From Panopea generosa (taxonomy: Eukaryota > Mollusca > Bivalvia > Adapedonta > Hiatellidae), in the NCBI GenBank assembly GCA_029582155.1, contig CM055911.1:26348288-26412287 (forward strand): a stretch of 64,000 nucleotides of DNA, given 5' to 3'. How positions within the stretch are numbered: position 1 is the first letter of the stretch; the number at the start of each line of letters is the position of its first letter. Both the position numbers and the translations under genes were made by a program. The notes beneath the pieces are model-generated. The model was not told where the DNA came from. It saw nothing but the letters and a program-made list of their open reading frames with translations, and made no database searches. Below, one piece after another: positions 1 through 64,000 of this stretch.

Positions 1-1374
1 ACATCAGAATAAATTTAAGAAGAGATAGACAAAAAAACATGACACAGGGTTTTAGTTTTATAATATAATAGTATAATTTCGTATTTCATTGGTTAAAACG
101 ACCGGCATCTTGTGTGTGTTTATAAACCTTCAAATATATTACAGTACTGTTCTTTAAATCAAACACTACTTAATAAGAAGAAAACAAATCCCTACTGGCG
201 CACATATCATCCGCCGTCGGCGCAAAAAGGTAGTAGATGCACTCATAAATACTTCACACCCTCCACCTTATTGCCCTAACGGGACGACATATTGCCACTA
301 AACATGACGAAAGGAATCTCTAAGATGCGTCCCTTTCAAATTGGGACAACTGTTTAAATTATCATTTACAGCATCTAGACAGTAATCCATCTAAAGTGTT
401 AACAACATGCATAAACTTAACATTAAAACATTTCAGATAATGCATTTTAATGTAATTACATCAATAGTAGGACAAACTCTCATCTTCAGCTTTAGCAAGG
501 GCTTGGTTGATATCATTTGTTTTGACTAATCTGTTTGTGTCAACTGTTCATCATACATTCCTTTTCTCAAATGATTCCCCGATACTTTAAAAGATAAAAT
601 ACTGACAGGAATTTTGTTTAGTCGTATCAGGTATGACACTACCAACATCAGTTGCAATTTTAATCCTTAAATATACCCGAATGACTTTATAGAGTGACTG
701 GAGGTGATGAATCTGATATAAAACTCGGAGATAAATGTAATAATTTAAAGTAGGGATTTCTCCCACGCAAATTGAATAAAATCCAATTTATATTAAAATC
801 AGGTAAAAAGTAGGGAAGCGAGAACGTGACCTCTTATTTAACATATCATTAAAGTTTGTATTCGCAAGAGCCATCAATTAAACGAAGACATGTAATGGAG
901 TATAGTTTATTGTGGTAGAGTATTTGAGAGATGACACAGACGATGTTAAAGGTGACTTTGTCATTTACATACAGGGATAGTTTGATGATTTGGACAGTAT
1001 TTAAAATACCGTTAAATCAAATTAATGGGAATGTTTATGTAGTCATCGGAAGGACGATTCGTTAACAAGGAAGGTTTACAAAGTTTTTTCATCACTGACT
1101 AAAATATGAAGAAGGAGAAGAAGATTTCATTTCCTCGTGATAGGTTTAGTGGGGTCGAGGCCATCCCACACTTACAGTAGAAAGTATGAAAATTATTTAC
1201 AACAAAGCATTAAGACTTATAAGCTAAACAAGAATATCAACAAAATCATTTGTATGGTTTTTATTAAATATTCAATGGCGGAAATAGAGTTTGATTAAAT
1301 TTTCTTACAACTCTTATCAAATGAAACTTTTTTTTTTTCAAAATGAGGATGTTTCCATAAAATTGTATATAAGT
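1..1374. other. Gene-free AT-rich DNA
   Basis: No exon-like open frame, RNA gene or recognisable repeat. Short open frames are at chance level. Confidence 0.6.
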
Positions 1375-1565
1375 ATATATACTGAAAGGATAAAGCAACG
1401 CCAGGTGAATTTGAGACCCACACTATCAAACGCTTGTAATATGTATGTAAAAGTATTTCACTAATGACTTTGTCACTATGATCAATATTTTTGACACAAT
1501 CATTAATTAACAAAATACCTTTACAAACATGTTCTAAAACTGTAAATATCGCTTACAATAATTTG
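1375..1565. repeat. Dispersed repeat shared with 3.05-3.17 kb
   Basis: TATACTGAAAGGATAA, GGTGAATTT, ATCAAAC, AATATGTATGTAAA and the reversed phrase TAAATATCGCTTACAAT have counterparts at 3063-3170. Unclassified and non-coding; the short reverse open frame here is not a gene. Confidence 0.45.
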
Positions 1566-1669
1566 AAAATTTCTCTCAGAAATTCACTCGGCGTTTCTTT
1601 AGCCTTTCCGTATAGTGATTTTGGGTTAGCGTAGAAATTTTAAAACAGAAACATGCAAATGACGTGGAC

Positions 1670-1862
1670 TCTCATGTGGAACACGTGATCCAGTAGAAGA
1701 GCATCGAACCCAGGATCGAAGGGTCATTGGTTCGATCCTCCCTATGGCTATGTGTGGTGTCCTTGAGCAAGACACTTTTTCCGCATATACTTAGTACTGG
1801 TTCTACCCAGGAAGACTTCGAGCGTGATTTGTATAGTTAAACTAACTTAACAAATAACTGGA
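1670..1862 (+). mobile_element. tRNA-derived SINE, family B
   Basis: The head has a B box (TTGGTTCGATCCTCC), followed by CCTTGAGCAAGACACTTTTT, TACTTAGTACTGGTTCTACC and AGCGTGATTTGTATAG. This set of phrases defines family B in the window. Confidence 0.85.
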
Positions 1863-4800
1863 TAAAAAACAAGGAACATTTTGGGATAACTAGAATTACT
1901 GGCATATACTTCATGCCTTACAATACAAATTGCCCGGTGATTTTAATCTTTAACGGCCGTACTTCCGACACAACACGTTGAGTTTATAGAAGTAACTTAG
2001 TATCTAGTTAAATAGTATACAATAGCTAACATTAAAGTGGTATGGTAGAACTGACCACAAGTTATTTGGATTACCAACGGCTTTATTTAGTATTCAAACA
2101 GCGTCAGTAAGATGTAAACAGCTTCTGTTAAATATTGTTTGATGTGGTTTCTCCACGTAACGCTTCATTGTAAGGTGTTATTATATTATCAATATCACAA
2201 CCGCCTTGTTAGTAATTTTGACTTAATGCATCTACTCTCAACATGCAGTACAATCTTGGTGTTTTACCTGTAGACACTATATCATTCTTGAAAAGTACAT
2301 AACGCCTTTTTGTAATGTAAACAATGATAGCTTTGTTTAAAAAAGATGCTTTGAACATTTCGGTGTTTTTTCAACAAAGCATATAATCAAAAAAACCTAT
2401 TCAGTGAAATGGCTGTAATTGTTTCTGTTAATTATGATAAAATTTAATTTTGAAATTGCAAATTTACTTTCTTCTCCGATAATTCAAATAAAACATTCTC
2501 AGTAAATGATACTATGAAACATTGGCTTATTACATCTATAAGTGTACATTAATTGGAATAAAATAAGCCGTGATGGAAACATTTAATTTCCAATGTGGCT
2601 GTGTATGTCTAATAACATATCAACATAGCATAGTATATATTTTATTTAAGTATCACCTCTATTACCTTACAACTATAAATACATAATATATTTACAAATA
2701 TAAATAGAGAATTGAAAGAGACTCTTAACAGAACTCTGAGAGACTGGTTGCTACTTTTCCACAATAATAAATGTCAATAAAAATCAACTACATACGTAAT
2801 TTACAAGTTGAGCCATGATTTCAGCATTCAATTCCACTAAAAAAGAATAGATTTAAGGATTCTTTTTTGTATTAAAGATACATTTGAAAATATAAAGTAA
2901 GGATTTTAACATAATAAAACATAATTACAATTAATCATTATATAAGCTAACAAAAATACAAAAATATTTATCCAACATAAGACTAGTATTTAAGCAGGAC
3001 ACCGCCAATTCAACAGTAAAACCAAAATCAATATTATATAGAAATGTCTATTAAACAGAATGCGTATACTGATAGGATAATAAAACGGCGGGTGAATTTT
3101 AGAGCAATTATCAAACTATTGTAAGCGATATTTACAGTTATAGAATATGTATGTAAAGGTATTCGTTAGTCTGTAGAACGGACCCAGCTTTCCCTATTGA
3201 ATCCGTTAAATAGCAAGGTTGGGAAAGCAACATTTGAGCACGTCGATTGGCCAGTTGCTTCAACTGAAAGTTTGAATGACGTCATAGTTTGATAATCGTT
3301 CAATTGCTATGAATTATGGGATAGCATAGAATCCACTACTTTTCATTGGGAGGTTAGTAAACCTGATTCGGGAGCTATCAGGTTCTGGAATGGACTTTTA
3401 ACGAAATGCATATTCAGATATTAAATTTTGAAGTCTTTGTTAAATGTAACTTGTAATATGATATGTTCATAATGATAAGAAATAAACAGATTGTTTTATA
3501 TAATCAAATTGCGTTGATTTCAAACGTGTGTATTAATTTATTTCGTAAGGTATATTGTTTTATTAAAGCAAGGATCCTGATTATTAGTACCACGAACAGG
3601 TATTAAACAGCACGTGCAAAAATAAATAACTACTTCATGAACTCGAACTTTATTTGCACATAATTATAATTGGTTTAGAAAAATGTAAACATTTTACATG
3701 ATAATGTTCAAAATGTTGCAATTGCAAGTGGTTAGTCGAAAAAATGTGACGTTTTCTTACCCGAATAGTTTACGTGTTTAGATATAAATCATAAATCACA
3801 AATTTATATAACTAAAGAATACGTTACTTGCCCTGGAGATAAATTAACCCACGTTGGCAAAATATGGTTAGCTACTATCAAGGCAATTCTTTACCTAAAT
3901 AGCCTTCTATTTAAGCCTAAATAGTGTTGACCATGTCCTACTGATATGGTCTCTTTTGATACATGTTGACTTTCAACACCAACAAGCTCACACTTTACTG
4001 TACAGTAGACACATTCCATATGTTATTATTTACATCGCATTTAAAACAAATCAGATCTTCGTTAAATTAGACTATTTAGTATAAAATTTCGATTAATCTT
4101 TAATACTGATTAGTTAACAATCTCACCACAACAAAGACATTAAGTAGTTTAATTTGAAATACCTAATGGTTTGTAGAGACGTCATTAAGGACACAATATG
4201 TTAAAACTCTGCTATGAAAGGAATGTAAAGCATAAATCAAAGTCCTAAAATGAGGATCTGTTTAAAAGGTTTTTTTCTATTTTCCTTTTAGCAGTATGTT
4301 ATTACGGATACATGAAGCAAAGTGTTATTTATTTTGCTAACTAGGACCAGAGTTTTTAATCCATTAAGTACATGAGGTAATTAAATCTCTTAATCAATTG
4401 TTAATGGATGAATAAAGCAATTTGCAAAGGAGGGAAACACCGGCAGCACCAGCCATGTATACTTTATCTATTAATGACATCGCCTTTTAAGTTGGTTAAT
4501 ATAATTTTAAAATATATGTTTATTAAATACTCGTACACTTCCTAAAGCATGTTTGTATTTTAAAGAGATTCTTTGTTTATTTTTATTTTTCAATATAAAA
4601 TTTTCATACAAAATGCTTAAGGTTTTATTGTTGTTTTTGTTGTTTTTTGTAGTGTTGATATATGTAATTAATAGTATGTGAAAGTGTAATGAGGCTGAGC
4701 AACTTCTGCTGTTGTTGTTGTTTTTTTTGTTTGTTTTTTTTGTTAAATTGTTTAAAAGTCATGTTATTAATTAATTTGCATTATAATGTTCATTCTCATG

Positions 4801-5479
4801 AATTTATTGATGACCCAAATATTTATATTTTTTATAAAACGATTATAACATTTTTTATTGCAGAGATCAATTTAAAGTAAATTGCATACCTGCCATGTAA
4901 CGAAATATTTGTTATATATGTATGTATGTATATGATGACGAGAAACTGTATATGATTTAAGTCAATAAATTATCTTATGTCTATTAAAATTGGGAATTAC
5001 CGCGGATGCCTGCAAAATGGTTCAACCTTTATTCATTTTATTTTCTTTATATGTGTTTTGTGTTTGATATGTTAACAGTGTTTTCTACCGAAAGCTTAGC
5101 AGCATTTAGTATATAATTCATATAAACTTGTAAAGAGCGCTATGAATGAAAAATCAAAACATAAATGCTAGTGTATGGACTGATTTTATGCTCGTTTTCA
5201 TTGAAAAATAAGTTTCTTAGATAAAGGCATTCACCCATTTTCCCATCCCCACCCATGTCTATAGTTTAATGCTGCATGCATGGCATATGCATTTTGATAT
5301 GAAACAAAGTACCGCCCTTCAATAATTTTTTTTTGTATACGTTATTACAATTGGGCATTTTCAGGAAATTTCAATGGCGGATATTAAGCTGTTACATCGC
5401 CGCGTTGTACGATATGACGAAGCAATGTTGTCGATATGAACGTCTATGGATCAAGTGGGAGAAACCAATTTGGGTATGT
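1863..5479. other. Gene-free AT-rich DNA
   Basis: Apart from the dispersed repeats at 3.05-3.33 kb, nothing is recognised. A short TATG microsatellite lies near 4915-4935, and T-rich simple sequence with CTG/TTG triplets at 4700-4745. Confidence 0.55.
3165..3325 (+). repeat. Dispersed repeat with TGACGTCA octamer
   Basis: ACGGACCCAGCTTTCCC, TGAATGACGTCA and TGCTATGAATTATGGGATAG. The reverse complement of the same set lies at 45960-46095. The octamer at 3277-3284 is intact in both. Confidence 0.65.
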
Positions 5480-5700
5480 CCGGGCACACGAACGGGTAGT
5501 TAAATGTCTAGGGTTTAGGGTTAGTAATTTTTATGGACAATTGAAAAGTAGTTGAAAAATAATTACGTGGCAGTTTCTAGACACTTAAAAACAGCTTTTA
5601 TGTGGCTTTTTTTTATGTGGCTTAAATTTAGTCACACAAGTAATAAGCTTGACGCAAAGAAGCCACTTAAATACCCATTCGTAGGAACGTCCGTCAGTCA
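5480..5700. repeat. Dispersed repeat, copy shared with 38.33-38.49 kb
   Basis: TTTAGGGTTAGTAATT, a following CAATTGAAAA segment and AAATACCCATT occur in the same order at 38360-38480. There is no coding content. It is an unclassified mollusc-type interspersed repeat. Confidence 0.6.
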
Positions 5701-5710
5701 GTCCGTCTAT

Positions 5711-6100
5711 CCGTCCCACTTTGGTTTCCGTGCAATAGCTTAAGAATGCCTGAATCAAATCTTTGGAAATTCTAACACGTTTATTATGACAAAACACAGG
5801 CTAAGTTCGATTTTTGGGGTTGTGACTTTTGGGGTTGTAGAGTTGTGCCCCTTTAACTTGTGAAAAATCGTCCCACTTTGGTTTCCGTGCAATAACTTTA
5901 TTTTTGTATTTTGTATCTTTTATACAATGTTTACAATAATAAAACACAGGCTGATTTTCGGGGTTGTGACCTTTGGCATTGTAAAGTAATGCCCCTTTAA
6001 TTTGTGAAAATCGTATTGGGTGGGGGGGGGGGGGGGGGGAGTTCCGTGCAATAACTTAAGAATACCTGAATCGAACCTTTTGAAAAAGTGAGGGATATAA
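5711..6100. repeat. About 157-bp direct repeat, 2.4 copies, with poly-G
   Basis: CCACTTTGGTTTCCGTGCAA starts each copy at 5713 and 5872, and a remnant (GTTCCGTGCAATAACTTAAG) follows the 18-base G run at 6022-6039. A second G run of 15 lies at 6204-6218. Shared internal phrases include AAAACACAGGCT and GGGGTTGTGAC. Confidence 0.8.
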
Positions 6101-6218
6101 ATTCACTGAATTTGCGTGTTGCTATCATCATGGTGGTGTCCTTTGATTGTTTGAACATCTATGGTTGAAAAAGATTAGAAATACATGTATCTGTGGGTGG
6201 GGTGGGGGGGGGGGGGGG

Positions 6219-7777
6219 TAAAATACAACGTAAATTATGTTACTGGACTACATTGTTAGTATGCCAAATACATCAAACACAAACCATAGGGAAATAAACT
6301 TAACTGGATATATTTCGTACGTCAATGTTTGAAGATGGCGTGTGCATATTAAATAAAGAGGCACCGCTTGCATTAATAGAGCAATGTTCTTACACGATAC
6401 ATATTTAAGCACATACCCAATATATAAAACCATTTAGGCGGAACTACTTTTGTTTACACTGTAACAATGTCATATTTTGGATAAACAGAACGATCTTTTA
6501 ACACACAATACATATTCATACGCCATATTTGTAAGATCATAGTATAGGGGACTACTTTTGTTTACACTATATCAATGACAACTTTTGCGCCAATTATCAT
6601 ATATTCGAATCTAGGAATTATATAGAGAAGAAAATGCAACTGATTGAGGTTTGTGGACGCTCGCGTATTCACGCAAAATCTTGCAATATCTCGTTTTCAA
6701 TTATCTTAACTTCCATTCACCTCGGGAGCACAAATCAAAATTCTTACATTGCAGAATAAAATTCTCATCAAAACAATACCATTCCCGACAATGTGTGTTT
6801 AAAATTGTTGAAGTGAATCTGATTACAAAATGTGTATACTGCAGCTTAAATAACGACAAATTACGACAATTTTTCTTCAAACCTCAATACCTTTAATTCA
6901 AGATCGTTTTGCTTGATCGAAACATGTTTAAACGTCTAAGATTACATACAACTTACAGTTTATGTACAAGAAATCAGTTGCCTGTGAGTCATGAATGATT
7001 AATTTGCCGAGTAATTAATCCTTATGTGCTGTTTTATCAACATAAAGTCAGGAATTACATGTTTCCTATCCTTCTATACAAGTCCTTGATATTTTCTGCG
7101 TTTTAAAACATCTTAGCAGATTTTAACAAATAATCTAATCACTTTGTTCATTTTTATAGCTTTACATATATAAACATTCAGACAGTAAACACGGTAGCAA
7201 TTTTAGCAAAAATATTTAATTCGCGATGGACGAAACTCGCGAAAAATAGCGAAAAAATAAGTTCTCGCTAATTAGTAGTGTTTTACAGTAGTAACACACA
7301 GTACACATTTGTAAACAGCACTAAATAGCTGTTTTGTATTAAAACGTATATATTAAACTGATTGCCAAAGCCGATGATACACTTCTAAATTAGAATGTTA
7401 ATAATAAAAGAAAAAAACATTCTGTCCGCTAATCTTTAATCATCTTTTATTATTAGTATCCATGACAAATACAGCCATGCATTGCAAATGAAAACACTCC
7501 GGAGCCATTAAACGCAATTAAATTAACGAACCCGGCTCTATAGACTTCAATATAATTTTGACTCATGCTGCGAAAATCTAGCCATTCGATACGGAGTCGT
7601 GCTGCGATGTAATTGTTTTATTCCGTAATGATTAACGTGCACAGTCTAATCGTATCCTTGGTAATTGAGTTCATTTGATAAACGGTAATATTATGTTCGC
7701 ATAGTTAACCTGATTGTAACCCACATTATTGCATTAATTTACCATCTAATCTTTAATGCATGCCATTTTGCAAAATA
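6219..7777. other. Gene-free stretch
   Basis: A locally repeated phrase (CTACTTTTGTTTACACT at 6446 and 6551) is the only structure seen. No supported gene. Confidence 0.55.
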
Positions 7778-8076
7778 GACCGGTTAGCTTAGCCGGTAGC
7801 GCGTCCAACTATCAATCCCATAGGTCGTGAGTTCGAATCCCCGCCCGGCCTCAGTCTCCGTGATGATTGATATATGCCATTGCGTTTCATTGTCATTCGT
7901 CTCTCATCGTTGATTCAAGTGGGAAAGTTATCAGTTACTTGAGGAGGCGGGTATACTTGTACTCGAGAGTACTGGTTATATTCCAGGATCACAAAAAAAG
8001 AATGGTTAGGTCAACTGGTCGTCTATTAGCCCTTGATGGCATAAAATTACACTAAATCTTCAATAAATCAATAAAT
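7778..8076 (+). mobile_element. tRNA-derived SINE, family A
   Basis: The head has an A box (TTAGCTTAGCCGGTAGCGCG) and a B box (GAGTTCGAATCC), followed by the shared body (TCTCCGTGATGATTGAT, TGATTCAAGTGGGAAAGTTA, CGATGGCATAAAAT) and an AATA-rich tail. Family A is the commonest SINE in the window. Confidence 0.9.
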
Positions 8077-8424
8077 CCCCACCAAAACTCTTAGACATAT
8101 ATGAAAAGAGATGCATTGATTAATAAAATATGTACTATATATAACCCATAAATCATATGTAACCTAGCACATATGGTAGGGAATTTCCAAAAATCGATAT
8201 TATAATTTTATTTCTGAATACACGCACAAGAGATATGATAAAAAGCAACCCAGGATGAGATATGAAAACGCACCACGGGCTTACTGGGAAAATGAAACAA
8301 GTGACACCAATGTAGGATACCACAGCCATTGGCATCAAATATTACTGTAGGAAACGGATGTGTACACTGGTGCTAAATATGGTGCGTTTTCATAAATGTC
8401 ATGAATACAAAAAATATCACACTC

Positions 8425-8650
8425 ATATAACAAGAGTTGTCAGAAGACAACAAAGCTCGCCCCTTGGTGTCTAAGTCCAAAAAGGGACATAACTGTGCCA
8501 AAATGCAATCCAGAGTTATGGTTTTTTAGTCATTGATGATGGTGAACACACATACTTAATTTCATTCACAGCCAATGATAGGTTGCGTAGATATCTTAAA
8601 CTAAAGCGCAAAAGTTTAACCTGGGTGTCTACTGACGACACTGACACCGG
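8425..8650. repeat. Dispersed mollusc-type repeat
   Basis: AACAAGAGTTGTCAGAAGAC, AAAAAGGGACATAACTGTGC and CAGAGTTATGGTTTTTTAGT. From memory, phrases of this type recur across bivalve genomes. That supports the taxonomic guess but is not proof. Confidence 0.55.
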
Positions 8651-9207
8651 GGTCATGGCAATAATCACAAAAATTACAAATATCAAATCACTGGATTACA
8701 TAATTTTTCACAAAGTTCAACTATAACAATTCTATATTGCTGTTTCATTTAAATACACAGCTTTGAGACATATATACACAATCCTATAACTTTTATTATT
8801 TTACAATTTATTCGCAATCAGAACAATTATTGGAATCAATAGTACTAATCATATGTCTATCAACCAATTACGTATAAATAAAGCCATTGTTAAACTATTG
8901 TTAAAATTAACAAATATGTATTACATGTCAGAGACGTTTTCCGATTGTATATTAAATTCTTATCAGCGGACAATGTTCCCACTTATTCTACATCAGAACA
9001 AACTTGTATTAACTGGTCTGACGACAAGTTGCATCATTTGTCAATTGTCAATAACTTAGTCGATAATTAAAGTAGTCGAAAATTAAGTCGATAATTTAGT
9101 CGGTATATTTTATTTCAATACTACATACCAAATGTAGTTAGACGGATAGTGCTGCCAACATATCATTGGTCGACGGATGTCACATGTACGTATTGTTACT
9201 AAAATTA

Positions 9208-9208
9208 A

Positions 9209-9242
<34 letters not shown>

Positions 9243-9252
9243 TTAATTTACA
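9208..9252. repeat. Perfect AT palindrome
   Basis: AAATTAAATC, then an alternating AT tract, then GATTTAATTT. It is inverted-symmetric over more than 40 bp and able to form a cruciform. Confidence 0.9.
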
Positions 9253-9472
9253 TATTTTTTTATTTCTGCTATACCATGCTCAGATGATCAATTTCAATTG
9301 CCTTATCGAAAGCACTGTATGTGGATTGGCGTATTTTTTTGTATTTTTTTTTTCTATTAAAAGTAGACAGTAACAGTTGTGCCATGCTGTCGACGCAGAT
9401 GTATCATACTATGACCTTCTGCTATTGTACCTCATAGATTTTGTTCTTGATCATCTGAACATGAGGACGCTA

Positions 9473-9692
9473 CACGTGCAGCGCATGGTCCAGCGGTAAA
9501 ACATCGAATCCATGATCGGAGGGTCGTTGGTTCGATGCTCCCCCACGGCTATGTGTTGTGTCCTTGAGCAAGACATTTTTTTTCCGAATATGTTTAGTCC
9601 TGAGTCAACCTAGGAATACTTCAAGCGTGATTTGTATAAGTTGTAAGAGCTTGTTTCACAATCGAAGTAAAATAAATTAGTTTAAGATAAAC
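9473..9692 (+). mobile_element. SINE family B
   Basis: Head TGGTCCAGCGGTAAAACATC and GTTGGTTCGATGCTCC, body CCTTGAGCAAGACATT, and end CAATCGAAGTAAAATAAA. Confidence 0.87.
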
Positions 9693-11788
9693 ATACGTCA
9701 CCACCCTTTGAATGCACAAAACATACAGAGGAAGTAGAACCAGTGGTCACCGCCTTCGGAGGTACAATGTCAAAACAACTATTGTATTGGACTCTTAACT
9801 GTAGCCCACCCTTGTTCTCTCACTCCCATCTGATGTCGTCACATCGTGTAACCAAACACATGGTGAAGGTTTCAATCAGAGCAGTGAACATCATCCATTG
9901 TTTATGCATCAAAGTGACAAACATTGGTTGAGTTAACGTGTATTTCATACTAAACTCAGATTCAATGTGAAACTTGTCAGAATTGAGATTCAATTGTCTT
10001 GCAAACCACATCACAATATCAATAAAAAACACTTTAGGAAAATCTACAAATTTTACAAAGATGGCGGCAACCCCACACTTAATCGGTATACTGTCTGCCG
10101 GCAATTAGGCCGGAGACAGCCAGATTGATAATTTAATTCAATCAAACGTATTGATGTATTGACTTCAAAGGTTATTAATTGCAAAAGTATGATAGGATAA
10201 AACAGTTGATATTCTTTAAAATTATCAATAATGTTACAAGTAGGTAAAGCAAGCAGATGCTTCAATCTGACACCTATGACACTCTTTGTTGTTTGTTTTT
10301 TTTGTTATATCTGAATGGGGTTTAACGTCATTATTTTAATTACATGTACATATTATATAAATTATATAATCTTAAAATAAACCAAATCACATTGGTCCAT
10401 TTTCTCTTGGTGTAAAATAAAATCTTGTTCAATTTATCCTCTTGGTTGTTGATATTTACAATTTTATAAATTAGCAACATTTACGATTTACCTTGTATAT
10501 ATTACCTTTTTTTCATTAGACTTATTCTATTATTCCCGTCCCGATGGATTATATAATACATGTATAGCCTTTTCATCTGGTCAATATCATGTGATGTGCA
10601 CACGAAAAAATGAATTTTGACCAAGACTGTATGAATCTGATATCTATCTTCTTCCACAAACACGTGTTATTTTCAAATTTTCTTACTGAAGATATTGGAC
10701 CGACTTTGGCTCGAACCCATAACCTCATTTTGTGTTTTTTTATTTGTTTGTTTATGTGCTTTTTATGTCTTTTTCGAAGAGTATTTCAGTTTAATGGCGA
10801 CCAATACACCTAATATTGTTCCTTGGAACCAGTACTAGACGCATATTAACTCTGCAAATCACAGATTACTTCCCCACATATCCAGAGGTGAAAGACCCAT
10901 GACCGTAGAAAAAAAAGTTCATGACCAATAATCATGGACTGTGGTAGGGCGGATATTTGAACTTACGACTCCTAGCTTGACAATCAGACGAGTTACCGAC
11001 GGAGCTAGCCGGACCTGGCTGTAAATGATCTTGAGAAGGCTCTGTAGCAATATATATGAGTGTTTGAAAAAAAATGAATACCATTTATAATTTCACTTTG
11101 ATTTAAACAGTGATCTTATCAACGATGTTTATACAAGAAGTAAAACATGACGCAATTTTGCAAGTTTAAAGCAAGACATGTACCAGTGCCTGCAAACCAT
11201 TGTAGATTATTTTGCAGTTTCTCAATGCCCTGTTACCACAAAGATGGGTGTTTTTTCTGTTTTAAAAAAATGACCTATCAAACAAAAATAAAAAAATTCC
11301 TTCAGTATTATAATCAACCGCAGAAACGTAGGAGGTCATAAATCAAGATCAATTTACTGACTTTATTCTCATAAACTAACTTTCAATCAGTTTACACATT
11401 ATGCATTAAAGATTATTAAACGTATGCGGTCATAAAAGCTTTGTGTGAAAAAAGCATGCACTATTAGGTGTGGGGTATAAAATATAAACGATTTGCATAT
11501 TTGTCATATTTTTGTTATACCATATGTATAATTTTCGTCTTTTATGTAGTGTTTCTTTCAATGATTATATTCCCTTATAGTCCACGAGCATGCGTTTACA
11601 GGAATTTAGGTTTAGAGCACAGGTGTTCCGAGGTTACTGGCACATTAGAGATATTGTTAAAATCAAAGTATCACAAGTACTGATAGTCGGTCTTTAATAA
11701 ATATTTATACGACTTCCTAATTCGATAGTAATGTAGCGTTAGGTATATTTTATGCAACTTTTTTTTTAAAAAATGACATTCATGAATA
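9693..11788. other. Gene-free stretch with repeat scraps
   Basis: Holds family E scraps (10305-10330, 10685-10725) and the family A head at 10.93 kb. The open frames of 62-94 codons show no domain or splice context. Confidence 0.5.
10930..11021 (-). mobile_element. SINE family A head fragment
   Basis: Read on the - strand, it has the tRNA-like head of family A (AGCTCCGTCGGTAACTCGTC, then GTCGTAAGTTC). The body is missing. Confidence 0.7.
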
Positions 11789-11935
11789 TCGACAATATAG
11801 TTTACTTACATACATAACTGTCGACAATATAGTTTATTTACATACATAACTGTCGACAATATAGTTTACTTGCATACATCAATGTCGACAATATAGTTTA
11901 CTTGCATACATCAATGTCGACAATAGGTAGGTTAA
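11789..11935. repeat. 32-bp tandem repeat, 4.5 copies
   Basis: Copies start at 11789, 11821, 11853, 11885 and 11917 (partial) with TCGACAATATAGTTTA then CTTRCATACATMAMTG. Later copies change in step, the ATAACTG ending giving way to ATCAATG. Confidence 0.93.
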
Positions 11936-14900
11936 TCTATAGTTTCTGTACATAGAGAGGGGGTCTGGAATTGTCCTTCTTGTTGAAGTAATACGTCGAT
12001 ACGCCGTAAAACCACAATGATTACCATTCAAAGCATGAGATTAATTCACCATCTTATACTGTTACATATTAAGGACAAAATGCAATAAGACAACTTTACG
12101 TTGTAGTAACATATGTGTTACACCTATTTTAAAACTGACTATGTAATGCTAGTGCAGTTAGTATTATTCCCGTCTCACTAAACAGTCTCACCCCTTTCCC
12201 ACCTTAATAACACGATTCTTGCGCTTAAAAAAGTCCTACGCAATTTGGATTGAAATATTTTTAAAATGGTTCATAGTGGTTGTGATTTCTTGCTGCAGAT
12301 TAGTAGAGCGAAAACTGTCATAGCATATACTGCAATAAGACATCACTGGTGTTAAAAAAGTGACCTTTATAGAATATTAGCAGATGCATGTATTTATGAG
12401 CAATTGAGATTTGAGCATTTTTTCAAAAAGCATAAGTTGTCACTGCACACTCTTTAAAAAGCAAAGCTGCCTTTTTCTGTGGGAATACATTTTTGCTATA
12501 AAGAAAACTTTAAAACAAATTCCATGAGGATTTTCTTTTACCGTGGAAATCCTATACCTTATTTTATATAGAGCGGGAAAAAACAAAAGTCAAATGTGTA
12601 GTGAGACCTGAAGATAGCAATACAAATCAACTCTTTCAGTTAGAGTTAATTTTATGTTTCGTACAAATATATAATCCAGTGACACTCATTTATCAACATA
12701 TTGAACCATCGTTATTCCGTGGCGAAGATTTAAATCCAAACCAAAAGTATAATTACAAATGAATTTTAGACAAATCCAGAAATATTAACAAATTGTAGGA
12801 TCTAATCTAATTTGCGTTTTATCGAGAATACATTTCAATGTATCAAATTATCCAATTAAGGTGTTGATTAAAATGCAAAATAGTCCCATGGTGGTCCACA
12901 AACCAAACCCCATCACGTAACAGTCGGCTGCTGCAATTACATAAACCCTACAATAAACACCTCGCCCCGTCCTCCCATTCATCCAAACCCCTAGCAAGTA
13001 TAGATCCACCAAATCCTCACCTGCAATTTGTCTTATAAGAATGAATTCAGTATATTACAGGTTAGGTATAGCACCAAGTTCTATATTATGTATATCATCA
13101 TATACATGAGCAGAATCACCGCACTTCCTCAAATAATGACACAGTATCTCACATAAAGTGTTTGGACAGAGCTCGTCTATATTCTATGTTTTAAGAGGCA
13201 TTCGTTTAACAAATATTGAAACGTAAGATTTTCTTTTATAATTGGTCTACATTTAAATGTATTATTAGATGATACATTTGCCTGGGGTCAGTGTCAATGA
13301 TATTAGAAAATATTCCACCCCCACGGTGGACCAATCATCGGGGTCCAATTTCACCACCAACTTTTCTAAATTGATACTTAACAAAACTTACAGTATTAAT
13401 GTTATATAGGCATTTAAGTTTATTTTATTTAAATCGATATATAATTCTACATATGTTTTAAGTGTTTAAAATATTTACATTTCATTTAAGTTTATTTTAC
13501 TTAAAATCAGTATAAATTTCTACATGTTTTAAATGATTAAGTATTTAATTTAAAACCGGCCAAACTCGACCATAAATCCAATTATTAAACAATCCTTACA
13601 ATAACGACTAAGCCCCGCCCCCTTCGTATCCCTTCCATTAAGTGTCAATAACACCGACGCAACATGGATCCTAACATCCGACAAGGGGTTCGGTTGTTAA
13701 TTAAAACGTGTAAACATATTTTATTTATAAAAAAAAAAGAAAGATTCCCTTCTATTATATTAGTTAAGTCCCTTTAACCGCCCTTTAAACAGTAAATTCA
13801 GTGATGGCCTCTTATAAGTACGCACACTGTCTATACAGCGAATCGCTATCTGGTGACAAAATAAACTTCGACAGGTAATTAGCGATGACCGAATAGGAAC
13901 AATGCAGCTTAACAAACCAGCCCATACATCATTGAGAGCGCTCTTATCTGGCTATTCTTAATCCAACTACCTGCCATTCGTCAATTAACGTAATTTTCTC
14001 ATAAAGGAGGCCCTGTCCAACACCGATTCCTATTGATTTATTATCATTTAGTCACGATTAAAATTTCAACATTTTCTACTTAATAAAGATTTAAGGTTCA
14101 AATTGACTTTATGGAACAAAGGTCATAGGTGCGCAAAATTGCGGTGGAGAATTTGCATGGTTTTTATAAAAAAAAAAATGACTTTGAAGTCTCGTTAATT
14201 ATGTGGTTAAAGTCGGCTTTTTTCATATCCAATTACGTTTTGGGAAGAATAATTACATACCCATGCGAAAACCTATTCTACGCTCTCTTAACAAAGTTGA
14301 GCGTTTTTGAATAGCAACAATAAAAAAAACATTGAGTCTTGCCAAAAAAACGTTTAAAGGCAATTTAATACGAGTACTGCGTGTTCTCATAGGAGGGGAT
14401 GTCCGAGGTGGGTATGTACAGTTATCAATGGCGGACTGATCGAATGGACAACCGTAATGCTGAAACCGGTTATTAAACGAAAGATAATAAACTAGACCTC
14501 GAATTTCGGAAATCGAAAAATAAAGATAAGCATGCAGGTTGCACATATTTGTCAAAGGGGTTAGGCAATAGGTACTAATTATGATATGTATATCTTTACG
14601 GTATGCAGTACATGGACCCCGTACTTGATGACAAGTCAATGTTCTGATGATTGAGTAATAGCGTGCCGATTTAAAAGTTACTGAATCAATTTGAAGGATT
14701 TCCAATTATAATAAAAAAAAAACAGAAATGATTTATGCACATTTGAAATCATTTAAAATTATCTAAATTAGTTTTATGCTATAAATTGAAAAATGTAATT
14801 TGATAGCTACTTTTAACATGGTACCAGTTACAACTACACAGGAGTGGCGACTGTTCAGGTTTGACTACACTATACATATATATTTATTTTTGGAATGGGT
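11936..14900. other. Gene-free stretch
   Basis: Contains a direct repeat of about 75 bp (CATTTAAGTTTATTTTA at 13411 and 13483). A 150-codon reverse open frame at 14253-14705 has no recognisable domain and was not accepted. Confidence 0.5.
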
Positions 14901-15156
14901 GCCGGACCCGATTAGCTCAGTCTGACTATCAACCAAGGGGTCGTTGAGTTCGAATCCCCGCCTGGCAACAGTCTCCGTGATGACTGAATTACGACATTGT
15001 GTCTCATAATCATTCGTTTCTCACCGTTGATTCAAGTGGGAAAGTCATCAGTTACTTGCGGAGATGAGATGAGCTCGAGTACTGGTAAATCCCAGGAAAC
15101 AGTGGTTAGGTTAACTGATTGCCTGTTAGCTCTCGATGGCATAAAATGACGCTAAA

Positions 15157-15192
<36 letters not shown>
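14901..15192 (+). mobile_element. SINE family A with AATC tail
   Basis: The family A head is shortened around the A box (GATTAGCTCAGTCTGAC), the full body is present, and a tail of repeated AATC runs from 15163 to 15192. A family E repeat begins directly after it. Confidence 0.9.
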
Positions 15193-15410
15193 TTTCTGAA
15201 TGGGGTTTAACGCCATGTTCAACATAGTTCATGTTATAAATGGCATATCAAGTTTTATTGGTGGCGGAAGACCTCAGAATGAATCTGAGTGGAGCCATCG
15301 CCCCTACGCAAATATCTGACAACTTTTGTCACATATTTGTTTGGAGCAATTGGGACTCAAACCTGCGGCCTGAGGTCTATGTCTTCTTTAAACTATTTTG
15401 AAAATAGCAC
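15192..15410 (+). repeat. Interspersed repeat family E
   Basis: GAATGGGGTTTAACGCCATG, GGCGGAAGACCTCAGAATGA and a reverse tRNA-like segment (GGGACTCAAACCTGCGGCC). Related copies lie at 48745-48960 and 25264-25415, with fragments at 10305-10330, 10685-10725, 17395-17500 and (reversed) 43560-43650. Confidence 0.65.
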
Positions 15411-16167
15411 AACCCAAGGGTTTCGAAGTTAGGGGTGGTAGGGCCGACTCTGCCGCCGAAATATTATCGGCATTAAATGGGTTTTTACCTTCTTCTATTT
15501 CATTTTTTTTTTTGTAAAAGGTTGATGATGATGATGATAATAATTTTATTTATCGTCGCCACCAGTTTCCCATATGGGCGACGCCACCAGAAGAGTATTA
15601 GTCATTTTAGATTTTTGGAGGACAGTGCAGAGATACAGAAGTCCCTTTCGTAGCGTCCCTGGTTCTTTTACATGACCGGTGTTAAACAACGAAACATGAG
15701 ACCTCGAATTTTGTTAAAGGCCCATCTGAGAGTGTGATAAGTATTTTATTAGTTGGAGGAGAAGGGGGCCGAACCTGCGACATCTGGATTCGTAATCCAT
15801 GGTCTCATCCACCGGACCAATAATCCGTCCCCTGTTTTTATACCTTTCACTCGCTGTGAAAACTAATAGCGTGTTGAAATGCACTGTCAATTACAGATAA
15901 TTAGTAAACTTGAAATCAATAACCGACGCCAAATTTTAACGTAAAAAAGGCAACACAGCCTCACACACGGGGCACAACTCTTAAGATAAAGGAGAGACGA
16001 TCATCGATGTTATGTGACGCTACGAACATTCAAAACTAAATGAATCGCACAATAGAAGTTTAAAACTGCAAATATATCCGAAAGGATACGGATACCCCAG
16101 CTTGAGTTTAATTTTACTATATTTTTTAAACATTTATTTTACATCGACTGTGAAAGTTCTTACAATT
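15411..16167. other. Gene-free stretch
   Basis: ATG/ATA simple sequence at 15521-15550, then a possible old SINE with a reverse tRNA-like head near 15770-15830 (GCGACATCTGGATTCGTAAT). Nothing coding. Confidence 0.45.
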
Positions 16168-16325
16168 TAGACAAATCGCGCTCGCAATATTCCTGGGTTG
16201 AACCAGTACTTACTTAATGCGGAGAGCTGTCCATGCTCTAGGACAGCACACAGAACCTTGGCGGAGGATTGAACGCATGACCTCCCGACAGCGGATCCAA
16301 TGCTGTATCACTGGGCCATTTGCTA
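16168..16325 (-). mobile_element. SINE family B, reverse and degraded
   Basis: GGTTGAACCAGTACTTACTT and a reverse tRNA-like head ending ATCACTGGGCCATTTG. The middle has diverged. Confidence 0.6.
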
Positions 16326-16569
16326 CAAAATTAAGTCGAAAATGTGTCATAACTCCTGTATAATTTTACCTGATAATACCAAACTTGGCCTGTATTCTAT
16401 AATTATATAGCTACGCGTCTAATAGTATGTCATTATAAAGACCCTTTTAAAAGTTATTAATCGGACCCCCCTCCCGCCTTTACGTACGGACGCACAAATA
16501 GACGAATACTCGATGTCCTTCACCATTCTTCGAATGGCGGGGGCATGGAAAAAACATCCAAAAAAATAG

Positions 16570-16728
16570 TTGGTTGGTTGGTTGGTTGGTTGGTTGGTTG
16601 GTTGGTTGGTTGGTTGGTTGGTTGGTTGGTTGGTTGGTTGGTTGGTTGGTTGGTTGGTTGGTTGGTTGGTTGGTTGGTTGGTTGGTTGGTTGGTTGGTTG
16701 GTTGGTTGGTTGGTTGGTTGGTTGGTTT
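16570..16728. repeat. (TTGG)n microsatellite, about 40 copies
   Basis: Near-perfect tetranucleotide tract. The open frames over it on both strands are translations of the repeat. It sits at the 3' tail of a reverse family C SINE, whose normal tail is CAAC-rich. Confidence 0.97.
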
Positions 16729-16960
16729 TTAGTGTCGCTTTCAACATTTGTTCAGCTATGTCGCGACAGTGTCTACTTGAGACAGTATTCTAAACGCTAC
16801 CACACTGGGGTATCATGTCGCAGGCACGTGGTATGATACCCCACCCAGTCACATAATACTGTAACTGGACTGATCAACCCTAGAACTATCTTCTTAATGC
16901 TGAACACCAAGCGAGGAAGCTTCTAATACCATTATTTCAGTCTTTGGTATGACCCGACCA
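16729..16960 (-). mobile_element. SINE family C whose tail grew into a microsatellite
   Basis: Reverse copy: AGTGTCGCTTTCAACA at the 3' end, then the body (GTCTACTTGAGACAG, GGTATGATACCCCA) up to ATGACCCGACCAGGCG. Its 3' end is joined to the TTGG tract at 16570-16728. Confidence 0.85.
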
Positions 16961-17112
16961 GGCGAGTTGGGCGCTCTATGGCTACACCATCGCAACAGTA
17001 AATAGTACATACCTCATTAACTTCAGTTCTTCATTCGTGCATACATTGGTTATTCGTTAACATTTTGTATATATGACATGTCAATAATAATAAGTCGTTT
17101 CTATATTACATG

Positions 17113-17225
17113 GGGGAGCCGAAGCGGTGTTTTAAGGGTAGAGCGTCCGCATCCGCGCATGCGGAAAATCGCGAGTTCGATCTATGTGTTGAATTAATAT
17201 TTGGCGTGTAGCGGGACCATACTAC
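17113..17225 (+). mobile_element. SINE family C-like head
   Basis: A box TTTTAAGGGTAGAGCGTCCG and B box CGCGAGTTCGATC, followed by an unrelated body. Probably a diverged or chimeric SINE. Confidence 0.6.
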
Positions 17226-18230
17226 AAAATGACATGGGGACAAGATCACAGTGAAACATATATCTTCTCAGCTTTTCATGATAGTGTATGGAAGACCAAA
17301 TGTGTCTTCATGCTATTTATTTATTCATCATGATATATGCTGAGCTGTTTTATTATATACTAAATGTACCGTTTGTACAAAACGTCCTTCCGAAATATCT
17401 GATAGAATTTCTCACAAACAGGTTTCGGACCGAGCTTGGCTCAAACACAAGACCTCAATAAATGATCTGAGACAACCCCTTAGAACACTAGGTCATGAAG
17501 GAACACGGAGTATAAATATGGGCCCTGTCGAACTTCCATGTGAGGTAAGAATAAACGAAAAATAGTTTTCATGTTCACTTTATCAGTATTTTGCTATGCT
17601 CGTTATTTCGATCAAATTATCAATCCGGCGACATTCACGGAGACGTAACTTAAAAATTAAACAAAATAAATTACCGAATCCATATAGTTATGACTCATGC
17701 GCAAAATATTGTAAAACATATATATGCATATAATATATTTAGATTGCGATGTATTTCAAAATGCATATCATTTATTTTTTTTTTTTTATGATAATAATTT
17801 GAAAATATCTATTTATTAAACGATAATCGTACATAAGAAGAAAGAATGGGACTGCGGCGAAAGCTTTGATCAGTGAGCCGTATTATAAAATTAGTGTCAC
17901 ATAATGCGAATAGTTTCCTTTATCATCAAAACGTAATAACACATTTAGTTTAAACATATTTTATTCACAAATAGTATACAATTACATTGAAAATATCACA
18001 TATTAGTTAACACATGTGTATACAATTATGAAAGGGATTCAGAAGAAAGCTTACAGCTTTTGTGAATCTGTCTCCCAAAATCAATCTATTAAATATGTGA
18101 CAGTATTACAATTATATATATATATATATAAATGAATGATAGTATAAGGATCTGTAGATGTTCCTACATATTATATATAGAGATATAAATTTCTTAATAG
18201 AATATGTCAAGAAACTTTGCATATTGTAAC

Positions 18231-18278
<48 letters not shown>

Positions 18279-18669
18279 GTGAAATTTTGCTGTTCCTCTC
18301 AACAGGAATAGGAATAGCCATTGGGGGACTTAATTGTATGGTCAATTATGTACAGATATATCGAAACTAAGTTCAGATAAATGTTAGTTAAAATTAAGAT
18401 TTGAAAGGATTTGAAAATATTAACTGTTAAGTGGTTTATGCGCTACTTGAATCTTTTTGATGCTATTATATAGTCTTGTACTGTTAGAAATAAGCTTGTA
18501 TTGATTTCAATGGATAACAAGGGATCTCCAAACAAAAGTGTATTTACAGTTGGTTGTATGTTTAATTCTCGTATTTTTTGTAACATAATGTCTCTCTGCT
18601 CCGTATACAAAGAACAAATGAAGAGGTAATGATCTGTGTTTTCTATTTATAAATAACACATTTATATTA
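17226..18669. other. Gene-free stretch
   Basis: Holds a family E scrap at 17395-17500, poly-T at 17773-17786, short AT repeats at 18114-18130 and the GA microsatellite. No supported gene. Confidence 0.5.
18233..18276. repeat. (GA)n microsatellite
   Basis: About 21 AG dinucleotides. The reverse open frame over it (SLSLSL) is a translation of the repeat. Confidence 0.95.
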
Positions 18670-19235
18670 AAAAGAACCGGGTGTAGGGGCAGCGAGAAAA
18701 TTAAGCATATTACAAAGGCGGGTGGGGGAGGTATAAGAGAGAAAATAAAACATTTACAAGGGCGGGCGGGGGAGAGGGCAGAGAGAACATAAAACATTTA
18801 TAAGGGCGGGCGGGGGGAGGTGGAAGAGAGAAAATAAAACATTTGCAAGGGCGGGCGAGGGAGGGGGCAGACAGAAAATAAAACATTTACAAATGCGGGC
18901 GGGAGAGGGGACAGAGAGGAAATTAAACATTTACAAGGGTTAGAGTGAGAGGGGGGGGGGGGGGGGTGGAGAGAGAAAATAAACACTCACAAGGGCGTGC
19001 GGCCGGGTGAGAGACAGCATGGACCCCTAACACGAGTGCGTGAGAGTGACAGACAGCATGACACATTTACAAGAGTTAAGGAGGGGGCAGAGAGAATGAA
19101 ACATTTACTAATGGGGGCGGTGAGGGGGTGGGGCAGAGAGAATGAAACATTTACTAGTGGGAGGCGGTTGAGGGGGTGGGGGTGCAAAGAGAATAACACA
19201 TTTAGAAGGGTGCAGAAGGGGTAGAGTCACGGAGA
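18670..19235. repeat. G-rich minisatellite, about 11 copies of a 45-60-bp unit
   Basis: Each copy has GAGAGAAAATAAAACATTTA then CAAGGGCGGGCGGGGGAGGG or a variant. Runs such as GGGCGGGCGGGGGAGAGGG satisfy the four-G-tract pattern for G-quadruplexes on the + strand. A run of 16 G lies at 18951-18966. Degeneration increases towards 19.2 kb. Confidence 0.9.
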
Positions 19236-19594
19236 ATGAATCATGTACACTATTCATGATGTTATACTCTCCAGTGCACGAGGGAACAAATCAATGAATC
19301 AATCAATACCGCGGGGACAGGGGCACTTGAGCCAACGTCTGACTAGGGCTCAGCGGTGTAGTACATAATTATCGCCGTCAATACTTCTAGTGATGATGCA
19401 GATAAAAGGAGAACATTAGACACTTGTTTACGTTATACATATATATCGCATCAAGTCATGTTATGTGTTGAAAAGTCAGTATTTTAAAAGGTGAGCCATA
19501 GGTTATTTTTAGCAATTTTTTTTTTGGTTTTAACTAATTTATTTTAGCTCGGTTGAGATTTATGTGACTCGCGATCGAGACCGTTTCGTGAGTA

Positions 19595-19712
19595 GAACCA
19601 GTACTGGGTAATATTTTAGAGACCATTGGGTCGGGACCTTTGGATCTAACCCGGGGTTTCTGGTGTGGACGGCCTTCCAACACTCTACCCGCCGCACTGC
19701 CTCCCATATTCT
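19595..19712 (-). mobile_element. Reverse tRNA-like SINE head
   Basis: AGTAGAACCAGTACTGGGTA, then GGATCTAACCCGGGG and ACACTCTACCCGCCGCACTG. Reversed, this is a tRNA-like head similar to the one at 42.65 kb. Confidence 0.5.
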
Positions 19713-20716
19713 CTTGGCGAGTCGAATAGCATTGTTGACAGATTACTTACATACCATTTGCAGGGGCGTAGTCTAATGAACATAACGCGCAGTTATAGAA
19801 ATGTTGATGGGGGTATGGGTGTCAATGACAAATGGTGCATACCAAGGACTTATATAAAACAAGGACTTACATGAGTTCTTGTATACAGCTATACGTCCTT
19901 GTGCATACCAAGGGGATTTTAGTGTATTTTTTTTTATGTCTAAAAGATATCAATTACTAACGCATTTTTATTTATTCTTGGAAAAGTGAAGATCCGCACC
20001 TGCAGTGCCTACGTGAAGCCATGCCACTGATTTGGCCGATAGGTAACTCATTTAAACGGTTTAACATTGCAATGGGGATATGTGGGAAAGAGAATAGAAA
20101 TGCGAGGCGAGTTTGTAGCCCCTGGATTTCTCCGAACCTCTTCCTTCGGGTGCCTGTTCAAAAATCGTCTTGATTATATTATTGAATGAAATAAAATAAA
20201 GTCAGCCATCGGCTCTTGTAGATGTTATTTTCGATTCTGAAAAATAACGCAGCTTGTCAGATATAGACGACAACGCCAGAAATCATTTTATTCGTGTACG
20301 CTATTAAATCTAATCTATTAATAGATATCATGTGGTCATCCCGGAAGAAGTTAACAACAAAAACTTTATGAGGTATTTTGGATGGTTATTCGCTTCTTTT
20401 GTTATGGTTACGTAACAAATTAAGAAAATGACAGGGATCAGTAAAAAATCCTGAATGTGGAATTGAAAATGACAACGGATTATTTTTAACGCTTGAAATT
20501 TGAGACTTCGGTAAAATTTATTTATCATCATTGGATATTTACAGTGGGTGGGGTAATTTTTGAAAAGTTTTTTTTACAAAGGTTGTGGAACTAATTTATT
20601 TTGTAAAGCTGATTAAACCCAATAAAACTGGTTTGCTGTATCTGTAAATAGAACCAGTAGTCTTTAAACGTGGATTAAAGAGTTCCAGCACTCAGATGAA
20701 CTATATCCTGGTATGG
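19713..20716. other. Gene-free stretch
   Basis: No gene or clear repeat. AAGGACTTA is locally repeated at 19844 and 19862, and GCATACCAAGG at 19837 and 19902. Confidence 0.5.
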
Positions 20717-22061
20717 ACAGGGACACTTTGCTGGTAAAAGCCCTCATAAAGGCCACCGGGAACCTCTTATTGTTATACATCTATAACCAGGGTTCTCCAC
20801 AGGAACGAATGCAAGCACTGGGATAAGAGCGCATAAATACTTTCAACACATTTTCACAGTGCTGTGTAAGGCACACATTGAAATATATTTCATTGGTAAA
20901 ACTTGGATTAATCAGTTAAAGTCATCATATTTAGTATGTTTCATTTTAGGCATCAAAATGAGAAAAGATATGAAAAAAAAAATTATGGATCCCTGTTGGT
21001 GATCTGTGTATCTATACACACTAATACGCTATCAGTGATTGTACGTGCCCATTGTTAGTGTTGTTTCCAAGGTGTGAATGATATTGGGTACTTGTATCAT
21101 TAATTAAGATAGTTTTAAGTGGAGTGAGATGAAGCCTATACAGGATGTTGCTTTCTCGGCACCTATGGCTTTATATCATGCCCTTTGTAAGAGGGCATGC
21201 TTTCACATTGCTAAAATAAGGGACGGTGGGAACACGTTTGAAAAACATGAAGGTGATCACACATGGAATTGAAGGAAAGGACCTCTGGGTCTTGGAGCAA
21301 GCTTGCTTATACATTAGACCACCGTAATGCACTGGTCAGTCATTTGTTATCAAGGCTCACATCAGCTCTTACTACATCAACATTCCCGCAGAATAGTACC
21401 CTGGAAGTACTAGAGTTTTACTTTGCTCCAACAAAAGCTATTTCAATGCCTCTTATCTTGGACCGGCCTTATCACTTTTATTACTGTCTGAGTTACCTGC
21501 CAATAGCACTCTCATATTTCAAGTGATCCAATCTTTTGTGTAGCAGACTTGGTAGTTTCAATACAGGAACACACATTTCCATTTCATTTCCATGGATGTA
21601 GCAAGTCGTATTGTTTATACTAAACTAAAGGTAGTAATATTATTTCTACAGAGTGGGTAGTTATACAGGCTTCTCAACAGGCCATTTAAGTACAGGGGCA
21701 CCCAAGCGTTTGGCTTCAGAAATGGTATTCCCCAAGCGCTTGAATTATTTAACAAAATTTTGCAAAAGCTTATTTTCCTCTTAATCATTAATTTTTTTTT
21801 TCATATCTTTTCTCATTTTGATGCCTAAAATGAAACATACTAAATATGATGACTTTAACTGATTAATACAAGTTTTACCAATGAAATATATTTCAATGAG
21901 TGCCTTACACAGCACTGTGAAAGAAAATGTGTTGAAAGTATTTATGCGCTCTTATCCCAGTGCTTGCATTCGTTCCTGTGGAGAACCCTGGTTATAGATG
22001 TATAACAATAAGAGGTCCCCGGTGGCCTTTATGAGGGCTTTTACCAGCAAAGTGTCCCTGT
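20717..22061. mobile_element. DNA element with about 272-bp inverted terminal arms
   Basis: The left arm, 20717-20988, and the right arm, 21788-22061, are near-perfect reverse complements. Tips read ACAGGGACACTTTGCTGG and CCAGCAAAGTGTCCCTGT. The interior of about 800 bp holds no complete transposase. An 87-codon open frame at 21263-21526 resembles nothing I recognise. The CAGGG tip recalls hAT elements, but I found no matching 8-bp target duplication. It is probably a non-autonomous element, and it ends about 330 bp before the gene's first visible exon. Confidence 0.7.
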
Positions 22062-22390
22062 ACTGACATAACATGTGCTCTGCGGGGATAAAAATCTGTC
22101 ACAGCCTAGGGAAGTAAGGGTTTACAAATTTGTGACTAGTGCAAAGTATGATACTACATAAAAAATATATAAAATTTACAAGGCACTATGAAATCATGCC
22201 ATCAATCAGAGGAAATGAAAATCCATTAGTCCTGTATGCAGTGAACGTAAATATCTTACTGAACTTCTATGTTAACTTATATATGCTATCAACTTGCATA
22301 TATATTATATATTTACATCATGACTGATTGCTTGCTACCGTAAGTTAACTAACTAGTATTAACCTTTTAAAATCTATCACACTTTTTTCC
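22062..22390. other. Gap between the inverted-arm element and the gene
   Basis: About 330 bp of AT-rich DNA with no clear TATA box at a plausible distance. If the first non-coding exon lies further upstream, part of this is intron. Confidence 0.4.
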
Positions 22391-22512
22391 AGAGTCAAAC
22401 TATGTGAGTGAAGCTGCGACACTAAATGTGGTCAAACATAGCTGGGGCTACCTCAGTTAGCTAGTGACATGCTGAGATCTTGGTAGCAGCCAGTTAGCAC
22501 AAACAGTAAAAC
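22391..22512 (+). other. Probable 5' UTR exon part with 3' splice site
   Basis: A pyrimidine tract followed by TTCCAG ends at 22392, so the transcript may have an upstream non-coding exon spliced to 22393. Between there and the start codon lie stops in the coding frame (TAA at 22507-22509), so the protein cannot extend upstream within this exon. The first exon and the promoter are not identifiable from sequence alone. Confidence 0.45.
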
Positions 22513-23077
22513 ATGGGTGATGAGTCACACCAAAGATGTTGTGTGTTTGCCACTCGGACTGTGCACTCGCCATTCCCGTCTCATCTACCTGTAATCAAAG
22601 GTGACATTTTGACAGTGATTCAACCGGAAACAGATTCTTTCATACTCGCGGAAAACAAACACTTCATACGAGGTTTGGTAAATGTACAGAATGTCAGGCC
22701 TGTTGATCTTTATACAAATGAAGATTTCTTTCTTGTGGATTTCACCGCTAAAATGGCACAGATAATTTTAGCAGATAAACCATGTGGGACTTTTCTCGTC
22801 CGGTCGTACTCCCGAGACTCCGAGAAAATCGTCATTAGCGTAATCTTCAACAGTGTCAGGCACTACACCTTCGTTAAAAATGGTGGCGGAATTGAATATG
22901 ATGGTGTTGTGTATCAGTCGATACCAAGATTTGTGAACAAATGTTGCAATACGCAGAATCAGCCAATATTGGATGGATATCTAGGTCACTGGATCAAACA
23001 GTCGGAGGTTGTCCAACTACCCCTGGTTACTTCGCAGAACTACATGACAATGCAAAAAATGATATTAAGGATAGTAG
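22513..23077 (+). CDS. Coding exon 1: first SH3-like and SH2 domains
   Basis: Encodes residues 1-188 plus one base. Residues 10-64 fit an SH3 fold: the stretch around KGDILTVI (29-36), then FILAEN, then RGLVNVQNV, matching the usual KGD, W..A and G.(V/I)P..YV positions. The canonical ligand-groove Trp is replaced by Phe 43. Residues 72-160 are SH2: GTFLVR (92-97) carries the phosphate-binding arginine, R97, and RHYTF (116-120) is the usual HY of strand D. The conserved opening Trp of SH2 appears as Phe. This whole SH3-SH2 module lies in one exon. The donor reads AG|GTATGA at 23078. Confidence 0.88.
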
Positions 23078-26000
23078 GTATGACTCTGGCAGTGTATAAC
23101 ATGTTTTTTGTTGAGCCCAATTGCGGCAAGGTCAATATATTTCTCAATGGTGGTGCAGTGAATGCATGTGACTGTCCCTATAGTATTATTTTAACTGAAC
23201 TACATACATTTCACTGTATAGATGGCTTTACTGGTCACAGCAAAATATGTTGATTCCCCCAAAGTAGGTAAGTTGCTAGTGGTCGGTATCAGGAGTTGAC
23301 CATGATTGAAGGGATTACAAGGTGTGACATATTGAACATTTGTGGTAGTCCACTGGAGTATCAGCGAAAAAGTCTGGTTACCCTGTCCCAGTAGCCTGAT
23401 TAAATTAAATAAGGCGTGGATGAACAGCTTTTTTATATTTGGATATATATCCTATGTTCTTTCTTGGAAGACGCAAAATAAACAATCGTCAAAAGGCTCC
23501 TTAGAAACATACAACATGTCACACAAGTACCCAGCACAATGTAATTGAAAGCTCAGCATAAACTCATGGTGATCAAGCTAACATGCACCCCTTGTGATTG
23601 GACTTGAGTTATATTCACATTCTATGTACCATTGTAAAAACTGTACATGTGGTTCTGTTTATAAGCTATTTGAGCAGACATTCTTACATCGCTTTTAACA
23701 TTATTTCCTGTTTCCTGATATTTTTAGTTGTATTGTAACGTACTTCAAGAACACGTAATCTTTTCTATTGTTACTTAATTATGTAGATCATGAAACTTCC
23801 TTTGTTAACATGATGATGTTAATTGTATTTTCTGTTTTAATAAGTGTTTTTTTTCAATTAGTGCTTGTATTGTTTTGATACTAGGAAGAACTGTGTACTG
23901 AGAAAAAAGAGATAATGAAACTAACTACTACTTAGTGTTCTGTGAAATGAATGAAACAATTACATCAAACTATCGATAGATTGCAATTAAGTAAGAGTTT
24001 CGATGGTATACATCAATTGTAAGAGTGGCACATTAGGCCATGTTAGATTATCATCCCGACCGTTCGCACCTTTAATTTTCATGCCACCTCGACCATTTTT
24101 ATTTCCATAAAAATAAAAAATAAAAAAAATAATTTTTTTTTTTAAAAAAATCCCCCTTTTTAAGAAAAAATTTGGATGATAATCTTGCAATTAATTTATT
24201 ATGGCCTTATACCACTTGATGCACCTTTCTTACTTCCCTATACATATAGTCAAACAATCTGTTGATAACACAATGGCTTTACTATAAACATGTACACACA
24301 TATTCAATTAAATATAAGTGGCAATATATATAAACTACAGTAAAACAATTTGATGTATATATTCACATTAACTCAACTACCACAGCAGTGGGATAATGGT
24401 AGGGCATCCGCTTCACATGTGGAAGGCTGTGGGTTCAATGGCAAGCAGGGTCATACCAAAGACTTGAGTTTCCTTGATTGGTGTTTAGTGGGTAGTTCAG
24501 GTCTGATCGACCTGGTGCCAGTATAATGTGACTAGTTGGGGTATCATATGTCTGTGGCATGATATTCCATTGTGGCAACGCTCAGAATTCTGTCTCAAGT
24601 AGACACCGTCACAACATAACTGAAAAGCGACACTCAACACCATAAAGCAATAACTTCATCTTGAATTATTTATATTATTTCAGCTGGGTCCATAGCAGTG
24701 GCTGTAGATGACTATGTGTCCAACCACAGCCTGTTTCTTTCACTCAGCAAAGGGAACCAGTATACAGTGATACGAGCTAGCCGTGATCCTCAGTTTTACA
24801 TCGCAAGAGATGAAGAGGAGAATGAAGGGTAAAAACATCGAATAACATCTTGCTTTGAAGCGATAAATTTTTATTATTTTGATTTTATCTCCATTATCAT
24901 AGTCAGCGATTTCATGCATGGTACGAAGAAACCAAGGCTTGATGACATGTTGGAGAACTAGTGTTTAAGCAAGTAAAAACAGTTGCTTTTCTTTAAGGGC
25001 ACACACAATGCATGGTTTTAAGTTTGTCATCGAGGGCTAACAGATGATCAGATCCTGGATGGTTAAACAGGAGTCAAGCACATCCATCACTGCAAGTAAC
25101 TGATAGCTTTCTTACTTGCATTAGTGATGAGAGGTCTATGTATGACAATGAGGCGCAATGTCATCAATCAATCATCAGTGAGACTGTGGTCCAGCAGGGA
25201 TTCGAACTCACCCCCTGGATTGATAGTCAGACACAATACCGGACTGAGCTAATGGGGCCTGGCTAGTTTGACATCATTGTGAATCTGAGTAGAATCACCA
25301 TCAAGTAACTGGCAAACTTTCTCACAGAACTTTTTTGGACAGGGTGAGGCTCGTACTTATAACCAGAGCAGCGAGAGGTATTTTATAAATCTCAGATCTT
25401 TCGAGGAATATAGCCTATTAGTCAGTGCAAAGTGTTGAAAATGGCTTTAATCCCCATTACTCCCCATTACAACACTTGTATACATGGTCATTGCAGGTAT
25501 GTGGCGGCATCGATGTTGGAGTGCTACATACCGGAGTGGTTCCATGGTAGAATGGAAAGGGAAGAAGCCGAACAAATACTGAACAAAACTTGTCGTGATG
25601 GAACATTTCTGGTGCGTGAACGTCCGTCCAAACCTGGCATGTTTGCGCTGTCTGTGTGGTGCCCTGATGGTATCATCCATGTACCTTTAGGTAAAGATCA
25701 AATTTAGTATTATTTGTGGTGATTGTTAAAATACTGTACTTTCAGACTGTCAGCTGACATTAACCAGAGTGTGAGACCCAAGCTTGACCTGTACCTTTAT
25801 GTCCTCTGTTTCCGAACGTGTGTGTTTATACACCATTAATCACTGACAACTGCCAATTAGATTTGTTTTTATTTAGTATTAAATGATAAGAATGGGGAGA
25901 CTATGTTATTCTATGATTCTCTGGGGTGTATGCATGTATCAAATTGGTAGTTTTGAATCACTTCTCAAGCATCCTCTGAATAGTAAAGTTTGTTATTAAA

Positions 26001-29000
26001 GAAGTCTTGTTCCACAGATATGTGTTTTTGGATGTATTAAACCCCAGCCTCTGAATTACAAATAGTGACTTGTAGCAATGATAGATGGTGACACTACTTT
26101 GTTTTTATTGTAGTACACTGTAGTTGATGTGTCCTCTTGTCGATTTGACAGAAAAATGCCTGGCAATCAATATCTATTTTCTTTCAGCTGTTCACTTACA
26201 ATTGTCCTTGTGTTCATTATTTATTAATATAACTATGTCTCCATCTCTCACAGAGACACATTGATGTTTTTTCTCGAGCTCACTTGGGGTGAACTTGACA
26301 TAGTCATTACATTGGCGGCAAAGTGTAATGAGAGTTCAGAAATGAGTAAAAATATTCTTGTCAGTTCCGTATCTTAAAAACCACTGGGCAGATTTTGAGT
26401 GTTTAAACATAATAATACAAAGTGTTGCACGAATAACTAAGGTCAAGGTCATTGCTTAGAAGTTCTTATTTTTTTTGGCTTTTACATTAATTGTTGCGCC
26501 TTAGTCAATTAAAGTTAGGTCCATATCTTTTTTCTTATAGTTGCCTTAGATAAAACAGCAACTTTCTATGATGCTGATTGTTTGTTTGAATATTTAGCAT
26601 CATTTTATGCCATTGAGGGCTAATAGACGATCAGTTAACCTTACCGCTTCTACCTGGGAGTGTTGGAGGTGAATCAGTAATCAAACACACCCATCTTACC
26701 AAGTAACTGATCACTTCCCCAATTGAATTGGTGGTGAGAGATGAATGACAATGAGATGCATTGTCATATATCAGTCATTGCAGAGAATGTGGCCAGGTGG
26801 GGATTAGAACTCATGAACCCTAGTTTGATAGTCAGACATGCTACTGACTGAGCTAACCGGGCCTAACAATACCGACCAGTAAATGCTCACATGTCTGAAA
26901 GGAACAGTTGTATATATCCAGTTTTCTTAAATAAAGCATGTGACATAACCCATGAACACCATATTTCAGCCTACAGTAACACCGGTCAGTTGACCACGGG
27001 TAACAGTCCAGATCTGCCCGTGTTTGACTGCCTGCTGGATCTTGTTGACCACTATAGAAGACAAACAGCTTTCTGGACCATCAGCGGAGAATGTGTACGG
27101 ACATTGTTTCCTCTGTCGAGAAGGGAATCCCTGCTCCCTGATGAGATACAGAGAATGGATTTACCTGAGATTGAGATGTACTTCAAAGCATTAAAAGAGG
27201 GAAAGGAGCACGTTCGGGATATAAGGTTAGGCCATCTTTAAAAAAAAGTCCTCATCTACTGTTCCCCACCCAATTCATGATTTTTTGTTTGTTGAAGAAT
27301 TGTGATAAAATAGTAAAAGAAATAAAAGTTATATATTTTTTATGTAGGATCATTCTGCTTGGGTAAGTGGCCAGATGGGGATTTAAACTCATGACCCCTG
27401 GTTTGATAGTCAGACATGCTATCGACCGAGCCAACTGGGCCTGGCCTGGTCATTTTAAAACAGTACAAAGTTCATATGAACAAAATGCTCCTTGAAAGTC
27501 AATAAAAAAAATGTGGTAGTTGCATTAAGTCACATATCACCTTGGTGTTCCCAGGGGTTAATGTGCATCGTTTTTTCACTTGGAACATTTCTTGTTGATT
27601 GGTATTGTTACTGTATTCAGGTTGATGGTTGTTGGTCACTACGGGGCTGGTAAATCTACCCTGACACAGAGACTGATGGGTCGCCCCTTTACCCAGTTGG
27701 GCAGCACAAATGGTATAGAAATTCACGTACGGCAATGCCAGTATAACATTAAGACAGGTCAGTGGTGTAAAAACAGACCGGGCTCAGCGTTCATGGATGA
27801 CGAAGAAACTCATGCTATGAGGTATTTATTGCCCACTGCTAACATTTATTAACACTTAAAAATCAAACTTGGTATTTCAAGCGATTGATATAAAAATTAA
27901 CTGGTAAACCTGGGTCTGAGATTATAAAACTTTGTTCCATATTCAACTTAAAAAGGAATGTACTCATTATAACAAAATACAGTCAAACCTGTCCTAAACA
28001 GCCAGTCATGGTAATTAACAAAAGTGGCCTTTTAAGACAGTTTATTGCATAATACAGGTTACTTTGGACTTTGAACCCACAAGTTTAGTTAGTGTAACTT
28101 AATTAACATATTTATTCAAATTTACATACATACAAATCTGTTTAATCATAATAATTGATAAGAATGGTAGATAAAATGTTTTAAAGTTCTTCTCCCAATT
28201 TAATTCCAGATTGCAACGTCTCTTAGAATCACCTGACGAGGAAAGAACTTCAGTCATGGAGGACTTCAAACGTCTGACCAATGCAAGATCTTCATCAAAT
28301 AGAAATTCAGGGGACTTCACTCTTAATAGTACATCTAGTGATATCAGCATGTTGTCTCAGAATGATTCCTGCGCCTCCTTACAGGAGTCTCTGTCTGACC
28401 CAACCCTCAGTAAGACTTCTACCGAGCTTGAAGAAAGTCTTAAAACATCTGTAAGTGACTACCAAATAGATATGGACAAAAATAATGTAGCACGCTACAA
28501 GTTCTCAGAAAGTACTCTGAAGGCCATATCACAAACATTTGGACGTAACAGACATGATAGTAAAAGTGAAAAATATGGTTTTATCTCGATGTGGGACTTT
28601 GCTGGACAGTACATATTCTATGCAACGCATCAAGTGTTCTTAAGTTCTCATGCAGTTTATCTGCTGGTTCTTGATCTGTCAAAAGATCTGGATGAGTTTG
28701 TTCAAGATGAAGAATTTCCACTCGAGTGCGTCAACATACAGGGTCATTGTGTGAAGGATTACGGGACATTCTGGCTACGATCCATACACACATTTTGCGG
28801 AAATGTCCCGGGTCAGCCACCAGTCATTTTGATTGGAACGCACAAAGACCAAATGAAATGCTGCGAAGAAAGACGGGAAGAATTCGCAGAGAAATATTTT
28901 GAAGATTTCAGAAAGTTGGTTGAAAAACTGCCTGTGTCGAATCATATTCAGCCGGAGCAATTCATAGTGGATAATACATTGTCAGAGGAGGAGTTCACAA

Positions 29001-32000
29001 AACTGAAGACAGCATTGGTCAATGTTGCTAAGCGACAACAGCAGTGGCACCAAGAGATTCCTGCAAGGTGGCTCCCGTTAGAAAGGTATACACATGTACA
29101 TTTATGTGTTCACACAAGATATGAATTAACAATTGTATGAATGAATGAGTTTAATTTATGCAATTTTAAAATTACGTTTAAAATAAGAATAATTTTTGTC
29201 TCCATTGTATTTAATTCTATAGCATATCATGGAGACAGCAAAAAAAAAAGAAGTTTTGACTCTCCAGATTTTTGGGTCAGGGTTCAAATAACTCTCCGCT
29301 TTTGAGTGCTATTGAGAACTCTGTTAAACAAAGGCCGTTTTCTTTTTCATTGAGCTGTAATAACAATAGCACCACTGCCGACCACTGCAGTGAGAAAGAA
29401 TTCTTCAATGTCATGTTCATTTCTAGCTCATCTTGTCTAGCAGAGAAAGCGTGGTTAGGCATCATATGTTAGCCATCAATGTCTAAATGTTCAAACAAAC
29501 TTTCAAACATCAAACATTAGAGACCATTTCACAATTCTGTTTGTTCATGGTGATTATGATTAAATTGTCCATATCAACACTGTGTTTTTCTATTAAGGCT
29601 TTCACAAGTGATGTCAAGAATGAGATTACTAGCTCATGTTAGTGGCAACAAAATTGTTATTAGATATACAGTCGATCCTGTGTATTCGGTCACCACTATT
29701 AAGCAGTGACCTGTCTTCAGCAACCGTATTTTCTATTTCCCATGTCTATGCTTTCAGAGTAAATTAACCTGTATTAAGCAATTACCTGTCTTAAAAGGCC
29801 ACTTTTGCTCCTTCCCTTGATTGGCTGCTGAAGACAGGTTTGACTGTATAGAATATTTAGTTCTCAAAGTATCAACTAGTTTCCAAGCCAAATTAAAACG
29901 ATTGATATAAATTCATTATCAATTAATTAGTCTTGAATTCATTTTTATTGATCATTGAAAACAATTAACCAGAACATCGTTAAATGACATGAATCAGTCA
30001 CTGAGTTGATCAGACAACTGATTTAGTTTGATTAAAACATTTTTGTATTATTTATAAAACATGTCGAAATCCAAATAGAGATGTCTCATGTTTTTTAGTT
30101 TGAACTTTGGTTAAATTATATTGTAGATCTCTGATGAAGATGAGAGCCACTGCCACAATAGTGACCCTTGACGATGTTCTTCAAGCTGACAGAAATAACG
30201 AAGTGAGAATCAATGATGTTGAAGAAATTTTGTTGTTTCTAAGGTATGTTTATTAATATTTACTAGTATATCAAAAGTCACATCCATGTAACACAATGTG
30301 ACCAATAAAGCTGCAAAATTTCATCCTGTGCAGCAAGACATTGTAGGAGTGGTTATTGTAAAACAGCCATACCTGTCGGTTAAGTTTTAGTATGCTAAAA
30401 CTACACCATTGATCAGCTGCTGTTTCAAGCCTACTGAAGGTGTATAAACGGATCCATGTGTATTTGTCTACAGATTAGAGTGAATGAACTCACAAGCTCA
30501 ATTTCAAATTTTGGCAGTTTGAGCTTTAACGTTTTTTTTTCAACCTGCATAAAATAATTTTTTTTGTTGTTGTCGAAAATATGTTTTTAATTCTGTATTT
30601 AATAACAATAATCTAGTAGTATGCAAAAATAGTGTTGACTGTGATATTTTCAAAAAAAGGTGTCTCTGATTTGAATCACCGCAGTGGAGGCCTAATGGTA
30701 GAGCGACCGCCTCTCATACGGACAGTTGTCGGTTCGATCCTCGACCCGGTCATAACATAGACTTGAAAAATGATACTAGAAGCTTCCTCGGTTGGTGCAC
30801 AGCATTTAAAAGACAGTCCTAGGTTTGGTCAGCCCAGTGTCACTCTAATGTTACTAGGTGGGGTATCATACTAAAATTTGACAGATTACTGCATTGATTT
30901 TTAACCAATGTCAATGGAACCAAATGCGGTTCTCCTGTAACCAGTCTAAAGTTAAGTTTTTTTTATTTACGTTTTTAGGTATTTAAGTATTTACTTAATT
31001 ATGTTTATGAAACAGAAGTCAACTTGGATAACAAGATAAAATTGCACTATTCTTAAGTTGTTTTTACCTGTCTAGATATCAACATGCAATTGGTGGATTG
31101 ATTTACTTCGAGGATGAGGGACTATCAGACAGCGTGGTGCTGGACCCCCAGTGGATCATTGACGCCTTCAAGTGCCTTATCACTGCCAAAAGATTCTGCA
31201 AGCGGAATTCAGAATTACGTCCCTTGTGGGCAGAGTTGCAGGAAAAGGCCATTCTTAAGAATGAGTTGATAAATGAAGTCTGGAAGACAGAAAAGGATGG
31301 TTCATTCTTGCAGGAGAGGGAGAAACTACTGTCCTACATGGAGAGGTTAGACATAATTGCTCAACCAAAAATTGTCCTAGAAGATGGTAGCATCAAGAGT
31401 TGTGAGGATTACTTTGTGCCAAGTTTACTGAAAGTGAAAGGGAAACAAAATGTTTTGCAGCCAGTTCCAGGCTCTAAGCAGTGTTCACCATGTCTGTGTT
31501 TTGTATTTGAAGAAGGTTTCGTACCTCCTGTTGTGTTCCAGCGTATGCTGTGTGGATGCCTATCCAAATATTCCATATTGAGTATGGGCGGGGTTGTGCA
31601 GCTTTTCTGTGATCTTGGAATATTTAAGCTGGATATGTGTCACAGCTTCATATTCAGGATGGACGGGGACGTGATGAAAATACAGGTCATTAACATGGTA
31701 GAGGAAAAGGTGGAGTCATCATTGTGCGACAAACTACGGCGCTTTATGACATCACTGCTTGAAAGCGAACTGGGGCGTTATCAGCAGAACATGGCCTTTT
31801 CCGTCTGCATTGAGTGTGAACGCATGGACAGATTGACAGACGAACTGCTGAATTGTAAAGAACTGCTCAAAAATGAAAAACTTCCATGCCTGGCTCATTC
31901 AGACTCTCATACTGTGCATGCCAGTTCCATTCTTAACAGCTGGTTCCCGGATTATGTGGAAATTCCCCAAGGTCAGACAACCTTGCATTCATGGATTGAT

Positions 32001-32303
32001 AATCTCCCTTCAGAGATCAAAAACAGGGAGGTTACTCCGAAAGACTTGAGCAAGATCTCAAAAAGTTTAGGTTTTAACTGGGAGTTTGTTCCCCTGGAAC
32101 TTGGTCTAACACAGGTGGATATCAACCAGTCAAAGATGGATTACAAATGTCAAACTGCTATGGAAATCTTTGACACTCTGATGAAGTGGAGTAAAGCAAA
32201 AAAGCAACACGCAACCATGTATGAACTTGTGAAAGCAATACAACAGAACTCCAGTGTTGAAGTAAACTGGGAGATGGTGAAGAATGTTGTAGATGGAATA
32301 TAG
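22513..32303 (+). CDS. SH3-SH2-SH3-SH2-Roc-COR-Death protein (eight coding exons)
   Basis: Exons: 22513-23077, 24684-24828, 25497-25690, 26970-27225, 27621-27821, 28210-29085, 30127-30243, 31076-32303. Every intron is GT-AG and the phases (1,2,1,2,2,2,2) join without a frame break, giving 1193 residues plus TAG. The start ATG has A at -3 and G at +4, with an in-frame TAA six bases upstream. Domains: SH3-like 10-64, SH2 72-160, SH3-like 193-245, SH2 251-345, Roc GTPase 387-735, COR about 740-1050, death domain about 1095-1185. Known of the families: SH2 binds phosphotyrosine, SH3 binds proline-rich ligands, Roc-COR is a GTPase-dimerisation unit (LRRK2, DAPK1, MFHAS1), and death domains recruit partners in apoptosis or innate immunity. 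No kinase, ankyrin or LRR segment is present. Inference: a cytoplasmic adaptor-GTPase linking tyrosine phosphorylation to death-domain signalling. Domain identity is secure; function is not. Confidence 0.9.
23078..24683 (+). other. Intron 1
   Basis: GT-AG, 1606 bp, with A/T homopolymer tracts at 24110-24170 and a family C SINE at its 3' end. No additional exon is needed to keep the frame. Confidence 0.85.
24380..24655 (+). mobile_element. SINE family C abutting exon 2
   Basis: Full-length forward copy with head ATGGTAGGGCATCCGCTTCA and end GCGACACTCAACACCATAAA. It ends about 30 bp before the exon 2 splice site, so the branch point and pyrimidine tract lie in, or right beside, its 3' end. Confidence 0.88.
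24684..24828 (+). CDS. Coding exon 2: second SH3-like domain
   Basis: Residues 189-236. AVDDYV (195-200) corresponds to the ALYDY motif, SLSKGNQYTVI (208-218) to the ELSFKKGD..VI segment, and QFYIARDE (225-232) to the W..A strand, again with Phe instead of Trp. The acceptor TTTCAG ends at 24683, only about 30 bases after a SINE in the preceding intron. The donor GG|GTAAAA is at 24829. The domain finishes in exon 3 with GYVAASML, the GYIPSNYV equivalent. Confidence 0.85.
25014..25263 (-). mobile_element. SINE family A in intron 2
   Basis: Reverse copy: CATCGAGGGCTAACAG at the tail end, TGCAAGTAACTGATAGC in the body, and a degraded tRNA-like head ending at GGGGCCTGGC. It lies between exons 2 and 3. 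Confidence 0.88.
25264..25415 (+). repeat. Family E fragment in intron 2
   Basis: TGTGAATCTGAGTAGAATCA, AAGTAACTGGCAAACTTTCT and AACCAGAGCAGCGAGAGG match the copy at 48.8 kb. It lies between a SINE and exon 3. Confidence 0.6.
25497..25690 (+). CDS. Coding exon 3: end of SH3-2 and start of SH2-2
   Basis: Residues 237-301. EWFHGRMEREEAEQIL (250-265) is a textbook SH2 opening (W.HG.I.R..AE.LL). GTFLVRE (272-278) holds the phosphotyrosine-binding R277, and IIHVPL (296-301) is strand D with His 298. This SH2 is closer to the family consensus than the first. The acceptor TTGCAG ends at 25496 and the donor TTTAG|GTAAAG starts at 25691. Confidence 0.92.
26587..26865 (-). mobile_element. SINE family A in intron 3
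   Basis: Reverse copy with TGAATATTTAGCATCATTTT, the body and a complete head ending ACTGAGCTAACCGGGCC. It is about 100 bp before exon 4. Confidence 0.9.
26970..27225 (+). CDS. Coding exon 4: end of SH2-2 and linker to Roc
   Basis: Residues 302-386. FDCLLDLVDHYRR (320-332) is the C-terminal SH2 helix (F.SL..LV.HY). A charged linker of about 40 residues follows, containing LPDEIQRMDLPEIE, and leads into the GTPase. The acceptor ATTTCAG ends at 26969; the donor ATAAG|GTTAGG starts at 27226. Confidence 0.88.
27365..27444 (-). mobile_element. SINE family A head fragment in intron 4
   Basis: Only the tRNA-like head and a little body remain (ACTCATGACCCCTGG, then CCGAGCCAACTGGGCC on the + strand). 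Truncated copy. Confidence 0.8.
27621..27821 (+). CDS. Coding exon 5: Roc GTPase P-loop
   Basis: Residues 387-453. MVVGHYGAGKSTL contains the Walker A or G1 motif at 392-400 (GHYGAGKST), with K398 and S399 expected to bind the nucleotide phosphates and Mg. A likely switch I threonine lies in STNGIEI, about 20 residues on. The acceptor TATTCAG ends at 27620; the donor ATGAG|GTATTT starts at 27822. Confidence 0.93.
27977..28072. mobile_element. Half MITE in intron 5
   Basis: Left end TACAGTCAAACCTGTCCTAA through AAGTGGCCTTTTAAGACAG to AATACAGGTTACTTTG. The right half is missing. Confidence 0.75.
28210..29085 (+). CDS. Coding exon 6: Ser-rich Roc insert and GTPase core
   Basis: Residues 454-745. 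The first 115 residues or so are Ser, Thr, Asn and acidic-rich and look disordered. They separate G1 from G3. Then come MWDFAGQ (581-587; DxxGQ is G3), the typical Roc strand FYATHQVFLSSHAVYLLV, and IGTHKDQ (THKD at 664-667 is G4). The exon closes with IPARWLPLER, the entry to the COR domain. The acceptor ATTCCAG ends at 28209 and the donor GAAAG|GTATAC starts at 29086. Confidence 0.93.
29086..30126 (+). other. Intron 6
   Basis: GT-AG, 1041 bp, containing the TA-flanked MITE at 29667-29848. The small open frames here have no domain content. Confidence 0.85.
29667..29848. mobile_element. TA-flanked MITE in intron 6
   Basis: The ends TACAGTCGATCCTGTGTATT and AAGACAGGTTTGACTGTA are inverted repeats, and TA lies at each border as in Tc1/mariner targets. 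The interior (TCAGCAACCGT, TGTATTAAGCAATTACCTG) is shared with the copies at 27.98, 44.2 and 46.2 kb. Confidence 0.8.
30127..30243 (+). CDS. Coding exon 7: start of COR domain
   Basis: Residues 746-784, a helical segment (TIVTLDDVLQA, NDVEEILLFL) typical of the N-terminal part of COR. It is the smallest exon, between the acceptor TTGTAG and the donor CTAAG|GTATGT. It has no start of its own and is supported by phase continuity and by fit to the COR pattern on either side. Confidence 0.88.
30676..30880 (+). mobile_element. SINE family C, 3'-truncated, in intron 7
   Basis: Head GGCCTAATGGTAGAGCGACC and GTTCGATCCTCGACC. The body runs to GGTGGGGTATCATAC, where it stops. Confidence 0.85.
31076..32303 (+). 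CDS. Coding exon 8: COR domain and C-terminal death domain
   Basis: Residues 785-1193. GGLIYFED and VVLDPQWIIDAF are the hallmark COR strands (the ..VILDPQWL.. pattern), and a lone LLSYMERLDII helix and YFVPSLLK follow as in other Roco proteins. The last 100 residues or so form a death domain: DLSKISKSLGFNWEFVPLEL, GLTQVDINQ, AMEIFDTLMKWSK and ATMYELVKAIQ match the six-helix pattern (L..la..LG..W..la..Lgl, ..LL..W, at...L..aL). The TAG stop is at 32301-32303. Confidence 0.92.
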
Positions 32304-32738
32304 TTGGTGAACAGTCACATTGTACACTGTACGGAACAGCTAACCCACCACTATTGTATTTCCAATATCTTTGTCAAAATATTGATTTGTGTTATCAAAA
32401 TTTGTATATGACATAAACAGACAATTATGTATTGATTTTACATAGCAGTTTTCTTTCTTAATCAAGTCCAGATTTCAAGGAAATTGCTTTGATACTTTTC
32501 GAGAAAATACATAAAATGACAGGTGACAGTTTAGCTGTTCTTTTCAGTATATAAATACATTGAAACCAGCAAATGAAGGTGGAGAGAGTGTTGGCAATAT
32601 GTACCCTGAAAATAAGCATAGCACACAAATTAACCCTTTGCTCCATAAGCATTTTCTTGGACTCTTCCAAATTGAAAGTATTAATACACCACTTATCAGC
32701 AATGGGTGAATTATGTTTATATTTACTGACTGAGTGGA

Positions 32739-32803
32739 AAACAGTGCAGGAAGTGTTCAGATTGCACGTTACGAGCAATCCAAACTCTTCCTGCACTGTT
32801 TTT
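32739..32803. other. Strong imperfect hairpin in the 3' UTR
   Basis: The 5' arm begins AAACAGTGCAGGAAG and the 3' arm ends CTTCCTGCACTGTTT. About 22 of 26 positions pair around a loop of about 12 bases. It could be a degenerate MITE tip, a miRNA-like precursor or a local foldback. The sequence does not decide between these. Confidence 0.6.
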
Positions 32804-33022
32804 TTAAAGGCCTTCTGATATTGATGCGGGAAAATGTGTATCTATGGGGTTAAGGGTTAAGGAACAAAATACTTATCTGAAGAAAAGCTTATCTGGGGCA
32901 CTGATTGGACAATATAAATAGACAGTGAATGAATATAGTCGATAGAACTCTGGTTTGACCACTGATACAGAGAATGTTTAAGGTCTCACTACACAGTTAA
33001 ATTTGTTCTTTGTTCTTTATGA

Positions 33023-33028
33023 AATAAA
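33023..33028 (+). promoter_or_regulatory. Candidate polyadenylation signal AATAAA
   Basis: Consensus hexamer about 720 bases after the stop codon, followed within 20 bases by a GT-rich element. It is the best candidate for the 3' end of the Roco-death transcript. Confidence 0.5.
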
Positions 33029-33320
33029 ATCTGGGACCTCCGTGTTGAAAAAAACAAAACGTGTAGAATCTTTTAAAGTATTTTTTTTTTGATAGCAGGA
33101 ATTGGTATGTTGACCAGATTGGTCCATGGGGATCTTTTTTTGATTCTTGCAAAGAACAAAATAGGAATAGAAGTCCATTGACAGAGAAATGAAATCAAAT
33201 CTCCATTTCCTACCCCAAATTGTATCTTTTTTATGCAGATGGAGGTTTAATATCTATCAATGCATAATAACAATAATAGAATTTCTTTTTTAATTCCACA
33301 ATGAATTCCAATGCCTGAAC

Positions 33321-33605
33321 ATGATTGATTGATTGAATATTTAGCGTCATTTTTATGCCATCAAGGGCTAACAGACAATCAGTTAACCTAACCACTGTTT
33401 CCTGGGATTTACCAGTATTCGAGCACACCCAATCTCCGCAAGTAATGATAACTTTCCCACTTGAATCAGTGGTGAGTGAAGAAGATAATGAGACACATTG
33501 TCGTATATTAATCATCACGGAGACTGTTGCTGGGCTGGGGATTCGAACTCAGGACCCCTGGATTGATAGTCAGATGCGTAACCGAATGAGCTAATCGGGC
33601 CTGGC
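33321..33605 (-). mobile_element. SINE family A with 11-bp target duplication
   Basis: Full-length reverse copy with a GATT-repeat tail. It is flanked by AATGCCTGAAC at 33310-33320 and again at 33606-33616, a perfect target site duplication that fixes both ends and points to recent insertion. Confidence 0.95.
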
Positions 33606-33876
33606 AATGCCTGAACCAATTCATTAGAATGCCTAAACAACCTAATGAATTGGTATTCATTTTGAATTTACATTCCTGTTGCATTAATTAATGTTATATT
33701 TGGTTGTACATGAATGAACTCATCACAAATTTGATTTACAAAATATGTTCATACATGTAATATAATATTATAATATGTACTATACACACATATGTGTAAA
33801 TTAATTAAAACATGTGGTTAAGTAATATGTACAATACTGGAATATATAATTCATCAACCATTCATCAAACCTATGA

Positions 33877-34164
33877 GCCGGGTCCAATAAGCTCATTCGG
33901 TAATGCGGTCTGACTATCAATCCAGGGGTCATGAGTTCGAATCCCCACTTGACAACAAACTCCATGATGATTGATATTTGACATTATATTTCATTATCAT
34001 TTGTCTCTCACCGCTGATTCAAGTGGGAAAATTATCAGTTACTGCGGAGATGGGGTGTGCTCAAGTACTGGTTAACCTTTCAGGATCCCAGGAAACAGTG
34101 GTTAGATTAGCTGATCGTCTGTAAGCCATTGATGGCATAAAAATGATGCTTAATTCTCAATAAA
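33877..34164 (+). mobile_element. SINE family A inserted in an AT-rich tandem repeat
   Basis: Forward copy with head, body and tail. ATCAAACCTAT at 33864-33874 and ATCAAACTTAT at 34165-34175 look like the target duplication. The flanks belong to the ATTCATCAAAC repeat, so the SINE split that array. Confidence 0.85.
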
Positions 34165-34179
34165 ATCAAACTTATAAAA

Positions 34180-34460
34180 TCAAATTTATAAATATATATA
34201 ATGTACATTGGTTAAAAGTGTGATTTAAGATATAGACATATAAAATATTATATAAGTATGAATTCATCAAACATGTCAAAAGTGTTGTTAAGAAATGTAC
34301 ATATATAATATTATAATGTATAAATTCATCAAATATGTGATTAAAATTATGTATATCGATGATATTATATGTGTATTAAAATGATCAAACATGTCAAAAG
34401 TGTGATTAAAATATGTATATATATAATATTATACATGTATAAATTCTTGAAAAGTGTGAT
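34180..34460. repeat. AT-rich tandem repeat, about four 65-75-bp copies
   Basis: Each copy has TATATAATATTAT, a TAAATTCATCAAA phrase and AACATGTCAAAAGTGTGATT. An additional copy lies left of the inserted SINE, at 33745-33876. Confidence 0.75.
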
Positions 34461-34464
34461 TAAA

Positions 34465-35217
34465 TCATACAGGTCAGGCCATCCTTAAAAAAATATTTGT
34501 TTGCTGTGCTCCGCCCAAGTATTTTTCATATTTTCTTTCGCCAGATTTTGATTTTACATAGTCATTTTTTAAAAAAAAATAGACAAAAATCATGGAAACA
34601 AAAAATTATATGCTTTGAAAGTCAATAAAAGATATTGTGGAGTGTTAAATTTAAGCGAGTATGTTACGAGGAGAACGGCAAACATTTCATTTTTTAAGGG
34701 CGTCCTCGGTGTAGATTCTAAACTCTGCCAAATTATATCAATCTTAATTAATGTTGACTATTAGCAAAAGCATTTTTGATAATTATAAATAATATAGTTA
34801 CTTCAGATTTTTGGTTATTTAAAGATATATTCCCACGGTAATGCAGCAGAAAATCGTGAAAATGTTCAACAAAATTGGACAATGTTTACACAAGAATTCA
34901 AGATATTAAATTCAGAGTTTTAAATGAAAGATGGAGTTTTAGATGAAAGACAGAGTTTAAGATGAAATAATTTCATGAATTTAGTTCCAAAACATGTTGA
35001 TTAGCTGTGATACTGTAAAACAAAAGTGTGATTTGTCAGTATTATGTTGTCTTCCTCCTAAAACTTCAATTTTTTTGTTGTTTTACTTTTATAAATATGG
35101 TTTTACAATGGAGTGAGATTTAATTTCATATTTGATTATTATATCAATGCATTTGTTGTAACCAAAAAAAAAAAAGTGTGGAACAGATAAATACCTGTCT
35201 CACATAATGGGATTTGT
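34465..35217. other. Gene-free stretch
   Basis: AT-rich. It has a short local repeat (GATGAAAGA.. GAGTTT) at 34915-34970 and nothing coding. Confidence 0.5.
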
Positions 35218-35430
35218 GTGGAATGCATGGTTGAGCATCGGAACACGGATCAGGGGGAGAAGGGGGGAGAAAGGGGTGTGGGTGGGGTTGTGAGTTCGAT
35301 CCTTAACCACGGCTATATGTCCTTGATACATTATCCTCATATACTTAGTACTGGTTCTACCCAGGACGACTTTGAACATAAATTGTCTTTTAAAGACTTT
35401 CACAATCAATGTAAAATATAATGGACCGAA
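35218..35430 (+). mobile_element. SINE family B
   Basis: Contains GTGAGTTCGATCCTTAACC, ATACTTAGTACTGGTTCTAC and CAATCAATGTAAAATATA. The head carries a purine-rich insertion (GGGGGAGAAGGGGGGAGAAA). Confidence 0.8.
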
Positions 35431-35524
35431 ATATCCTGCACGTTGAAGGAGGATGTGAGATAATCTAATACAGACATAAAAAAATGATATCACACAGAAT
35501 GTTACTGTAAATAAGAAGGGATAA

Positions 35525-36127
35525 AGGTTTTCTGTAAGTGTGATAGATTCATAGGGATTTTCTATAAGTATCATAGATACACAGGGATTTTCTATAAGTA
35601 TCATAGATACACAGGGATTTTCTATAAGTATCATAGATACACAGGGATTTTCTATAAGTATCATAGATACACAGTGATTTTCTATAAGTATCATAGATAC
35701 ACAGGGATTTTCTATAAGTATCATAGATACACAGGGATTTTCTGAAGGTGTCATAGATACACAGATTTTTCTGTAAGTATCACAGATACACAGGGATTTT
35801 CTGTAGGTGTCATAGATACACAGGGATTTTCTATAAGTATCATAGGTACACAGGGATTGTCTATAAGTATCATAGATACACAGGGATTTTCTGAAGGTGT
35901 CATAGATACACAGGGATTTTCTAAAAGTATCATAGATACACAGGGATTTTCTATAGTATCGTAGATACACAGGGATTGTCTATAAGTATCATAGATACAC
36001 AGGGATTTTCTGAAGGTGTCATAGATACACAGGGATTTTCTAAAAGTATCATAGATACACAGGGATTTTCTATAGTATCGTAGATACACAGGGATTTTCT
36101 ATAAGTATCATAGATACACAGGGATTT
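35525..36127. repeat. 30-bp tandem array, about 20 copies
   Basis: Unit: GGGATTTTCTATAAGTATCA followed by TAGATACACA. Variants include GAAGGTGTCATAG and a one-base-shorter TATAGTATCG. A block of about 115 bp (35895-36010) is repeated directly after itself. The open frames on the - strand are repeat translations and not genes. Confidence 0.95.
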
Positions 36128-36426
36128 TTATGTGTAAGACAAGGATTTTTACATGTAAGACACACACATATTGTCTATAATAGCCATGGATACACAAGGA
36201 TTTTATACATTATAAAGTACCCTAGATACACAGGGTCACACAGGTTGCTGCTCAGGTCAGAACTTTCATTATACCAAAGAAATCATACAATGAACATAAC
36301 TTTATTTTATTAGTTTTGACATTTAGCAAACTGCTGATGGATGGGGTATATTGTAATGTATTCAGGGAACGATACTCTGGTTAAAGTCTCCATCTGAGTT
36401 ATCGTTTCTTACTCAGAATCATGTTT

Positions 36427-36680
36427 GCCAGACCTGGTTAGCTCAGTCTGTAGCACATCTGACTATTAGTCCAGGGGTCATGATGCCCGATCACATAGCA
36501 TCTCATTGTCATTTGTCTTTCACTGCTGATTTAATTGGGAAAGTAAGAAGCTACTTGCAAAGATGGGTGTGCTTGAGTACAGGTTAACCTTCCAGGATCC
36601 CAGTGGAGAGTGGTTAGGTTAACTGAACATCATTTAACCCTCTGTGGCATAAAAATGATCTCGAATTTTCAAACAAACAA
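36427..36680 (+). mobile_element. SINE family A
   Basis: Head GGTTAGCTCAGTCTGTAGCA, with B-box region loss after GGGGTCATGATG, then the body and an A-rich tail (CAAACAAACAAA). Confidence 0.85.
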
Positions 36681-36939
36681 AACACACTTTCCTTACATAC
36701 ATAATTATATCAGGATCTCATGTTAACGGTAAATAAATTTTGTTGAACCAACAAAAACATTGTTCTTATGGTTGGAACAATATTACGATCTCAGTGATTA
36801 TTAATGTAGGAGTTGTTAGCACAGTGGTTGAGATTTACATATTCAAACTTTCCGTGTTTTGAATAGAGACTTGGCAAAGGCCAGATTAGGATAAAAAAAA
36901 GATAGAACTATTGGATTGGAATATCTGCATCTCAGCCTA

Positions 36940-37150
36940 AGTGGAGCATGTGGTCCACTTGTAGATCACTTTACCAAGGATCTGAGGGTCGTGGGTTTTA
37001 TCCTCCCCCACAGCTGTGTGTTATGTACTTGAGCTAGACACTTTTTCCGCATATACTTGGTACTGGCATACCCAGGAAGACTTCGTGTGTGATTTGAGTA
37101 AGTTGTAATAACTTGTTACGCAATCGAAGTAAAATAGATAAGTTAAACAA
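36940..37150 (+). mobile_element. SINE family B
   Basis: Head TGGTCCACTTGTAGATCAC, body ACTTGAGCTAGACACTTTTT, and end CAATCGAAGTAAAATAGA. A family C SINE follows 30 bp later. Confidence 0.85.
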
Positions 37151-37180
37151 ACTGAACCTGGTTTTCACTTTAAATTTCAG

Positions 37181-37492
37181 ACCACAGCGTGGTCTAGTGG
37201 TAGAGCGTCCGCCTCGCATGCGGAAGGTCGTGGGTTCGATCCCCAGCCAGGTCATACCAAAGACTTTAAAAATGGTACTAGAACCTCTTGCTTGACGCTC
37301 AGCATTTAGAGGAGAGTTTTAGGTCTGGTCAGCCCGGTGTCAGTATAATGTGACTGGGTAGGGTATCATACCATGTGTCTGCGGCATGATACTCCAGTGT
37401 GACAGCGCTCAGAATACTGTCTCAAGTAGACACCATCGTCATATGACTGAAAAATTGGTGAAAGCGACGCTTAACACCATACAACAACATCA
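37181..37492 (+). mobile_element. tRNA-derived SINE, family C (best copy)
   Basis: The head has an A box (TGGTCTAGTGGTAGAGCGTC) and a B box (GTGGGTTCGATCCCC), followed by the body (TCATACCAAAGACTT, GGGTATCATACCATGTG, CTGTCTCAAGTAGACACC) and the end AAGCGACGCTTAACACCATA plus CAACAACATC. Confidence 0.9.
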
Positions 37493-37734
37493 ACACTTTA
37501 AATTTCAGGTTTTTTATTAAAGGGGCATCTGGACCAGGTTTTCATTACATAAACATAACAATCTGGAAATTTCCTAACCAGAATCCTAAAATGTGATTGA
37601 TACCATGACATTTTGTTGCTGGCATTATTTTCATTACTATTATTGTACTTTGCATGCAGATTGCATAATAACATAACATACATTGTATATTAATGTTTGT
37701 CATTTGCTCAACATGTCAATATATATACATGTAA

Positions 37735-38197
37735 CATGTGAGAGAGCTTCATTTCTTGAAACCCCGTGTGGTTCCGGCTAAGAATAGAATCACTGTCGAT
37801 CTTTGCAGAGGGGTAGTAATCCTTGGAATGGGTGTCGTGTTCAATTTTATCAATTTTTGTCATGTTCACTATTGTGTTTAAATTACCAAGCCCTGTGTGG
37901 TTCCAGGGAGCCATATGAGCGATAGCAAGAATAGGATCACTGATTCATGCATGTCGTAGGAAGCGACAATTTGAGTAATACAACAGAATTTGCTGAAACT
38001 CTGCAATTCTGCAGGTATCAAGGTTCAAGGTTCATTCTGCATATTCATTTGTTGATGTATTTTTTTTTATATCCGTATGTTATTTGTTGTTTTTGTACAT
38101 TTGTACATGTAGAGTGAACCTAGAATCTTTCTTCCTGTTGGCGTCGAATAACCTATAGTGTGTTGGTATGCCGTAAAACCCAAATTATTCATTCATT
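37735..38197 (+). repeat. Interspersed repeat family D
   Basis: Contains CCCTGTGTGGTTCCAGGGAG, AGCAAGAATAGGATCACTG, CATGTCGTAGGAAGCGAC, then CTGCAGGTATCAAGGTTCAA, and ends with ATGCCGTAAAACCCAAATTA plus ATTC repeats. A second copy lies at 38875-39265. Confidence 0.75.
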
Positions 38198-38289
38198 CTT
38201 TTTTTGAATATGCATTTGGTATAAGATTTGTAAAAAGAATCTGTAGCTTTTTTTTATTTTGCCTCCGCCATTCAAAGGATGCTGAAGGG

Positions 38290-38660
38290 GCATTAGGTGT
38301 TAGATCTGTCCGTCTGTCATTTGTCAATGATTCGTCCGCCCGCACACATGAATGTGTATTTAGAGTTTAGGGTTAGTAATTCTTGGACTGTTAAAAAACA
38401 ATTGAAAAAAATGAACTGTCTAAAATCTGTTGTGTGGCTGGGTGCAAAGAAGTTTGTAAATACCCATTTGGTAGAACCTTGTTTGTTTGTTTGTGCGAGT
38501 TAAGAAATTTGCATCCGATCAATAACTTCTGAAGCGGTCTGTGTATAGAATTGATATTTCATGTGTACCTGTATAATAAAATACAGTTCAAGAACGATAT
38601 TTGTGAACATCATTCAAATTTAAAAGTAGTTATAATTTCATTTGCCGCTATTTATATTTA
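38290..38660. repeat. Dispersed repeat related to 5.5 kb and 42.3 kb
   Basis: Shares GGGTTAGTAATT and AAATACCCATTTGG with 5.5-5.7 kb. The part after 38520 (ATTGATATTTCATGTGTA, then GTTCAAGAACGATATTTGT) resembles 42360-42480. Confidence 0.5.
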
Positions 38661-38874
38661 AAATCAAAAGCGGTGGCATTTGTGTCGACAAACACATTTC
38701 TAGTTAGATTAGACCTGTATAACTTGTAAAGGTTACTGATAATTATGTTTTATACATTTTTAAATATAATTGCTTTTTTCTGCTTGCTTTATCAATGCTT
38801 AGGTTGTTATTTGTTATTTGTTTATGCTCGGGTCTTGTATTCACAAAACATTGCAAGCTAAGATATCTTTTTCA

Positions 38875-39265
38875 TGAAACATTAAGCCCATGTGGTTCCA
38901 GGTAAGAAATAACACAATCTCTGCAAAAGGGTGGGAATCCTCTCAATGGGTGTCGTGCCAGTTTTATCTTTTTTTGTCATGTGCGTGTTCTTAAATTGTC
39001 AATCCTGTGTGGTTATAGTTTGCCAGATGAGGGATGGCAAGAATAGGACCACTGTCGCTCATGTATGTCGTAAGAGGCAACAAATGGAGTATTTGGATAT
39101 AATTTGCTGAAACTCTGCAGGTATCAAGGTTCTAGGTTCATACTGCATTATTTTTTGATGTTTGTATTCTTCAATCTGTATGTTTATCTGTTTTAGTTCC
39201 TTCTTGTTGGCATCATTATTTTGACGTATGCTGTGTTAGAACACCATTAAACTCCAATTTATATT
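38875..39265 (+). repeat. Interspersed repeat family D, second copy
   Basis: Same phrase order as the copy at 37.7 kb (TGTGTGGTT, GGCAAGAATAGGACCACTGT, CATGTATGTCGTAAGAGGC, CTGCAGGTATCAAGGTTC) and a similar end (AGAACACCATTAAACTCC). A short fragment is at 45183-45265, and the family's end with an ATTC tail is at 43715-43762. Confidence 0.75.
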
Positions 39266-39391
39266 ATGTTTATGTGATTAAAAGATTTTTAATGTAAAAA
39301 GCTATCTAATGAATCGGTTTCAATCTCAGCATGACTACACATTCAAGTTAAGTTTTAATTTAAGTTAAAGTTAAGTATTAAGTTAAGTTGT

Positions 39392-39713
39392 GTGAATATG
39401 GGACCTGCTGAAGTTTTGTGAATATGGGGCCTGCTGAAGTTGTGTGAATATGGGGCCTGCTGAAGTTTTGTGAATATGGGGCCTGCTAAAGTTGTGTGAA
39501 TATGGGGCCTGCTGAAGTTTTGTGAATATGGGGCCTGTTGAAGTTTTGTGAATATGGGGCCTGCTGAAGTTTTGTGAATATGGGGCCTGCTGAAGTCTTG
39601 TGAATATGGGGCCTGCTGAAGTTTTGTGAATATGGGACCTGCTGAAGTTGTGTGAATATGGGGCCTGCTGAAGTTTTGTGAATATGGGGCCTGCTGAAGT
39701 TGTGTGAATTATT
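39392..39713. repeat. 26-bp tandem array, about 12 copies
   Basis: Unit GAAGTTTTGTGAATATGGGG followed by CCTGCT, with a GTTGTG variant in about a third of the copies. It follows a GTTAAGTT-rich stretch at 39345-39390. Confidence 0.95.
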
Positions 39714-40293
39714 TTTTTTTTAATTTGTTTATTTTGTTTTTCTTGTTTTTCACATGCCAGAGAAATATAGCTGATATGCAATGTTACCCATAATTCAATA
39801 TGTATGTTTTAATACGTACACAGAGTCATAATATTTTTATTTGCAATCTTTTAAATGTCTTGTTAAGTTATCACCCATACATTTTACATTGATTGTGACC
39901 TTGGTGACCTTGAACAAGTTCTTATAACTTAAGATGAAAATCTCACCGGATGTGTTCATGGTTTATTGGAGTCTGTATTGACGCAAAAATGATAAAATCT
40001 CGTTTAAAGACAAAATATGACCATGACAGCTGGGGGATTTAACCCACTACCAGCAGAACCAATGGGTCCAATGCCGTTCAACTGGACCACTTGATCCTCT
40101 GTGTATATATATATATATATATATATGTTATTACAGAAAAATATTATAAAACTGACCAAACATTTCCCACTTTTTATACTGAAGTCCTTAGTTCCCTTTT
40201 TTTTTGTTTAAATCTTATTTTCTTATTCCAAAAAAATAATTAATTGACTGCTTGCATATCATTGATGCAGTGTTCCTTCAAAGTATGGCTATT
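39714..40293. other. Gene-free stretch
   Basis: A reverse tRNA-like phrase at 40025-40100 (old SINE) and a TA dinucleotide tract at 40106-40126. No gene. Confidence 0.5.
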
Positions 40294-40440
40294 TTGAGTA
40301 TTTAGCCTCATTTTCATGCCATCGAGGGCTCGGATCCTGGAAGATTAACCACCACTCGAGCACACCCATCTCTACAAGTAACTGATAACTTTCCAACTTG
40401 AATCAGTGATGAGAGATGATTGACAATGGGGATAAGAACC
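40294..40440 (-). mobile_element. SINE family A body fragment
   Basis: Reverse copy with tail and body (TCGAGCACACCCATCTC). It breaks off before the tRNA-like head. Confidence 0.8.
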
Positions 40441-40687
40441 CCACCCCCCTGGATATAAGACAGTATTGTGAGTAGGACTCTGTAAATGCTTTATAAATTT
40501 TATTTTTAATATTTTGTTAGATTGATCCCTTCCAAATGATATTAGTTTTCATTGTCTATTTGTTTTCTGGCACCTATTATTTTATTCATGCTTGTTAGTT
40601 TGGTACTTTTCTAGTCTTGTCCCTGCTTTCCAGTGTTGTGCCTTATTAATTTCAACACTCTTTACTGGTATATTTGGTGCGACATTA

Positions 40688-41072
40688 GTTCAAATTTTTT
40701 GCCACCCATGTTCCATTAGCTGTGACTCTAGTCTTGTTGTTTCATATTTTCATCAGCTTCCTGCTTTGAACATTGCTCAATATTATAATAATTATCAAGT
40801 GCTTTTTTTGCTGGATTGCTGTGATGTAAGTCTGTCCGTCTGTCAATAAACAATTTGTATTTAAATCAAGTTCAGTTTTCTGCCATCCATGTTCCATTAA
40901 TGTGAGAATTTTTGCTCTGCCTCTAGTCTTGTTATTTCATATTTTCATCAGCTTCTCGCTTTGAACATTGCTCAATGTCATAATAATTATCAAGTGCTTT
41001 TTTTGCTGGATTGCTATGATGTAAGTCTGTCCGTCTGTCCATTAACACATTGTGTTTAAATCAGTTTTTTTC
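40688..41072. repeat. Tandem duplication of about 190 bp
   Basis: CCATGTTCCATTA, CTCTAGTCTTGTT, TTTCATATTTTCATCAGCTT, GCTTTTTTTGCTGGATTGCT and GTAAGTCTGTCCGTCTGTC occur in order twice, in 40700-40875 and 40885-41072, with small indels. Confidence 0.85.
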
Positions 41073-42279
41073 AGTAACTGTCCATGACAGTGGAATGCAG
41101 TTGGCCTGGCAGCACTAAATATTATTTCCAGTGCTGCAATTGCCTTAGACAAGGTGACGCCGCTAAGTAAACACTGGATTGTATTTACTTGGATAAACAT
41201 TGTCACATGACCAGTGGGCAGAGCGATAGTCATTCTCGCGTCGGGTCCATTAACATCAATTGCTGTATTGATGTAAACTACAGATGTTTCATAACTCTCT
41301 CTTGATTTTAAACGGAGTTATGTCCCTTGATGGATTTAGTAATTTGTATTAAAGCTGTATGTAGTACCTTGTTCTATATGTGCTTTAATTACCCAAATGC
41401 TTCTAGCTCTCTTTTTGTAAATAACACATGCTCATGGAAAAGGAGATTTCTCTGATGACATGTTGCTTGCTGAAAAATACCATAATTGCCAAATTTTGAA
41501 TTAATATTATTATTTTTGACATTCAGTTTGTTCAGTAAATAACACTTCTGATATATTTGTTTTCGACAATCATATAACATATATAACAGTAGGTCAATAC
41601 CAACGTACCAATGTCATGGGTTCATTTCACTCTTGCACCTGTAACTTACTATAAAGAGTGAACAGGAAAAGGACATTTTTTTAAAATCACTGAAACAGAA
41701 AAATTTGACTATTACAATTTCTCTTCTTTTTTCTTTTTTTTTTTTTTTACATATTTTTATTTATTTTATATTGTGATGAATGATAAATTGTTTTACAAGT
41801 TAACTCATTTTGAAATGTCGCCAATGTATGATCTCTCAAGAGTTGAACAATCATTTTTTTTTTACATGTATAATTTTTTTTATCACCACTTTGAAGGCAA
41901 GGCATATAACTTCTGTATAATTCTCACGTACCAAACAATGACTTTTTAAAGGTTTATTTACTGGAACGCTTGCCTGTATTGTGATGTGTCGAGTTAAAAA
42001 CAGTAAGAATCAGCAAAGTAATTTTCAGAGTTACTGCTTTTGTTTTGATGAAATTTACTATATTTTTTGTCCAGGGCATTAACTTTATAACAGTTGATTA
42101 TAGATTTAAGTAACAATTGGTATAAAGGTTTATTACCCATGGTGCAATATATTTCATGAAGACATGTCCTAATTACCTATTTTGAAAGTAAGTTATTGCT
42201 CTTTTTCTTCCATGACTTTATTTTTCATATTCATACCTGCTCAACTCTGACCATTTCTCGCCCCCACACATCCACTATC

Positions 42280-42490
42280 TTCGAAGAACGTTGATTGGTC
42301 ATTAAGTGTTACAACTGTTTGTCTGTCTGTCTGTGGCATCTAATTAATTTTGAAAGGGTCTTTCATTCATATTTCGTGTGTAGCTATATAATTCTGATAT
42401 ACATGTACAAGTTCAATATTTGTCAATCAATTTTACATTTTTTCTAATTTTTCATGGCCGCTTTCCTACTTAAATATTGGTAAAATCTAC
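42280..42490. repeat. Dispersed repeat fragment
   Basis: CTGTCTGTCTGTCTG followed by TTCATATTTCGTGTGTA and AAGTTCAATATTTGTC, which matches the 3' half of the copy at 38.3-38.66 kb. No gene is seen. Confidence 0.45.
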
Positions 42491-42647
42491 TAACACGTAG
42501 TTAGGGCATTATCTCATTTATACCATTTTGACCAGAATGTCTTCCTATTTCTCACCACTTTGTCTTCATTCATGACATTTTTGCCAGTGTTAGTCCATAT
42601 GTCTTATATACAAATTATATAAAAGATTTACAAGTTAGATTACAGAG

Positions 42648-42720
42648 AGGTAGTGGTGCACTGGATAGAGTGTTGGCCACTCACCCCCGAAGGTCGTGGG
42701 TTTGAGTCAATAGATTTAAC
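42648..42720 (+). mobile_element. tRNA-like SINE head fragment
   Basis: GTGCACTGGATAGAGTGTTG and GTCGTGGGTTTGAGTC are the A- and B-box regions. No clear body follows. Confidence 0.5.
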
Positions 42721-43160
42721 TCAAATTACCTCAAAAACAACATTTAGTACTCAAGAGCAGTTCATGTAAGCTCAGAACTTTGTTTTCAACCAAATCAAAA
42801 TCAATTTATATTAACTTAGACAAATTCATCTTGGTATACATTGATTTACATTTTTTTTAGTTTTGTAAATAAAATAATAATGTCAAATCTGAAGAAATCT
42901 GGGGGGGGGTTATGTTTTATTGATACATTAATATATCAATACTTTTGTTTACATTCAAAGTTATACATATGCATCCAAGTTTTTCATCTTATAAGAGATA
43001 TAGTCACATAGCGTCCATTATTTCTAACTAATACCCTGAAAGTGCTAGAGCAATTTTAATATAACTTTGTCAGCATGCTCCTTGGTTATCACCCTTCCAT
43101 ATTATCATGTTATGCCGCTGCCTATAATAATTTATTCAGTTAAGACAGCCAAATCTTAAA

Positions 43161-43384
43161 TATACTGAGCAAATGTAGAAACGTCAAACCATATTCCAAG
43201 AAAGATTGCTGAAAATCTATAAGGTTGGTGGTACTAACACCTATACAGAAAATGAAGTTTGTGAATCCAGATCAGTTTACTTAATTTAGCTGCGATGAAA
43301 TGTTTTCGAGTGTATATGTAACATAAACATTGCCGGATATATGTCGGATCCATAAGTGGGACGTTTCTACTTTTGCACAGTATA
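43161..43384. mobile_element. Second MITE family, TA-flanked
   Basis: The left tip TATACTGAGCAAATGTAGAA and right tip TTCTACTTTTGCACAGTATA are inverted repeats of about 26 bp with two or three mismatches. At 224 bp it is non-coding, with mariner-like TA borders. Confidence 0.8.
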
Positions 43385-44196
43385 GATACAAATGCGTACT
43401 ATAGACCTCTGAAACTGCTTATCCAGTGTTATTTTTTCGTGTTTAGGTTCCTCCGAGAGTAGACAAAAACACTGTCTCAATTTCACTTAATTCTTAGGTT
43501 GTAGGTTCAAGCACATATTTGTACAGAAACTTGATGTGAGAAGTTGGCCAGTTACTTGTGGGAGGACGGTGGTTCTACTTACGATTCTTCCTCCACCAAT
43601 AAAACTGGATGCAAATCATGTTAAAAATGGTGTTAAACCCCATGCACAAAGAATCTGATGTTTCTGATGCTTGAGTCAAATTCTGTCAAATTTGGAATTA
43701 ATTTTAAATTGATTTATGTGTCGACGTGCCGTAAAACACCATTCATTCATTCATTCATTCATTGGAATTAACTTGAAATATTCAAGATTACTGATCGGAC
43801 ACAGGGATGTGAAATTTATTATTTAAAAGTTATTTTGAGAAATATTACTCTTACCACTCTACAAGTATTCTGTACTCCGATTTGTGTATTTCAATACAGA
43901 AAGCCATTGTATGTTTCTTTTCAAGAATTGTCTTTGTCCCTTTATTCATTATTAAAAAAAACAATTGATAACATAGATTAAACAAATCATATTAGTTATT
44001 TTAAATATGGTAAGCATGTTAGTTTCATTAGTTACTATAATGTTTTGTTATTTATATGTTTGTGTTTTTGACATTTGTTAATGTTATTACATTTTCCATA
44101 TTACATCATGTACTTCCAGATAAGGGTAATACAATATTTACCGTTGTTGTCGTTTTGTTTGCTATATGAGAATCCCAACATCCTTTTTTCGAACTA
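43385..44196. other. Gene-free stretch
   Basis: Contains a reversed family E scrap and the family D end with its ATTC tail at 43715-43762. No gene. Confidence 0.5.
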
Positions 44197-44362
44197 CAGT
44201 CAAACCTGGTTTAAGCAGCCATTCAAGGGAATGGGTATACGTGATCCATTAAGACAGGTTGTTGCTTAATACAGGTTGATTTGCTATAAAGGCTTAGAAA
44301 TATGAAATGGCAAATATGGCTGCTTAATAGAGGTGACCGCTTACAAAAGTTTGGCTGTTTTT
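44197..44362. mobile_element. MITE truncated by a SINE
   Basis: TACAGTCAAACCTGGTTTAA to CTGCTTAATAGAGGTGACCG. The expected right tip is lost where reverse SINE sequence begins. Confidence 0.75.
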
Positions 44363-44367
44363 TTGGG

Positions 44368-44728
44368 GTTTCGGAAGATTGACCAATACTCAAGTAACTG
44401 ATAACTTTCCAACTTGAATCAGCGGTGAGAGATGAATGACAATGAGACACAATGTGGCTGGGTCTCATGACCCCAGGATTGATAGGCTGTCATACGATCA
44501 GTTAGCCTAACCATTATTTTCTAGGGTCCTGGAAAGTTGACTCGAGCTAACCTTTCTCTGAAAGTAACTAATAACTTTCCCACTTGAATCAGTGGTGATA
44601 GATGAATGACAATGAGACGCAATGTCGTATATCAGTCATTACAGAGACTGTGATAAGGAAGGGATTAGAGCTTACGCCCACTGGATCAATAGTTAAGCGT
44701 GCTATCGACTAAACTAATCGGGCCCAGC
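44368..44728 (-). mobile_element. Two adjacent reverse SINE family A copies
   Basis: A partial copy at 44368-44482 is followed directly by a full copy at 44483-44728. The latter ends with the head TAATCGGGCCCAGC. They interrupt a MITE on the left. Confidence 0.85.
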
Positions 44729-44745
44729 AGGTATAACTAAGATCC

Positions 44746-44912
44746 TGTATGACTAGTCAAGTGATAATTGCTCATGTCCGAGGTCACAGGTTAAGTACCA
44801 GGTATGGACTGACATACAGTTAAAATCATCACACAGTACTGGTTTTACTCAGAAAACGGACTCGGGGAGCAATTCGCAATCAAACTAAACTAAATTAGTT
44901 AAGATAAAGTAT
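44746..44912 (+). mobile_element. SINE family B, degraded
   Basis: ACAGTACTGGTTTTACTCAG and GCAATTCGCAATCAAACTAA align with the family B body and end. The head is poorly kept. Confidence 0.55.
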
Positions 44913-44917
44913 AGCCA

Positions 44918-45121
44918 GACGTGATCAGTTAACCGAACTGCTCTTTACTGCTATCCTGGAAAATTAACCAGTTCACAAGCACATCCATCTACGCATGCAA
45001 CTGATAAACAAGACGCAATATCGTATATCAATCAGCACTGAGACTGGCCGGGCGAGGACTTGAACTTACAACCACTGTATTGATAATCAGACGTGCCACC
45101 GACTAAGATAACCGGGTCCGG
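44918..45121 (-). mobile_element. SINE family A, internally deleted
   Basis: Reverse copy lacking about 60 bp of the body. The head ends AAGATAACCGGGTCCGGC. Confidence 0.82.
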
Positions 45122-45373
45122 CAAAGAGGGATAGGAACCATCTAAATAGGTGCCATGGCCAAGTTATTATTTTTGCATATTCATTATATCAGTCCCTGTG
45201 TGGTTCCCGGGTGGTGAGTGACTGCAAGAATCAATATTGCTTATGTATGTCGTAAGAGGGGCCACATTTAGTATTGAATAGACTTTAATGACAAAAGCCA
45301 TTTCATAGCAACTTAACTGACTCCCCCTGAAATGTAGACGTGCCTATTAAATGCTAATTGAATAACTACTTAA

Positions 45374-45641
45374 ACCGGATCAAGTTTGTTTAATCGGTAG
45401 CGCGTCTGACTATCATTCCAGTGAGTTCGAATCCACAAACGGCCACAGTCTCCGTGATGATTAATATGCGACATTCAGTCTCATTGCCATTCGCGACTCA
45501 CCGCTGATTCAAGCGGGAAAGTTATCAGTTACTGGGTGTGCTCGAGTAGATCTACTTCTTAACCTTCTAGGATTCAAGCAAAGAATGGTTAAGTTAACTG
45601 ATCGTCTGTTAGCCCTCGATGGCATAAAATGATGTTAAACT
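45374..45641 (+). mobile_element. SINE family A
   Basis: Forward copy with head (TTTAATCGGTAGCGCGTCTG, GAGTTCGAATCC), body, and the end CGATGGCATAAAATGATG. Confidence 0.88.
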
Positions 45642-45959
45642 TAAAAAACAATTTTGACAAAACATGGGTAAGTGTTTTTATACTTGTAAGGGAGACAACT
45701 CCATTATGGACTATCGTTTCAATAATTAACATTTATTTCCCATGTATTTTTACCAGCGGTAAGTTCCACCGTGGCATTGATTATCTTCATCTCCCTTTAT
45801 TTATGATTTTCATTATTATTCACCCAACCCCACCCCATCAACCCCGAAAACATTTTTTTTGTAGTGATACCATATTCGACACGAGAACAATTACTCACGA
45901 TACTTAAACTGCATTCCATTAACTTGATATCACCCGAACCCCAAATGAAAAAACAGGGA

Positions 45960-46095
45960 ATTCTATGCCTGTCCCACAATTCATAGCAGTTGAACGCCCT
46001 GTGACGTCATTCAAACGTTCAGTTGAACCAAGTGATTAAATGCGGCTTTCTGACGGACTTATTCGGGAAAGCTGGGTCCGTATTACAGATTGTAT
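45960..46095 (-). repeat. Dispersed repeat, reverse partner of 3.2 kb
   Basis: CCACAATTCATAGCAGTTGA, TGACGTCATTCAAACG (octamer at 46002-46009) and GGGAAAGCTGGGTCCGTA match 3165-3325 in reverse. Confidence 0.65.
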
Positions 46096-46201
46096 TCCAT
46101 GCTCAGCTGAAGAATTCGTTCTGAACTAAAACTCGAATGGACCAAGTAAATGTAAATACTGTAAATCTCTATCTCAAAATCTCAAATCTAATAAATGTAA
46201 G

Positions 46202-46368
46202 TACAGTCAAACCTGTCTTAAGCAGCCAGTAAAGGGAATAAGCAAAAGTAGCCTTTTTAAAACAGGTTGTTGCTTAATACAGGTTAATTTGTTCTGAAAG
46301 CATGGAAATAGGAAATAGCAAATGTGTCTGTTTAAGACAGGTGGCTGCTTAGCACAGGCTTGACTGTA
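46202..46368. mobile_element. TA-flanked MITE, best copy
   Basis: A 167-bp element from TACAGTCAAACCTGTCTTAA to CACAGGCTTGACTGTA, with a quasi-palindromic interior (CAGGTTGTTGCTTAATACAG). There is no coding capacity. The ends fit a non-autonomous Tc1/mariner relative. Confidence 0.87.
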
Positions 46369-46789
46369 CATGTGAAGCTTTTTCTCAAATCTATATTAAT
46401 ACTTTCGAAATAAAGTTGGTGCTTTAATTATATGAGTTCCGAGTACGAATGTTTAGTAGAGTGTGTATAGAGTTTTATAATTTCGGGGTCAGAACAAAAT
46501 CTGTGTAAGATACTGTCATCAACAAATTTAATAGAAAAGTATCAGAATTACCTCACCTTAAGTCACCTTACCGGGTTATGTCATTTTTTCTTCTTCAAAA
46601 ACTGATACAAACAGCTTCTTGATCGGCCTAGGCTAACCTAACAGCACATATATTGGCAGGATTTTACAACAAGAACAGATACTTTTATAGTTCTTAACAT
46701 TCTTTTTTAATTTTTTTAACGTTTATTTAAGTTGCGTATAACTGGGAGGCAAATTTACCAATACATATAATTTATATATACATGCTATA

Positions 46790-47114
46790 TTGATTTATTG
46801 ATTGACTGATTGATTGATTGGCTGATTGATTGAATATTTACCGTCACTCTAATGCCATCGAGGGCTAACAGACGATTTGGTTACCTAACCACTGTTTATT
46901 TGGATCCTGGAAGGTTAACCAGTACTTGAGCACAACCCCATCTCCGCAAGTAACTTATAACTTTCCCTTTGAATCAGCGGTGAGAGACGAATGATAATGA
47001 GACGCAATGTCGTATATCAATCATCACGGACACTATGACTGAGCGGGGATTCGAACTCACGACCCCTGAATTGATAGTTAGACGCGCTATCGACTGAACT
47101 TATCGGGCCCAGCC
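46790..47114 (-). mobile_element. SINE family A with long GATT tail
   Basis: Full-length reverse copy. The tail is a repeated TTGATTGA tract at 46790-46845; the head ends CTTATCGGGCCCAGCC. Confidence 0.9.
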
Positions 47115-47625
47115 ATACTAAGTTGAACATTAGGTCACATTTATATAGATGTATACTGAGGTCCCAAATTTTAGTCGGTACTTTTATACCAATTGAACTA
47201 TTATACAAAATAAGAATATGGTATTTCTTTCCAATTTAACGACATTTGACGAAGTATGTAGAGTACTTATACAGATTTTAGACTTATTCTGTAGTCTGGC
47301 TGAAAATTACTGCCCCTTTATTTAAACCAACATTTTGTTATATATAAGCACTATCTGTATGGTTAAACAACTGGAACTGTGTAAATGATGAGAGATTACA
47401 CCACAGAATGTAAAACTTGTAAAAAAAATGAAACGATTTAGGATGATGGATAACACCAGAATGAATGTTGGTATATTTTATTTAATCGCCGATTCTGTTT
47501 GTTACCAACCCAAATTCAATTTCAGACTGCGTCTTCAGAATGCTTATCCAGGCACACAACCGACTTTAAATGTACCCTATGTGATTCCCCATGAATTTTT
47601 ACTGACTATACTTTTGGTTTTCAGT

Positions 47626-47628
<3 letters not shown>

Positions 47629-47684
<56 letters not shown>
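47629..47684. repeat. (AT)n-(GT)n microsatellite
   Basis: Alternating AT of about 45 bp running into GTGTGTGTGTG. No coding meaning. Confidence 0.95.
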
Positions 47685-48065
47685 TTTGGTCCAGCCCAAA
47701 TGTTGGTGTTAAAACTGTAATGTTTTAACACGTAATTATCGGGTACATAACTAAAATATCTCAGATAGGACATGTTGAATAATTGCTGTTTGAGTTACTG
47801 CCCTTTACTTGTAAGAAGCTACCAACTAGAAAGCAAGTTGGATAATTGTTGATTCTGGTTTAATGTATTTTTTCGGTTTTTCATTTTTCTTGTTTTGTTT
47901 TTTAGTTTTTAGTTTGAATATTACTTTGGCCATCATATTGACGTCATATCACCTTTTGACATGTCATAAAAACTCATTCATTCATGCATTAATTCATTTC
48001 TTATTAATTAATACACTGATTTATTCACTGATTTACTTATGCATTCATTCCTATATACAAACGAA

Positions 48066-48172
48066 CATCCATCCATCCATCCATCCATCCATTCATTCAT
48101 TCATTCATTCATTCATTCATTCATTCATTCATTCATTCATTCATTCATTCATTTATTCATTCTTATATTCAT
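48066..48172. repeat. (CATC)n-(CATT)n microsatellite
   Basis: ATCC repeats switch to ATTC repeats at about 48092. The 126-codon open frame over it is repeat-driven (SIHPSIH, FIHSFIHS). Confidence 0.95.
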
Positions 48173-48744
48173 TCAACAAACGGAAAATTAACATTACAAG
48201 GCACATTTTTAAAAGTTTACATTTTCAACTATGTGCAAATTAGCCTGTCATTCATTGGTACAACATTCTCCAAATTTCTGTTTTAAATTGGCCCCTTTTG
48301 TCGCCACCTGGTGTAAAGATCGAACTCAATACGGGTGTAACCAACTGTCACTCGAACCGTTGTACCGACCATATAATACGACCCACAGTGTGAAACATGC
48401 AACACCTTATTATGAAACCATTTTGTTTGTGACGTAACATGTTGATATACATTTGTCATTCGAAACCCCTCGTTTAATGCATTATCATTCACACCCATGC
48501 ACGTGTCTCATTACCAAGTCACACTAACGCTTTTGTTTTGGGGAAGTCATATTGATTCGCTCGGAAGAGTTTTGTTTTTACAGTCAATATTGATGACGCC
48601 TGTGATTTAATGCACTTCCGTTCAAGGCTGGCAAAATGCATTGTGAGAGAAATCCTTCAATCCTAAAATTAACACAGTCATGTCAGTTGTCTTTTGTTAT
48701 ATTAAATTTATTCATTTTATATTTAGTACATTGTTTTAATTATT

Positions 48745-48962
48745 ATTTTTCATAAGGTTTAACGCCATATTCGACATATTTTAGGCTATATTTGGAATCT
48801 CCATCTTTATTTGTGGAAGAAGATCTCAGAATGAATCTGAGTAGAACCGCCATTTGCAAGTAACTGGCAAACTTTCACACATAGTAATTGGAACGAGCGA
48901 GACAAGAAACTACAACCGTAGCGGTGAGAGGTTAGTGATCTTGAGATGGCGACTTGGAACAC
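48745..48962 (+). repeat. Interspersed repeat family E
   Basis: AAGGTTTAACGCCATATTCG, AGATCTCAGAATGAATCTGA, CAAGTAACTGGCAAACTTTC, then AGCGGTGAGAGGTTAGTGAT. Same order as at 15.2 kb. Confidence 0.65.
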
Positions 48963-51900
48963 TCAGATAGTTAATATAACAGATGCCTGTGGGATCAGCA
49001 GCAGGGTCACATTTCTTTATACTTTTTCTGTAAAACTTTTTCTGAGTTTTGGTTAGACTACGAAATGAGATTTTTTTCTAAAGTGAGAAAGCTGGAGGGA
49101 GAGAGCTAAGCGACCCACTGTTCAAACTTTCTTAGCTTTGGTGAACCTTTATTTTATGCCCTAACCGACTTAGTACAGGCTCAGTTAGAGAGTTTGTGCG
49201 CATGCGTGTGGTCTACATAACGAATAGCCAGTTTAATAAATATTTTTTATGAAAACATGAGTCTGAACAGCATTTGCTCTCATTACATACAAAACGCAGT
49301 TTATGATGGCAATATATTGGTTTATACAGTTTATGATTTCCGTATGTAGGTTTATACAGTTTATGATTTCCATATGTTGGTTTATACAGTTTATGACGTC
49401 AATATGTTGGTTTATACAACTTATGATGTCCATATGTACGTTTATACAGTTTATGACGTCAATATGTTGGTTAATACAGTTTATGACGTCCATATGTTGG
49501 TTTATACAGAGTATGACGTCCATATGTTCGTTATTACAGTTTATGACTTCCATATGTTGGTTTGTACAGTTTATGATGTCCATATTTTGGTTTATACAGT
49601 TTATGATGTCAATATTTCGGTTGTTACAGTTTATGACGTCAATATGTTGGTTTATACAGTTTATGACGTCCATATGTAGGTTTATACAGTTTATGACGTC
49701 AATATGTTGGTTTATACAGTTTATGACGACCATATTTTGGTTTATATTGTTTATGACGTCCATATGTACGTTTAAACAGTTTATGACGACCATATGTACG
49801 TTTAAACAGTTTATGACGTCCATAGGTAGGTTTAAACAGTATATGATGTCCACATGTAGGTTGAAATAGTTTATGATGTCCATATGTAGGTTTATACAGT
49901 TTATGACGTCTGTTGGTTGGTTTATACAGTTTTTGATGTCCACATGTAGGTTTAAACAGTTTATGATGTCCATATGTAGGTTTAAACATTTTATGATAAC
50001 CACATGTAGGTTTATACTGTTTATGATATCCACATGTAGGTTTATACAGTATATGATGTCCACATGTAGGTTTATACAGTTTATGATATCCACATGGAAG
50101 TTTATACAGTTAATGATATCCACATGTAGGTTTATACAGTTAATGATGTCCATAGGAAGGTTTATACAGATTATGATATCCATACGAGGTTTATACAGTT
50201 AATGATGTCCATATATAGGTTTATACAGTTTATGATATCCATATGTAGGTTATACAGTTTATGATATCCACATGGAGGTTTATACAGTTAATGATATCCA
50301 CATGTAGGTTTATACAGTTTATGATATCCACATGTAGGTTATACAGTTAATGATATCCACATGGAGGTTTATACAGTTAATGATATCCACATGTAGGTTT
50401 ATACAGTATATGATGTCCACATGTAGGTTTATACAGTTAATGATGTGCACATGTAGTTTATACAGTTTATGATATCCATATGTAGATTTATACAGAATAT
50501 GATGTCCATATGTAAGTTTAAACAGTTTATGGTATTCATATGTAGGTTTATACAGTTCATGATGTCCATATGTAGGTTTATACAGTTCATGATATCCATA
50601 TGTAGGTTTATACAGTTCATAATGTCCATAGATAGGTTTATACAGTATATGATGTCCACATGTAGGTTTATACAGTTAATGATGTGCACATGTAGGTTTA
50701 TACAGTTTATGATATCCATATGTAGATTTAAACAGTATATGATGTCATTATGTAGGTTTAAACAGTATATGATGTCCATATGTAGGTTTAAACAGTTTAT
50801 GATATTCATATGTAGGTTTATACAGTTCATGATGTCCATATGTAGGTTTATACAGTTCATGATATCCATATGTAGGTTTATACAGTTCATGATGTCCATA
50901 GATAGGTTTATACAGTTTATGATGTCCATATGTAGGTTTATACATTTTATGCTATCAATATGTAGGTTTATACAGTTTATGATGTCCATATGTAGGTTTA
51001 AACAGTTTATGATGTCCATATGTAGGTTTATACAGTTTATGATGTCCACATGTAGATTTATACAGTTTATGATATCCACATGTAGTTTTATACAGTTTAT
51101 GATGTCCATACGTAGGTTTATACAGTTGATGATGTCCATATGTTGGTTAATACAGTTTATGATATCCATATGTAAGTTTGTACTGTTTATGATATCCACA
51201 TGTAGGTTTGTACAGTTTATGATATCCACATGTAGATTTATACAGATCATGATGTCAATATGTAGATTTATACAGTTTATGATACCCACATGTAGGTTTA
51301 TACGGTTTATGATGTCCAAATGTAGGTTTATACAGTTTATGATGTCCACATGTAGGTTTATACAGTTTATGATATCCATATGTAGGTTTATACAGTTTAT
51401 CATGTCCATATGTAGGTTTATACAGTTTATCATGTCCATATGTAAGTTTATACAGTTCATGATGTCCATATGTAGGTTTATACAGTTTATGATGTCCATA
51501 TGTAGGTTTATACAGTTTATGATATCCATATGTAGGTTTATACAGTTTATGATGTAAATATGTAGGTTTATACAGATTATGATATACATATGTAGGTTTA
51601 TACAGTTTATGATGTCCATTTGTTGGTTTATACAGTTTATGATATTCGTATGTAGGTTTATATAGTTTATGATATCCATATGTAGGTTTAAACCGTTTAT
51701 TATGTCAATATGTTTGTTTAAAGAGTATATGATATGCATGTATTGGTTTATACAGTTTATGATATCCATATGTTGGTTTATACAGTTTATGATGTCCATT
51801 TGTAAGGTTAAACAGTTTATGACGTCCATATGTAGGTTTAAACAGTTTACGATTTCCATGTGTTGGTTTATACAGTTTATGATTTCCATGTGTTGGTTTA

Positions 51901-52140
51901 AATAGTTTATGATGTCCATATGAAGGTTTAAACATTTTATGATGTCCATACGTAGGTTTTTACAGTTTATGATGATTATATGTAAGTTTAAACAGTTTAC
52001 GTTCTCCATGTGTACGTTTATTCAGTTCATGATGTCCATATGTTGGTTTATACAGTTTATGATATCCATATGTAGGTTTATACAGTTTATGATATCCATA
52101 TGTAGGTGTATACAGTTTATGATATCCATATGTAGGTTTA

Positions 52141-52900
52141 TACTGTTTATCATATCCATATGTTGGTTTATACAGTTTATGATTTCCACATGTATGTTTA
52201 AAAAGTTTATGATGTCTATATATAGGTTTAAACAGTTTACGATTTCCATTTGTTGGTTTATTCAGTTTATGATATCCATATGTAGGTTTAAACAGTTTAT
52301 GGTGTCCACATGTAGGTGTATACAGTTTATGATATCCATATGTTGGTTTATACAGTTTATGATATCCATATTTAGGTTTAAACAGTTTATGATGTCCACA
52401 TGTAGGTTTATACAGTTTATGATCTCCACATGTAGGTTTATACAGTTTATGATCTCCATATGTAGGTGTATACAGTTTATGATATCCATATGTAGGTTTA
52501 TACTGTTTATCATATCCATATGTTGGTTTATACAGTTTATGATTTCCACATGTATGTTTAAAAAGTTTATGATGTCCATATATAGGTTTAAACAGTTTAC
52601 GATTTCCATTTCTTGGTTTATTCAGTTTATGATTACCATATGTAGGTTTAAACAGTTTATGATGTCCACATGTAGGTGTATACAGTTTATGATATCCATA
52701 TGTTGGTTTATACAGTTTATGATATTCATATGTAGGTTTAAACAGTTTATGATGTCCACATGTAGGTTTATACAGTTTATGATCTCCATATGTAGGTTTA
52801 TACAGATTATGATGTCCATATGTATGTTTACACAGTTTATGATATCCACATGTAGGTTTATACACTTTATAATATCCACATGTAGGTTTATACAGTTAAT
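52141..52900. repeat. 360-bp higher-order repeat within the array
   Basis: The segment starting TACTGTTTATCATATCC at 52141 recurs at 52501 (360 bp, 12 units) and again at 53131 (630 bp, 21 units), with the same following variants (GATTTCCACATGTATG, then AAAAAGTTTATG). A further pair of TAAAGTGAATG units lies at 53251 and 53550. Confidence 0.85.
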
Positions 52901-54480
52901 GATATCCACATGGAAGTTTATACAGTTAATGATATCCACATGGGTGATTATACAGTTTATGATGTCCATATGTAGGTTTATACAGTTCATGATATCAAAA
53001 TGTAGGTTTATACAGTTTATGATGTCCATATGTCGGTTTATACAGTTTATGATATCCATATGTAGGTTTATACAGTTTATGATATCCATATGTAGGTGTA
53101 TACAGTTTATGATATCCATATGTAGGTTTATACTGTTTATCATATCCATGTGTTGGTTTATACAGTTTATGATTACCACATGTATGTTTAAAAAGTTGAT
53201 GATGTCCATATGTAGGTTTATACAGTTTATGATATCCATATGTAGGTTTATAAAGTGAATGATATCCATATGTTTGTTTATACAGTTAATGATGTCCATT
53301 TGTAGGTTTATACATGTTTTGATATCCATATGTTGGTTTATACAGTTTATGATATCCACATGTAGGTTTATACAGTTTATGATATCCATCTGTAGGTTTA
53401 AACAGTTTATGATGTCCACATGTAGGTTTAAAAAGTGAATGATATCCACTTGTATGTTTATACAGTTTATGATATCCATTGTAGGTTTAAACAGTTTATG
53501 ATGTCCATATGTAGGTTTATACAGTTTATGATATCCATATGTAGGTTTATAAAGTGAATGATATCCATATGTTTGTTTATACAGTTAATGATGTCCATTT
53601 GTAGGTTAATACATGTTATGATATCCATATGTTGGTTTATACAGTTTATGATATCCATATGTAGGTTTAAACAGTTTATGATGTGCACATGTAGGTTTAA
53701 AAAGTGAATGATATCCATATGTATGTTTATACAGTTTATGATATCCATTGTAAGTTTATACAGTTTATGATATCAATATATAGGTTCATACAATTTATGA
53801 TATCGATATGTAAATTTAAACAGTTGATGATGTCCATATGTTGGTTTATACAGTTTATGATATTTATATGTAGTATTAAACAGTTTATGATTTCCATGTG
53901 TTTGTTTATACAGTTGATGATGTCCATATATAGGTTTATACAGTTTTTGATGACCATATATTGGTTGATACAGTTGATGACGTTCATGTGTATGTTTGTA
54001 AAGTTGATGACGTTCATATTTGGGTTTATACAGTTTATGACGTCAATATGTAGGTTTAAACAGTTTATGATGTCTATATGCAAGTTTAAACAGTTCATGA
54101 TTTCCGTGTGCAGGTTTATACAGTTGATGATGTGGGTCCCGACTGTTCTGTAAGTTTATACAGTTTATGTCGTCCATATGTCGGTTTATACAGTTTATGA
54201 TGTCCATGTGTTGGTTTATACAGATAATGACTACCATGTGTTGGTTTACACAGTTACTGACGTCCATGTGTTGGTTTATACAGTTAATGACTACCATGTG
54301 TTGGTTTACACAGTTACTGACGTCCATGTGTTGGTTTAAACAGTTTATGACGTCAATATGAAGGTTTATACAGTTTATGACGTCATTGTGTAGGTTTATA
54401 AAGTTTATAACGTCCGTGTTTAGGTTTAAAAAGTTTATGATGTCCATATGCAAGTTTAAACTGTTTATGATTTTCCGTGT

Positions 54481-56850
54481 GTTGATTTATACAGTTTATA
54501 ATGTCCTTATGTTGGTCTATACAGTTTATGATGTCCTTATGTTGGTCTATACAGTTTATGATGTCCTTATGTTGGTCTATACAGTTTATGATGTCCTTAT
54601 GTTAGTTTATACAGTTTATGATGTCCTTATGTTGGTTTATAGAGTTTATGATGTCAATATGTAGGTTTATACAGTTTATGATGTCATTATGTTGGTTTAT
54701 ACAATTTATGATGTCATTATGTTGGTTTATACAGTTTATGATGTCATTATGTAGGTTTATACAGTTTATGATATACATATGTAGGTTTATACAGTTTATG
54801 ATGTCCTTATGTTAGTTTATACAGTTTATGATGTCCTTATGTTGGTTTATACAGTTTATAATGTCCATATGTAGGTTTATACAGTTTATGATGTCCTTAT
54901 GTTGGTTTATACAGTTTATGATGTCCATATGTAGGTTTATACAGTTTATGATATACATATGTAGGTTTATACAGTTTATGATGTCCTTATGTTGGTTTAT
55001 ACAGTTTATGATGTCCTTCTGTTGGTTTATACAGTTTATGATGTCCATATGTAGGTTTATACAGTTTATGATGTCCTTATGTTGGTTTATACAGTTTATG
55101 ATGTCCATATGTAGGTTTATACAGTTTATGATATACATATGTAGGTTTATACAGTTTATGATGTCCTTATGTTGGTTTATACAGTTTATGATATCTTTCT
55201 GTTGGTTTATACAGTTTATGATGTCCATATGTAGGTTTATACAGTTTATGATGTCCTTATGTTGGTTTATACAGTTTATGATGTCCATATGTAAGTTTAT
55301 ACAGTTTATGATATACATATGTAGGTTTATACAGTTTATGATGTCCTTATGTTGGTTTATACAGTTTATGATGTTCTTATGTTGGTTTATACAGTTTATG
55401 ATGTCAATATGTAGGTTTATACAGTTAATGACTACCATGTGTTGGTTTACACAGTAACTGACGTCCATGTGTTGGTTTATACAGTTAATGACCTCCATGT
55501 GTTGGTTTACACAGTTACTGACGTCCATGTGTTGGTTTAAACAGTTTATGACGTCAATATGAAGGTTTATACAGTTTATGACGTCATTGTGTAGGTTTAT
55601 AAAGTTTATAACGTCCGTGTTTAGGTTTAAAAAGTTTATGATGTCCATATGCAAGTTTAAACTGTTTATGATTTTCCGTGTGTTGATTTATACAGTTTAT
55701 AATGTCCTTATGTTGGTCTATACAGTTTATGATGTCCTTATGTTGGTCTATACAGTTTATGATGTCCTTATGTTGGTCTATACAGTTTATGATGTCCTTA
55801 TGTTGGTTTATAGAGTTTATGATGTCAATATGTAGGTTTATACAGTTTATGATGTCATTATGTTGGTTTATACAATTTATGATGTCATTATGTTGGTTTA
55901 TACAGTTTATGATGTCATTATGTAGGTTTATACAGTTTATGATATACATATGTAGGTTTATACAGTTTATGATGTCCTTATGTTGGTTTATACAGTTTAT
56001 GATGTCCTTATGTTGGTTTATACAGTTTATAATGTCCATATGTAGGTTTATACAGTTTATGATGTCCTTATGTTGGTTTATACAGTTTATGATGTCCATA
56101 TGTAGGTTTATACAGTTTATGATATACATATGTAGGTTTATACAGTTTATGATGTCCTTATGTTGGTTTATACAGTTTATGATGTCCTTCTGTTGGTTTA
56201 TACAGTTTATGATGTCCATATGTAGGTTTATACAGTTTATGATGTCCTTATGTTGGTTTATACAGTTTATGATGTCCATATGTAGGTTTATACAGTTTAT
56301 GATATACATATGTAGGTTTATACAGTTTATGATGTCCTTATGTTGGTTTATACAGTTTATGATATCTTTCTGTTGGTTTATACAGTTTATGATGTCCATA
56401 TGTAGGTTTATACAGTTTATGATGTCCTTATGTTGGTTTATACAGTTTATGATGTCCATATGTAAGTTTATACAGTGTATGATATACATATGTAGGTTTA
56501 TACAGTTTATGATGTCCTTATGTTGGTTTATACAGTTTATGATGTTCTTATGTTGGTTTATACAGTTTATGATGTCAATATGTAGGTTTATACAGTTAAT
56601 GACTACCATGTGTTGGTTTACACAGTAACTGACGTCCATGTGTTGGTTTATACAGTTAATGACCTCCATGTGTTGGTTTACACAGTTACTGACGTCCATG
56701 TGTTGGTTTATACAGTTTATGACGTCAATATGAAGGTTTATACAGTTTATGACGTCATTGTGTAGGTTTATAAAGTTGATGACGTCAATGTGTAGGTTTA
56801 AAAAGTTTATGATGTCCATATGCAAGTTTAAACTGTTAATGGTTTCCGTG
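54481..56850. repeat. Higher-order duplication of the 30-bp array
   Basis: Unusual units recur in the same order. The TGCAAGTTTAAACTG variant occurs at 54449, 55650, 56821, 57731 and 58361, giving spacings of 1201, 1171, 910 and 630 bp. The block from 54.5 to 55.65 kb is almost identical to 55.68-56.8 kb. A paired 60-bp variant (TTAATGACTACCATG with TTACTGACGTCC) also recurs once per block. Confidence 0.85.
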
Positions 56851-59800
56851 TGTTGGTTTATACAGTTTATGATGTCCTTATGTTGGTCTATACAGTTTAT
56901 GATGTCCTTATGTTGGTTTATACAGTTTATGATGTCCTTATGTTGGTTTATAGAGTTTATGATGTCCTGATGTTGGTTTATACAGTTTATGATGACCATA
57001 TATTGGTTTATACAGTTGATGATGTCAATATGTAGGTTTATACAACTTATGATATCAATATGTAAGTTTAAACAGTTGATGATGTCCATATGTTGGTTTA
57101 TACAGTTTATGATATTTATATGTAATATTAAACAGTTTATGATTTCCATGTGTTTGTTTATACAGTTGATGATGTCCATATGTAGGTTTATACAGTGTTT
57201 GATGACCATATATTGGTTTATACAGTTTATGACGTCCATGTGTATTTTTGTAAAGTTGTTGACGTCCATATTTGGGTTTATACAGTTTATGACGTCAATA
57301 TGTAGGTTTAAACAGTTTATAATGTCTATATGCAAGTTTAAACAGTTGATGATTTCCGTGTGCAGGTTTATACAGTTGATGATATGGGTCCCGACTGATC
57401 TGTAAGTTTATACAATTTATGATGACCATATATAGGTTTATACAGTTTATGTCGTCCATATGTTGGTTTATACAGTTTATGATGTCCATGTGTTGGTTTA
57501 TACAGATAATGACTACCATGTGTTGGTTAACACAGTTACTGACGTCCATGTGTTGGTTTATACAGTTAATGACTACCATGTGTTGGTTTACACAGTTACT
57601 GACGTTCATGTGTTGGTTTATACAGTTTATGACGTCAATATGAAGGTTTATACAGTTTATGACGTCATTGTGTAGGTTTATAAAGTTTATAACGTCCGTG
57701 TTTAGGTTTAAAAAGTTTATGATGTCCATATGCAAGTTTAAACTGTTTATGATTTCCGTGTGTTGGTTTATACATTTTATGATGTCCTTATGTTGGTCTA
57801 TACAGTTTATGATGTCCTTATGTTGGTCTATACAGTTTATGATGTCCTTATGTTGGTTTATACAGTTTATGATGTCAATATGTAGGTTTACACAGTTTAT
57901 GATATACATATGTAGGTTTATACAGTTTATGATATTCACATGTAGGTTTATACAGTTTATGATGTCCATATGTAGGTTTATACAGTTTATGATGTCCATA
58001 TGTTGGTTTATACAGTTTATGATGTCCTTATGTTGGTTTATACAGTTTATGATGTCAATATGTAAGTTTATACAGTTTATGATGTCCATATGTAGGTTTA
58101 TACAGTTTATGATATCCATATGTTGGTTTATACAGTTAATGACTACCATGTGTTGGTTAACACAGTTACTGACGTCCATGTGTTGGTTTATACAGTTAAT
58201 GACTACCATGTGTTGGTTTACACAGTTACTGACGTCCATGTGTTGGTTTATACAGTTTATGACGTCAATATGAAGGTTTATACAGTTTATGACGTCATTG
58301 TGTAGGTTTATAAAGTTCATGACATCAATGTGTAGGTTTAAAAAGTTTATGATGTCCATATGCAAGTTTAAACTGTTTATGATTTCCGTGTGTTGGTTTA
58401 TACAGTTTATGATGTCCTTATGTTGGTCTATACAGTTTATGATGTCCTTATGTTGGTTTATACAGTTTATGATGTCCTTATGTTGGTTTATAGAGTTTAT
58501 GATGTCCTGATGTTGGTTTATACTGTTTATGATGACCATATATTGGTTTATACAGTTGATGATGTCAATATGTAGGTTTATACATTTTATGACGTCCATA
58601 TGTAGGTTTATACATTTTATGATGTCTATATGTTGGTTTATACATTTGATGGTGTCCATATGTAGGTTTATACAGTTGATGGCGTCTATATGTAAGTTAA
58701 TACATTCTATGATTTCCATATGTAGGTTTATACAGTTTATGATGTCCATATGTTAGTTTATACAGTTTATGATGTCCATATATAGGTTTATACAGTTTAT
58801 GATGTCCATATGTTGGTTTATACAGCTTATGATGTCCACATGTGGGTTTATACAGTTCATGATGTCCATATGTTGGTTTACACAGTTTATGATGTCCATA
58901 TGTAGGTTTATACGGTTTATGATGTCCATATGTAGGTTTACACAGTTTATGATGTCCATATGTAGGTTTACACAGTTTATGATGTCCATATAGATTGGTT
59001 TTATACAGATTATGATGTCCACATGTGGGTTTATACAGTTCATGATGTCCATATGTAGGTTTACACAGTTTATAATATCCACATGTGGGTTTATACAGTT
59101 CATGATGTCCATATGTTGGTTTACACAGTTTAAAATGTCCATATGTAGGTTTATATGGTTTATGATGTCCAAATGTTGGTTTATACAGTTTATAATATCC
59201 ACATGTTGGTTTATACAGTTTATGATGTCCATATGTTGGTTTATACAGTTTATAATATCCACATGTGGGTTCATACAGTTCATGATGTCCATATGTAGGT
59301 TTACACAGTTCATGATGTCCATATGTAGGTTTATACAGATTATGATGTCCATATATAGTGGTTTATACAGATTATGATGTCAATTTGTAGGTTTATACAG
59401 TTTATGATTTCAATTTATAGGTTTATACAATTTATGATGTTAATATGTAGGTTTATAGTTTATGATGTCCATATGTAGGTTTATGAAGTTGATGATTTGT
59501 ATATGTTGGTTTATACAGTTGATGATTTCCATATGATTGTTTATACAGTTGATGATTTCCATATGTAGGTTTATACCGTTTATGATGTCCATGTGTTGGT
59601 TTATATAGTTTATTATGTCCATATGTTGGTTTATACAGTTGATGATGTCCTTATGTTGGTTTATACAGTTGATGATTTTCATATATAGGTTTATACAGTT
59701 ATGATGTCAATATGTTGGTTTATACAGTTGATGGTGTCAATATATTGGTTTATACAGTTGATGATGTCAATATGTTGGTTTATACAGTTGATGATGTCCA

Positions 59801-60065
59801 TATGTTAGTTTATACAGTTGATGATGTCCATATGTAGGTTTATGCAGTTTATGATATCTATATTTAGGTTTATACAGTTGATGATGTCAATATGTTGGTT
59901 TATATATTTGAGGATGTCAATATGTTGGTTTATACAGTTCATGATGTCCATATGAAGTTTATACAGTTTATGATATCTATATGTAGGTTTATACAATTGA
60001 TGATGTCAATATGTTGGTTTATACAGTTTATGATGTCAATATGTTGGTTTATACAGTTTATGGTG

Positions 60066-60100
60066 TCCATATGTTCGTCATATGTATGGACATATTCAAC
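60066..60100. repeat. Palindromic flip point between the two arrays
   Basis: GTCCATATG, then TTCGT, then CATATGTATGGAC forms a short palindrome exactly where unit orientation reverses. It marks the end of the 30-bp array and the start of the 55-bp array. Confidence 0.75.
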
Positions 60101-62578
60101 TGCATAAACCTACACAATAAATGGCAAAGCTAAATTCAGAACGGACATCATAAACTGTATAAACCTACACAATAAATTGCAAAGCCAATGTCAGTACGGA
60201 TATCGTAAACTGTATCAATCTTCACAATAAATGGCATACCCAAAGGCAGTATGGACATCATAAACTGTATAAACCTACACAATAAATGGCATAGCCAAAG
60301 TCAGTATGGAAATCATAAACTGTATAAACCTACACAATAAATGGCATACCCAAAGTCAGTATGGAAATCATAAACTGTATAAACCTTCTCAATAAATGGC
60401 ATACCCGAAGTCAGTATGGAAATCATAAACTATATAAACCTAATCAATAAATGACATACCCGAAGTCAGTATGGACATCGTAAAGTACACACTAAATGGC
60501 ATAGCCAAATTCAGTTCGGACATCATAAACTGTAGAAACCTACACACTAAATGGCAAAGTCAAAGTCAGTTCGGATATCATAAACTGTATTAACCTACAC
60601 AATAAAATGCACAGCTAAAGTCAGTACGGACATCATAAACTGTATATTCCTACTCAATAAATAGCACAGCCAAAGTCAGTACGGTCATCATAAACTGTAT
60701 AAACCTACACAATAAATGGAACAGCCAAAGTCAGTCCGGATATCAAAAGTTGTATTAACTTACACAATAAATGGCACAGCCAAAGTCAGTCCGGATATCA
60801 TAAACTGTATTAACGTACACAATAAATGGCACAGCCAAAGTCAGTATGGACATCATAAACTGTATTAATCTACACAATAAATGACACAGTCAAAGTCAGT
60901 CCGGACATCAAAAACTGTATTAACCTACGAAAAAAAATGGCACAGTCAAAGTCAGTCCGGATATCAAAAACTGTATTAACCTACACAATAAATGGCACAG
61001 CCAAAGTCAGTACGGACATCAAAAACTGTATTAACCTACACAATAAATGGCACAGACAAAGTCAGTACAGACATCATAAACTGTATTAACCTACACAATA
61101 AATGGCACAGCCAAAGTCAGTATGGACAACATAAACTACACACTAAATAACACAGCTAAAGTCAGTACAGACATCAAAAACTGTATTAACCTACACAATA
61201 AATGGCACAGCCAAAGTCAGAATGGACAACATAAACTGTATTAACCTACACAATAAATGGCACAGTCAAAATCAGTACGGACATCATAGCGGTATTAACC
61301 TACACAATAAATGGCACAGCTAAAGTCAGTACAGACATCATAAACTGTATTAACCTACACAATAAATGGCACAGCCAAAGTCGGTATGGATATCATAAAC
61401 TGTATTAACCTACACACTAAATGTCATACCCAAAGTCAGTATGGATATCATAAACTGTATTAACATACACACTAAATGGTATACCGAAAGTCAGTATGGA
61501 TATCATAATATGTATTAACCTACACACTAAATGTCATACCCAAAGTCAGTATGGATATCATAAACTACACACTAAATGGCATAGCTAAAGTCAGTACAAA
61601 TATCAAAATCTGTATTAACCTACACAATAAATGGCACAGCTAAAGTCAGAATGGACAACATAAACTGTTTTAACCTTCACAATAAATGGCACAGCAAAAT
61701 CAGTACGGACATCATAAACTGTATTAACCTTCACAATAAATGGCACAGCCAAAGTCGGTACAGACATCATAAACTACACACTTAATGGTACAGCCAAAGT
61801 CAATACCGACATCATAAACTGTATTAACCTTCACAATAAATGGCAAACCAAAGTCAATACCGACATCATTAACTGTATAAACCTTCACAAGGCATACCCA
61901 AAGTCAGTACGGACATCATAAACTGTATAAACCTACACACTAAATGGTATACCCAAAGTCAGTATGGATATCATAAACTGTATAAACATACACACTAAAT
62001 GGGGACATCATAAACTGTATAAGCCTACACACTTAATGCCATACCCAAAGTCAGTATGGACCTTATAAACTGTATAAAACTCTACACTAAATGGCATACC
62101 CAAAGTCAGTATGGACATCATAAACTGTATAAAACTACACACTAAATGGCATACCCAGGATCAGTATGGACATCATAAACGGTATAAAACTATATACTAA
62201 ATAGCTTACCCGAATTAGTATGGACATCATAAACTGTATAAACCTACACACTAAATGGCATACTCAAAGTCAGTATGGACATCATAAACTGTATAAACCT
62301 ACACACTAAATGTCATACCAAAAGTCAGTACGGACATCATAAACGGCATAAACCTACACACTAAATGGCATACCCAGGATCAGTATGGATATCATAAACG
62401 GTATAAAACTATATACTAAATGGCATACCCGAATTAGTATGGACATCATAAACTGTATAAACCTACACAATAAATGGCATACCCAAAGTCAGTATGGACA
62501 TCATAAACTGTTTAAACCTACACACTAAATGGCATACCCAAAGTCAGTATGGACATCATAAACTGTATAAACCCTGCT
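60095..62578. repeat. 55-bp minisatellite array, reverse-oriented relative
   Basis: About 45 copies. Each has the core CATCATAAACTGTATAAACC then TACAC, followed by about 30 bp (AATAAATGGCACAGCC, AAAGTCAGTACGGA). The core is the reverse complement of the 30-bp unit of the neighbouring array, and the rest is not present there. Some copies lack the middle of the core (CATAAACTACACACT) and are about 10 bp shorter. The array has frequent stops in all frames. Confidence 0.95.
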
Positions 62579-64000
62579 CATAAAAAACATTTAATAAGTA
62601 ATAAGCAGCGTTTTCGGGTCTCACCGGTTAACATCAAAGGCATCGGGTTGACAGATCTACGTAATTTAAACCCCATATCTCGCTGTTAATGACCTTGCTT
62701 TAAAGGAGATGAACAGAACTGGTGTTGTTTAGGGTAACGTGTAGTTTTCGATTAAACGATAATTGCTAATAGATTAATCATCGAGTCATTTCAAATTCCT
62801 ACTCAACCCTTAAAAATTGTTAAAATCCTAAAACATTGATAAAATGACAAATGTTGAAGATCCTTTTGACATTATTTGACAATCTGGAATGTAAATATAA
62901 ATCAATGCTTTAATTGATGCGATTGTGTTTGAAGGTGGATTCTTTTCAATGGTACAAGATTTTTTTTACATTGCGGTATATTGCCCACTTTTTTACCGTT
63001 TGTACCGAGTGCGTCCTCTTGTGTTACTTTGTTTTGACTGGCATGTAAGAAGAGTTTTATACGAGCTTTTCTAATATGCCCTTGTGATTGCTCTTTTTGA
63101 CATGGATTTACTTTTTTAGCGACAATGGGTGTTATCTTCAACACTAAATAAACAAAAATGAGGTAAACGATATGTTTCTGCATTGGAGGTCTTTATGTAT
63201 CGAAATTGTGCATCTTTAGTTTAAAGTGGTGAAACCTTTTATATTTAGTTTACTTAACTTTGAATACGTAATAAACGAACCATTAAAGGGATTTTTTTGG
63301 CTGCACATGAAGAAGACAATTTTGATGTTTTAATTTGGATAGCATCAGAAACGACACTGTTGGATGTGTAATGCGGCTTGGGTAAGGTAAGTTTTTGATA
63401 AAAATTATTGTGAAAAATGATTATTATTTTTATTTGAATTCTTGAATATTTTTTCTAATTGGTAAGAAGAATTTTTTTTACCCAAATGTAATTGTTGTTA
63501 TAATTTCAAATATATTTTTTTTAAATATTTTTCTTTTATAAATCGACGACTTTTCTCATTTCTGACCTGTATTGGACTCATCATTCAATTTTTTCTATCC
63601 ATTAAAAGTTCACGAAGAACAAAAATCGGTTAAAAGTTTGATTTGTAAAATTTTTTTTTTTTTGTTATTATTACAAATAATTTACATCAGACGATTTCAA
63701 CTACAAAGCAAACGCATGACCAGCAGACATAACAAATCTGTTTTAAACAAAGAAGTATGATTACAGTTTTAGAGTCGGTAAATTACTTCTATTATATAAG
63801 AATGGGAGGTCAAGGCAGTTGGGATTTGTATCCGCTAAGGAGAAACTAATGAGTTTTTAATATCATAATGCAACTTAAGGCTTTGAATTGCTTTTTCTGT
63901 CTTCTATTAATACAGCTATTTTACCGGGGATTGTTAACTTTGTTATTCAATTCCGAATTACCACCAAATCATTTTGCGTGAAACTTAACTAATATCTCAA
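62579..64000. other. Unique-looking AT-rich DNA after the arrays
   Basis: No repeat family is recognised. It holds only the doubtful reverse ORF at 62902-63183 and T-rich simple sequence at 63460-63670. Confidence 0.5.
62902..63183 (-). CDS. Doubtful small ORF with signal-peptide-like start
   Basis: 93 codons on the - strand. The first 22 residues are hydrophobic (HIVYLIFVYLVLKITPIVA) followed by a Lys- and Gln-rich basic region with only two Cys. No family was recognised, no splice partner was found, and its length is within chance expectation for AT-rich DNA. It is listed because the N-terminus could be a signal peptide. Confidence 0.15.
   Translation of the reverse strand: MQKHIVYLIFVYLVLKITPIVAKKVNPCQKEQSQGHIRKARIKLFLHASQNKVTQEDALGTNGKKVGNIPQCKKNLVPLKRIHLQTQSHQLKH

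Follow-up and report, generated by a model that had tools for sequence, protein, structure and literature searches.

A Panopea generosa gene joining SH2 domains to a Roc-COR-Death core, a candidate phosphotyrosine-gated ROCO GTPase

The window, a 64,000-nucleotide stretch of the Panopea generosa genome, holds a gene of eight exons on the + strand. Its product carries two SH2 domains, each preceded by an SH3-like segment, and then Roc, COR and a C-terminal death domain. The second SH2 domain has the arginine of the phosphotyrosine pocket, the GTPase motifs are present, and the fused SH2-Roc-COR-Death core occurs in four genes of this genome. We read the gene as encoding one ROCO GTPase scaffold with an SH3-SH2-SH3-SH2 N-terminus, in which phosphotyrosine binding would gate a GTPase dimer that displays the death domain; this reading has, in our judgement, an even chance of being right. 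Descriptions of signalling usually place the SH2 adaptors of tyrosine kinases in one network and death-fold adaptors in another. If one natural protein connects the two via a GTPase, recombinant domains would allow a direct test of their link, and its SH2 modules would be a new class of input module for the ROCO family, to which LRRK2 and DAPK1 belong.

The gene model was rebuilt from the raw sequence. All seven introns are GT-AG with fitting phases, and the coding length is 3582 nt (1193 aa and a stop codon), which agrees with the seven phase-compatible introns and 1193 residues of a first-pass annotation. Translation starts in the context AAAC-ATG-G, and a TAA in the same frame lies two codons before it. 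Exon 1 (22513-23077; donor TAG/gtatga) contains the start codon, SH3-like segment 1 and SH2-1, that is, the entire first module. Exon 2 (24684-24828) encodes the bulk of SH3-like segment 2, exon 3 (25497-25690) the end of that segment and the first half of SH2-2, and exon 4 (26970-27225) the end of SH2-2, a linker and the beginning of the first Roc strand. Reading through the exon 4 donor meets a stop four residues later. Exon 5 (27621-27821) carries the Roc P-loop GHYGAGKST and the TNGIEI of the switch I region, while exon 6 (28210-29085) carries a Ser-rich Roc insert, WDFAGQ, THKD and the start of COR-A. COR-A continues through exon 7 (30127-30243) and ends in exon 8 (31076-32303), which also encodes a COR-B-like region, the death domain and the stop codon. 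The motifs stand where the same annotation had put them: R97, R277, GHYGAGKST at residues 392-400, WDFAGQ at 582-587 and THKD at 664-667. Rfam and tRNA scans across the 64-kb window gave no match.

A Pfam scan of the 1193-aa translation, proposed earlier as a check, placed two SH2 domains, Roc, COR-A and Death over the cut-off. The SH2, Roc, COR and Death parts of the domain order first suggested are thus confirmed by Pfam, whereas both SH3 calls fall below its cut-off: SH3-like segment 1 (22549..22701, aa 13-63) scores 17.8 bits for SH3_2 (cut-off 21.8), and segment 2 (24701..25503, aa 195-239, split by intron 2) scores 16.2 bits for SH3_1 (cut-off 22.9). What backs the SH3 calls is where the segments stand and how they match Csk and Grb2 in the PDB when aligned together with the adjoining SH2. 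Residues 5-144 of module 2 align to the SH3-SH2 of Grb2 (E 3.6e-12) and residues 18-160 to Csk (E 3.5e-12). A profile containing the module 1 sequence matches the SH3-SH2 of Csk (E 7e-4) and Crk (E 1e-3), and module 1 alone matches Csk only at E 0.13. When module fragments were scanned (Pfam SH2, cut-off 21), SH2-2 (25537..27055, aa 251-330, split by intron 3) scored 64.1 bits and SH2-1 (22750..22938, Pfam aa 80-142) scored 27.2 bits (E 4.3e-6). Both have the FLVR arginine, Arg97 at 22801-22803 and Arg277 at 25615-25617. The closest solved structures to SH2-2 are the SH2 domains of SHP2 (E 8.7e-18). In a test for internal duplication, module 1 matched module 2 at E 0.003 by BLASTP and at 90%, E 1.5e-6, by hhalign with window rows on both sides; the paralogs' first and second modules matched each other at E 0.21.

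The Roc domain scores 48.5 bits against a Pfam cut-off of 27, and COR directly follows it. COR-A (29060..31430, aa 738-903, exons 6-8) scores 54.2 bits (cut-off 35.3), and the best PDB match of the Roc-COR unit is LRRK2 (E 4e-11). Judged by its Roc and COR-A, the product probably belongs with the ROCO family. The Ser-rich insert in Roc spans about aa 454-570, and aa 440-570 are only 8-15% identical to the paralogs. The candidate COR-B region (aa 909-1083) is conserved among the paralogs; neither it nor its counterpart in paralog L012 gave a Pfam match at E up to 10. The death domain (32043..32246, aa 1108-1175) scores 22.7 bits in the full-length protein and 25.8 bits in a fragment, against a Pfam cut-off of 22.6. 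The 15 Pfam families matched by the window protein at E up to 1 include no kinase, ankyrin, LRR or TIR.

Three intronless paralogs (L011, L012 and L018) were found in the 1.47-Gb genome, at three loci on two other contigs. Each encodes SH2-Roc-COR-Death in one open frame and is collinear with the window protein from SH2-2 onward; the three frames have 1213, 1158 and 1039 codons. SH2, Roc, COR-A and Death are all over the Pfam cut-off in L011 and L018; the whole ORF of L012 gives Roc, COR-A and Death, with SH2 recovered only when a fragment was scanned (38.8 bits). R277, WFHG, the P-loop, DF[AG]GQ and THKD, and with them the G1, G3 and G4 motifs of Roc, are conserved in all four proteins. A profile made from the paralogs' second modules, with the window gene excluded, finds exon 3 (E 1.6e-9) and exon 4 (E 1.2e-7); exon 2 is matched weakly (E 0.0038), the next match being a stray ORF (E 0.014). 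Because three intronless relatives share the same core, the fusion of SH2 to Roc-COR-Death is real. The first-pass annotation had named two adjacent genes, merged between exons 4 and 5, as the reading that could overturn its model. Intron 4 contains AATAAA at 27321 and 27501, which would suit such a split or an assembly artefact; however, Roc already begins in exon 4, which ends in phase 2, and SH2 stands in frame with Roc-COR-Death at the three other loci. These single frames argue against both the artefact and the two-gene split and refute the latter for the family; we reject both in favour of one gene and leave them almost no probability. Whole-alignment identity between the paralogs and the window protein is low (30-31%), as might be expected of a decaying copy that is intact by chance, but 1193 codons without a stop, canonical splice sites throughout and intact key motifs in the GTPase and SH2-2 make this explanation very improbable.

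Exon 1 is tied to the gene less securely than the other exons. Module 1 has low identity to the paralogs (20-30% in SH3-1, 16-20% in SH2-1), and the paralogs' own first module, taken alone, is recognised as neither SH3 nor SH2. Only the window gene has a first module that is a secure SH2. A profile of the paralogs' first module alone missed exon 1 among the window ORFs, and matched it weakly (E 7e-4) when exon 1 was tested singly. In profile alignment the pair scored 17.4, within the range of 60 shuffles, of which the best reached 18.3; against the paralog-only second-module profile exon 1 did better (26.6, E 0.002). This weak tie between exon 1 and the paralogs' first module would be compatible with exon 1 being a small SH3-SH2 adaptor gene of its own or an isoform that ends early, the main protein then being (SH3-)SH2-Roc-COR-Death with another 5' end. 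A read-through ORF (22510-23253) continues past the exon 1 donor and closes at 23253, its stop lying 247 residues after the preceding one; intron 1 holds three AATAAA (23477, 24112 and 24119); and Met243, an in-frame ATG in exon 3 just ahead of SH2-2, could initiate a shorter protein. Against this, exon 2 requires a 5' exon, since there is no in-frame ATG within it or in the stretch that separates it from the last stop before it. Donor and acceptor match in phase where exon 1 joins exon 2, and in L011 and L012 145-150 residues precede the second SH3 segment in the same frame. We regard a separate exon 1 as improbable and keep the eight-exon gene.

The FLVR arginine is present in SH2-2 of all four proteins and at the SH2-1 position of the window gene only. 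This pattern suggests that the sensor is under selection. In the proposed mechanism, the SH3-SH2 modules of the resting protein would pack against Roc-COR. SH2-2 would be the main binding site for a receptor or adaptor phosphorylated on tyrosine, SH2-1 perhaps adding a second contact, and the binding would recruit the protein and free Roc-COR. In other ROCO proteins the GTP cycle is coupled to the dimer state; the freed Roc-COR would behave likewise, and the clustered C-terminal death domains would recruit death-domain partners. Phosphotyrosine binding and partner recruitment are our inferences, as are autoinhibition, dimerisation that depends on GTP and an output in cell death or innate immunity. 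A bolder version, which we offer as tentative, is that this is a natural phosphotyrosine-to-death ROCO switch working through GTP-gated dimers and retrocopied to give at least four genes, the copies having lost the phosphotyrosine pocket of SH2-1 and kept that of SH2-2.

MyD88 and IRAK use their death domains for the assembly of receptor or Toll-type complexes. The window protein might likewise be a signalling scaffold without a cell-death output, its death domain serving such assembly or other ROCO-like processes. The available text of PMC6337361 describes the physiological roles of ROCO proteins as little known, and in Aplysia, MyD88-like proteins and two TIR proteins termed TLRs are reported to carry Roc and COR domains (PMC9334734, in part); both statements favour this alternative. 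The closest solved death domains, those of CRADD (E 9e-6) and RIPK1 (E 1e-3), both belong to death signalling, and a stretch of the paralog L025 resembles the BH3 of BAK (E 0.012); these argue, not strongly, for a death output, and we consider the scaffold without one possible but rather unlikely. The tree pairs L025 with the window protein; it excluded 15 of 31 ORFs of at least 300 codons as shorter than 700 codons and contains no broken or multi-exon Roc genes. With L025 included, the AU test rejected a single clade of the four SH2 proteins (p 0.001); leaving L025 out gave p 0.20.

Known ROCO proteins resemble parts of this architecture. LRRK1 and LRRK2 share the Roc-COR tandem, whereas the LRR before Roc and the C-terminal kinase of the LRRK type are not in the window protein by Pfam; to our knowledge, LRRK1 and LRRK2 have no death domain. 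MFHAS1/MASL1 is a ROCO protein without a kinase and with LRR in front, and we know of neither an SH2 nor a death domain in it. DAPK1, as described in the available text of PMC6337361 and PMC6320773, resembles the window protein in having Roc-COR followed by a C-terminal death domain and in lacking LRR, but its N-terminal Ser/Thr kinase and ankyrin repeats have no counterpart here. The nearest published system is sea-anemone NG3 (kinase, SH3, Roc-COR, Death and TIR), described as an immune gene that probably arose by domain shuffling (PMC5094078, in part). The predicted NG3 protein resembles the window protein in its central Roc-COR and its Death and, if the SH3-like segments are true SH3 domains, in its SH3, but has the protein kinase and TIR that the window protein lacks; "SH2" is absent from the text of that paper. 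The Aplysia proteins are mollusc Roc-COR fusions to immune modules, with TIR instead of SH2, and neither "SH2" nor "SH3" appears in the text of PMC9334734. A literature search covering few subscription papers showed no SH2 joined to Roc-COR among the matches listed. The earlier remark that no characterised ROCO protein with tandem SH3-SH2 modules in front was known is supported for SH2 among those matches and qualified for SH3, where NG3 is a precedent in the available text of PMC5094078. Engineered DED chimeras with SH2 or PTB convert tyrosine-kinase signals to apoptosis (Howard et al., 2003, cited in PMC2575513). They resemble the window protein in joining a tyrosine-phosphate reader to a death-fold domain, but are synthetic, use DED rather than DD and, in the available text of PMC2575513, are mentioned with no intervening GTPase. 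Given this parallel to constructs built to turn a kinase signal into apoptosis, the window protein is best read as a putative natural counterpart of the SH2-DED chimeras.

Whole-genome searches with the N-termini of the window protein and L012 gave no fifth SH2-Roc gene among the best candidates. At E up to 0.1, the N-terminal 381 residues of the window protein had 13 matches outside the window. Ranks 1, 2 and 6 went to the three paralogs; nine of the other ten lie at places found in the SH2-family search, the exception being C19:39980362 (E 0.06). SH3-SH2 upstream of other Roc-COR-Death exons was sought by tblastn at 14 loci and by a profile scan of 44 loci of this genome, including the window pieces and the three paralogs, with 5 kb upstream for six genes. 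Beyond the four genes only the pre-Roc linker was matched (L013, L015, L025, L031 and L033), and weak stretches were also matched inside the ORFs of L013 and L015. One bacterial match in genome_contigs, sharing QWIIDAF, was rejected as chance. A first scan of viral_contigs gave no relative; a second gave five distant Roc-COR loci with 22-25% identity.

The window gene lies on the forward strand, and its eight exons were rebuilt from the raw sequence at 22513-23077, 24684-24828, 25497-25690, 26970-27225, 27621-27821, 28210-29085, 30127-30243 and 31076-32303. The first-pass annotation had joined them by GT-AG introns in compatible phase, and this was confirmed for all seven introns: the spliced gene of 3582 nt is open to the stop codon and encodes 1193 residues. 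Each motif that had been read from the sequence was found at its residues in the rebuilt protein. The start codon sits in AAAC-ATG-G, and a TAA in the same frame lies two codons 5' of it. In the window outside tandem-repeat arrays, the three longest open frames, of 423, 321 and 247 codons, belong to exons 8, 6 and 1. A fold-back element at 20717-20990 and 21784-22061, made of two adjacent pairs of 139-nt arms that are 97-99% complementary, ends about 450 bases upstream of the start codon. A 76-nt repeat family is found in intron 3 (26789-26864), in intron 4 (27367-27442) and downstream of the gene (33527-33602). By eye it has a tRNA-type B box and is possibly a SINE.

The domain order had been given as SH3-SH2-SH3-SH2-Roc-COR-Death, and most of it stands. 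Two SH2 matches (27.2 and 64.1 bits, scanned as module fragments; cut-off 21), Roc (48.5 bits), COR-A (54.2 bits) and Death (22.7 bits in the whole protein, 25.8 bits as a fragment; cut-off 22.6) exceed their Pfam cut-offs, while both SH3 segments (17.8 and 16.2 bits) fall below theirs. Roc and COR-A place the protein among the ROCO proteins. No kinase, LRR, ankyrin or TIR domain was among the 15 Pfam families matched at E <= 1, and Pfam recognises nothing at E <= 10 in the COR-B-like region (residues 909-1083). Against the PDB, the second module (exons 2-4) is closest to the SH2 domains of SHP2 (E 8.7e-18), and it matches Grb2 (E 3.6e-12) and Csk (E 3.5e-12) as an SH3-SH2 unit. The nearest match of Roc-COR is LRRK2 (E 4e-11), and those of the death domain are CRADD (E 9e-6) and RIPK1 (E 1e-3). 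The first module (exon 1), searched singly, has no PDB match below E 0.06. A four-row profile that includes it matches the SH2-region chain 2rvf (E 4e-4), the SH3-SH2 of Csk (E 7e-4) and Crk (E 1e-3).

An alternative reading is that of two adjacent genes, split between exons 4 and 5. It is countered by paralogs that carry SH2 and Roc-COR-Death in one frame. The P. generosa genome (1,474,161,289 bases in 39 contigs; the window is C18:26348288-26412287) gave at least 53 matches to the 1193-residue query at E <= 1e-5, including six parts of the window gene itself. Three loci, L011 (C6, 1213 codons), L012 (C3, 1158) and L018 (C6, 1039), are intronless over the matched part, collinear with the window protein from SH2-2 to the C-terminus and 30-31% identical to it overall. 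L011 and L018 exceed the Pfam cut-offs for SH2 (28.4 and 49.1 bits, respectively) as well as for Roc, COR-A and Death; L012 has Roc, COR-A and Death, and its SH2 appears only on a fragment scan (38.8 bits). L011 and L012 have the second SH3 region plus a first module of 145-150 residues, and L018 is missing most of both SH3 regions. A second-module profile built from the three paralogs, with no window row, matches exon 3 (E 1.6e-9), exon 4 (E 1.2e-7) and exon 2 (E 0.0038), followed by a stray open frame (E 0.014). Because the paralogs are single-frame and their profile recovers the window exons, a fused SH2-Roc-COR-Death protein is encoded at four loci, spread over three contigs, and the fusion of SH2 to Roc-COR-Death is close to certain. 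Intronless paralogs of an intron-bearing gene are the pattern expected from reverse-transcribed spliced messages, which may be their source. Roc domains are expanded in this genome (at least 133 matches at E <= 1e-3), with clusters at C6 55-57 Mb, C12 64-65 Mb and C18 50 Mb.

The first module is less securely shared between the window gene and the paralogs than the SH2-Roc-COR-Death fusion. Pfam gives nothing at E <= 10 for the first-module fragments of L011 and L012, and none of the 17 PDB entries matched at E <= 10 by a profile built from the first modules of all three paralogs is an SH3 or SH2 protein. That profile did not recover exon 1 from the translated open frames of the window, and matched it at E 7e-4 when exon 1 was tested singly. 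In profile alignment, exon 1 scored 17.4 against the paralogs' first module, where the best of 60 shuffles scored 18.3, and higher against their second module (26.6, E 0.002). The SH2 part of the window's first module shares 16-20% identity with the paralogs and its SH3 part 20-30%, the 30% figure spanning only 10 residues. Since the paralog first module is unrecognised as SH3-SH2 and weakly linked to exon 1, the full SH3-SH2-SH3-SH2 series can be relied on only for the window gene, and there as a prediction. Exon 2 has no in-frame ATG before or inside it, the next being Met243 in exon 3. What ties exon 1 to exon 2 is the phase match, the requirement of exon 2 for an upstream exon and the similar-sized N-terminal stretch of the paralogs; the exact N-terminus as modelled is likely.

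WFHG and the FLVR arginine (F/Y-LVR) of SH2-2 are kept in all four proteins, as are GTPase motifs G1, G3 and G4. In SH2-1, FLVR is found in the window protein alone, and the aligned paralog residues are FFIS, FIIA and FLIS. Region by region, the paralogs are identical to the window protein at 39-47% of positions (Roc), 33-36% (COR), 30-37% (Death), 26-28% (SH2-2), 12-28% (second SH3 region) and 8-15% (Ser-rich Roc insert). Judged from these motifs and regional identities, the conserved machinery is the predicted phosphotyrosine pocket of SH2-2 together with the GTPase. Switch II reads WDFAGQ, as opposed to WDFAGR in LRRK2 (PDB alignment), so GTP hydrolysis through the usual glutamine is plausible. 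In ROCO proteins the GTP cycle governs the dimer state. We propose that SH2-2, together with SH2-1 in the window member, would dock onto a tyrosine-phosphorylated partner and free Roc-COR, whose GTP cycle would set the dimer state as in other ROCO proteins; death domains would then be drawn together and recruit partners. Every step beyond domain identity is inferred, and the main rival to death signalling is a scaffold without death output.

The first-pass annotation knew of no characterised protein with tandem SH3-SH2 modules before Roc-COR, and none was found among the matches listed in 5.39 million open full texts, nor was any report of SH2 joined to Roc-COR. In the passages from five open papers that name both an SH2 domain and Roc-COR or Ras of complex, the terms belong to different proteins. 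The search covered open literature, so orthologues that lack annotation may well be recorded elsewhere, in protein databases or subscription papers. The nearest precedent in print, among the matches listed, is sea-anemone NG3, which has kinase, SH3, Roc-COR, Death and TIR in one predicted protein (PMC5094078); it has Roc-COR and Death in common with the window protein, has an SH3 to set beside the SH3-like segments of the window protein, and adds kinase and TIR. TIR is combined with Roc-COR in Aplysia (PMC9334734), and engineered DED chimeras with SH2 or PTB are reported to convert tyrosine-kinase signals into apoptosis (cited in PMC2575513, on amphioxus). The window protein fits none of the described ROCO subgroups compared.

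The N-terminal 381 residues of the window protein gave 17 matches in the genome at E <= 0.1, four of them window exons. Among the other 13, the three paralogs take the first, second and sixth ranks; nine of the remaining ten lie at places of the SH2 family search, and the tenth (C19:39980362, E 0.06) lies outside them. The L012 N-terminus matched nothing beyond L012, L011 and L018 at E <= 0.01. Across 44 loci of this genome, with 5 kb upstream for six paralogs, SH3-SH2 module profiles found only the linker before Roc (five loci) and, weakly, a stretch of the L013 Roc insert beyond the four genes. By eye, the start of several other Roc-COR open frames coincides with a possible splice acceptor, and the N-terminal part of each therefore probably lies in a separate exon.

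A tree was built from the window protein and 16 open frames of at least 700 codons, taken from 31 of at least 300; shorter, broken and multi-exon Roc genes were left out. The SH2 module is present in 4 of its 17 Roc-COR rows. L011, L012 and L018 form a clade (98/99), and the window protein pairs with L025 (100/100), a long branch. A single SH2 clade is rejected with L025 in the tree (AU p 0.001) and not rejected (p 0.20) in a tree without L025, L028, L029 and two near-identical rows. The SH2-bearing proteins may go back to one origin with later losses or to two origins. L025 itself (L025:1006-4131, C2:6453891 region) is a single frame of 1042 codons. Its N-terminus has a BAK-like BH3 stretch with no Pfam match, for which 28 of 31 PDB sequences at E <= 1 are BAK or pieces of BAK (best E 0.012); its C-terminal fragment is death-like by eye, yet has no Pfam match. 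Distant Roc-COR relatives (22-25% identity) are present on five IMG/VR contigs (L046-L050).

Elsewhere in the window, a perfect (GTTG)n tract of about 40 units lies at 16569-16727. At 49297-60074, a 30-bp unit is repeated about 359 times over 10.8 kb, and the repeats leave several frames open on both strands. This array is followed at 60084-62573 by tandem copies of a 55-bp unit, which have words in common with it.
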